A stretch of DNA of 41,227 bases. Source: a virus. Position 1 is the stretch's first letter; the number at the start of each line of letters is the position of its first letter. The notes under the pieces are model-generated. The model did not search any database, had not been told where the DNA came from, and was given only the letters and a program-made list of their open reading frames with translations. A program made the translations under genes and the position numbers. Below are positions 1 to 41,227 of this stretch, in pieces. Where the stretch lies: positions 1 to 41,227 of the IMG/VR virus record IMGVR_UViG_3300030107_001140; one strand, 5' to 3'.

Positions 1-46
1 TCTTGAATGGGTTGACGCTGGTAACACCCCTGACCCTGCTTCTTAA
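1..46 (+). CDS. 3' fragment of the small 60-residue fibre-associated gene
   Basis: The first bases continue the reading frame of the complete gene at 40758-40940. The last 14 codons and the TAA stop (44-46) are present and identical to that copy. The stop is two bases before the ATG of the fibre-like gene at 49, the same spacing as at the right end. This fragment is the same gene cut by the contig end, not a second gene. Confidence 0.85.
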   Translation, partial: LEWVDAGNTPDPAS

Positions 47-333
47 TCATGGCACTAACAACTGTTAATTCAGATGGAATGAAGGATGACAGCATTAAGA
101 ATGCTGATATTAAATCTGATGCTGCAATAGCAACTTCAAAATTAAGTGGAGCGGTTACAGGTATTACTTCTCATGGCCTTGCAGCTTCTGCAACTACAGA
201 TACGACTAACGCTAGCAACATTAGTTCTGGAACAGTACCAACGGCAAGACTTGGGAGTGGAACAGGAAGCTCATCAAATTACTTAAGAGGTGATGGAAGT
301 TGGCAACCCCTTAGTGAATATGACGATACAAAG
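1..333. repeat. Left copy of 333-bp terminal near-repeat
   Basis: This matches 40895-41227 without gaps. I count 9 mismatches, at 78, 96, 108, 162, 183, 189, 192, 216 and 243. All lie at third codon positions of the fibre-like gene that starts at 49, and all are synonymous. The first 77 and last 90 bases are identical. It spans the end of a 60-residue gene and the start of the fibre-like gene. The simplest reading is the overlap of a circular or terminally redundant map assembled from two strain variants. A true terminal repeat would be expected to be identical. Confidence 0.95.
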
Positions 334-1632
334 CTAAGAAGAGATCTAAATGTGCTGGCCCTTCATACTGCAATAGATAACAACAAAGCAGCACATAATC
401 TAAACGATACTTTTATAGATCAATTTGAAGATGATTCAGGGCTAGGTACTCAAACTAACGTAGATAGAAATACAACAAATGAATGTATAAGTTCTGTCGT
501 AGATACAACTACATCGTTTACATTTGACACTGCTGGTACACATGGTGAGCCTCCTATCTGGGCTTATCACGATGAACAAACTGTAAGAACTTCAAGTGGT
601 GGTTGGACAAATGACACTGCAAATAGAAACAACAACTCAGCCGATAACAAGGGTTTTGCTGGGCCTAACTTTGCATTTGACTTAGCTGCTGACTTCACTT
701 CATATATATGGCAGATGAAAGATGCTAGTTCTGCTTATGTTCATAATGAAGGTAATACAGAAATGGGTGGTCTATTAATAAAGAACACCTCAGCAACAGT
801 AGGTAAGAATCCTACTTATGACGGTTCTTCTATCTTTAGAGCATCAGGTCATCATGACGGTGGTGATACTATTAGAGAATTTGCACCATCAGCTATAGAT
901 GCTGAAATAATTACTGCTGCATACGGTACTCATATAGATTCAGATAACTTTGGAGATATAAGTGGTATCAACAGAGGTTCTGAAACTATAAGTGTTGCTA
1001 GTAATACAAAAGGATATTGGATTGTTGATCGTTGGTCAACTACGGTTGGTGGTGTCCATGATGGTCAATCACATGGTACTGCTGCTATTTATACGAAATC
1101 AAATAATCAACTTGTGATGCATTTCTTGAATAGCGGTACAGGAAATATATGTACTGGATATACCTTAACACTTACTAATGTACCAACAGAAGGTAGGTTC
1201 CTCCATTTTGCTGGTAATAATCTAGTCGGACAAACAGACAGAGGTTATTCACTAAGAAATAACGGTGGAAATAGTTCTACAGGTTCAGTTATTACAACTA
1301 CAAGTAATGCAACAGGTACTCTAATAAGCACTGCAAGCACAGCATCATCTTCTAGAACTAAAGTCTCAGGGGTAATACTTTATAAAAATGCAGCAGGTAC
1401 AGCTACTCTTGGTACAGATTTAAAAATCTACTTTACTTGTAATGGAGGCACAAACTGGACTGAGGCAGCTAGCTACACAGCCGCTGCTGATTTTAGTACA
1501 GGTATTAAGACAGTTCATTTAGGTGAGACTACTTGTACGGCTGGAACAGATATTAGATACAAAGCTGAATGGGCAAACCAAGCCTCTGGATCTAAAGTAA
1601 CAGAACTACATTCAATTGCAGTGAACTACTAA
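49..1632 (+). CDS. Tail-fibre-like structural protein (527 aa)
   Basis: Probable virion appendage protein, likely part of the tail fibre or an adhesin, placed directly downstream of the main fibre gene when the map is closed. The N-terminal 90 residues have the low-complexity pattern common in phage fibres (SDAAIATSKLSG, GTVPTARLGSGTG, NYLRGDGSW). The middle is rich in Gly, Thr, Asn and Ser with few charged patches. The C-terminal 110 residues have the alternating pattern of a beta-sandwich. I remember similar C-termini in marine cyanophage tail proteins, which is memory and not a search. It starts two bases after the preceding stop and ends in TAATG, so its stop overlaps the start of the next gene by one base. 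Its first 95 codons are repeated, with synonymous changes, at the right end of the window. The receptor is unknown. Confidence 0.75.
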   Translation: MALTTVNSDGMKDDSIKNADIKSDAAIATSKLSGAVTGITSHGLAASATTDTTNASNISSGTVPTARLGSGTGSSSNYLRGDGSWQPLSEYDDTKLRRDLNVLALHTAIDNNKAAHNLNDTFIDQFEDDSGLGTQTNVDRNTTNECISSVVDTTTSFTFDTAGTHGEPPIWAYHDEQTVRTSSGGWTNDTANRNNNSADNKGFAGPNFAFDLAADFTSYIWQMKDASSAYVHNEGNTEMGGLLIKNTSATVGKNPTYDGSSIFRASGHHDGGDTIREFAPSAIDAEIITAAYGTHIDSDNFGDISGINRGSETISVASNTKGYWIVDRWSTTVGGVHDGQSHGTAAIYTKSNNQLVMHFLNSGTGNICTGYTLTLTNVPTEGRFLHFAGNNLVGQTDRGYSLRNNGGNSSTGSVITTTSNATGTLISTASTASSSRTKVSGVILYKNAAGTATLGTDLKIYFTCNGGTNWTEAASYTAAADFSTGIKTVHLGETTCTAGTDIRYKAEWANQASGSKVTELHSIAVNY

Positions 1633-1850
1633 TGAGAAAAATCATTGACGGAATTGCAATAGCTAGTGGCGTTGGTGTCCTAGCAATTGTTGGTGGCGGG
1701 GCGTATGGGTACTTCTGGTTCCAAGGGAACAAGGATGCCTTAATGGATAAAGCAATCCAGCAAGTAACTAAGTCGATTAAATTACCTAGTCTATCAAGTC
1801 CAGCACTACCAACAGGAGCCCCACCTTCATCGCCTACGTTTAGAAGATAG
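1632..1850 (+). CDS. Small single-span membrane protein, positional candidate for holin
   Basis: 72 residues. A hydrophobic, glycine-rich segment at about residues 6-30 should span the membrane once. A short Lys-rich amphipathic stretch and a Pro/Ser-rich tail follow. It is translationally coupled to the fibre-like gene through TAATG. In T7 the gene after the tail fibre is the class II holin 17.5 (about 67 residues, one transmembrane span), so position and size suggest a holin. No sequence motif proves it. The gene is the last of the rightward unit, and its final 11 bases overlap the end of the scaffold gene on the other strand. Confidence 0.7.
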   Translation: MRKIIDGIAIASGVGVLAIVGGGAYGYFWFQGNKDALMDKAIQQVTKSIKLPSLSSPALPTGAPPSSPTFRR

Positions 1851-2655
1851 AAGAGTTAGCAATTTTTCTTTCAACCATTTTTCTATAGGCAGGATCAGTT
1901 GCATACTTCTCATCTTGCATTGCTCTAGTTAACTGGTCATATGATTCAAACTTCTCTGTTGGAGTAGAAGGTGTCTTTCCTCCTATTAACTGAGGTTCAG
2001 TACCTGTAGCTTTAACATACTTACTATGTAATCCTTCAACTGCTAGCTTTACGACTTCAATATTTGGATTGTTAATACCAACAGTAAAGGCTTGTTTCTC
2101 TGAATCAGATAAAGTTTTACTAGCCCACTCAATCATATTTGCATAGCCAGTATCTCCACCATATTCTTGCTTAATGTCATAGATCTGTTGTTCTGTTACT
2201 GCACTCTTCTGTTGGATACCAGCAAGGTAAGACTCAACAACATCTCTTGTGAATCCTGCTTTGTTTAGTTCTTCAAAGTGTTGTTCACTTAGTGTTCCTT
2301 CTTTTTGGAAGTGTTCATTCATCTCAACATATTCAATACCTGCTTCTTCAAATCGTTCACCTATGTAGTCACCATAGATTTCTTTAGCTGACTGAGGTTT
2401 GTCTTCAGTTGATTCTTCTTTAGGAGCTTCTTCCTTACCACTTAGTTTCTGTTGTAGTTCTTCGTAAGCTTTCTCTAATGCTTCAGTTGAATCAAACTTA
2501 CCAGCTAGTTTTCTTTCTTCTTCTTGTGGTTGTTCAGTAGAAAGATCAGCAGGACTATCCTTTAGTTCTGTCTTATCTAACTGTTCTAATTGTTCTTTGT
2601 TCTCAGGAGATAGTGCTTCGACTTGATCTTCCTTGATAGTAATAGCTTCAGGCAT
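1840..2655 (-). CDS. Capsid assembly scaffold protein (T7 gp9 family)
   Basis: 271 residues against about 307 in T7. Scaffold proteins fill the procapsid interior, direct capsid protein assembly and leave before DNA packaging. The N-terminal 100 residues are very acidic (Glu-rich) and likely disordered or helical. The C-terminus carries the recognisable family ending, a short FESYDQLTRAM helix followed by DPAYRKMVERKIANS. That helix-turn-helix is the capsid-binding end in related phages. It is the last gene of the leftward unit, downstream of the portal as in T7, but the capsid gene that normally follows lies 17 kb away on the opposite strand. Its stop overlaps the convergent gene by 11 bases. 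Confidence 0.9.
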   Translation of the reverse strand: MPEAITIKEDQVEALSPENKEQLEQLDKTELKDSPADLSTEQPQEEERKLAGKFDSTEALEKAYEELQQKLSGKEEAPKEESTEDKPQSAKEIYGDYIGERFEEAGIEYVEMNEHFQKEGTLSEQHFEELNKAGFTRDVVESYLAGIQQKSAVTEQQIYDIKQEYGGDTGYANMIEWASKTLSDSEKQAFTVGINNPNIEVVKLAVEGLHSKYVKATGTEPQLIGGKTPSTPTEKFESYDQLTRAMQDEKYATDPAYRKMVERKIANSSIF

Positions 2656-2690
2656 AATAAAAAAAGGTTAGGTCTGTGTAGTTGGTGGGT

Positions 2691-2942
2691 TTAAGAGATA
2701 GTAATCTCTCCTGTTTCAGCATTCTTGCTGAGTTTTGGTTGATCTGATTTCTTCTTACCAGTCTTTTGAATAGTGGCTTCTTTAGGGACAGTGATTTCTT
2801 TTACGCCACTAGGCTGGGGGGGCTTCTCCGCTACCTGTGTTTCCACTGGGGAGTCCTTCACCTGCTGCGAAGCCGTCTGGGAGGACGTTGGGCTGGGTGC
2901 CTTCTTGGGCGGGGTCAATTCCTGCTGCGTATTGGGGGCCAT
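2691..2942 (-). CDS. Alternate-frame ORF at the portal 3' end (83 aa), separate gene or portal frameshift extension
   Basis: This ORF overlaps the last 134 bases of the portal gene in the +1 frame and continues about 118 bases past the portal stop. It ends 35 bases before the scaffold ATG. ATG at 2942 has an AAGG about 8 bases upstream; a GTG at 2951 is also in frame. The overlap is strikingly GC-rich (I count 84 of 130 for 2811-2940), unlike either side, as expected when two frames are constrained. The product is Pro/Ser/Gln-rich at first, then Lys/Glu/Thr-rich. A run of seven C (minus strand; G at 2816-2822) lies where the portal frame could slip +1 into this frame, giving a portal with about 40 extra residues. 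A homopolymer error of one base would look the same. Confidence 0.55.
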   Translation of the reverse strand: MAPNTQQELTPPKKAPSPTSSQTASQQVKDSPVETQVAEKPPQPSGVKEITVPKEATIQKTGKKKSDQPKLSKNAETGEITIS

Positions 2943-4575
2943 AGGGTGCACCTTCTGATGTGTAGTTTTTAACCGCTTGCGCTGCGGCTGGTGACTGCAT
3001 TAAAGCAGCCATTTGTTCTTGTTGCTGCTGCTGTTGCTGTTCTTGCAAAGCAGCTTGAGCTTCTTGTTGTAGTTGCTCAGATGTTTTGACTAAGTTAGTC
3101 GTATCTATTGAAGCACTAGCTGCTAGTCTTCGCAGTGCTTCATCCATATTTATATACTTCATCATTATCTCTGGGCCTAATGCTTGTTGTGCTGTAGTTA
3201 TAAAGTCAACAAGTTTATTTCTATCATCACCCCTACCAATAGCTTCAAGTCCAGTAACAGGTTTAGGATTAACCATTGCTTCTCCAGTCTTCTCACTCAT
3301 AGGCATACTTGGAATCTTCCTTTGCTTCTGCAAGATATACATCAACCTTCTAACTAAAGGTAGTTGTAGTTCCTGAGTCAGGATGGAATATAAACCACCA
3401 ATTGAAGTCTCAAGTTCTTGTGCCATATATCTAATCTCTTCTGCTGTTACTCTTTCACCTGCCCTTTGTACTGCTGTATTTAAAAGGAAAGCAAATGACA
3501 AACGTGATTCAATACGATCAATAGTATTAGAAGCTAGTTGTAAGTCATTTAATTTCCCTTGACTTTGCAAAACAGTTACATCATTAGCTGATCCCTGAAC
3601 TATCGCACCATTTGCAGCGTTACTAAGAGTCCGTGGTCGTGTAGTTCCATTGGGATTAACCATGAATAACACCTTGCTCATAGCTGCGCTTGCTTCAAGC
3701 ACACTTTGATAAAGAGATTCAAGTGCTGTTAAGTCTCCATACCACTGTTCTATATATGAGCGTCCGTATTCTTCTGTATCAATTCGCTCCCATCTCAACG
3801 CAATGAAAGGTGAACAATGAGCAGGACACATGCCTGATGTACCCTTTATTTGTTTGCCTTTTACTTCTTGATACCAGTAACATTTATCATTTTCATAATG
3901 TACACATGTATGTATCTTTACTGATTTTTTACTTGGACCTATTGATTCCTCGGTTGTTACATCATCAGGTAAGAATCCTTCAGGTAATGCTTCAGGATAT
4001 ACTTCTTCTTCAATAACAATCTCAGTAATAGATCCCATTGGATCACGTACTACACAGTATCTATCAAGATGTATAACTCTTATGCCTTCTGGGTTTACAT
4101 AGAGAAGAACATTACCTGCAACTATCAACTGTTTGAATGCTTCGTGCATTGAAGCACGTGCACTCATAGTCTCAAGCATTGTCATTACAGCTAGCTCTAC
4201 CTTTACCAAGGCAGTGTCTAGTTCTGTCTTCATCTTTGGATCTACGTCTTCACCATGCAAGAGAAGGGTGTCTATCTCTAGCTTAAAGAAGGGTGAGTTA
4301 GGAGGGAAAAGACTAAGCTCTAATTTTGTACTGAGATTCCCTAGACCACGTGCTCCTACTGATTGATAGGGTGTCTTTAATCTGCCATGATCTCCAAGGT
4401 GAGTCTCAGGTACAAGAGAAGGGATAGTTACTTTGCTGCAATCTCTAGCCCTTTGAAGATAAGGATCTCTAGTTGTGCAAAGTTGTTGATATCTAGCAGC
4501 GGCAGTACCACTACCTTTCTCTTCAACATATTTTTTTTCTACTGCATCAACATCAGTAGTTAGTGTTAGTTCCAT
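2809..4575 (-). CDS. Portal / head-to-tail connector (T7 gp8 family)
   Basis: 588 residues (T7 gp8 is about 536). The portal forms the dodecameric ring at one capsid vertex, the entry point for packaged DNA and the docking site of the tail. Family signatures are clear in the N-terminal 110 residues: Arg/Tyr-rich helix, RARDCSKVTIPSLVP, then TPYQSVGARGLGNLSTKL and LFPPNSPFFKL. The C-terminal 100 residues hold a Gln-rich stretch (about 510-530) and a Gly/Pro-rich tail not seen in the short T7 protein. The start immediately follows the stop of the gp7.3-like gene with no gap. The last codons include a C7 run and are overlapped by another ORF, so a minority extended form is possible. Confidence 0.93.
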   Translation of the reverse strand: MELTLTTDVDAVEKKYVEEKGSGTAAARYQQLCTTRDPYLQRARDCSKVTIPSLVPETHLGDHGRLKTPYQSVGARGLGNLSTKLELSLFPPNSPFFKLEIDTLLLHGEDVDPKMKTELDTALVKVELAVMTMLETMSARASMHEAFKQLIVAGNVLLYVNPEGIRVIHLDRYCVVRDPMGSITEIVIEEEVYPEALPEGFLPDDVTTEESIGPSKKSVKIHTCVHYENDKCYWYQEVKGKQIKGTSGMCPAHCSPFIALRWERIDTEEYGRSYIEQWYGDLTALESLYQSVLEASAAMSKVLFMVNPNGTTRPRTLSNAANGAIVQGSANDVTVLQSQGKLNDLQLASNTIDRIESRLSFAFLLNTAVQRAGERVTAEEIRYMAQELETSIGGLYSILTQELQLPLVRRLMYILQKQRKIPSMPMSEKTGEAMVNPKPVTGLEAIGRGDDRNKLVDFITTAQQALGPEIMMKYINMDEALRRLAASASIDTTNLVKTSEQLQQEAQAALQEQQQQQQQEQMAALMQSPAAAQAVKNYTSEGAPYGPQYAAGIDPAQEGTQPNVLPDGFAAGEGLPSGNTGSGEAPPA

Positions 4576-4899
4576 TTATGGGATGTTGAGGCCACTGCCT
4601 GATTCTAAGTCTGTTCTAAATTGTTTCCTCCCATATCCTTTCCTCCTTGCAAGAGGACTGGTAGGTGTGGCTGCTGATGATCCATCAGTTATTTCTAGTG
4701 CTGCCGCTGCTGATTGTGCTACTGGACTAGGTGCTGGTGCTGGTGGTGCTTCGGCTATACGCTTCTGTTCTTCATATCTTGCTTCTTGTTCACGCTTCTG
4801 TTCTTCATACTGACGTTTTTGTTCAGCCATTTGTTGACGCTGAAGTTCTAGCATTTCGGAGTTGTCATTGCCTCCGCCGCCGCCTCCTCCTCCACACAT
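4576..4899 (-). CDS. gp7.3-like small virion protein
   Basis: 107 residues. It opens with Met-Cys and eight glycines, followed by a Gln/Glu/Lys/Arg coiled-coil stretch at about 15-50, an Ala/Pro linker, and a C-terminus RKGYGRKQFRTDLESGSGLNIP. T7 gp7.3 (about 99 residues, a virion protein needed for adsorption) likewise ends in a basic segment followed by a Gly-rich 'GGGINI'-type end, and lies just upstream of the portal gene. Position and C-terminus support the same role, with moderate confidence because these proteins diverge quickly. AAGG lies about 9 bases before the ATG. Confidence 0.7.
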   Translation of the reverse strand: MCGGGGGGGGNDNSEMLELQRQQMAEQKRQYEEQKREQEARYEEQKRIAEAPPAPAPSPVAQSAAAALEITDGSSAATPTSPLARRKGYGRKQFRTDLESGSGLNIP

Positions 4900-4901
4900 A
4901 A

Positions 4902-5087
4902 CTAAATACCTTGATTGTTTTGGTCAGCATAGACGGATATGAGCATCCGCACTACACTACGTGCTCCTCCATAATGCCAGATATCTCTATCTTTTGCCTC
5001 TAAGTCAGGACATTTCTCTGGATATATTTCATCTAACTTTTTAATTAAAGCCTCCTCAATGGGAGGCCATAGATCTTCTTCATTCAT
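4902..5087 (-). CDS. Conserved small podovirus protein, unknown function
   Basis: From ATG 5087 the product has 61 residues; a GTG at 5114 would add nine. I prefer 5087 because GGGA lies 8 bases upstream and the overlap with the exonuclease gene then shrinks to 8 bases. The pattern WPPIEEALIKKLDEIYPEKCPD, then DRDIWHYGGARSVVRML, is one I have seen in small phage proteins placed between nuclease and portal genes. No catalytic motif is visible. It is acidic, probably helical and cytoplasmic. Confidence 0.7.
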   Translation of the reverse strand: MNEEDLWPPIEEALIKKLDEIYPEKCPDLEAKDRDIWHYGGARSVVRMLISVYADQNNQGI

Positions 5088-5820
5088 AAATTGGTTCCCA
5101 TAATTTAACTTCACCTGTTACATGATCGTACTCCCCATGACGCAAGATGCGTGTTAATTGGGCAGTCATAACAGCATCAGCATAAGTCCTCCCTTTCTTT
5201 TTGTACTCTTTTACTACCTTGTTCCACATATCTTTAGGTGATTCCAAGTCGCCTAATAATTTCTCAGCAGTCTTAGGGCCGAAGCCTGTTAGTCCCTTAA
5301 TATTATCAGTCTTATCACCTTGTAATACTTGTAACATCCAGTTTCTATCTGCTTTCTTTCTTGTTATAAATTCAAGATGATCTTTAGCTAGCAAGGTACA
5401 CGGTACACCTCGCATATCTTTATCAACAGAAACAATTATTGGATTATCATATTGTCCACCTGTAGCAAGTAACGACATAACATCATCACCTTCTAAGTTG
5501 GGGAAACTAATGGAGTGATAGTACTCAGCAACTTTCTCTATTACTTCTGGTAATCCTAAAGGTTTACGTTTACCTATCCTATTTGTTTTGTAGTCTTGAG
5601 ATACTCCATGCCTGAAGGTGGGATACTGACTGAAGCACATGATTACTCTGCCTGAGTCTTCAGCTATACCTTGGTACTGTTCAACTCTGTATTGAATGAG
5701 TTCATGTACTTCCTTCTCATCTAAGTGGAGAGTGTGTCGATCCTCATCCCATCGATAGTCATGCTCACATGCACAACAGGATGAATAGATAAGCCAGTCG
5801 GCATCAATTAATAAAGTCAT
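5080..5820 (-). CDS. 5'-3' exonuclease (T7 gp6 family, FEN-like)
   Basis: 246 residues (T7 gp6 is about 300). It should remove 5' ends and RNA primers and help degrade host DNA. Metal-binding acidic residues are in the expected order: D6 and D8 (LIDADWL), E110-G-D112-D113, and D133/D135 (SVDKD). A YKTNR segment at 77-81 matches the family's substrate-binding region. The helix-three-turn-helix DNA-binding motif is at about 168-186 (GDKTDNIKGLTGFGPKTA). It follows the primase-helicase gene with a 6-base gap. In T7 a DNA polymerase gene lies between these two; here there is none. Confidence 0.93.
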   Translation of the reverse strand: MTLLIDADWLIYSSCCACEHDYRWDEDRHTLHLDEKEVHELIQYRVEQYQGIAEDSGRVIMCFSQYPTFRHGVSQDYKTNRIGKRKPLGLPEVIEKVAEYYHSISFPNLEGDDVMSLLATGGQYDNPIIVSVDKDMRGVPCTLLAKDHLEFITRKKADRNWMLQVLQGDKTDNIKGLTGFGPKTAEKLLGDLESPKDMWNKVVKEYKKKGRTYADAVMTAQLTRILRHGEYDHVTGEVKLWEPIYE

Positions 5821-5826
5821 GGTGGG

Positions 5827-7467
5827 TTAGTTAAATAGTGGAGTGGATAGGCGGCCTGTTTGTTCTGAGTACAGAAGCTTATCGGCCTCACCTGTTGAAC
5901 CTGAGTGACGGTTCTTTAATACAGCAAGTTGCAGTTCGCTACGTTCAGCGGCATCACCTTGCTGATTCCTTGAAGCACTGATACATCCATCGCATAATTG
6001 AGCTAGTGAATGTGATCCCCTCAAATGGCTAAGCGAGACCTTGGTTCCCTCTTCATGGCCTCTACCCTCTGGTCTCTTCAAGTGGCTAACCAAGAAAAGC
6101 GTAATGCCCGTAGCCTCAACCATTTGCCTGAGCTTAGTGACAGTGATATCAAGACTTCTTCTCTCGTCAACGTTGTCGAGTCCACTGACAACAATGGTGA
6201 TGTGGTCAACAAAGACAACATCTACTCCTTCTACTTTCGCAAGGTACTGAATCTGTTGACACAACGTATCAGGATCCATTGAACCAAAGTGATCGTATAG
6301 ATGTAGTCGGTGTGTAGAACACAGACGATCAAAGGATTCTCTTAGTTCCTCCTCCTCTACTAGGGAGGAGTCAAGGTGTATAGGTTTGGATAGATCTACT
6401 GCAATGATCCCTTGCAATGAGCGTTGGATGCTTTCCTCTAGTGCTATGTATCCAACCTTCAGTCCTCTAGTTAGGAAGTGATGAGCTAACTCCCTACACA
6501 TACTGGACTTACCAGTACCACTACCTGCTGTAATCAGGTTCATCTCTGAACGTCTGATCCCTCGCATCATGTGGTTTAGTTTTGGCCACGGATAGGTGCA
6601 GATAGAGTCAGCACCCTTCTTGATTACTTCATCCCAACAGTCAGCACTATCCCTTATCCCTTCTGGTTTAACGGGGATAGCTTTCCAAAGTAGATCTCTA
6701 AGTTCTTCTCCCTTTCCTGCAAGGAGCATCTCATTTGCGTCCTTGAATTCTCGCAGTCGTGCAATAGCGACAGGTACTCCAGCCAAAACTTCTGTTGCTT
6801 TGATGGCAGCGTCATCACCTGCTTTATCGTTGTCGAAACAAAGGACTGTTCGTAGATGTCCTGCGAGCCATAGCTCATTCATTACTAAATATTTGCTAGC
6901 ACTTTGCGCACCTGATGGCAAGGAAACTACAGGAAACTTATTACCTTGAATTTGTGAGATACTCATCGCATCTATCTCGCCTTCTGCAACAACACAAAAG
7001 ACTTGACCTTGATTAGTCTGTCTCCATAAGTGTTGTCCCCATAGTTGGATCTTTGATATATCTCCTAACCATATGAACTTCTTATCTTTGAACCTGAGAT
7101 GCTGAGCTACATCTTTACCAGTGTGATCCTTGTATGTTGCAACCTGAACAGGACTACCGTTGTAGTCAGCTAGTCCATAGTCCCAAAACTTTGCAGTCTC
7201 TTGAGTGACTCCTCGTTTAGGTAAGGCTTTGTAAACTATCCGATCTTTAGGGATCAGTGGTTTAACTGCCTTCTCTTTCTTGAAGGGATTCATAATTGGT
7301 TTCTTAAATGTGTAAGGCGTGTAAGGTTTGGAGTCTTTTTTATTGGGTTGATATTTATACGGACAGCCAAAGCAATGAGCATGTCCATCGTCATACCAAA
7401 CGAGGTTGTCCTTGCTGCCACACTCAGGGCATGGACCCTTTCTCACGTATTTGCTTTTGCTTTTCAT
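5827..7467 (-). CDS. DNA primase-helicase (T7 gp4 family)
   Basis: 546 residues, close to T7 gp4A (566). An N-terminal zinc-binding domain (C13, C16, C32, C35) recognises primer sites. A TOPRIM primase domain follows (E162-G-E164, then D212 and D214 in FDNDKAGDD). The RecA-like helicase starts with Walker A GSGTGKS at 315-321, has Walker B VVFVDH with D421, a sensor His at 462 (SHLKRP), and the LRGSHSLAQLCD and SRNQQG motifs at about 482-505. A strong GGAGG lies 3 bases before the ATG. It should synthesise primers and unwind the fork. Because no phage DNA polymerase is present, it may have to work with a host enzyme. Confidence 0.96.
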   Translation of the reverse strand: MKSKSKYVRKGPCPECGSKDNLVWYDDGHAHCFGCPYKYQPNKKDSKPYTPYTFKKPIMNPFKKEKAVKPLIPKDRIVYKALPKRGVTQETAKFWDYGLADYNGSPVQVATYKDHTGKDVAQHLRFKDKKFIWLGDISKIQLWGQHLWRQTNQGQVFCVVAEGEIDAMSISQIQGNKFPVVSLPSGAQSASKYLVMNELWLAGHLRTVLCFDNDKAGDDAAIKATEVLAGVPVAIARLREFKDANEMLLAGKGEELRDLLWKAIPVKPEGIRDSADCWDEVIKKGADSICTYPWPKLNHMMRGIRRSEMNLITAGSGTGKSSMCRELAHHFLTRGLKVGYIALEESIQRSLQGIIAVDLSKPIHLDSSLVEEEELRESFDRLCSTHRLHLYDHFGSMDPDTLCQQIQYLAKVEGVDVVFVDHITIVVSGLDNVDERRSLDITVTKLRQMVEATGITLFLVSHLKRPEGRGHEEGTKVSLSHLRGSHSLAQLCDGCISASRNQQGDAAERSELQLAVLKNRHSGSTGEADKLLYSEQTGRLSTPLFN

Positions 7468-7546
7468 GTTCCTCCCAGTGTTGGATTAATAGACGCAACT
7501 CTTCTATACGCTTGGATGCGTTGTCGATGCGTTGTTGAGTGTTCAT
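7424..7546 (-). CDS. 40-residue coupled small protein, probable coiled coil
   Basis: A short ORF starting MNTQQRIDNASKRIEELRL. Its ATG overlaps the stop of the zinc-ribbon gene as ATGA, the same coupling used between other genes of this operon, and its last 44 bases overlap the start of the helicase gene. The product is charged and predicted helical with a heptad-like spacing of Ile and Leu. It fills the otherwise uncoding gap between 7467 and 7543. It may act as a peptide, or its translation may serve to bring ribosomes to the helicase Shine-Dalgarno sequence inside it. No homologue is recognised. Confidence 0.5.
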   Translation of the reverse strand: MNTQQRIDNASKRIEELRLLIQHWEEHEKQKQIREKGSMP

Positions 7547-7800
7547 CTAGGTGTTTGCCATGTATCTAGTTGGTCGATCATCCAGCCGTTGTACTTAGGG
7601 ATGATCTGTTTGCAACTGGTGCACTGAAGATCCGACCATGCCAAGTGATAGACCCTTTCAACGTGACCACATTCAGGACACTTGATGTTCTTCCCATCAC
7701 GACCAGCACGATCTTTCTTTTGAATCAGTGCATAGTCATCAACAAGAGTTTGCTTTCCATCTCTGATTGAGATGTGTTTACTGTGTGTTGTTGGTGTCAT
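7543..7800 (-). CDS. Small zinc-ribbon protein
   Basis: 85 residues from ATG 7800; an ATG at 7809 is equally possible and an upstream GTG (7884) would overlap the endonuclease gene more deeply. Two CxxC pairs (CPECG, then CTSC about 20 residues later) form a probable zinc ribbon, as in nucleic-acid-binding small proteins. It sits between endonuclease I and primase-helicase. T7 has its lysozyme 3.5 at this place, but this protein is not an amidase. It overlaps the endonuclease stop by 23 bases and the next ORF by 4. A role in transcription or DNA binding is inferred only from the fold. Confidence 0.75.
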   Translation of the reverse strand: MTPTTHSKHISIRDGKQTLVDDYALIQKKDRAGRDGKNIKCPECGHVERVYHLAWSDLQCTSCKQIIPKYNGWMIDQLDTWQTPR

Positions 7801-8164
7801 ACCAGTCATCAGGGATAATGCCGCTACTCCATTTGAATCCATTTCTTGTAGCCCACTGACCATAAGTAATAGATCTTTTGGCACGGCTGATTTTATCTTT
7901 GGCGTTTTGAAAGCACAGTCTTATATCCAAGTGTGGATGCTGAGCTTTCACGCATAGCATTTTGCGTCTATCAGTTGGGGAAAAGAATCCCTTAGTCTCT
8001 ACGATTACACCATTAGGAAGAATGAAGTCAGGCTTATACTTGCCCTCCCATGTGTAGTCAAGGACAAGGGATTCATAACTGAATGAGACACTACGCTTGT
8101 CAAGGCTGGCTGCAATACCAGCCTCGAACTTGCTTCTATATTTAGAAGCTGGATGCGTCCTCAT
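7778..8164 (-). CDS. Endonuclease I, Holliday-junction resolvase (T7 gp3 family)
   Basis: 128 residues from ATG 8164; a TTG at 8272 would overlap the SSB gene by 131 bases and add residues not expected in the family. It cleaves branched DNA during recombination and packaging and helps break down host DNA. The catalytic set of T7 (E20, D55, E65, K67) matches E14, D46, E56 and K58 here (KFEAG, then PDFILPNGVIVETKG), with identical 10-residue and 2-residue spacings for the last three. The segment HPHLDIRLCF also matches. Gene order after SSB is as in T7. Confidence 0.93.
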   Translation of the reverse strand: MRTHPASKYRSKFEAGIAASLDKRSVSFSYESLVLDYTWEGKYKPDFILPNGVIVETKGFFSPTDRRKMLCVKAQHPHLDIRLCFQNAKDKISRAKRSITYGQWATRNGFKWSSGIIPDDWYDTNNTQ

Positions 8165-8858
8165 TTGAGGATGAGAAGGGATTGCATGAAGGTGCGTCTT
8201 CCTGCGTGAACGTGCCCTCCTCTTTGGAAAAGGGATTACTTGTTGACCCCCCTTGTTTTTGGTACTCGACAAATGATGTTACTTGTACTGCATTTAGATT
8301 AAGTGCAAGTCCCACGCCTGAACCAGTGTGATTATAAGGTGAAGCATTGAAAGCTATCTTCCCTGTTGAGGTGGGATCTACGTTGGCTAATGGCTTTGAT
8401 TTCTCTGATGAAATCTCTACTCCATTAGCATCAGCTAGCAAGGGAGCATTGCGTTCAAAGGTTGAACCATCTTTCTTGTTTACTCCCTTCTGTTTTCTCT
8501 TGCACTTAACAAAGTAAACCTCCATTGGTTCACCTTGAAAGTCACCAAGCTCATCGTTCTTTAATAACTTAAGAGTCTTAGAGTCACAGTATCTATAGCC
8601 AAAGGGCATGAACTCTTGAAGTTTGAACTTCTTATCTGGGTTGGCTGCCTTTAGTTCCTTCTTGTACTGATCGAAGTATCCTTCAATGCTAGAGATAAAG
8701 GCTTGTCCTTCTTCAGTAGTAGCCTTGCCATCCTTAAGAGGGATAACGCCAGTGATCTCCCATCTTGGATCATTCTCCTCAATGGTTGATAGTTTATGTG
8801 GAGTAATAAAGGCATAACTCAAGTTACATACTGGAGTTATAAAGTCTTTGGGATTCAT
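8142..8858 (-). CDS. Single-stranded DNA-binding protein (T7 gp2.5 family)
   Basis: 238 residues against 232 in T7. It should coat single-stranded DNA and contact the replication proteins. The family features are an N-terminal segment containing the conserved Tyr-Ala-(Phe) region, an OB-fold-sized middle, and the late motif GSGVGLALNLNAVQV. The C-terminal tail is acidic and ends in Phe (NEDASSF), as the T7 protein does; that tail binds DNA polymerase and helicase in T7. Keeping it although no phage polymerase is found suggests it contacts the helicase or a host polymerase. Its start overlaps the RNA polymerase stop as ATGA. Confidence 0.9.
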   Translation of the reverse strand: MNPKDFITPVCNLSYAFITPHKLSTIEENDPRWEITGVIPLKDGKATTEEGQAFISSIEGYFDQYKKELKAANPDKKFKLQEFMPFGYRYCDSKTLKLLKNDELGDFQGEPMEVYFVKCKRKQKGVNKKDGSTFERNAPLLADANGVEISSEKSKPLANVDPTSTGKIAFNASPYNHTGSGVGLALNLNAVQVTSFVEYQKQGGSTSNPFSKEEGTFTQEDAPSCNPFSSSNEDASSF

Positions 8859-11230
8859 GTGATGAAATAGGTTGAGTGTTTAACGGATGATGGATCGAAG
8901 TCACCTGCTACTGGAGTAGGTGGTAACTCTTTCCCTTTAGTTGTGTCGATTTGATTGGTGAGTGTGTTGGTGATGGTGTCAAGCACTGGACGTTTATACA
9001 TCTCAGCAAATGTCCATCGAATTGAGTCTCTTAGTTGACTCATCTCACTTGGTGTACTTACAAAGCAGTCATGGATACCTCCTATGTTTTTGATACCACT
9101 CATGTGTGCATGGATAGCAGCAAAGGCAAGGTGGCTAGAGTCAAGAGAGTGGATGACGTTAGGCGAAAGTGAATTAGCCATACGCTTGGTATCCAAATCT
9201 TCTAGCTCCTCGTTAGCACGTATATCTAAGTGAACATCAGATAGATAGTTCAACTGAATGCGTGTCTTCCTTATGTCCTTATAGTCCTGAATAACAGGTA
9301 ATCCACTTGGACTCCACCATCTAAGTGCTGTGTTTTGTTGGCCAGCTTTACGACCAATGGATTTAAACCATTGCATAGCCTTGACCGCTGGCTGGATCAA
9401 GGCAGTCGCCTCCTCATGGAGGATCTTTGCCATGAAGTGAACCGTTGTCATGGCTCCCTTCTTGGTAGTCCATCCTCCATGTGTATATAATTCTTTCCCT
9501 CTTTTCTGCGCCCAATCATAAGCAAAGTAATAACAGGCAGTGCGTGTTGCTGAGTATGGAGTACACATCACTATGTTCTTAGCCAAGCTGCGATCAGGGC
9601 TTAGTTCCATCCATCGTCTAGCTCTATCATCAGTGTGATCTCTTAGTCTTTTATTAACTCTATCGATTACTTCACCATATATATCTTGAGGTTGCTCGGT
9701 ATTAATTAAGTTGACCATGCTTGCCATCTTCCGATTACCAAGCAAAGAACTGTAGTGCTGTATGCCTGAGCAAGTGGCATCTAAATTCACTGCATGATTA
9801 CAGATATGTCCATATCCCTCCTGCTTAAAGAGATAGTAAGCACGACAAAAGGATAGGAATTGCCACGGCTTATCAGCCCGCATCCAGAACTCAGCGTTAA
9901 GCCAAGGATCATTGCCAGCTCCAGTGATTAGCTGTTCTTTATCTAGTACCCAGTCAATGCGTGTATTAAAGGTGGACTTCAATCCATATAGATTTGCACC
10001 ATGTATGCGTAGCCAATTGAGATCATCCTCATTCTTGATAGGTGTGCCATGAGCAAAGACAAGTAAGCTCCTAGCCAAGTCATTACCTTGAGGATTTAAG
10101 AACGGTGGCCTTGAGTAATAGCGACCACGGAAATCTAATTGTTGCGGGAAATATATTTCATCCTCATCTTTAAACTTATCTGCTATCCATAAGAGTTTTG
10201 TTTGTGCTATCCGTTTGCTTCTAGTCCGTTCATTCTTCTCATGTATGTACCTAGCTTGTAGTCTCCACCTCGTTACATCAGGATGATCTTCCTCTAAATG
10301 TTTTGGATATGGACTAACAGGATATCCATTGATAGGTAACAAGCAGCTTATCTCTAGGTTTTTATCTACTGCATACTGAGCATGACCTAACAACCATCGG
10401 TGAATCATCCATGCTGTATCTTGCAGGATATTGGTTGCTTGAAAGAACGGTTCAGTTCCATTGGTTTGGTTTCCTACTCTTTTGTTGTTACTTTTCAGCA
10501 ACTTAGATTGAACAGCTTCAGTTAAATAACCTCCATTAGTAGGGCTAGTCCAAGGTCTTGGTTTCACATACATAGGCAGGTAGTTAGGTGTCATTAACTC
10601 TTGCTTATTCTTTACGTCATTGATCCAGTCCATACATTCTTTAGTCGCTTTAACTACACGCCTCGGTGGTTTATATGTGTAGTCCACTTCGATTGTTATT
10701 AGTCCAGTCTCTCTAGCTATCAGTTCAACTAGGAATAAACCTGACGCTAGCTTCTCTCTTGCAGTCCAGTTATTCGTATGTTTCATACGTCTAATGACTG
10801 CCATCTTGTGAGCCTTACGACTCCTACCTCTACTGAACTTGAACAGTTCATCTCTAGTAGCACGGTCAAGCATGGTTTCCATCCATACCTTGTCCATAAC
10901 ATCACGACATACAGCATGGAGTGTTGGTGATGCACTCAAGGAATCAAGGATTGTCCTTACTCCTGTTGCTGCTAGTTGTTGAGGTGGTAGTTCAATGAGT
11001 GGAGTAAGCAAGGCAAATGTTTTACCTGCCTTACCTGCTTCAATCTTCTTACGGACTGACCTGATATGTGGGATGAGTGTCGCTGTTCCATGTGCAGTCA
11101 ACACCTCACCATGATTAGACAAGCTTTCCATCTTGCCTTTGCGTTGGATGTTTTCAAAGATGCGACAACGATCTTTGCCTAGTGTTACTTGCCACTTCTC
11201 CAACGCAATCTGTTCTGCGTTAGTCCTCAT
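8855..11230 (-). CDS. Single-subunit DNA-directed RNA polymerase (T7 gp1 family)
   Basis: 791 residues (T7 883). It would transcribe phage middle and late genes from phage-specific promoters. Catalytic residues are all present: D484 in LDATCSGIQH (T7 D537), K551 and Y559 in AKNIVMCTPYS (T7 K631 and Y639, same spacing of 8), and H720-D721 in GGIHDCF (T7 H811-D812). The motif FRGRYYSRPPFLNPQGND is also diagnostic. The shorter length is mostly in the N-terminal domain and between D484 and K551. It is the first large gene of the leftward unit, preceded by a hairpin. Promoter sequences it recognises could not be identified with certainty. Confidence 0.97.
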   Translation of the reverse strand: MRTNAEQIALEKWQVTLGKDRCRIFENIQRKGKMESLSNHGEVLTAHGTATLIPHIRSVRKKIEAGKAGKTFALLTPLIELPPQQLAATGVRTILDSLSASPTLHAVCRDVMDKVWMETMLDRATRDELFKFSRGRSRKAHKMAVIRRMKHTNNWTAREKLASGLFLVELIARETGLITIEVDYTYKPPRRVVKATKECMDWINDVKNKQELMTPNYLPMYVKPRPWTSPTNGGYLTEAVQSKLLKSNNKRVGNQTNGTEPFFQATNILQDTAWMIHRWLLGHAQYAVDKNLEISCLLPINGYPVSPYPKHLEEDHPDVTRWRLQARYIHEKNERTRSKRIAQTKLLWIADKFKDEDEIYFPQQLDFRGRYYSRPPFLNPQGNDLARSLLVFAHGTPIKNEDDLNWLRIHGANLYGLKSTFNTRIDWVLDKEQLITGAGNDPWLNAEFWMRADKPWQFLSFCRAYYLFKQEGYGHICNHAVNLDATCSGIQHYSSLLGNRKMASMVNLINTEQPQDIYGEVIDRVNKRLRDHTDDRARRWMELSPDRSLAKNIVMCTPYSATRTACYYFAYDWAQKRGKELYTHGGWTTKKGAMTTVHFMAKILHEEATALIQPAVKAMQWFKSIGRKAGQQNTALRWWSPSGLPVIQDYKDIRKTRIQLNYLSDVHLDIRANEELEDLDTKRMANSLSPNVIHSLDSSHLAFAAIHAHMSGIKNIGGIHDCFVSTPSEMSQLRDSIRWTFAEMYKRPVLDTITNTLTNQIDTTKGKELPPTPVAGDFDPSSVKHSTYFIT

Positions 11231-11258
11231 AGGGATACCAAAGTAATTCTCTTAACTT

Positions 11259-11278
11259 GACTGACATATACATCAGTC
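11259..11278 (-). promoter_or_regulatory. Hairpin between RHH-like gene and RNA polymerase gene
   Basis: Arms GACTGA and TCAGTC are separated by 8 bases. It covers the stop codon of the upstream gene and lies about 30 bases before the RNA polymerase ATG. There is no T-run after it in the leftward direction, so it is more likely an RNA processing or translation-control element than a terminator. Confidence 0.4.
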
Positions 11279-11488
11279 TGTTAGTCCAGTCTTAAGCTCA
11301 ATGTGTGTAGCTAACGACTCTCTAAACTCATTAGATTCTGTGTATCTTTCGATAACTCCACGTAATAATTCAGAGTCACTAAGTCCCTTAACCTTGGCTA
11401 GTTCTTTGACTAGCTGTGATGTAGGAGGAGCAAGCATGATTGTGTGCTTGATCTTGGCTGGCGTTGGGCTGTTAGTTTCTTCAGTCAT
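11273..11488 (-). CDS. Small putative ribbon-helix-helix DNA-binding protein
   Basis: 71 residues from ATG 11488; a TTG at 11518 is less likely. The region after residue 12 has the shape of an Arc/CopG/MetJ-type domain: a short strand (KHTIMLAP), helix (TSQLVKELAKVKG), turn (LSDSE), helix (LLRGVIERYT). It lies directly before the RNA polymerase gene, a good place for an early regulator. The assignment rests on pattern only. It overlaps the previous gene by 8 bases and ends within a hairpin. Confidence 0.55.
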   Translation of the reverse strand: MTEETNSPTPAKIKHTIMLAPPTSQLVKELAKVKGLSDSELLRGVIERYTESNEFRESLATHIELKTGLTD

Positions 11489-11873
11489 GGAAATAGAATT
11501 TACGTAGGGTTGATTCAACTAAAAGATTGTTAACTGTTGGTTCAGGAAACTCAGCCTTTAACAGTCTTTGAAAGTCTGCTTCTTTTAGTTCTTTAGAAGT
11601 GTCTTTATCTTCCAGTTCATCTTCAGGTGGCTGGTCGTAACACATATGCCAGTGAGTTGCCTTGTCAGGTATGTTGTTCCATTGGTATCCAGACCACATG
11701 CCCTTACCATTGCATACATACTCACTGAGTACAAAGAAAGAAACCTCGCCAACGTTATTAGCGTGTTCTCTTTCTGGTTTTCTATCTTTTAGTTGATAGA
11801 TTGTTCCAAGTTCCATAATCGTGGCGGGATTTGAATTTTTGGTGAAGGCCAGTGAATAGGCCGTGTTGTGCAT
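11481..11873 (-). CDS. Hypothetical early protein (130 aa)
   Basis: 130 residues from ATG 11873, or 111 from ATG 11816. The first 19 residues contain a stretch whose DNA resembles the 3' end of a tRNA gene, so the shorter form may be the real one. The core (VGEVSFFVLSEY, WSGYQWNNIPDKATHWHMCYDQPPEDE) has several Trp and Tyr and an acidic region; it resembles small early phage proteins of unknown role. It follows a 13-bp interrupted hairpin and is the second gene before RNA polymerase. A host-takeover role is possible but not shown. Confidence 0.6.
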   Translation of the reverse strand: MHNTAYSLAFTKNSNPATIMELGTIYQLKDRKPEREHANNVGEVSFFVLSEYVCNGKGMWSGYQWNNIPDKATHWHMCYDQPPEDELEDKDTSKELKEADFQRLLKAEFPEPTVNNLLVESTLRKFYFHD

Positions 11874-11881
11874 GATCAGGC

Positions 11882-11922
11882 AGGTATCTTCTGTCCCATA
11901 AATAAAGGACAGCTTGATACCT
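11882..11922 (-). promoter_or_regulatory. Long interrupted hairpin, candidate RNase III processing site
   Basis: Outer arms AGGTATC (11882-11888) and GATACCT (11916-11922) give 7 pairs, then a small asymmetric bulge, then inner arms CTGTCC (11891-11896) and GGACAG (11907-11912) give 6 pairs around a 10-base loop. It fills the gap between two early genes. T7 early mRNA is cut by host RNase III at similarly built intergenic stems. No T-run follows, so it is a poor intrinsic terminator. Confidence 0.55.
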
Positions 11923-12106
11923 AACCCTCATGTTGTTCTGTTCTACTGTTACTTCTTTCATTTAATGCTATGCCAAAGTCACATAACACAATAGATAAAA
12001 GAGTGCTTGGATCTCTTCCATGAGTTTCGTTGTACCACTTCCTAATAAAGTCATACATCTCACGGTGTTGAACATAACCTGAAGTCATAGTTCTGTGCGT
12101 GTTCAT
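11921..12106 (-). CDS. Hypothetical small early protein (61 aa)
   Basis: 61 residues from ATG 12106; the in-frame TTG at 12118 is rejected. The pattern YDFIRKWYNETHGRDPSTLLSI in the middle looks like a helical small domain. No family is recognised and there is no Shine-Dalgarno sequence. The stop lies at the base of the interrupted hairpin, and two 9-base direct repeats lie just upstream of the start. Confidence 0.5.
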   Translation of the reverse strand: MNTHRTMTSGYVQHREMYDFIRKWYNETHGRDPSTLLSIVLCDFGIALNERSNSRTEQHEG

Positions 12107-12122
12107 TAAAGGTAGCAAAGGT

Positions 12123-12142
12123 ATACCATTGGCATACCATTG
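12123..12142 (-). repeat. Pair of direct repeats ATACCATTG, 11-bp period
   Basis: ATACCATTG occurs at 12123-12131 and 12134-12142, one helical turn apart, just upstream of the small early gene ending at 11921. The shorter core ACCATTG also occurs at 12249-12255 and, inside the leftward promoter, at 13571-13577. Same orientation in all four. This fits a binding site for a regulator, but could be chance in AT-rich DNA. Confidence 0.35.
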
Positions 12143-12161
12143 CTACATGATTAGTAATAAT

Positions 12162-12242
12162 CTACCTGCCATATCCATTCGTAACACGAATAAAAAAATA
12201 CAGCAGTATGATGATGCAGATTAGAACAATGAAGGATTGCAT
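12162..12242 (-). CDS. 26-residue single-span membrane microprotein
   Basis: The ORF reads MQSFIVLICIIILLYFFIR followed by a short polar tail. Seventeen of the first 18 residues are apolar, enough for one transmembrane helix, with Arg at its end giving a clear topology. The ATG is three bases after the stop of the 49-residue ORF upstream, so the two look like a coupled pair. Tiny hydrophobic early proteins can inhibit host functions, depolarise membranes or act as holin-like factors. Nothing here tells which. A 26-codon ORF can arise by chance; the strong hydrophobicity and coupling raise the odds. Confidence 0.45.
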   Translation of the reverse strand: MQSFIVLICIIILLYFFIRVTNGYGR

Positions 12243-12245
12243 GGG

Positions 12246-12395
12246 TTAACCATTGGTAGTGTTCTTCTTATGTGGAGAATCCTTCTCCTCCTTTATTACT
12301 TCCTTCATATTGGAAGCAACGTCTTGAACTGAATTAATATCTTCCAGTTTCACCTCTTTAGAGGTGTCACCGAAACTAAAAACAACTGAAGGCAT
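12246..12395 (-). CDS. Hypothetical small acidic/basic early protein (49 aa)
   Basis: ATG 12395 to TAA 12246. The product starts MPSVVFSFGDTSKEVKL and ends in a charged Lys/Glu tail. The N-terminus looks like a beta strand and the middle (INSVQDVASNMKEVI) like a helix, so a small folded protein is plausible. No Shine-Dalgarno sequence is seen. Two inverted repeats lie inside it (12351-12366, arms CACCTCT/AGAGGTG; 12274-12288, arms GGAGAA/TTCTCC), so a structured RNA is an alternative explanation of this segment. Confidence 0.5.
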   Translation of the reverse strand: MPSVVFSFGDTSKEVKLEDINSVQDVASNMKEVIKEEKDSPHKKNTTNG

Positions 12396-12418
12396 GGTAA
12401 ATAAATGTAGTGGGTTAA

Positions 12419-12429
12419 GCTGGACTTAC
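12419..12429 (-). repeat. Direct repeat copy 1, GTAAGTCCAGC (minus strand)
   Basis: Identical to 12576-12586. On the minus strand both copies are preceded by a partly matching AAC-rich segment, so the similarity extends to about 22 bases with several mismatches. Both lie upstream of leftward genes, so they are candidates for phage RNA polymerase promoters or operators. Confidence 0.4.
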
Positions 12430-12575
12430 TTAGTGTTAGACCCTTACGACTGGTAGTCCTGTCTTTTACTGCGGTACGCAGCGTATAAAGGTTCTCTAAT
12501 GCCAGCAATTAATTTGGAGGGTTGACACGCCTGACTCTTGGTACTCCGCTCTGTTATCCCTCCTTTTATATGGTT

Positions 12576-12586
12576 GCTGGACTTAC
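12576..12586 (-). repeat. Direct repeat copy 2, GTAAGTCCAGC (minus strand)
   Basis: Identical to 12419-12429 and 157 bases from it. It lies about 70 bases downstream of the stop of the gene at 12659-12889 in the direction of leftward transcription. Confidence 0.4.
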
Positions 12587-12658
12587 AAAGAGTTGGTTAA
12601 ACGAGATGCATTTGCAATTGGTTTGGTCAACTTCGAAATGCCAGCAGTCTCAACTGTC

Positions 12659-12889
12659 TCAATCGTGAAAGCCAGTAATAAATTCAGGCAGGTCTGTAAT
12701 GATCCAATGCCCGCACTTATTCCCGTTGCTATCTCTTATCGGTTGCTCACCTTCTCCGCAGTAATCAACCTCTAGCGAGGTGTCATGACTTTTGGATGCC
12801 AGCTTGGTAAGGATGCGGGCTACCTCGTAGCCGGACATACCGCCATCAAAGGCGGCATTGTCCATTTCGATTTCAATAGTTAGTTTCAT
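12659..12889 (-). CDS. Hypothetical small phage protein (76 aa)
   Basis: It begins MKLTIEIEMDNAAFDGG and continues with GYEVARILTKLASK. This start pattern (a strand, an acidic DNAAF turn, then an EVARIL helix) is one I remember from short conserved phage proteins of unknown role. A GAAGGA sequence lies close to the ATG and the start overlaps the preceding stop as ATGA, so translation is well supported. It ends in a hydrophobic and acidic segment without known motif. Confidence 0.7.
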   Translation of the reverse strand: MKLTIEIEMDNAAFDGGMSGYEVARILTKLASKSHDTSLEVDYCGEGEQPIRDSNGNKCGHWIITDLPEFITGFHD

Positions 12890-13320
12890 AGTCCTTCTGT
12901 AAGGTCAGGTGCAAGGATTCCATTTAATCCCCAGTCTTTATATATTTTCCAGTTGTTCTTCTTCACCAGCTCGGAGTCAAGTTTAAGAGCGTAGCCCCTA
13001 GCGTCTCCATTTAGAGTGAGCTTGATTCCGTTGTTCTTAGTGTCTAGGATCTTGCTTGCTTTCTTGAGTATGTCCTCCCCTTGTGTCTCCCAGTCCTCAC
13101 TGGTGCATTCGTGGTATTGCTTGCCATCTTGTGACTGCCAGAAATAGCCATTACACCAAGCCGTTGACAGTATGTGTGCTTTAACTTCTAGTCTCTTGAT
13201 CCTTTTGCAAAGCTTGACCGGATCAGTATCAGAAGGAAGACCAAAGATAGTCTTTAAGTCTTCCCCATGTTGGGCTATGCGTTGATACATAGCCTCTTTG
13301 CGTTCTTGTGCTTTGGTCAT
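12886..13320 (-). CDS. Hypothetical early protein (144 aa)
   Basis: Helical N-terminus (KAQERKEAMYQRIAQHGEDLKTIFG), a basic helix KLCKRIKRLEVKAH, and a C-terminal half with WCNGYF and GDARGYALKLD that looks like an alpha/beta domain. GAGG lies 7 bases before the ATG. Both ends overlap neighbours by 4 bases (ATGA), so it belongs to a tight three-gene block with the genes at 13317 and 12659. No known family is recognised. Confidence 0.7.
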   Translation of the reverse strand: MTKAQERKEAMYQRIAQHGEDLKTIFGLPSDTDPVKLCKRIKRLEVKAHILSTAWCNGYFWQSQDGKQYHECTSEDWETQGEDILKKASKILDTKNNGIKLTLNGDARGYALKLDSELVKKNNWKIYKDWGLNGILAPDLTEGL

Positions 13321-13529
13321 CGGATAGCCTCTGCAATTTTAAATGTGTGGGCATGGTCAGCACCAAAGGTGCAATCAATGCCTAAATCCATTAATGCTTG
13401 GATGTCGTCTTGGTTGACCGTGAGCTTGCCAGTTAGTTGTCTTACTGCCCTTGCTACTTGATCATTCACTATGTAGACATCATCCCGTCCGTAGTTTCTT
13501 TGGACTCTTAGATGTGCAGTTGTTGCCAT
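13317..13529 (-). CDS. First gene of the leftward unit, hypothetical (70 aa)
   Basis: MATTAHLRVQRNYGRDDVYIVND, then a helix (QVARAVRQLTGKLTV) and LGIDCTFG. It is the gene nearest the proposed leftward promoter, about 25 bases downstream of its start, so it should be among the first made. Such genes in T7-like phages often block host defences or host RNA polymerase, which is a guess from position. No Shine-Dalgarno sequence; the start fits the first ATG after the promoter in this frame. Confidence 0.65.
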   Translation of the reverse strand: MATTAHLRVQRNYGRDDVYIVNDQVARAVRQLTGKLTVNQDDIQALMDLGIDCTFGADHAHTFKIAEAIR

Positions 13530-13996
13530 AAATAAGAATGTGGCAGGTGTTCATTAGTTACCATACATCTACCATTGATGTACTGTCAACCCACCAAGTA
13601 ATAATTGAGTACAATCACCTACCTTTGCTTCTGTTGTGCGGCTAATCAGAAGGAGAGACTATCAATTAATCTCCCCCGTCATTCCATTGTGAAATTGTGG
13701 AACAGTCATCGGCAAGGCATGCCACCATTCACACAAAAAAAATCGGGGGTTGATGGGGGGAGGGATCTCGGCCAGTCATAACGTATACCCCCTCAGATTT
13801 TTGTGGTAAAAAAGTGGGTTAAGGATCAGTGGGGAGCCAGTGGTATATATAGGTACTTCTTCATATGTGGAGAAAAGGGAAAGTACGTTAGGTTTTGTGT
13901 GTTAACCGACCAAGATCCCCATTGTTTAGTAGAGTGGTTAACAAGAGGAGGTCTCCTGTGGTGGGTGGGCCTCCTTAATATTGTTATAGTGAAGTT
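13530..13996. other. Divergent control region between the two transcription units
   Basis: 467 bases without a convincing gene. Left part: a leftward sigma70-like promoter with an internal inverted repeat. Middle: A8 followed by a G-rich tract (about 13743-13766). Right part: a TATATATAGG sequence near 13840-13850 that loosely resembles the core of T7 promoters, and, just before the small terminase gene, AGGAGG (13946-13951) which can pair with CCTCCT (13970-13975) or with the nearer CTCCT (13953-13957). This is the best place for the early promoters, an origin, or the physical genome ends, but none is proved. Confidence 0.6.
13560..13589 (-). promoter_or_regulatory. Candidate sigma70 promoter with embedded operator, leftward
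   Basis: On the minus strand a perfect -35 TTGACA (13584-13589) is followed after 18 bases by TATGGT (13560-13565), 4 of 6 to the -10 consensus. An inverted repeat TACATC (13564-13569) / GATGTA (13577-13582) occupies the spacer and touches the -10, as operators do. It would start transcription about 20-25 bases before the first leftward gene. Confidence 0.5.
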
Positions 13997-14233
13997 ATGG
14001 GAAAGAAAAGTACTACAGATGTATTGAGTGAGCTACATGAAGGCTTGGCTCATTTATTTTTAGAGAGGTTAAATGAAGGGAACTTAGGAACAGCGGAGTT
14101 AAATATCTTGAGGCAGTTTCTGAAGGATAATCAAATTAGTTCACAACCAGTAGAGGGTAGTGAATTTGGAGAATTAGCTAAGTCTTTGCCAGATATAGAG
14201 AATGTCATAAACTTAAAGAAGAGAAGAGCTTAA
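13997..14233 (+). CDS. terS: Terminase small subunit (T7 gp18-like)
   Basis: 78 residues (T7 gp18 has 89). It should recognise phage DNA and bring it to the large subunit. The middle segment LGTAELNILRQFLKDNQI is the typical 'AELN...QFLKDN' helix pair of small terminases in podoviruses. A basic C-terminus (NLKKRRA) follows. It is the first gene of the rightward unit and directly precedes a 22-codon ORF and the large subunit. In T7 the two terminase genes are late and at the right end; here they open the unit. Confidence 0.85.
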   Translation: MGKKSTTDVLSELHEGLAHLFLERLNEGNLGTAELNILRQFLKDNQISSQPVEGSEFGELAKSLPDIENVINLKKRRA

Positions 14234-14235
14234 TC

Positions 14236-14304
14236 ATGCCACAAGGGAAAGGGACTTACGGAACAAAGAAAGGAAGACCTCCTAAAAAAGGAACAAAAAA
14301 ATAA
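14236..14304 (+). CDS. 22-residue basic peptide with AT-hook-like core
   Basis: The ORF MPQGKGTYGTKKGRPPKKGT ends KK and fills exactly the gap between the terminase genes: its ATG is two bases after one stop and its TAA directly abuts the next ATG. Ten of 22 residues are Lys, Arg or Pro, and KKGRPPKKG resembles an AT-hook. I remember nearly identical short 'MP.GKGTYG...GRP.KK' ORFs in cyanophage genomes, which supports a real gene. It probably binds nucleic acid, perhaps in packaging. Confidence 0.7.
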   Translation: MPQGKGTYGTKKGRPPKKGTKK

Positions 14305-16041
14305 ATGGGTGTAAAAAAATGGCAGAAGTTACCGCTTCCGTATAGCGATGACTTTCGATATTTCCTTGTGTTGGTGTGGAGGCATCTTCAATTACCAGAT
14401 CCAACACCAATACAGTTGGATATTGCTGAATATATGCAAGATGGGCCTAAGAGAAGAATAATCGAGGCTTTTCGTGGTGTAGGAAAGAGCTGGATGGCAG
14501 CGGCTTACGTCTTATGGCTATTAAGGAACGACCCACAAAAGAAAATAATGGTGGTGTCGGCGTCAAAGACAAGGGCTGATGACTTTGCGCAGTTCTGTTT
14601 AAGACTGATACGAGAGATGGAGTTGTTGAAGTGCCTCGATCCTGACCGTGACGAACAGAGAAGTGCGAGTAATAGGTTCGATGTCCGTCCTTCGATCCCT
14701 GACCAAAGCCCATCGGTGAAATCTGTCGGGATTTTTGGCCAGTTAACTGGTTCCAGAGCGGATTTAATCCTTGCTGATGACGTGGAAGTTCCAAATACAG
14801 CGTGGACAGTGGGGATGAGAGAAAAACTGCTGTCATCTGTTGGTGAATTCAACGCAATTCTCAAGCCGGGAGGAGAGATTCTGTTTCTTGGTACTCCTCA
14901 AACTGAAGAAAGTATCTATAACAAGCTTAGATTACGTGGATATACCTGTCGAATTTGGCCTTCACGTTTCCCAGCTAACCCTGAAAGATATGGTGATGCA
15001 CTAGCTCCTTGTATTGCTGGAGAAGTTACACATAAGAAAGGTGATCCAACTGATCCAGATCGTTTCTCTGAATTGGATTTGGTCGAAAGAGAAGCGAGTT
15101 ATGGTCGGTCTCAATTTAATTTACAGTTCCAACTTGATACCACTCTCTCTGATTTAGAAAGATTCCCTTTGCGACTAAATGATTTAGTTGTGATGGAGAT
15201 AAAAGATCATGCACCTGAGAAAATCGTTTGGTCGTCAGGAGCTGAATATCGAATTAGTGATTTACCTGCTGTTGGATTTAGTGGAGATTACTATCATCGA
15301 CCAGCTTTTTTACATGGTGATTGGTTGGAATTTCAAGGGTGTGTCATGCACATTGACCCATCTGGTAAAGGTGCAGACGAAACAGCCTATGCAATTGTCG
15401 CTCATCTCAATGGAAATTTATTTGTATTAGAGGTCGGTTCTTTTAGAGAAGGTTATACGGAAAAAGTTTTAGAAGGCTTAGCTCAAGCAGCAAAAAGACA
15501 GAAGGTAAAATTAATTCTTCTTGAAGATCAGTTTGGACAAGGAATGTTAGCGAGTCTTTTACAGCCTTACCTTCGTAATATTTATCCTTGTACGATTGAA
15601 CCAACTAGAAGTAATGTTCAGAAGGAAAGAAGAATCATTAATGCACTTGAGCCTGTATTGAATCAACATAGATTAATAATGAATAGGTCGGTAATAGAAA
15701 TAGATTCCAAAGCTAGAGAGAATGATCCAGTCGAAAAAGCCTTGGCTTATCAGCTATTCCATCAGTTGACTCATATCACTGTCGATAAAAATTGTTTACA
15801 ACATGATGACAGATTGGACGCATTAGCAGGTGCAGTTGAGTATTGGAACGAATCTCTTGCTATAGATGAGGACAGAGCAATTAAAGAACGTGAATCAGAA
15901 CTTTGGGATCTTGAATTGGCTGCTTACAAAGGGGAAATTGAAGGCGCGCTTGATGCCAAAATCCTTGGCATCCCCCTCGACCAACTCCAAAGAACAGGAA
16001 AAACAGGTGAAGGATGGTTCTCACTCGCTGGAAAACATTAA
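14305..16041 (+). CDS. terL: Terminase large subunit (T7 gp19 family)
   Basis: 578 residues against 586 in T7. It is the ATP-driven packaging motor and nuclease that pumps DNA through the portal and cuts concatemers. Walker A is AFRGVGKS at 55-62, Walker B ADLILADDVE at 152-161, and the coupling motif FLGTPQTEES at 194-203. The RNase-H-like nuclease has D351 (MHIDPSGKG), E407-D408 (LLEDQFGQG) and D501/D502 (HDDRLDALAGAVEYW). The start follows the preceding stop without a gap. All catalytic positions are intact, so it should be active. Confidence 0.95.
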   Translation: MGVKKWQKLPLPYSDDFRYFLVLVWRHLQLPDPTPIQLDIAEYMQDGPKRRIIEAFRGVGKSWMAAAYVLWLLRNDPQKKIMVVSASKTRADDFAQFCLRLIREMELLKCLDPDRDEQRSASNRFDVRPSIPDQSPSVKSVGIFGQLTGSRADLILADDVEVPNTAWTVGMREKLLSSVGEFNAILKPGGEILFLGTPQTEESIYNKLRLRGYTCRIWPSRFPANPERYGDALAPCIAGEVTHKKGDPTDPDRFSELDLVEREASYGRSQFNLQFQLDTTLSDLERFPLRLNDLVVMEIKDHAPEKIVWSSGAEYRISDLPAVGFSGDYYHRPAFLHGDWLEFQGCVMHIDPSGKGADETAYAIVAHLNGNLFVLEVGSFREGYTEKVLEGLAQAAKRQKVKLILLEDQFGQGMLASLLQPYLRNIYPCTIEPTRSNVQKERRIINALEPVLNQHRLIMNRSVIEIDSKARENDPVEKALAYQLFHQLTHITVDKNCLQHDDRLDALAGAVEYWNESLAIDEDRAIKERESELWDLELAAYKGEIEGALDAKILGIPLDQLQRTGKTGEGWFSLAGKH

Positions 16042-16234
16042 GCCTAGATATTTTGTTGTTCGTTTACCCGGAGCTTTTACTCCAGATGAATCAGATGAAA
16101 TCGGATATCAAACTGTTGTTTTAGCTAAGACAGCAAACGAGGCTTTTGAATCTGCTTGTGATAGTAATTCATGGGAAATTCTTCCTTTTGCTGTAGATAA
16201 TGTCCATGTTTTTCCTAGAGAAGTAAAGGTTTAA
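15953..16234 (+). CDS. Hypothetical protein overlapping the terminase 3' end
   Basis: The compact core is PRYFVVRLPGAFTPDESDEIGYQTVVLAKTANEAF, predicted alpha/beta, after position 16041. The start is uncertain: ATG 15953 has GAAGG 8 bases upstream and gives 93 residues; GTG 16007 has AGGA 7 bases upstream and gives 75; ATG 15866 would overlap the terminase by 176 bases. The part inside the terminase gene reads as low-complexity, so the GTG start may be right. Function unknown. Confidence 0.55.
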   Translation: MPKSLASPSTNSKEQEKQVKDGSHSLENIKPRYFVVRLPGAFTPDESDEIGYQTVVLAKTANEAFESACDSNSWEILPFAVDNVHVFPREVKV

Positions 16235-16398
16235 CCACGCCAATTTCTTGGTTTCAATGCTGCTACTTGCTTTTCAAGTGTTACAACTCGGTGGAATAAT
16301 TCACGAATATCTCTTTCCTTTCTAGAACTATTATTGCTTATTGCAACAACTATGGTGGTCGCTGCTACACCAATAAGTGCTGCCCAGATCTCTGTCAT
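16231..16398 (-). CDS. 55-residue membrane-anchored coiled-coil protein on the opposite strand
   Basis: ATG 16398 to TAA 16231, against the direction of all neighbours. An N-terminal apolar segment (IWAALIGVAATTIVVAI) is followed by a basic stretch and a heptad-like helix (IRELFHRVVTLEKQVAAL). The layout (N-terminal membrane anchor and a cytoplasmic or periplasmic coiled coil) is that of small lysis accessory proteins such as XhlA-like or spanin-like proteins, but order and size fit only loosely. Its stop overlaps the end of the rightward gene by 4 bases. It needs its own promoter in the 43 bases to the next gene, or it is expressed from leftward readthrough. Confidence 0.6.
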   Translation of the reverse strand: MTEIWAALIGVAATTIVVAISNNSSRKERDIRELFHRVVTLEKQVAALKPRNWRG

Positions 16399-16441
16399 TT
16401 AATAAGTTTACGCTAATGTTGGATTGTCTTTCATTTATTTT

Positions 16442-16891
16442 ATGTCAAACTCACAGACCGTTCCTCCTTCAGACAAGAAGGAAGAGAAGAAAAAAGGTGT
16501 AATGAATAAGCTCCAAGAGATGACTCCTGATAAAGATGAACAGGTAGCTCTCATTGGAGTAGCAGTACGTTTGGGGATTGTTGTTTGGAGTGGGTTTTGC
16601 TTAACTTTGGCGTACATAGATATTCCCGGATTTGCTAAACAGACCTTCGATCCGACATTTATTGCAAGTATTTTTACATCAACTCTCACTACTTTTGGTG
16701 TCCAAGCTGCAAATAAAAAGGGCAACAATGGAGTAACTAAAGAGGATATGGAGAAGATGATGTCTGCAAATAAAGCGGGTGCAGGGGAACAAGTTATCCG
16801 TATTCAGACTCCATTAAAAATTCAAACCCCTGATGGAGAAGTACTTCAAGTAATTGAAACTCCACCTACTCCACCTAAAGAGGAACTATGA
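16442..16891 (+). CDS. Two-span membrane protein, holin candidate (149 aa)
   Basis: Start at ATG 16442; the TTG at 16424 is weaker. After a Lys-rich cytoplasmic N-terminus there are two likely membrane segments: IGVAVRLGIVVWSGFCLTLAY (about 45-65) and IASIFTSTLTTFGVQAA (about 77-95). A charged C-terminal domain with two VI.TP-type repeats follows. Size and topology fit a holin or small membrane regulator, and no endolysin gene was found next to it. Its stop overlaps the next gene as ATGA, with a strong AGAGGA in front of that start. Similar proteins occur in my memory of cyanophage genomes, without function. Confidence 0.65.
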   Translation: MSNSQTVPPSDKKEEKKKGVMNKLQEMTPDKDEQVALIGVAVRLGIVVWSGFCLTLAYIDIPGFAKQTFDPTFIASIFTSTLTTFGVQAANKKGNNGVTKEDMEKMMSANKAGAGEQVIRIQTPLKIQTPDGEVLQVIETPPTPPKEEL

Positions 16892-17370
16892 AAAAACTTT
16901 TAGTTTTATTGTTACTGCTTGGTTCACCAGCTAAAGCAGATATAACCCATTCCATTACTACAAGCACTCAGCTTACAGTTAACGCCGCTGCAACAGCCGC
17001 TGAAAGAATTGGTTCTAGTTTCTCTGTATCTGGAAGTAACATTGACACCACTGATGGCACGACTGCGGGAACCGTCTCAGCAGGGACAATTACGAGTGGC
17101 GTTTATTCGCCGGGCACGATTGCTGCAACGCAAGATACAGCAGGAGCCGCATTCAGTTTTTCGCAATCATATACGCAAGCAGATGCTGTTCCTACTTCAG
17201 CTCCCTCGGTAGGAGCTGTAGGGAATTTTAGTGATGTAACTTCTACCGCTGCTGGAGTTGCTGGTTCATTAGCAGGAACAATTACATCTGCTGGTGTTGT
17301 TACTCTTACTGCTGGTGGTGCTGGTACTTCTGCGATTGGCAGTATGGAGAGCGCTTTAACTGTTAAGTGA
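16888..17370 (+). CDS. Secreted, Ala/Thr/Gly/Ser-rich protein (160 aa)
   Basis: A clear signal peptide (MKKLLVLLLLLGSPAKA, probable cleavage near residue 18) precedes a low-charge domain rich in Ala, Ser, Thr and Gly with regular 'GTITSAG' type strands, likely beta-structured. Strong AGAGGA before the ATG. This is the first of three adjacent secreted or virion-like proteins. It may act in the host periplasm or outer surface, or decorate the virion. Phage proteins with a host signal peptide are uncommon outside lysis genes. Confidence 0.75.
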   Translation: MKKLLVLLLLLGSPAKADITHSITTSTQLTVNAAATAAERIGSSFSVSGSNIDTTDGTTAGTVSAGTITSGVYSPGTIAATQDTAGAAFSFSQSYTQADAVPTSAPSVGAVGNFSDVTSTAAGVAGSLAGTITSAGVVTLTAGGAGTSAIGSMESALTVK

Positions 17371-17795
17371 TGAAGCGGCTTTTGCCACTGTTATTACTTA
17401 TAAGTTCCCCTGCTTATAGTGTTCCTGTTGTGCCAAACTTCTCTCAAGGGAGTATGCAATCTACCACTCGTACTGTTTCAACAGTGGTAGAAAGTATAGT
17501 CTCAAAAGATTATAATACGGGTTCTCAATACACATTGACTGGTAGTAATTTAACTATTAATGGATCAACAATTTCCCCAAGTAGTACCTCCGTAACAGGC
17601 AACGTTGATGGATCATCTCAAACATGGACAGGCTTAGATCTTGGCTCAAGGCCAAACGTCACCATTACCAATGGAGGCCAGCCCTTTCAATACACAGAAA
17701 CGTATCGAGGGCCCGGATTGTCAAACATGACAACCATAAACCGCACAACAAATATAGAAAGTACTACAGAAACTGTGTCAGTATTTGCACAGTAG
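17370..17795 (+). CDS. Secreted protein (about 141 aa)
   Basis: ATG 17370 overlaps the previous stop as TGATG; an in-frame GTG three bases earlier is less likely. The signal peptide is MKRLLPLLLLISSPAYS. The mature part is Ser/Thr/Asn-rich (TLTGSNLTINGSTI) with repeated short strands, like the preceding protein and possibly related to it by duplication. It ends in a threonine-rich stretch that is also coding in another frame. No enzyme motif. A role in host envelope interaction is inferred only from the export signal. Confidence 0.75.
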   Translation: MKRLLPLLLLISSPAYSVPVVPNFSQGSMQSTTRTVSTVVESIVSKDYNTGSQYTLTGSNLTINGSTISPSSTSVTGNVDGSSQTWTGLDLGSRPNVTITNGGQPFQYTETYRGPGLSNMTTINRTTNIESTTETVSVFAQ

Positions 17796-18409
17796 CTCTC
17801 TTATATGGAGGGAGTGCCGCAGCACAGACCAGTTCCACGGCAGCTCCCGTAGCAAATAGTAGTGGAAGTGTGACCAATATGGGAATACAAAATCTACCCG
17901 GAAATAGTGTTACGAATCATTACGGAGGAAACATAATATGCCAAGGTCCAATGTTAACTCTTTCTCCATTTGTTACCGACTCACATACATATAGTACGCC
18001 TAGAGAATACTGGTATAAAAACCCAAGTTACAATGATGATGGGACTTTGAGCCACTATGTTGATACTCGCACTGGGCAAAAAGACAACCACGCTTTGAAT
18101 CTGGGACTTAGTTTAAATTTTTCAATTCCGTTAGATAATTCATTGCAAAGAAGATGTAAACAAGCAGTAGATAAGCAGCTTGCTTTACAACAAGAGCTAA
18201 TAAATTTTAAGAGATTAGATTTCGAGATCAGTCGTCTTAAAAACTGTGGAGAACTAATGCTTAAAGGGATTGAATTTCATCCGAGTTCTCAGTATTACAA
18301 AGTTTGTGAAGACGTAGTGATACGTCCAAAAGCCGGACAAGTCTTACCGCATAGACACACACTTAAACCTTTAGAGGTGGTAAACCCTTCTTCTCTCGAT
18401 AAGCGTTAG
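17624..18409 (+). CDS. Secreted or membrane-anchored protein with unclear start (261 aa)
   Basis: The frame overlaps the previous gene by 172 bases. A hydrophobic stretch followed by small residues (VALLYGGSAAAQ, about residues 57-68) looks like the core and cleavage site of a signal peptide, but no ATG, GTG or TTG lies close before it; the only in-frame ATG is 17624, giving an Arg/His-rich lead of about 50 residues. The mature part carries GTLSHYVDTRTG, LNLGLSLNFSIPLDNS and a Cys-containing helix (RRCKQAVDKQLALQQELINFKRLDFEISRLKNC). Two further Cys flank the domain. Its 3' end overlaps a convergent gene by 47 bases. Confidence 0.7.
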   Translation: MDRLRSWLKAKRHHYQWRPALSIHRNVSRARIVKHDNHKPHNKYRKYYRNCVSICTVALLYGGSAAAQTSSTAAPVANSSGSVTNMGIQNLPGNSVTNHYGGNIICQGPMLTLSPFVTDSHTYSTPREYWYKNPSYNDDGTLSHYVDTRTGQKDNHALNLGLSLNFSIPLDNSLQRRCKQAVDKQLALQQELINFKRLDFEISRLKNCGELMLKGIEFHPSSQYYKVCEDVVIRPKAGQVLPHRHTLKPLEVVNPSSLDKR

Positions 18410-19076
18410 CTCTTTTTTCTGATGTAGTTAAGGGTCTAACTGGTTTACCTAAAGCTTTCTTTACTCTATTAATAATCTGTTTGACGATTGGCTTTACTAC
18501 CTTAAGGAGCAAAGGAGTCGCAAGAGCGGCACTTGTAGCAATAAGAGTAATCCCAGTAGTAGAAACAACTTGAGGGGCAGTTGGTATAGCATTAACTATT
18601 TGCTGTGTCGTTGTTAACTTCTTGTACTGCGTAATACAACGATTGCCTATCAATTGATACGCAATTATTTCTTTCCGTCCATCTTCGATTTTAGTTCCAA
18701 TCTCCGCCGCTCCAAGTGGCGGGCAATCCTCGATCTTCTGGGCGGGAGGTGGGTCCGCTGCTGGGATGGGTGGTTGTGGGTATCTTTGTTCCTCGCTCTT
18801 CGGTGGATATATAAGTTCTTCTGGCGTGTAGTCCATTGCGTTATAGCTTGGATACTTCGCATCGCAGAAGACAACATTTCCTTTTGGGTCGTTAGTTAGT
18901 AATGCACTATTTTCTCTTGAATTCTTTCTACTTTCAACGCATCCCGGCATATCAATAATGGGAAAGCCTAACTGAACCGTTATAGGCACAGGTATCTGAA
19001 GAGATTGAGGTGGATTTATTGTCCAAACAGGAACAGGTTGAATTGTTTGAACACCTATTTTTGGTATCTCAGTCAC
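18363..19076 (-). CDS. Proline-rich protein on the opposite strand (237 aa)
   Basis: It starts at GTG 19076 with TEIPKIGVQTIQPVPVWTINPPQSL, continues through a Pro-rich middle (about residues 90-115) and ends with a hydrophobic segment (ITLIATSAALATPLLLKVV, about 175-193) and a basic tail. I remember proteins with this 'IPKIGV.TI.PVPVWTI.PP' start from marine cyanophages, often next to small secreted proteins as here. The combination suggests one module. It points against the rightward unit and shares a 153-base divergent spacer with the capsid gene. Function unknown; the C-terminus suggests membrane association. Confidence 0.75.
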   Translation of the reverse strand: MTEIPKIGVQTIQPVPVWTINPPQSLQIPVPITVQLGFPIIDMPGCVESRKNSRENSALLTNDPKGNVVFCDAKYPSYNAMDYTPEELIYPPKSEEQRYPQPPIPAADPPPAQKIEDCPPLGAAEIGTKIEDGRKEIIAYQLIGNRCITQYKKLTTTQQIVNAIPTAPQVVSTTGITLIATSAALATPLLLKVVKPIVKQIINRVKKALGKPVRPLTTSEKRANAYREKKGLPPLKV

Positions 19077-19229
19077 ACTAAATTAGTAAATAATAACTTC
19101 TTTGCTAATATTTAGACACCTAGACCCTTCTTGCAACTACAACGGCCCTTTGCGGAGGATACCCAGAGTAAATGAAGATTAGGTCGGGAAAAAACACCCA
19201 ATTCTTTTCATTTATCTAGGTCATTTTGT
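19077..19229. promoter_or_regulatory. Divergent spacer before the capsid gene
   Basis: 153 bases between the GTG of the minus-strand proline-rich gene and the capsid ATG. As the only long non-coding stretch inside the rightward unit, and placed before the most expressed gene, it probably contains a phage RNA polymerase promoter and a promoter for the opposite gene. I could not define either from the sequence alone. Confidence 0.4.
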
Positions 19230-20207
19230 ATGGCTAACTTTACAGCTTCGCGGCTGGGTTATGTAAATAACACCGGTACTGCGAACTACGCTAATCTTAA
19301 TGAATTATTCCTGAAAGTCTTCTCAGGAGAAGTGCTTTCAGCCTTTCGTAAGGCCACTGTATTCGAATCATTGCATACAGTTAGAACAATTGCGTCAGGA
19401 AAATCAGCCCAATTTCCAATAATTGGACTCAGTTCAACTGCCTATCATACTCCGGGTACACAGTTGACAGGTAACGCAATCAAACATGCGGAAGCCACTA
19501 TTAACATAGATGATAAACTTGTATCCAATGTTTTCATAGCAGACATTGATGAGGCCAAGAATCACTATGATGTAAGATCTCAGTACTCAACTGAGATGGG
19601 TAACGCATTAGCTTATACATTTGACCAGAATGTAGCAGCAATGGTTGCACAGGCAGCACGTACTGCAACTAACTTCAACACTGATCTCCCCGGAGGTACA
19701 CGTGTAAAGATTGTTGCTTCAAGTAAGGCAGCAATTACTGGTGCTCAGTTAGCTACTGCAATGTTCTCCGCTGCTCAGCAGATGGACGAGAACAATCTGC
19801 CTGAGAACGATAGATACTGCGTCATGGCACCAGCCGAGTATTACAAACTCGCTCAGGTAACAGACGTTATCAACCGTGACTGGGGCGGCCAAGGTGCTTA
19901 TGCAGACGGCACAGTATTGAAAGTAGCTGGACTACATATCATTAAGTCCAACCACCTTCCAACTACAAACCGTTCTGCTGTAACTGGTGAGAACAACACC
20001 TATCACGCAAACTTTACTGACAGTGTTTCACTTGTGTTCAACAAGCAAGCTGTTGGTACTGTGAAGTTGATGGATCTCAAGATGGAACAAACTGGATCTG
20101 ATGTTCATGCTTTATGGCAGGGTACATTCATGGTTGGTTCTATGGCTCATGGTAGTGGCGTCCTTCGTCCTGACTGTGCAATTGAAATCTATACAGCAAC
20201 TAGCTGA
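19230..20207 (+). CDS. Major capsid protein (T7 gp10 family)
   Basis: 325 residues (T7 gp10A 345), HK97 fold by family. Recognisable segments: an N-terminal arm followed by ELFLKVFSGEVLSAF, the loop segment ASGKSAQFPIIG, DDKLVSNVFIADIDEAKNHYD, and the C-terminal MVGSMAHGSGVLRPDCA. Base use is clearly richer in G and C than neighbours, with more uniform codons, as expected for the most highly expressed gene. AGGT lies 9 bases before the ATG. A strong terminator directly follows the stop. The scaffold gene, normally the neighbour on the other side, is on the opposite arm. Confidence 0.96.
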   Translation: MANFTASRLGYVNNTGTANYANLNELFLKVFSGEVLSAFRKATVFESLHTVRTIASGKSAQFPIIGLSSTAYHTPGTQLTGNAIKHAEATINIDDKLVSNVFIADIDEAKNHYDVRSQYSTEMGNALAYTFDQNVAAMVAQAARTATNFNTDLPGGTRVKIVASSKAAITGAQLATAMFSAAQQMDENNLPENDRYCVMAPAEYYKLAQVTDVINRDWGGQGAYADGTVLKVAGLHIIKSNHLPTTNRSAVTGENNTYHANFTDSVSLVFNKQAVGTVKLMDLKMEQTGSDVHALWQGTFMVGSMAHGSGVLRPDCAIEIYTATS

Positions 20208-20214
20208 TCTTTAT

Positions 20215-20236
20215 GGGGGGCTTTGCCCCCCTCTTT
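20215..20236 (+). terminator. Intrinsic terminator after the capsid gene (T-phi-like)
   Basis: A perfect 7-bp stem GGGGGGC-TTT-GCCCCCC (20215-20231) is followed by TCTTT. It starts 7 bases after the capsid stop. T7 has its main terminator, T-phi, at the same place between genes 10 and 11. Partial termination there lowers expression of tail genes relative to capsid. Confidence 0.9.
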
Positions 20237-20239
20237 ACT

Positions 20240-20845
20240 ATGCCTTTACTTAAAACAAGTCAATTAGAAGCAGTTAATAGAGTGCTTCAGATGATGGGTG
20301 AAGCTCCTGTTAATAGTTTGTCTGGTCAATTTGGTTTAGCTAAACAAGCCGATGACACCCTTACTGATGTAAGCCGTAGAGTTCAGGCAGAAGGATGGTC
20401 TTTTAATACTGATTATCAGGTAACTCTTACGCCTGATTCAAATAAAAATCTTTTGGTGGGCAGTAATGTCAGCCGTGTAGTTGTTGATATTCTTGCTTAT
20501 CCTGACTATGACATTATTGAAAAAGGAGGAAAATTATATGATCGTTTAAATCATACTTTTGAATTTACTGATGATGTAAAAGCTGATCTTACTTATATGT
20601 TGGACTGGGATGATCTTCCTGAACATGCTCGTCAATACATAATGACTAGAGCAGGTAGACAACTTCAAGAAGCAATTATAGGAAGTACAGATCTTACAAA
20701 ATTAAATATGGCAGCAGAAGCAGAAGCAAGAACACAATTTGTAGAAGAAGAAACAACGAAGAGTGAACATAATATGATTAGAGGAAATCCAAATCGGTTT
20801 GGTCCATTAAGTACTTATATGCCGGGCCGAGCCGTTATTAGGTAA
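20240..20845 (+). CDS. Tail tubular protein A (T7 gp11 family)
   Basis: 201 residues from ATG 20240 (T7 gp11 196). The ATG at 20213 is rejected because its first codons lie inside the terminator stem. It forms the ring between portal and nozzle. Typical features: EAVNRVLQMMGEAPVNSL at the start, ADDTLTDVSRRVQAEGWSFN, and the C-terminal LPEHARQYIMTRAGRQLQEA helix. The gene is followed by tail tubular B with a gap of two bases. Confidence 0.94.
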   Translation: MPLLKTSQLEAVNRVLQMMGEAPVNSLSGQFGLAKQADDTLTDVSRRVQAEGWSFNTDYQVTLTPDSNKNLLVGSNVSRVVVDILAYPDYDIIEKGGKLYDRLNHTFEFTDDVKADLTYMLDWDDLPEHARQYIMTRAGRQLQEAIIGSTDLTKLNMAAEAEARTQFVEEETTKSEHNMIRGNPNRFGPLSTYMPGRAVIR

Positions 20846-20847
20846 CT

Positions 20848-23505
20848 ATGCCATTAATTAGCAGTACTATTCCTAACCTGATTAATGGGGTTAGCCAACA
20901 GCCTCCAGCATTAAGACTGGCTTCTCAGGCAGAGGAGGTAATTAATTGTATGCCAAGTCCAGTAGAAGGACTAAAGAAGCGTCCTCCTATGGAACATATT
21001 GCTAAGATATTTGCTGGTAGTGCTGGAACTAATAGACCTTTTACAACGATTGTTGATAGAGATGGAACTATTCAATATCTTATTTTCATTCAAGATGGAG
21101 ATATTAAAGTTTTTGGTTTAGATGGAAGTAGTAAAACAGTTAATAAGCCTAATGGAACTGATTACTTAGATATATCTAACAGTGCTGATCCTTCTGAGAG
21201 ATTTAGAGTTGCATCTGTTGCGGACTATACATTCATTACTAATAGAGAAAAAGTAGTTACTACATATTTTCAAGATGGAGTTACTTATAGTCAATCAGGC
21301 ACAACTGTTACTGTTACTTCTGCTAAACATGGTCTTACAACTTCTGATCGAATTTCAATAGATTGTACTTCTGGAACTGGAGTAGATGGTAAATATAATA
21401 TAACTTCTGTTGCCACTGATTCGTTTACATATACAGCAGGTACGTCATTAAGTACAAGTGGTAATGCTGCGTATAACGTAATGACTCCTACCTTTGGTAC
21501 GGATTCAATGGTCTTTATTAAAGCAGCAGATTATTCAGGTACATATAAAGTTAAAATTAAAAGTGCTGATGGTACTAGCACACTTGCAGATGTTAGTTAT
21601 ACAACAGCAGCAGTAGGTGGTACGCAACCTGATACCTTAACTATTGCAACTAACCTACGAAATTCTCTTGCTTCAGCATTAAGTAGTGGATGGACTTTCA
21701 CTGTTGTAGATTATATTATTCAGATTAAGAAAAATGATGGTGGTGATTATCAATTAGAAAGTTCAGACACTAAAACGGGAACATTTACAAAAGCTATTAA
21801 AGGGACAATAGATACTATTACTGATCTTCCAACATTAGCTCAACATGGATTTATTATTAAAGTACAAGGTACAAAGACGACTGGATTAGATGATTACTAT
21901 GTAAAGTTTGAAACTTCTGCTGGTAGTGGTACAGGTGGAGGTATTTGGAGAGAGACTTCTGGACCAGATATTAATAGAGGATTTAATCAAAAGACTATGC
22001 CTCATGTTCTAGTTAGAAATGCAAATGGTACTTTTGACTTTAAAGAATTTGAATGGTCACATAGAATTTGTGGAGATGAATCAACAGTTTTAGATCCTTC
22101 ATTTGTAAATAGTAAGATAGAAAATATAAACTTATTTAGAAATAGACTTGTATTTCTGGCAGATGAAAATGTAATTCTTTCTGCTGCTGATAACTATGAC
22201 CGATTTTGGCCAGAAACTATCCAAACTGTTGTCGATAGTGATCCTATTGATTTGGTTACTGGTGGTACTGAGATCAATTTCTTAACCTCTAGTCTTGCCT
22301 TTGCTAATACTTTGTTGTTATTTAGTCGTCATGGTCAATTTAGATTAGATGCTGGCGTTACAACTGTAGGTACAAGTTTAACTCCTAAAACTGCCAATGT
22401 TACTGCTATTACTAGTTTTGAGATGGCAGCTACAGTTGATCCTGTAGGAGTGGGTAGGACTATTTATTTTCCAATTCCTAAAGGAGAATATAGTGGATTA
22501 AGAGATTTCTTTTTACCAGATTCAACAGGTGGAGTTCCTCTCTCAGATGAAGTTACTTCAGCTATTCCTAGATATATTCCGGGAAATTTAACGAATTTAA
22601 TTGCATCAGTTTCAGAAGAAGCAATAGTAGCAATTTCTAAGGATCAACCTAAACGTATTTATATATATAAATTCTTCTTTGAAGGTGATAATAAATTGCA
22701 ATCTGCTTGGTCTTATTGGGAAGTTAAAGGAGCAAAAACTATATTAGGAGCTGCAATTTTAGATAGTGACATGTATTTAACTATTCAATATAATGATGGT
22801 GTTTATTTAGAGAAAGTTGCATTACGTCCTGAAACTGTTGATACGGGTAGCACAATAGAATTATTACTAGATAGAAAAGTTACAGAAGCGAGTTGTTCAA
22901 CTGCTGTTACAAATCCCGGAGGATTAGGAGTTCAAACAACAATTACTCTTCCATATCCAATGGCAACAACAGGAACAATGGCAGTAGTAGGAAGAGATGT
23001 CAGTGGTAATACTATTAGTCATGGTCAGGTTATTAATCCTACTAGTGAAACGTTAACAGGAGGTGCAGGTGGTAATGGAACGATGGTAGTCAAAGGAGAT
23101 TTAAGTTCAGCTAAGTTTTTTGTTGGTGAGTTATACGATATGGGATATGAGTTCAGTACGCCTTATTTAAAAGAACAACCATCAGCAGGTGGTATGGCTG
23201 TAGTAGCAGGACCAAAATTACAAATTCGGACTTGGGCTGTTGTTTTTGATGACACTTCACACTTTGTTTTACGAGTAACTCCTGCGGGAAGAACTGCTAA
23301 CGATTATCCTTATAATGGAATCTCTGTTGGTACAAGTCCTCCTTCTCTCGGTACTCCCGGTATTGGTACAGGTAACTTTAGAGTCCCTGTAATGGCAAGC
23401 AGTCTCGATACTAAGATTGAAATTCTTAGTAGCAGTCCTGTTCCTTGCAGAATACAATCAGCAGAATGGGAGGGGTGGTTACAATCACGGGCCAAGCGAC
23501 TTTAA
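20848..23505 (+). CDS. Tail tubular protein B, nozzle (T7 gp12 family)
   Basis: 885 residues (T7 gp12 794). It builds the nozzle of the short tail. The N-terminus carries the family signature IPNLINGVSQQPPALR and, further on, NCMPSPVEGLKKRPP. The region around residues 120-320 is richer in Thr, Gly and Ser than T7 and may be an inserted beta domain, accounting for the extra length. The middle segment DRFWPETIQTVVDSDPIDL matches the family. AGG lies 5 bases before the ATG. Confidence 0.94.
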   Translation: MPLISSTIPNLINGVSQQPPALRLASQAEEVINCMPSPVEGLKKRPPMEHIAKIFAGSAGTNRPFTTIVDRDGTIQYLIFIQDGDIKVFGLDGSSKTVNKPNGTDYLDISNSADPSERFRVASVADYTFITNREKVVTTYFQDGVTYSQSGTTVTVTSAKHGLTTSDRISIDCTSGTGVDGKYNITSVATDSFTYTAGTSLSTSGNAAYNVMTPTFGTDSMVFIKAADYSGTYKVKIKSADGTSTLADVSYTTAAVGGTQPDTLTIATNLRNSLASALSSGWTFTVVDYIIQIKKNDGGDYQLESSDTKTGTFTKAIKGTIDTITDLPTLAQHGFIIKVQGTKTTGLDDYYVKFETSAGSGTGGGIWRETSGPDINRGFNQKTMPHVLVRNANGTFDFKEFEWSHRICGDESTVLDPSFVNSKIENINLFRNRLVFLADENVILSAADNYDRFWPETIQTVVDSDPIDLVTGGTEINFLTSSLAFANTLLLFSRHGQFRLDAGVTTVGTSLTPKTANVTAITSFEMAATVDPVGVGRTIYFPIPKGEYSGLRDFFLPDSTGGVPLSDEVTSAIPRYIPGNLTNLIASVSEEAIVAISKDQPKRIYIYKFFFEGDNKLQSAWSYWEVKGAKTILGAAILDSDMYLTIQYNDGVYLEKVALRPETVDTGSTIELLLDRKVTEASCSTAVTNPGGLGVQTTITLPYPMATTGTMAVVGRDVSGNTISHGQVINPTSETLTGGAGGNGTMVVKGDLSSAKFFVGELYDMGYEFSTPYLKEQPSAGGMAVVAGPKLQIRTWAVVFDDTSHFVLRVTPAGRTANDYPYNGISVGTSPPSLGTPGIGTGNFRVPVMASSLDTKIEILSSSPVPCRIQSAEWEGWLQSRAKRL

Positions 23506-23972
23506 AAAAGATTGCCTTTCAAAGAACTTCGGTTCTTCAAGATGTGGTTGATGTTGCTGAAAGTATGCGACCAGAAGATGCTGCTGAATTGTATGCACTA
23601 TCAGGAGATACGCCTAAAGGAGGATTACTTTACTGTTATCTAAGGAGTAAGCCATGTATGACAATGGTTAGTAGACATGGATATGTGATGGGAATGTATG
23701 GAGTTATTCCAGAAAGAGAAGGGGTTGGTAGGATATGGATGTTAGGTCGAAATGAAATGACAACAGATAAATTAGATAAGATTACATTCTTGAGACAAGC
23801 AAGAATTGAATTAGATAAATTGCATAACAAATATCCATTATTATTCAACGTTATAGATGCAAGAAATCAAGTGCATATTGATTGGATACGTTGGATGGGG
23901 TTTACTATTATAAAAAGACATCCACAGCTAGGAATGGAAGCTCGTCCTTTCTATGAATTTGTGAGGATCTAA
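23466..23972 (+). CDS. Internal virion protein A-like (T7 gp13 position), GNAT-like
   Basis: 168 residues from ATG 23466; a TTG at 23445 is less likely, and a GTG at 23475 is possible. T7 gp13 (138 residues) sits at the same place between tail tube B and gp14, and related phage proteins are predicted to have an acyltransferase-like fold. Here the order ... helix (RPEDAAELYALSG), strands YVMGMYGVIPEREGVGRIWMLG, and helix ... HIDWIRWMGFTIIK is that of a small GNAT domain. Overlaps the previous gene by 40 bases. No acetyl-CoA loop is obvious, so enzyme activity is doubtful. Confidence 0.8.
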   Translation: MGGVVTITGQATLKKIAFQRTSVLQDVVDVAESMRPEDAAELYALSGDTPKGGLLYCYLRSKPCMTMVSRHGYVMGMYGVIPEREGVGRIWMLGRNEMTTDKLDKITFLRQARIELDKLHNKYPLLFNVIDARNQVHIDWIRWMGFTIIKRHPQLGMEARPFYEFVRI

Positions 23973-23976
23973 CTGA

Positions 23977-24672
23977 ATGTGTGGGCCAGCGGCAGTCATT
24001 GGTATAAGTAGTGCGATCCTTGGGATCGGCTCACAATATATGGCGTATCAGCAAGCGAAGGCTGATACTAAATTCTATAATCGACAAAGACAACTTGAAT
24101 ATGGTGGAGCTGTATTACAGGCTCAAGCGAATAGAAATACGGAAAGTATTAGAAGACAAATGAATGAGAATTTTCAGGCCCAGACTAAGTTTATGGCTGA
24201 TCGAGCTTTTGAAAATAAGATAACTGGTCTTCTTACTGAACAACAACAAATTCAAGTAAAAACAGCTCAAGAATTAACTGAAAGAGAGATTGAAGCGAAA
24301 GAGAAAGCTGGTGCTGTTAAGGCTTCAGGTAGGATAGGTCTGACTGCTGATAGTTTGCGTAGAGCTATTAAGGCACAAAAAGGAGCTGCTGATTTCTTAA
24401 CGAGTCAGAATACTGCGTTTGCCTTTATTAAAGGACAACAAGAGAAGAAGGTAGCTGCTGCAACGAGAGGATCAAGAATTGCTAGTGCTAAAGATTATGT
24501 TGAAACGACTTACTTAGATCCGGTGAAACCGTTAAAGAAGAAAGCTCCGGGCTTTGGTCAGTATGCTTTGGGTATGGCAAGCAGTGCGTTGGGAGGCTAT
24601 AGCACAGCTATGGGTATGGCTGCTGACAGGAAAGTTCTCGGCCTCAAACCGTGGGGCTGGGGTACAGCTTAA
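23977..24672 (+). CDS. Internal virion protein B (T7 gp14 family)
   Basis: 231 residues (T7 196). In T7 this core protein is ejected into the outer membrane as part of the DNA channel. The N-terminus MCGPAAVIGISSAILGIGSQYMAYQQ has the membrane-active helix expected at the start of gp14, followed by long Gln/Glu/Arg/Lys-rich helices (residues about 30-170) and a Gly-rich C-terminus with a second apolar stretch. GAGG lies 10 bases before the ATG. Gene order gp13-14-15-16 is as in T7. Confidence 0.9.
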   Translation: MCGPAAVIGISSAILGIGSQYMAYQQAKADTKFYNRQRQLEYGGAVLQAQANRNTESIRRQMNENFQAQTKFMADRAFENKITGLLTEQQQIQVKTAQELTEREIEAKEKAGAVKASGRIGLTADSLRRAIKAQKGAADFLTSQNTAFAFIKGQQEKKVAAATRGSRIASAKDYVETTYLDPVKPLKKKAPGFGQYALGMASSALGGYSTAMGMAADRKVLGLKPWGWGTA

Positions 24673-24678
24673 CTAACT

Positions 24679-27600
24679 ATGGCACGTTATTCACTTGGTA
24701 AAAACACTGGTACGACTGATAAAAGTACCAGCTCTCGTTCTACTCCTATAGCTGGAGAAGATCTAACTTTTAATGCTTCTATTGGTGAAGTTCCAAAGAT
24801 TAAGCAACCTCGTATTCAAGTACAGAAATGGCAAGGTGATACATACATTAGTAATCCAAGTCCAACCTTAGCTCCTCAATTAGATCTACCTGATTTAGGA
24901 AATGTATTAGCTGAACCCAATAGAGATTTTGCAGGATTAGCTGATGCGCTTTCTGGCTTAAACACACAATTAAAAAACTTTGGAAGTGTTCAAACAAAGT
25001 ATGAAGGAGTAATGCAGAAGGCCGCCAGAGATGAGGCGAATGCAATTATCAAACAAACATCTGTTGAAGGAACTGCTTCACAGAAATTAGCGAATCTAAA
25101 CGCAGAATTAGAACGAATAATTAAAGATGAGAATTCAAGCAAGGAGGATGTTGCTTATGCAAAAGCAACACAAGAAAGGATTCGGACAGATAGTAGATTA
25201 GCTCCGGCAATTGAATCTGCTTATAGAGAAGAGGAAGTTCTTCAGAATGCAGCAGGATTAAGTGTGGCTGCACAAACAGCAACAATTAAAGGTATAGATC
25301 CTAAGTCTGGAGATGAAATAGATATCCCTGTTAATACACTGAGCCCTAACGATGAGAGATATATTAGTTGGGCAAATGATTATATATTTAATGATGCAAC
25401 AAGAAAACTTAGTAGCTTTGAATATAAAAATGTTAAAGGTCAATTAGCTCAATATTTAGCAAATGATAAAACAGCTCAATCCAAACGCTTTAATAAATAT
25501 CAAAACAGGGAATATGTAAAGAATTTCAATTATGAGACTAATAAGATAGGAGAAGATTTAAGAGATGGATTTATTACAAAAGAACAAGCTATATTTAAGC
25601 TGGAAGCTTTATTAGAAAGAGGAAGAATAGGTCTTGTCTCTGAACCAATTAGAAAAGAATTACAGGAAAATCTGGTGGAAAATGTACTAGTTGCATATAT
25701 GAAAAATAACAAAAATGGAAATGTTACTGACTTAAATGATATGTTTGGATCAATAATGACTGGTCCTGTTGAAAGTCGTGTAATTGATAAAGAGGATAAG
25801 ATTACAATTACAACTCAAGAACAAGCTGACAGACTTGGTTTTGGAGAGATTGGAGATGTTGTTACTGATGTATATGCAGTTAGAAATGATAAACAATTAT
25901 GGATTAATCAGTTCCCGGCAGGATATTTAGAAGCAAGAATTTCAGATGCAAATACTAAATTAGCATTAAATGATGAATCAAAGCAAAGTGTTATTAATGG
26001 GATAGAAGAAACAAATTCTATCGCAATATTTAAAAAAGAGGTCTTTCCTTTATTGGCTGGAGAGATATCTAATATTCCTATAGCACTTGTAAAGTTAGGC
26101 GAGTTAAGAAATCAAGCTATTGAGGCTGCCGATGGAGATGCTGCAAAAATAGATGCAATTAATAAAGCATATGATAAACGTGAGAATACTTTGTTTGGAA
26201 TATTCAGTGTTGATTACAATCAGGATGTAGATGGTTTAGATGAAGCAGCACGGGCTGCCCTAAGAGATCCAAAAAACATTCCTATCTTTGCTCAGAAGCT
26301 TTATCTTTTTGAAGAGAAGTGGTCAGGATATAACAAGGCTGATACTTATTTAAGAGAGAAAGCTAAAAATTATGAACGTCTTTATGAAAAACTAACAACA
26401 GCACAACTTAAACCAATTCAAGGAGTTTTATCATCAGCTAAAAAATACTATATTAATACTATAGGTAGAGAAGAAAGAGGGAAATATAACACTTTAGATG
26501 AAGAAGCTCAATGGAGTTTGATTGAAGAAAATATAATGGATGACTACGTTAGTGGAATAGATCTTAATTGGTCAGCACAACAATTAGATGCATACAATAA
26601 GAAATTTATTGAACAATTTACAGGGGCGAATAAAAAGTTATTTATACAGAAATATATGCCAGATATTTTCCAGAAAGAGGAACAAGAAAAAACTATTATA
26701 AAGCCTACTTATGAAGGAACAGTAACAGAAGGTTTGAATATATGGGAACAACAAGCACTTAATACTGGTGAACTTAATAAGAAGGGTTTGTTAAATAATA
26801 ATGGTAGGGATAGGATAAGAATTTTATATGAAAGTGATACACCTTTATTAAGTGTTGATTCTTTAGATAGTGTTATTAAACAACTTAAAAATAAAGGGAC
26901 AATAGATAGACGACTTAAAGTTATTATTAATAATTTGCCGGGGGATGCACAGGGAAAATTAGGAACTTTCCTTCTACATGAATATAAGAAACATGGAATT
27001 ATTCTAAACGAAGCTCAGGAGAAAGAGATCTTAAGTTTAAATGGTAGAAAGATGGCACAGATAGAGAAGAGAGATAACACATTAAATGCTTTTGCTCCTT
27101 CATTCTTCCAACCTTCAGTCTTAGTTGCTTCTACTAATTTATCTGGTCTCTTAGCTCCTCCTCCTGTAATAGCAAAGCCTAATCAAGATCCTTTAACTCA
27201 GCCAGATGCGTTAAAGAATCTAATTGGTGAGATGAATGGAGCTTATCAATTCCGTGGAGCAAGTAATCCTAATTATCAAAAAGGAGATTATAGAAGCAAT
27301 AAGAAAGGTAATTGGTTCTTCGATTTTAGACCTGAGTTAATTGATGCGGCAGGTGAAAGGATACAAACACTTACTGAACAAGATCTAAACGCAATGACAT
27401 TAGGTGCTTTATTAGAAGCTGGTACTACTACTGACTTGGAAAAATTTGAGGTAGGTGCGAATCTTTTAATTCGTTCAGTAGCAGCAAACAATGCTCCAAT
27501 CGCAGAGATTTTAACTGCACCCAACCAATATGAAGCGATTTTCAATCCAATGGGGAGGGTGAAAGGACTAACTCCTTATACAGTAGAGGAGCTAAACGCA

Positions 27601-27714
27601 ACTCCAAACTTTGTGAAACTAGGATTACTACTACAAGTTAGTCCTAAGAGAGCAAGGACTCTATACTATTTCCATAGGAATCAATTTGCATCCCAAATCA
27701 AATCCGAGGGTTAA
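24679..27714 (+). CDS. Internal virion protein C (T7 gp15 position) with a possible wall-hydrolase-like C-terminus
   Basis: 1011 residues against about 747 in T7. Most of it is predicted helical with many Lys, Glu, Asp and Asn, as in gp15, which forms a ring and channel in the ejected core. The C-terminal part (about 850-980) differs: LGALLEAGTTTDLEKFEVGANLLIRSVAANN, then EILTAPNQYEAIF. This order (Glu in an EA..G context, an 'A..LI.R' helix, then 'QYE' segment) resembles SleB-type cell wall hydrolases; E913 would be the catalytic candidate. In T7 the muralytic domain is in gp16, so it may have moved here. This is a pattern match, not a search result. Confidence 0.8.
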   Translation: MARYSLGKNTGTTDKSTSSRSTPIAGEDLTFNASIGEVPKIKQPRIQVQKWQGDTYISNPSPTLAPQLDLPDLGNVLAEPNRDFAGLADALSGLNTQLKNFGSVQTKYEGVMQKAARDEANAIIKQTSVEGTASQKLANLNAELERIIKDENSSKEDVAYAKATQERIRTDSRLAPAIESAYREEEVLQNAAGLSVAAQTATIKGIDPKSGDEIDIPVNTLSPNDERYISWANDYIFNDATRKLSSFEYKNVKGQLAQYLANDKTAQSKRFNKYQNREYVKNFNYETNKIGEDLRDGFITKEQAIFKLEALLERGRIGLVSEPIRKELQENLVENVLVAYMKNNKNGNVTDLNDMFGSIMTGPVESRVIDKEDKITITTQEQADRLGFGEIGDVVTDVYAVRNDKQLWINQFPAGYLEARISDANTKLALNDESKQSVINGIEETNSIAIFKKEVFPLLAGEISNIPIALVKLGELRNQAIEAADGDAAKIDAINKAYDKRENTLFGIFSVDYNQDVDGLDEAARAALRDPKNIPIFAQKLYLFEEKWSGYNKADTYLREKAKNYERLYEKLTTAQLKPIQGVLSSAKKYYINTIGREERGKYNTLDEEAQWSLIEENIMDDYVSGIDLNWSAQQLDAYNKKFIEQFTGANKKLFIQKYMPDIFQKEEQEKTIIKPTYEGTVTEGLNIWEQQALNTGELNKKGLLNNNGRDRIRILYESDTPLLSVDSLDSVIKQLKNKGTIDRRLKVIINNLPGDAQGKLGTFLLHEYKKHGIILNEAQEKEILSLNGRKMAQIEKRDNTLNAFAPSFFQPSVLVASTNLSGLLAPPPVIAKPNQDPLTQPDALKNLIGEMNGAYQFRGASNPNYQKGDYRSNKKGNWFFDFRPELIDAAGERIQTLTEQDLNAMTLGALLEAGTTTDLEKFEVGANLLIRSVAANNAPIAEILTAPNQYEAIFNPMGRVKGLTPYTVEELNATPNFVKLGLLLQVSPKRARTLYYFHRNQFASQIKSEG

Positions 27715-27717
27715 CTC

Positions 27718-30700
27718 ATGTCGCTTGAGCAAGTAGTAACAGAAGGTGTTGAAAAAACAGAATGGGTAATGCCTGAAGGAGATTTCCCTGAAGTCATCGA
27801 ATCTGTAGGTCCAGATGGTGAGGAATCAGAGGATACTTATGGAGATATTCCAACGGGAGAAACAGTAGAGCCAATAAAAGTAGAATCACAGGAAGTAGAT
27901 ATTAAAGATCCAACTAATTATTTTTATGATTTTAAGAATTATAAGGGTATCTATGAAGATAAAGGATTAACTACAGATCAAACATTTCTTCCAAAGAATT
28001 TGAATGTTTGGGATATAGATTATGAAGGTGTATATACAGATGGAACAAAAGATTTGTCTGAGCAAGAGAAAACAACTAATCAAATAAGTGTTTGGATAGA
28101 TGAACATCCTGAGTTGATACCAGTTATAAAGGAATTAGTAAAAGAAACAAGTGATGGAGGAATAAACGTTACTGTGGCAGAACTGAATGCTGCTATTAAT
28201 AATCCAGCGATACCTCAATTAACTCGATTAAAATTACAAGCACTAAGTATGGGGCAAAATCCCAGTGGCACCGCTTATCAAGATAATTTTAGTGGTAGTG
28301 CAAGAAGAACAGCAATGTCAAGCTGGAATGCTACAACAGGTTTTACTGGAGATATCCTTGCAAATATCAATAGAGGAATTTCTTTTCAAGGAAATAATGC
28401 AAGAAATTTAACAGGTAATTATCCTGCCTACACAGGAGAAGGGCATGTCTTTGATGATGCTCCAATGGGAGCTAATCGTAACTTTAGCTCTGACTACTTG
28501 GAACAAAAAGGGATAAGTTCAAGGGCATGGATAACAGGGAATGGCGAGGAGGTTTATCTAAATCAATCTCAAGTTGGAAATCGACTTGGATTAAATGAAC
28601 TTGAAACAGCTAAATGGTTTTGGAAGAGACAAGAATGGCCAACTTATTTAGAAGTTCCAAATAGAGATGGTGGGACTACAATTCTTGGTGCAGTTATTCC
28701 CGGAGCTTATGACTTAAATCAAGGTCGTATTAGAGATAACTTAGGTTTAAAAGTTGAATATAAAGAGGATGGATCTTTTAAATCAGTTTTATATAATGGT
28801 CGTGAATATTTGTCAGAAGATTTAAAAAGTGGTTTGCTTAATTTCCAAGGTGGAAGTTTAGATAATGTTTGGGGATTAAAAGATCCTACTTTTAATGTTC
28901 CTCTTTTAGGAACTGATGCTGCATGGTATCAGCGATTTATAGAAGGTGGTGCTCCACATATGGGACCACAGTTAGTTCTTACTGCACTATCAATAATTGC
29001 ATTGAAAAAGGCAGGTGGAGGAAAAATACCTTTTCATGGTCCGGGAATGAGGACATCAGCGGCATTAAGATATAAAGCTGGAAAGAGTTGGGCTGGTGGT
29101 AATTTTGCAGCAGCATTCAGTCAATACAGTAAGGGGACTGCACTTAAAGGAATTTCTGAATGGGCTATCCCTTCTCTTGGAATTGAACTTATTTCCTATA
29201 ACCGAGAGAATGGAAATATATCTGATGCAATTGTTGCACAATGGCCCGCATTAGAAAGTCCATTTACAAAAATCTTTCAAAGTAATGAATTAGATTCTGC
29301 TAGTTGGGCACTACTTAAGAACGTTGGTGTTAATGAATTCTTTGGTGGTGCTACTGCTGGTACTGGATTTGAAGTATTCGGTGATGCTTATAATCTAAGT
29401 AGGCGTGGATTGAGGAGTGGGATTCAATTTGATAGAGGTTTAGCTTCACAAATAGGAACCGAATTTAATACTGCATTGGGTGAAAGCTATACGAAGTTAT
29501 TTGGGAATGTATTCCATAGCGATACTCTTAGTTTTAAGGTAGGCCTACTTAATAAAATTAAAGCAGGTTTTAGCCCTGATTTTGGAGCAGGAAAACTTGA
29601 GTGGCCTCAATACCCTAAGGGCAAGAGTGCAGCTACGGAAATGGTTCCGGGAGGTAGGTGGTCTACTTGGCTTAAGGAGAATCAAAGAAAACCACAATGG
29701 CCTCAACCATATACAGAACAACAAAATATTGTTATAGATCCACAGTCGAAATTAGATGCACGTTTTTCTTTTGATACAGCAGATCTACTTCAATTTGATA
29801 TTAAAGATGAGAAGACTTTAAATAAGGCTATTACAGAGGCAGAAGCAAAATTAGAAGTTGTTAATAATAAAGTTGAATCGGCATTAAAGGAACTAACGGA
29901 AACAATGTCGAGAATAAAAGAGACGACTCAGCCGAAAGAGCAACAGATTCTTCGTCAGATGGATATAGATGAAGCGTTAATTAAGCCCTTGCCTGAAGAA
30001 GTATCAGATGTTCCTCTTAATGAAATCAAAACTGCTCCTCAATATTTCCAAGTTAAAGAATCTGGAGCTACACAAGCAGAAGGGGTAAGTGGATCTCTTC
30101 AAGGGGCTAGAGGATTTGATACAGAATTAGCAGGATTAGTAACTCTATGGCGTGATACAGATGGAACTATTGGTGATCCCGGAAGTATCTATGTAATAGA
30201 TGGACATAATAGATTAGATCTTGCTAGAAGATCTGGTAGAAAGAATATTCTCTCTCGTTTTATTAATGTTCCTACATGGCAGGAGGCTAGAGCTAAAGCA
30301 GCATTAATCAATATTGCAGGTACTCAAAGTCTAAAAGGAAGTATTGAATCATTAGATGTTGCAAGGTTTCTGCGTGATGAGAACTTTACTATTGATGATT
30401 TAGCAGCAAGAGGAATTAATTTACAAAGTTCCTTAGTTGCTGAAGCTGTTCGACTCAATAGATTACCAGATGATTTATTTGCTCAAGTTGGTACAGGTGA
30501 ATTGGCTGTATCTAAAGCATTAGCATTAGGTTCTGCTGAGGGTGTGAGTCCAGAAGCTATACGAGAAATTTATAAGATTGCAAAGAAACAGCGATGGTCT
30601 ATTGCAAGGATTGAGCAAGCAATAGTAATGGCAAGGAATGCAACTGTTGGAGTTGAAGAAGGTGTATTCCCAGAGTTAAGTGCTTATTTCAAACAGTCAA

Positions 30701-33700
30701 ATATCAAGCAGTTATTAACAATTAGAACTGAGGTAGTAAAACAATTAAGGGCAAGGATAAGAGCATTAGCTCCAGCTACAAGACTTGAACAAGCTGGAAT
30801 GTTGGAAGAAGTAGCAGGTACAAGAATTAATATTGAAGGTAGTAGAGAACAAAGGTTAGCAACTCAGGCTGTACTAAATGTTTTTAATAGAGTGGCAGGA
30901 TTCGATGGACCAGTCACTAATATCCTTACAGATTTAGCTTCACAAGTTAAAGGAAATAATGCTGCATCTTTAGTTAAGAAAAGGCTTTCTGATATTGAAG
31001 AAGCAATTATGCAGGAAGGTCGTATTGATACAAAAGTTCCTGAAAGTATATTCAATCAGTCAGTAGTTAAACAAGTAACTGATCTATCTAAAAAAACAGA
31101 GAAAGTAGCAAGAGCAGAGATAACCAGAGAATTACCAATTGAAGAGATAAATCCTAAAACTGTTATTGAAGATGAGGCTAAGTTTAATGAGACGTTCCCA
31201 ACGGAAGTTAGAGCAGAAGCTACTAATCAACTTGCAAAGAAAGGTCAGATCACTTCAGATCTAAGAAAAATTGAAGATACTCCACCTCCTACAAAAGTCA
31301 CAAAGACTAAGGTCCCACCTGCATTAGTTGAAGAAATAAAGAAGAGTATTGATCCTAAAGATCCTTGGTTTAGTAGTGAGGCTAAAGATCAAACAATTGA
31401 TGTAAAAGGAGAAGAACTTCCAATACCTGAGATTCAAAAGCTTTTAACAGAACGTCCAAATGAAATTCCTGTAGAAGATCTTTCTCCAGCAGTTACAGCA
31501 TTAGCGACTGTAGATCCAAAAACTCCACTTGATTTATTTATTAGATCTGCACCTGATAGTCAACAAGCATCAATTGCATTTAATAGATTAATAGATTCTT
31601 TTGAAAAGTTTATTGATGGTAGAGAAGCAGAGGGTAGATTCGGTCCAATTGATACTGTAGGAGATTTTATTAATCTATTAAACATAGGAAGAGTTGCGAT
31701 AGAAGAAGGAACACAGAAAGCTTTAAGAGATATAAAGACAGCAGATAGATTTGGGAGACTAGCTGCACCTTATGTTCAGAAAGCAGGTAAGGCTTTTCTT
31801 CAGAAAGCTATTGCAGATATTGAACAAGTTCAGATATATACAAAGGCTTTGCAACTTGAGATAGCTGGAAAGATTGATGCGGCTGGAAAGAAAATATTAG
31901 AGGCAGGAGAAGAAGCAGATAAGCAATTAGCTGATATAGACAACTGGGAGAATCCAAAGTGGTTAAATAAATTTTTTGAAAGAGCTGGATTAAAAGAAGA
32001 TGCTGAAAGAGTATTTCCTACGAAACGACCCACATTTGATGATAGTGCTCAGCCTAGGAATTGGGCTGGTAAGTCTGCTCCTAAATATGCTGGTATGTAT
32101 ATTGATTGGGAATCAGATGTTGATAAGGCTATCTATATAGTTACTACTGCTAAAGCTAATAAGAAGAATAGTAAATCACATGCGAAATTCTGGACTTGGC
32201 TAACAGAAGAATTAGGGATACCAGAAGATGAGATTGTTGAGACTGGTGTTCTTATTAGAGATGAATTAAAGGAGAACTATGAGGATGGTTCTACTTGGCG
32301 AGTTGAGGATACACTTGCTTGGCAGTTTGGAGGAACAACAGATTTAATGACCTTTAACTGGGAGGATGTAAGAGCTGGTAAGTTTTTAGAAAAATTAGAT
32401 GAAGCAACACTTAAAAAATATTTAGATATAAAAGACCCTAAGAGTAAAGATGTAGATGATTTAATTAAAAGAGCTAAGGAGAAATACACTGATTATGCAG
32501 AGTTATTTCCAACAGAAGGATATGGAGATGATACTCTTGGTGCTCGATTCAGAGGTCCACTTTCTGAAGCAGCAGAACGGGAAGCATTAATTAGACAAGC
32601 TAGAAGAATATTTCCAGCAGGTAAGATTGACTTTCCATTTGAAATTAAAGAAACAGTTTCAGAAAGAACGGCAAAAGTTCATCCTAAATTGAAAGATAAA
32701 GTCGGCAAGACCTTTATGGCAGCAGGTGCTTATACGGCTGATCCAAGAGGAGCAGCTCACGATCTTATTCGTGTAGCTCAAGCTTATGGTGGTGTTCGTG
32801 CAAGCTTTAGTCAAAGATTTTGGACAGTAACACATGAAGCAGTTCATGGTGTGTTCAGAAGATTTATGACTAGAGAACATGCTGAGCTACTTCTTACTGG
32901 CGAAAGTCATCTACGTGAAATAGCAGCAAGTGTTGCTCCACATAAAGCTATAGAGATATTGAATGGTAGTGAAGGTTTTGGTGAAGTTCTTTCCTATGCA
33001 GCAATGGGATGGCATAAGGTTAAAGGAGAGTATTTAACAGTTGGTAAGCCTGATCCAACATGGGCGCAACCTCTACAGAAGTTAGAGCAGATTGTAAATA
33101 CAGTTAAATCATGGCTTGGTAAAAAAGGATATACAAGATGGGATGAATTGTTTGAGGATATTGTTGAAGGTGAATACGTTAAAGATAGAAAGATTGCTGG
33201 AAGAGATTCTCTTAAGATTGGCGATACAATGTATTACTTTGGTGCTTTCAATAAGAGTGTCCAAGATATAGATTTTCAGCCAGCATTTAGAGCACCTGAT
33301 CCAGAAGATTTCAATGCAAGAATAGAAGGATATAAAGCTCAAATGAAAGCAGGTGATATTACATTATTAGAATTAATGATGTCAGATACAAGAAGAACTG
33401 TCAGCAGAGGAAGGGACGCCAAGGGTAACTATGACTCGAAGATTCCGGGTAAAACTTTATACTTATCTCTAAGTGAAGAAGGATTTATTTTATCTAGCAG
33501 AGTAGTTGAAGATCAAATTAAAGAGTTAATTAGTGATACGCGGGCTGGAAGAACAGGTATTCAAGATGTAAGTGAAGCCAAAATCTTACATGCAGCTAAG
33601 GAGTTGGCATTAGGAAATGAAATGAGTACAGAGAAAGTAATCAATTTATGGGAGAAAGCAAGGGGTGGAGATATTACTGCTGAAGATGATCTTATTACGA

Positions 33701-36700
33701 GCACGGCTATTGGAGTTCTTAGAGATCAAAATCAATTAGCCATTAAAGAATTATCAGTTACCTTCAAAGGAATTGCTGATGGTGAGATTGGTATTGAACA
33801 GAAAGGAATTCTTGCAAGTAAGTTAACTGCTTTATGGCAGAACCAATTAGTTCTTAATCAGGTATGGGAACAGATAACAAGGAAGTGGGGACAGGCTGGA
33901 CGCATGATGCAGATCAATGTAGATACATCACATCTAACTCTGCAAGGCAATACACCATTAAAAAGTTATCAGGTAAGTGAAGAGTTGGTAGAGAAAGCCA
34001 TGACTGAAGGACTTGATGTAGAGAATGGTCAACTAGGTGATGGTGTTTACTTCACAACTAATGATGATCCAAATGGTATAGCAGTTATTGATGGGAGTCT
34101 TCCTAGTAGCGTAGTCATCCTTGATCTTGTTAGAGAAGGTAAAACTCTTTCTGGTTTCTTAGAAGAGATAGGTCTTGATCCAGTTATTAAGGATGGAATC
34201 TTAAGTGCCGACCAAAAACTAGGTATACAAAACTATGCTTTAGAAAAAGGATATGACGGAGTTAGATTCCCGACTGATCTAAAGACTGAATCAGTTGGAG
34301 ATCGAGTTGTTATCTATGATCGCAATGATGCGAATAGAGTTATTAACTCTCAGGCAGCACAACCTCCAGCTATGGATGTTGATGCAGGTAACGATGCTTT
34401 ACGTCCATTTATAGAAAGAGCTATTAAAGATGCTGGACAAATATTAGAGAAGAAGTTACCACCAGATGTACTTAAATCAATTCAAAGTGGAGAGCTTACT
34501 GTTGAGGCAGAAAAGGTTATTGATGAGTTAGCAGAAGTTGCATACACAATGAATACATTACCGAAGAAAGATTCTACTTTCTATGTTAAAGATGTTAGTG
34601 ATCTAATCGCTGAGATCCCTGATGGCATGGGCTTCCAAAGAACTATTGCAGACATTAGACGTAACGCATTATTCTTAAGGATGAGTACATGGGGCAAGGT
34701 TGCGTTGGCTGGTACGACTAGATTACTTGCCATGCCAATTGCTAGATATATAGGTAATGGAAAAATATATCAGAAAGCAATGGGAGAAGGTAATAACTTT
34801 GAAGCAACATCAGCAAAGCTAAGGCAGCAAATTGATAAGAATTTATGGAGACAGATGTTCTATGAAATTCCTAATGCTTGGAGATTGTCAGGATTTGCTT
34901 GGAAGACAGGAGAGGCTTTAGTTAATCCCGGCAAACAACATTACCAAGATGCAAGAGTAAACCAATTCGAGGCTCAAGATAAAGCTGGTAATTTATTAAC
35001 ACAAGAAGAATTTGAAGCGGCTGGTACAGATAGGGCTTTAGTTAAAAGAGAGTCGCCTACTGCTAACTGGTTTGATAAACCAACTGCTAATCCAATTGCT
35101 TTAGCTATTCGTTATATGAATAAATTTGCACCTACTAGATTCTTATATCAAACAGGTGCACGTAAAGGATTATCTGCTGTAGATACATTCATTAGTGGAA
35201 TCGGTGGTCCTGCCTTTGAACATGCTCGACTATTGGAATTAGAGCTACATAATATGAGAGTAAAAGGAATGGTAATAGATCAGAAAAACTTTAATTTGGC
35301 TATAGAGAAAGTAGAGAATCAAATGAAAGCTAAATGGGTTGATATGATTATCAATGGTGAATTAATAGAGAACGCTTATTTAGATAGTAAGTATGCACAG
35401 AATGGGATGAATTATGTAAACATGACAGATGATATTAAGGTTGATCCAGATCAAAGGACATGGCGTTATGGAATCAAGAGAGCAGAGGAACAAGGTATCG
35501 TTGATGCTGCGGAGAAGGTTAAGTTCGCAGAAGAATTTGTAAAGACAAAAGTTGATGAAGAGAATTTCTATCAGGGCTTCGGTAAAAAGTCAGTTGATGC
35601 TGCCTTCCATACTGCAAGAAGAGCCATACCTCATCTATCGCAAAAGATCAAAGAAACTGAACAGGCATTCCCTATAACAGGTGTAGCTATTCCTACTAAT
35701 AGAACTTTAATAAATCTATTTAAGGCAACTGCTCGTTATGTGGGATTAGGTGAACATATTATTGATAGTGCATGGAGAGATATAAATCATGAGGATGCAA
35801 ACATTAGAGCCAATGCACTAGGAGAACATGCGATTGGTCAATTCCTTCTTACATCAGGAACCCTAATGGCAATAAGTGGCATGTTGGAATTTAGCGGACC
35901 TGAACCTCTTCTCTGGAGAGAAAGGGAGAAGTGGAAGAATATTGGAAAGATACCCAACAGTGTCAGACTTAAATTCCCTTGGGGTGGTGCTGGCCCTTGG
36001 GTAAATGTAGGTGCTTTTGATGCTGCATCTCCTATCCTCGCAATCATTGGTAGTTGGATAAGCGAACTAGATAGGATTCCACATACTGAAATGAATGATG
36101 GTAATGACAACTTGACTGCCATTATGGGAATCCATGTAGCAGCTTTAAGAAATGCAATTTTTAAGGCAGGGCTAGCTCCCTTTGGCGATGCAACTATGAA
36201 ACCAATAGGTGATTTATTTGAATTGTTTGAAGATCTAATTGATAGTAAAGATCATCGTCATGTTCGAGGAAAGTCCAATCCTGCTGGTGTATGGCTAGAG
36301 AGATTGCTAACTGGAATGATGGTTCCGGGTATGGTTCAAGACATGACTAATTCCATAGATCCAACACTACGAAGAATAGAAGAGAGTGAAGCTTGGGGAC
36401 CAGTGGCTACATTGATAAATACTATGAATAGAATTGGAGCAAAGCTTCCTTACTTCTCTCGTAATTACCCTGCTGTTTTACATCAAATAACAGGTGAACC
36501 TATTGTGTTAGATGGACATCTCGGCTCAGGCTTAAGTCAATATCTATGGGACCCATTCAAAATGGTTAATGGTGTAATGAATCCATTAGGTGCATTGAAA
36601 GTTAGGAATCAATCTACAGATATAGTCGATGAAGAGATGGCACGATTAACTGGTAAGAATTCATCGTTTGTTGTATGGGATAGGAGAATGCTTGGATTAT

Positions 36701-37101
36701 CTAACTATACTCTTTCTACTAAGGAATTAAATGAGTTGATTCGTATTGGTACTCAGGAGGTGACGAATAGTGATGGCCTTACATTGCATCAGGAACTAAC
36801 ACGAATCATTACTGAATCTCCTGTCTATGCAGGGAAGAAAGATATGGGTAATGTTGTCATTCCCGGAGACAAGAGAGATCTACAACGACCAAACATTCAT
36901 GGCCCCGGAGAGAAAATTAACTATTTAATGGAAACAATTAATCTATATAAAAAACTAGCAGTCGAGGAATTCTTCAATAGGCATCCTGAGTTGCAAGAGA
37001 TGAAGGATGCAAAGGATCAATTTGACTGGGAAAGAAATGCAACAACTGATAACCTAGGACCACAGAGTAACCTTGAAGCATGGAGGGCACTCATCGCTTA
37101 A
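27718..37101 (+). CDS. Giant internal virion protein D (T7 gp16 position), polyvalent-protein-like (3127 aa)
   Basis: More than twice T7 gp16 (1318). Likely ejected with the DNA into the host. Regions in order: acidic N-terminus (1-100); a weakly hydrophobic segment near 415-435; a ParB/sulfiredoxin-like domain at about 760-900 (VIDGHNRLDLARRSG at 826-840, then NIAG and LRDENF); long helical linkers; a zincin-like region with HEAVH at 1706-1710 and a possible third ligand E1752 or E1756; an ADP-ribosyltransferase-like region about 2080-2210 (GDGVYF at 2107-2112, GYDGVRFPTD from 2178, VVIYD); and a C-terminal part with apolar stretches near 2350 and 2720. These domain types occur together in phage polyvalent proteins, which enter the host with DNA. 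GAGG precedes the ATG by 8 bases. I do not see the T7 transglycosylase region. The frame is open throughout, arguing against an assembly artefact. Confidence 0.85.
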   Translation: MSLEQVVTEGVEKTEWVMPEGDFPEVIESVGPDGEESEDTYGDIPTGETVEPIKVESQEVDIKDPTNYFYDFKNYKGIYEDKGLTTDQTFLPKNLNVWDIDYEGVYTDGTKDLSEQEKTTNQISVWIDEHPELIPVIKELVKETSDGGINVTVAELNAAINNPAIPQLTRLKLQALSMGQNPSGTAYQDNFSGSARRTAMSSWNATTGFTGDILANINRGISFQGNNARNLTGNYPAYTGEGHVFDDAPMGANRNFSSDYLEQKGISSRAWITGNGEEVYLNQSQVGNRLGLNELETAKWFWKRQEWPTYLEVPNRDGGTTILGAVIPGAYDLNQGRIRDNLGLKVEYKEDGSFKSVLYNGREYLSEDLKSGLLNFQGGSLDNVWGLKDPTFNVPLLGTDAAWYQRFIEGGAPHMGPQLVLTALSIIALKKAGGGKIPFHGPGMRTSAALRYKAGKSWAGGNFAAAFSQYSKGTALKGISEWAIPSLGIELISYNRENGNISDAIVAQWPALESPFTKIFQSNELDSASWALLKNVGVNEFFGGATAGTGFEVFGDAYNLSRRGLRSGIQFDRGLASQIGTEFNTALGESYTKLFGNVFHSDTLSFKVGLLNKIKAGFSPDFGAGKLEWPQYPKGKSAATEMVPGGRWSTWLKENQRKPQWPQPYTEQQNIVIDPQSKLDARFSFDTADLLQFDIKDEKTLNKAITEAEAKLEVVNNKVESALKELTETMSRIKETTQPKEQQILRQMDIDEALIKPLPEEVSDVPLNEIKTAPQYFQVKESGATQAEGVSGSLQGARGFDTELAGLVTLWRDTDGTIGDPGSIYVIDGHNRLDLARRSGRKNILSRFINVPTWQEARAKAALINIAGTQSLKGSIESLDVARFLRDENFTIDDLAARGINLQSSLVAEAVRLNRLPDDLFAQVGTGELAVSKALALGSAEGVSPEAIREIYKIAKKQRWSIARIEQAIVMARNATVGVEEGVFPELSAYFKQSNIKQLLTIRTEVVKQLRARIRALAPATRLEQAGMLEEVAGTRINIEGSREQRLATQAVLNVFNRVAGFDGPVTNILTDLASQVKGNNAASLVKKRLSDIEEAIMQEGRIDTKVPESIFNQSVVKQVTDLSKKTEKVARAEITRELPIEEINPKTVIEDEAKFNETFPTEVRAEATNQLAKKGQITSDLRKIEDTPPPTKVTKTKVPPALVEEIKKSIDPKDPWFSSEAKDQTIDVKGEELPIPEIQKLLTERPNEIPVEDLSPAVTALATVDPKTPLDLFIRSAPDSQQASIAFNRLIDSFEKFIDGREAEGRFGPIDTVGDFINLLNIGRVAIEEGTQKALRDIKTADRFGRLAAPYVQKAGKAFLQKAIADIEQVQIYTKALQLEIAGKIDAAGKKILEAGEEADKQLADIDNWENPKWLNKFFERAGLKEDAERVFPTKRPTFDDSAQPRNWAGKSAPKYAGMYIDWESDVDKAIYIVTTAKANKKNSKSHAKFWTWLTEELGIPEDEIVETGVLIRDELKENYEDGSTWRVEDTLAWQFGGTTDLMTFNWEDVRAGKFLEKLDEATLKKYLDIKDPKSKDVDDLIKRAKEKYTDYAELFPTEGYGDDTLGARFRGPLSEAAEREALIRQARRIFPAGKIDFPFEIKETVSERTAKVHPKLKDKVGKTFMAAGAYTADPRGAAHDLIRVAQAYGGVRASFSQRFWTVTHEAVHGVFRRFMTREHAELLLTGESHLREIAASVAPHKAIEILNGSEGFGEVLSYAAMGWHKVKGEYLTVGKPDPTWAQPLQKLEQIVNTVKSWLGKKGYTRWDELFEDIVEGEYVKDRKIAGRDSLKIGDTMYYFGAFNKSVQDIDFQPAFRAPDPEDFNARIEGYKAQMKAGDITLLELMMSDTRRTVSRGRDAKGNYDSKIPGKTLYLSLSEEGFILSSRVVEDQIKELISDTRAGRTGIQDVSEAKILHAAKELALGNEMSTEKVINLWEKARGGDITAEDDLITSTAIGVLRDQNQLAIKELSVTFKGIADGEIGIEQKGILASKLTALWQNQLVLNQVWEQITRKWGQAGRMMQINVDTSHLTLQGNTPLKSYQVSEELVEKAMTEGLDVENGQLGDGVYFTTNDDPNGIAVIDGSLPSSVVILDLVREGKTLSGFLEEIGLDPVIKDGILSADQKLGIQNYALEKGYDGVRFPTDLKTESVGDRVVIYDRNDANRVINSQAAQPPAMDVDAGNDALRPFIERAIKDAGQILEKKLPPDVLKSIQSGELTVEAEKVIDELAEVAYTMNTLPKKDSTFYVKDVSDLIAEIPDGMGFQRTIADIRRNALFLRMSTWGKVALAGTTRLLAMPIARYIGNGKIYQKAMGEGNNFEATSAKLRQQIDKNLWRQMFYEIPNAWRLSGFAWKTGEALVNPGKQHYQDARVNQFEAQDKAGNLLTQEEFEAAGTDRALVKRESPTANWFDKPTANPIALAIRYMNKFAPTRFLYQTGARKGLSAVDTFISGIGGPAFEHARLLELELHNMRVKGMVIDQKNFNLAIEKVENQMKAKWVDMIINGELIENAYLDSKYAQNGMNYVNMTDDIKVDPDQRTWRYGIKRAEEQGIVDAAEKVKFAEEFVKTKVDEENFYQGFGKKSVDAAFHTARRAIPHLSQKIKETEQAFPITGVAIPTNRTLINLFKATARYVGLGEHIIDSAWRDINHEDANIRANALGEHAIGQFLLTSGTLMAISGMLEFSGPEPLLWREREKWKNIGKIPNSVRLKFPWGGAGPWVNVGAFDAASPILAIIGSWISELDRIPHTEMNDGNDNLTAIMGIHVAALRNAIFKAGLAPFGDATMKPIGDLFELFEDLIDSKDHRHVRGKSNPAGVWLERLLTGMMVPGMVQDMTNSIDPTLRRIEESEAWGPVATLINTMNRIGAKLPYFSRNYPAVLHQITGEPIVLDGHLGSGLSQYLWDPFKMVNGVMNPLGALKVRNQSTDIVDEEMARLTGKNSSFVVWDRRMLGLSNYTLSTKELNELIRIGTQEVTNSDGLTLHQELTRIITESPVYAGKKDMGNVVIPGDKRDLQRPNIHGPGEKINYLMETINLYKKLAVEEFFNRHPELQEMKDAKDQFDWERNATTDNLGPQSNLEAWRALIA

Positions 37102-37104
37102 CCT

Positions 37105-40100
37105 ATGGCCTACGCATACACAATCTACTCAGCAGGGAGTAGCCAAACTGACTACACAATCTCTTGGCCTTATATAAAGGAAGAGCATGTAAAGGTTTAC
37201 GTTAATTACGTAGACACTAGCTTTACTTTTCATAATGCAACCACAGCAAGATTAGCTAGCGCACCTTCCGCTGGTACTCGTGTTGAAGTTAGAAGAGTTA
37301 CTCCTCCTTCTGCTGTACTTGTTGACTATGCAGATGGTTCTACTCTTACAGCTAGTGATTTAGACACCAGTAATCTTCAGCATTTATATATTGCACAAGA
37401 GCTAGATGACAACCAGAAAAAAGGTGTTGCTATTAGTGCAAGTACAGGTCTTCCAACATTAGGAAGTAAGAGGTTAACTGAAGTTGCTGATCCAACAGCA
37501 GCACAGGATGCAGCGACAAAGAACTATGTAGATACAACAACTCAACCAGTAGATGCTGAACTAACAGAACTCGCAACAATGAGTTCAGGAACAGCTTCTT
37601 CTCTAGCTGATTTAACTAATACAGAAGTCCAGATCTTAGATGGAGCAACAGTTACTACTGATGAATTAAATAAGTTAGATGGTGTAACTGCAACGACAGC
37701 AGAAATTAATTATGTCGATGGTGTTACTTCTAATGTTCAGACTCAGCTAGATGCAAAGCAGCCATTAGATGCAGAGCTGACAGAACTAGCAACAATGTCA
37801 AGTAATACAGCCGCTGCAATGGCTGAGCTAACAGAAGGGGAAGTAAATATAATTCATGGAGCAACTCTTACTACTACTGAACTTAACTTTGTTGATGGTG
37901 TTACTTCAGCATTACAAACACAGTTAGACGCCAAGCAACCACTAGATGCTGACTTGACTACTCTTGCTAGCTGTCAGTCAGGAGCAGCAGCAAACATTGC
38001 ATTACTTACATCAGGTGAGGTTGCAATTTTAGACGGAGCAACTGTTTCAACTTCTGAACTAAATACCTTATCTGGAATCAATGCATCAACAGGAGAACTA
38101 AATAAGTTAGATGGAGTCACTGCTACTACTGCGAACTTAAACGTAGTAAGTGGTATGACGAAAGCTACGTCTCTTACAAGTAATAGTGATACAGAATTAC
38201 CAACATCTAAAGCTGTTGCTGATCATGTAGCTTCTAGCATTACAGCTCTTGGTGGCTTCGTTGCAATTAATGGACCTACTAACTTCCCTGCTACACAACC
38301 AGCTCAAGGTGTAGTTGTCAGTATTAAAGATGTTGGATCAGGATTTACTACCAGTTCTAATGAGATAACTATTACGAATGGAGCTGGTACAAATAAGAAT
38401 GTAAAGATTACAGGCTTTCCTTCTGAGTATGCGGCAGCGACATTAGGAGATGACACTGGTTTACAAGTTACATCTGACATTACAAACAGTACAGGTGGAA
38501 CACCCGCTGTTCATAGATATATTTATCACAAGCAATTAGCAAAAGAGAGTGATGTCAAAGCATTGAGCGATGATATTAATGCTTTTAATGCGAGATACAG
38601 AACAGCAACAGGCAGCAATCCATCATCAAATAATGATGCTGGAGATCTATTCTTTAGTCAAGATACTGACAAAATGTATGTCAGGAATGCAGCCAACAAT
38701 GCATGGGATGAGGTTGTATCTGTTGGTGAATTCTTTATAAATACACTATCAAGTGCAGGTAGCAATAGTGATTCTCCTCCGGGTGGTGCAACTGCATTTA
38801 ATGGAACAGCTAGAAAGTTTACTCTTAGCAATCCTCCTTCTGTAGCTCAACAATTAATTGTTAGTATTAATGGCGTAATTCAGAAACCTAATTCAGGAAC
38901 AGGCTTTCCGTCAGAAGGCTTTAGCCTCAATGGATCTGTGATTCAATTCGCTGCTGCTCCAGCTTTGAATGCACCGTTCTTTATTATTACAATTGGATCA
39001 ACAGTTAATATTGGAACTCCATCAGCAGAGACAGTTGATTACGCAAAGTTAGATGTAAGTAATACAGGAAGTAATGGTCAGGTTCTATCTAAGAGTGGAG
39101 CAACAGAAGGATTAACTTGGATTGATTCTGCTACTGATAAAATTAGTGAAGGTGATTCAAATGCTGAGATAGTAGATACAGGTAGTAATGCAACATTTAA
39201 AATTACACTTGATGGTGCTGCGACCGAATCACTTAGCGTAACTGATACTGCCCTTAATCTCGGTAGACATGGAAGCAATAATGCTAATAGTGATCTAAAT
39301 CTAGCTGGGGCTATTAAGTTTGGATTTACTCAGGCAGGAACATCTCCTTATATAAGACTAGACGGATCAGGCAACCTTGAAATTACAGCTTCTTATGGTG
39401 GCGGTAGTTCCATAGGAAAGGCATGGACATTTGGTGGTTATCAAGGCACACATGTTTCTAATGGAAATATTAATCCTTTATCAGATAGTACTTATAGCTT
39501 AGGAACTGACGCTTTACGCTGGACAAATGTATATGCAGACAACCTTCATGGAGATCTAGCAAATGATGCAGTTGATGAAGCTAATTTAAAAGTAGATAAT
39601 TCACCAACTAATGATCATGTTTTAACAGCGAAGTCAAGTGCAGCAGGTGGCCTTACATGGGCTGAAGTCTCCAGTTCAGATACTTTATCTTTTAGAAATC
39701 TTATAATGAATGGAGACATGGTTATTAATCAGAGATTTGGAGACTCTGGAAACGTCACAGGTTTAACAAACGGTGCTGCTCAATTTTGTGCTGATAGATG
39801 GGAGTTAAAAGTTACAAATCCTTCTGGAAGTACTTGGTCTTATAACCATACAAATACTGCCCCTGAATCGGCAGGTTTTAGAAAAGCCATTCAATGTGCA
39901 AACGCAGCAACAGCACAAGCAACTCCCGCTGATGAAACTTTAATTTACTTTAGACAAAAGGTCGAAGCCAAAAATGTTGTTCGCTTGGGTTGGGGTACAA
40001 CTGGTAAGAAGTCGATCACTTTAAGTTTCTGGGTAAGGTGTCATGTTTCTGGAACTGGACAAGTAAACATCACTCACGGAGATGTAAATAAACGAGTAGG

Positions 40101-40755
40101 TGGTACCTACACAATAAACTCGGCAGATACATGGGAATATAAAACTATTACTTTCCCCGGAAGTGATGATGAAGTAGTCAACGATAATGGAACAGGTCTC
40201 TGGGTAGAGTTTATTATTACTGCTGGAGCTGATGCAAAGACTGGTTCAGTTCAAACCTCTTGGACTACATCCGCAGAAGGTGATAGAGCCGCTGGTCATA
40301 CTTTAAATATCGCTGCTACCGTTGGACATAAATTTACTCTTACAGCGGTTCAGCTTGAAGAAGGGACATCCGCAACTGCTTACGAGCACTTGGATTACGG
40401 CAGGAATTTACAACAATGTCAACGCTATTATGAGAAAATATACTTAAGTTCTTATAGTGTATGTGGTCAGGCATATCATGCTAATAATGCCTTAGCTAGT
40501 GGATGGTTCAGAGTAGAGAAGCGAACTGCCCCAAATATGACTTTCCCTACTGTTGGGCAAGGCAGTGGCAATATAACTTTTACTACTGCTTCAGCTAGTT
40601 ACCCATCTACACATGGAACAATTGCACCGAATGATGTTAGTAAGCATAAATTCAATTACAGTGGATCAGGTTTTACTGGTGCATTTGGAGTTGGAGATGC
40701 AGCGTTGCTACATTGCAATGGAACTGGATCAGTAGAAGCTAACGCTGAACTTTAA
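37105..40755 (+). CDS. Tail fibre protein with T7-type N-terminus (1216 aa)
   Basis: T7 gp17 has 553 residues. The first 110 residues match the T7 fibre attachment domain (YSAGSSQTDYTISWPYI, VEVRRVTPP, LTASDLDTSNLQHLYIAQELDDNQ), which binds the tail. Then come three imperfect repeats (about 150-350) of LTELATMSS... TTELN... VDGVT..LQTQLDAKQPLDA type, a fibre shaft. The C-terminal part (from about 870, NLIMNGDMVINQRFG...) has the start of a common carbohydrate-binding-like jelly-roll of phage adhesins, followed by GRNLQQCQRYYEK. It is followed by a small gene and the second fibre-like protein. It likely binds the host surface; the receptor is unknown. Confidence 0.92.
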   Translation: MAYAYTIYSAGSSQTDYTISWPYIKEEHVKVYVNYVDTSFTFHNATTARLASAPSAGTRVEVRRVTPPSAVLVDYADGSTLTASDLDTSNLQHLYIAQELDDNQKKGVAISASTGLPTLGSKRLTEVADPTAAQDAATKNYVDTTTQPVDAELTELATMSSGTASSLADLTNTEVQILDGATVTTDELNKLDGVTATTAEINYVDGVTSNVQTQLDAKQPLDAELTELATMSSNTAAAMAELTEGEVNIIHGATLTTTELNFVDGVTSALQTQLDAKQPLDADLTTLASCQSGAAANIALLTSGEVAILDGATVSTSELNTLSGINASTGELNKLDGVTATTANLNVVSGMTKATSLTSNSDTELPTSKAVADHVASSITALGGFVAINGPTNFPATQPAQGVVVSIKDVGSGFTTSSNEITITNGAGTNKNVKITGFPSEYAAATLGDDTGLQVTSDITNSTGGTPAVHRYIYHKQLAKESDVKALSDDINAFNARYRTATGSNPSSNNDAGDLFFSQDTDKMYVRNAANNAWDEVVSVGEFFINTLSSAGSNSDSPPGGATAFNGTARKFTLSNPPSVAQQLIVSINGVIQKPNSGTGFPSEGFSLNGSVIQFAAAPALNAPFFIITIGSTVNIGTPSAETVDYAKLDVSNTGSNGQVLSKSGATEGLTWIDSATDKISEGDSNAEIVDTGSNATFKITLDGAATESLSVTDTALNLGRHGSNNANSDLNLAGAIKFGFTQAGTSPYIRLDGSGNLEITASYGGGSSIGKAWTFGGYQGTHVSNGNINPLSDSTYSLGTDALRWTNVYADNLHGDLANDAVDEANLKVDNSPTNDHVLTAKSSAAGGLTWAEVSSSDTLSFRNLIMNGDMVINQRFGDSGNVTGLTNGAAQFCADRWELKVTNPSGSTWSYNHTNTAPESAGFRKAIQCANAATAQATPADETLIYFRQKVEAKNVVRLGWGTTGKKSITLSFWVRCHVSGTGQVNITHGDVNKRVGGTYTINSADTWEYKTITFPGSDDEVVNDNGTGLWVEFIITAGADAKTGSVQTSWTTSAEGDRAAGHTLNIAATVGHKFTLTAVQLEEGTSATAYEHLDYGRNLQQCQRYYEKIYLSSYSVCGQAYHANNALASGWFRVEKRTAPNMTFPTVGQGSGNITFTTASASYPSTHGTIAPNDVSKHKFNYSGSGFTGAFGVGDAALLHCNGTGSVEANAEL
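37552..38160 (+). repeat. Three imperfect repeats in the fibre shaft
   Basis: Units begin at 37552, 37768 and 37945. Each starts D-A-(E/D)-L-T-x-L-A and contains one or two segments of the form LDGATVTT..LN. Units one and two are 216 and 177 bases, so the lengths differ by one sub-repeat of 39 bases. DNA identity is partial, so the repeats are old. Confidence 0.8.
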
Positions 40756-40757
40756 TT

Positions 40758-40940
40758 ATGGCTGCTTATCAACTCGTTAAAAATCACATTGCTTCGTTAA
40801 GGGAAGACAAGGAAATTCTTGAGAACATTGTTCTTAGGAAAGCCGATAACACCTACATCCCTACAAACTCAGACAATCCTCAATACCAAGAGTATCTTGA
40901 ATGGGTTGACGCTGGTAACACCCCTGACCCTGCTTCTTAA
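40758..40940 (+). CDS. Small fibre-associated protein (60 aa)
   Basis: MAAYQLVKNHIASLREDKEI, then a C-terminus NPQYQEYLEWVDAGNTPDPAS. The ending 'N..YQ.YL.WV..GNTP..A' is common at the C-terminus of small proteins next to phage tail fibres, some acting as fibre chaperones or adaptors. It starts two bases after the fibre stop and ends two bases before the next ATG. The 3' part is repeated at the left end of the window (1-46). The exact role is unknown. Confidence 0.7.
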   Translation: MAAYQLVKNHIASLREDKEILENIVLRKADNTYIPTNSDNPQYQEYLEWVDAGNTPDPAS

Positions 40941-41227
40941 TCATGGCACTAACAACTGTTAATTCAGATGGCATGAAGGATGACAGCATCAAGAATGCTG
41001 ACATTAAATCTGATGCTGCAATAGCAACTTCAAAATTAAGTGGAGCGGTTACAGGGATTACTTCTCATGGCCTTGCTGCTTCAGCGACTACAGATACGAC
41101 TAACGCTAGTAACATTAGTTCTGGAACAGTACCAACAGCAAGACTTGGGAGTGGAACAGGAAGCTCATCAAATTACTTAAGAGGTGATGGAAGTTGGCAA
41201 CCCCTTAGTGAATATGACGATACAAAG
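40895..41227. repeat. Right copy of 333-bp terminal near-repeat
   Basis: Counterpart of 1-333, same length, no gaps, 9 mismatches. See the left copy for positions. The right copy joins to a complete 60-residue gene on its left and ends at codon 95 of the fibre-like gene. Joining the copies gives a circular unit of 40894 bases. Confidence 0.95.
40943..41227 (+). CDS. 5' part of the fibre-like gene, cut by the contig end
   Basis: The frame encodes the same 95 residues as the start of the complete gene at 49-1632. The 9 base changes against that copy are all synonymous. The gene is cut by the end of the window and is best read as the second copy of the contig overlap rather than as a duplicated gene. 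Confidence 0.9.
   Translation, partial: MALTTVNSDGMKDDSIKNADIKSDAAIATSKLSGAVTGITSHGLAASATTDTTNASNISSGTVPTARLGSGTGSSSNYLRGDGSWQPLSEYDDTK

Follow-up and report, generated by a model that had tools for sequence, protein, structure and literature searches.

A 3127-residue internal virion protein homologue with a cassette of enzyme-type domains in a marine T7-like virus

We analyzed IMG/VR virus record IMGVR_UViG_3300030107_001140 (here referred to as "the window", meaning the whole stretch of 41,227 bp) and focused on its giant gene of 3127 codons. The product is probably an ejection protein, the third and largest of its set in a T7-like virus related to the MPP-C cyanophages, with a polyvalent cassette placed between the two halves of an ejection-protein scaffold. 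As the initial annotation had proposed, the protein is an ejection-protein homologue, with internal virion protein modules at both ends, and its extra length consists of enzyme-type domains (ParB-like, zincin metallopeptidase and ADP-ribosyltransferase-like, the last referred to as "ART-like") together with helical linkers.

Genome context of the giant gene

The window carries T7-like matches to T7-type RNA polymerase, primase/helicase, endonuclease I, exonuclease, portal, capsid, gp12, gp14 and T7 tail fibre. The first and last 333 bases (1–333 and 40895–41227) match at 97.3%, and all 9 differences between them are at third codon positions; this overlap makes it probable that the contig represents a whole circular genome, about 40.9 kb in length, assembled from two strain variants. 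The virus appears to be a marine, cyanophage-like relative of MPP-C, and a cyanobacterial host is likely because no DNA polymerase A gene was found in the window genome and its TerL is 82% identical to those of P-SCSP1a-u, which are MPP-C Prochlorococcus phages. The cultured P-SCSP1 lineage of MPP-C has likewise been described as lacking DNA polymerase (PMC9860041).

The giant frame runs uninterrupted from ATG to stop. At the base composition of the window, log10 P for a chance open frame this long is about −94, and GC at the three codon positions of the frame is 0.515, 0.395 and 0.217. Its 9,384 bp account for 22.8% of the record and 22.9% of the circle, which agrees with the earlier statement of almost a quarter of the genome and an open frame of 9.4 kb. 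A misassembly fusion can be ruled out, since the fused frame recurs in independent contigs and in 17 isolates. The genes leading into it are the tail tube gp12 (phrog_457), a gp14 homologue and a 1011-aa gene in the gp15 position, and the gene following it encodes the tail fibre (Phage_T7_tail, E=5e-34). The giant gene starts 3 bases past the gp15-position gene and ends 3 bases ahead of the tail fibre gene, and thus holds the gp16 position, as claimed. The claim of more than twice the usual size also holds against T7 gp16 (1318 aa), Syn5 gp45 (1415 aa), P-SSP7 gp16 (1245 aa) and S-TIP28 (1192 aa). Comparable lengths do exist, namely the P-SCSP1 relatives (2571 aa), several environmental relatives (3000–3225 aa) and the N4 virion RNA polymerase, vRNAP (3500 aa). 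The coordinates are collected in Table 1.

Table 1. Positions of the giant protein, its segments and selected other genes in the window.
Feature	Position	Strand	Residues or size	Basis or remark
Giant internal virion / polyvalent ejection protein (proposed)	27718..37101	+	3127 aa, 348 kDa, 0 Cys	Open frame; family homology
N-terminal ejection-protein motif (GN.SD...P.LE...SNE.D...KN..E)	29149..29433	+	478–572	hhalign
ParB-like domain with HTH	29983..30642	+	756–975	HTH_ParB; Noc/ParB profile matches; GHNR 829–832
Conserved domain around "ESDVDKAIYIV"	32092..32397	+	1459–1560	Common to P-SCSP2 gene 30, hhalign 95.4%, E=2e-8
Zincin-type metallopeptidase	32758..33207	+	1681–1830	HExxH 1706–1710, third-ligand Glu 1756
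ART-like domain, catalytically degenerate	33940..34362	+	2075–2215	PARP matches in relatives
C-terminal internal-virion-protein module	34435..37098	+	2240–3127 (888 aa)	hhalign, phrog_6651, BFVD fold
gp14-like internal virion protein	23977..24672	+	231 aa	Pfam T7_gp14 E=1.1e-8; single Cys at residue 2
gp15-position protein	24679..27714	+	1011 aa, no Cys	Synteny; Cys count
Portal	2809–4575			Separate gene from the giant
T7-type RNAP	8855–11230			Separate gene from the giant

Two other features of the genome were recorded. The block of scaffold, portal, replication, RNAP and terminase genes (1840–16041) is inverted with respect to P-SCSP1. Contigs L043 and L046 show the same relative orientation of the block as the window, and L009 agrees for terminase and capsid; the order of P-SCSP1 is found in L018, L021 and L081, which shows that each arrangement exists in nature. 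Moreover, the interval between terminase and capsid holds four small genes (16424–18409), two of them with signal-peptide-like N-termini, and includes overlapping frames at 17367–17795 and 17624–18409. These four are perhaps lysis or surface genes.

Relatives of the giant protein

By tblastn, relatives were found in 17 cultured Prochlorococcus phages of the P-SCSP1 group, with about 28% identity. Their version is gene 21 (g21), annotated as "hypothetical protein"; the authors who described P-SCSP1 referred to g20 and g21 as internal virion proteins, as a speculation from size and position (PMC9860041). Gene 21 of P-SCSP1a-u shares with the giant the order ParB, peptidase, ART-like domain and C module, the gene position and the complete lack of cysteine, but is 556 aa shorter and keeps the Glu at the ART catalytic position.

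We then searched IMG/VR with the C-terminal region as query. Among 94 matches, 80 loci were kept, and 36 representatives were left once near-duplicates had been removed, the complete ones being 2224–3225 aa long. Dozens of marine viral contigs carry a relative; none was confirmed in GTDB genomes. Their usual domain order is a variable N-terminus, ParB, linker, zincin, ART-like domain and C module. The exceptions are some relatives without a detectable ParB, in which Pfam gave no matches except weak ART-PolyVal ones, and a few without the ART-like part. P-SCSP2 gene 30 (1596 aa) contains the C module (93.6%) and the DvDKAiYI domain (95.4%) and gave no ParB signal. Nohivirus S31C1 has its ParB match in a gene of its own (1484 aa, 18417–22871), upstream of a 1145-aa gene (22874–26311) with a weak link to the C module; this pair in the gp16 region is a possible split version of the giant.

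Two ends shared with short internal virion proteins

The profile of the C module aligns with the proteins of Syn5 (gp45), S-TIP28, S-CBP1, two Roseobacter phages (CRP-804 and CRP-114) and the Desulfovibrio phage ProddE at an hhalign probability of 100% (E=2.6e-41, 615 columns), and phrog_6651, named "internal virion protein", was matched by 8 relatives. In BFVD, the AlphaFold model built for the C module (mean pLDDT 70, pTM 0.64) matches by fold viral models annotated as internal virion protein, ART-PolyVal-like and large polyvalent protein, with a best E of 3.8e-19. At the other end, the N-terminal motif aligns with residues about 190–260 of internal virion proteins of ~1200–1400 aa (91.6%, E=8.4e-7), while the probability never exceeded 0.13% in any of 20 column shuffles or in a reversed control.

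Thus the marine T7-like internal virion proteins (Syn5 gp45, S-TIP28 gp48, S-CBP1, CRP-804/CRP-114, ProddE; phrog_6651) have homologous sequences at both ends and the same gene position, but they are only 1192–1415 aa long and lack the ParB/zincin/ART cassette. Because both ends are homologous to the short proteins and the zincin/ART profile finds nothing there, the simplest reading of the sequences is that a cassette of ~1,550 aa was inserted mid-chain into an ancestral ejection protein of ~1200–1400 aa.

T7 gp16 itself resembles the giant in gene position, presumed role and lack of cysteine, but differs in its transglycosylase domain. No profile similarity was detected between the two (hhalign probability 0.2%), and the short marine proteins also gave only 0.4% against T7 gp16. 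No SLT lysozyme/transglycosylase domain was matched in the giant by Pfam, which a divergent domain could escape, and PDB searches by sequence and by fold, the latter with the models of the zincin/ART region and of the C module, had no significant result and matched none of the solved structures of ejection proteins.

Domains of the inserted cassette

The enzyme-type parts of the cassette can be divided into three. First, the ParB-like domain matches HTH_ParB in Pfam with E=5.6e-4 in the window, at a score just below the curated cut-off, and with E=2.8e-5 in the best relative. The family profile matches Noc/ParB structures over the NTP-site and HTH region (best E=6.4e-4); the DdrB-ParB model of Pfam was not matched. 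The GHNR motif is invariant in 27 sequences, and dN/dS is the lowest here (0.015–0.12), making this the most constrained segment. A PHROG label of "portal protein" (phrog_21, E=9e-29) spans the ParB segment only and was rejected because the portal is a separate gene.

Second, in the zincin-type metallopeptidase, His1706, Glu1707, His1710 and Glu1756 are invariant in 29 of 29 sequences, down to 19–30% identity, with dN/dS of 0.08–0.23. HExxH with a downstream Glu is the published pattern for polyvalent-protein metallopeptidases (PMC5512222). The conserved domain around "ESDVDKAIYIV", which precedes the zincin, is LPD-like. The modelled HExxH helix has a pLDDT of about 80, and much of the remaining modelled region is helical. 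Profiles and motifs, not fold, are the basis of the zincin and ART-like assignments, since the zincin/ART model is of moderate quality (mean pLDDT 69) and Foldseek found nothing significant for it in PDB (best E=0.16).

Third, the PARP catalytic domain is matched in three relatives (L044, 9.2e-6; L046, 1.3e-5; L022, 1.8e-3), all of which keep H-Y-E. Compared with the published H-Y-D or H-Y-[E/D] site, the window keeps the Tyr, lacks the His and has Arg in place of Glu. Relatives with an intact first His have Glu at the strand-5 position, whereas the Arg of the window is preceded one residue by an Asp, given which some residual ART activity may persist. Despite the loss of His and Glu, dN/dS of the domain is 0.10–0.30, indicating purifying selection. 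In the window branch it is probably a binding or structural module and not a transferase. Because of this loss, only the metallopeptidase (HExxH and Glu) and the ParB-like GHNR site look intact among the enzyme-like parts. Purifying selection in the protein is strongest on the ParB, zincin and ART parts.

Profile searches, which might have returned nothing but generic coiled coil, instead recognised the ParB-like, zincin and ART-like domains, so the idea of enzyme-like content withstood this check. We regard it as extremely improbable that the giant is an ordinary divergent gp16 homologue with coiled-coil padding whose enzyme calls are chance motif matches. The window protein alone indeed gives only sub-threshold Pfam matches, but independent family profiles match ParB/Noc structures and PARP, the catalytic motifs stay constant or nearly so across widely diverged sequences, and the C module groups by fold with polyvalent proteins.

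A purely structural ejection protein, in which the inserted domains are decayed enzymes serving as spacers or scaffold for an internal core or a trans-envelope channel, is unlikely in our judgement, but has more in its favour. Purifying selection acts on the ART-like domain even though its catalytic His and Glu are lost in the window branch, helices make up much of the remainder, and the short relatives manage without the cassette. Against this stand the constancy of the zincin ligands and of GHNR and the strong constraint on the ParB segment.

Exclusion of cysteine

The giant has no cysteine in 3127 residues. At the window rate of 1.01%, 31.7 would be expected and P(0) is 1.5e-14; at 0.54%, the rate in other virion structural proteins of the compared phages, P(0) is 4.5e-8. 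The 36 representatives together have 6 cysteines in 90,755 residues, and their cassettes, taken from ParB to the C module, have none in 32,892. In these family counts and in those below, residues of related proteins are non-independent.

Experimentally known ejection proteins (T7 gp15 and gp16, P22 gp7, gp16 and gp20, N4 gp50, gp51 and gp52) are also free of cysteine. For a comparison set picked by hand, we took 32 large proteins that are ejected or encoded in an ejection position, from the window and from phages including T7, P22, N4, LUZ19, P-SSP7 and Syn5, along with other structural proteins and enzymes. Cysteine is missing from 29 of the 32, whose 36,959 residues together contain 5. The other structural proteins contain 138 in 25,593 and the enzymes 176 in 11,619. 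Among proteins of at least 500 aa, cysteine is absent from 26 of 29 ejection proteins and from 0 of 23 other structural proteins. In the family contigs, the gp15-position neighbours have 5 cysteines in 22,783 aa versus 52 in 18,128 aa of the downstream fibres. However, scaffold proteins are likewise free of cysteine in several of the compared phages, so its absence is no proof of ejection. A full-text search of open-licence papers found none stating such a rule.

Two observations accompany these counts. In 7 of 10 phages, T7 included, the gp14-like protein contains just one cysteine, as its second residue (M-C-...; in the window at 23977–24672 and in L003, L104, L108, L109, L103 and L115), possibly reflecting a modified N-terminus. 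The clearest cysteine-bearing exception among large ejection proteins is internal virion protein D of ProddE (L107, 2370–6173), with 3 cysteines; its host Desulfovibrio is a strict anaerobe, and this single case is suggestive for the idea of periplasm oxidation.

An unfolded chain threaded past an oxidising periplasm would be expected to experience selection against thiols. Because the cassette is as strictly free of cysteine as the scaffold, it too probably crosses the periplasm and is ejected. A wider reading is possible, and we offer it only tentatively: cysteine exclusion would be a general physical signature of proteins that short-tailed phages push across the periplasm of Gram-negative hosts, and the 3127-residue chain would be translocated in one piece together with its cassette, refold in the host and be cut into separate effectors by its own metallopeptidase.

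Proposed working and comparison with known systems

From the observed architecture, homology, catalytic-residue conservation and cysteine exclusion we infer a scheme of packaging, ejection, refolding, cleavage and targets. On the grounds of homology and synteny, the giant would be packaged near the portal with the gp14- and gp15-type proteins and then ejected via the tail, the last of the set, and its C module and N-terminal motif would form the inner part of a cell-envelope channel. As cysteine is totally absent, the whole chain most likely passes the tail and periplasm unfolded. The cassette would refold in the cytoplasm, where the metallopeptidase would be the first to act, probably cutting the chain and freeing the ParB-like part. 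Once freed, this part would bind DNA, either that entering the cell or that of the host, as soon as infection begins. The cryo-EM study of the relative P-SCSP1u models only capsid, portal, adaptor, nozzle and fibre, and the terms "core protein" and "inner core" are absent from it (PMC10575957).

The zincin might instead cleave its own chain at assembly, as proposed for P1 DdrB, so that only fragments would be found in the virion and the ParB and zincin parts would take part in head assembly or act inside the cell that makes the virions. DdrB, a polyvalent protein with ParB and metallopeptidase domains, is indeed processed before packaging (PMC5512222). However, the N4 vRNAP, with its HExxH domain, is packaged unprocessed (PMC5512222), and the family-wide lack of cysteine in the cassette is what would be expected if it crosses the periplasm. 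We consider cleavage before packaging quite improbable.

N4 vRNAP (gp50) is a further parallel to the ejected giant proposed here. Like the giant, it is very large, lacks cysteine, comes third among the ejection proteins and carries an HExxH domain ahead of an extensive helical region at the C-terminus (PMC12633501); there is no detectable sequence homology between the two, and no RNA polymerase domain was matched in the giant. The N4 protein is present in about 4 copies and is proposed to cross the tail unfolded and then refold (PMC12633501), a precedent which shows by analogy that a chain of this size would be deliverable.

The giant also resembles the phage-type polyvalent proteins (Iyer et al. 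2017, PMC5512222), in which zincin, ART and ParB occur in one late-gene protein. It is encoded among the late genes and has at least two unrelated functional domains (ParB/HTH, zincin, ART-like and internal virion module), as such proteins are defined. A competent ART site (H-Y-[E/D]) is lacking in the window; ART is a common but non-obligatory polyvalent domain. The giant differs from known polyvalent proteins in that it sits in a T7-like gp16-position scaffold, its ParB carries an HTH and its ART is degenerate.

Significance

Polyvalent proteins and a giant ejected protein, the N4 vRNAP, are kinds already known. What is new is that the protein of the MPP-C lineage receives an assignment, that its scaffold is split by a cassette, that ART catalysis is lost in the window branch and that the cysteine signature extends over the cassette. 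Under the proposed assignment, the largest gene in a lineage of cyanophages abundant in the ocean, designated "hypothetical" in the isolates, acquires a function that can be tested. It would also place polyvalent early-effector proteins in cyanobacterial phages, for which the survey found such proteins scarce in cyanobacteria (PMC5512222), and suggests a route by which they may arise, namely the placing of an enzyme cassette into the middle of an ejection protein of the T7 type. Moreover, if the cysteine-free rule is valid beyond our sample, it would provide a simple sequence test for injected phage proteins and protein parts.
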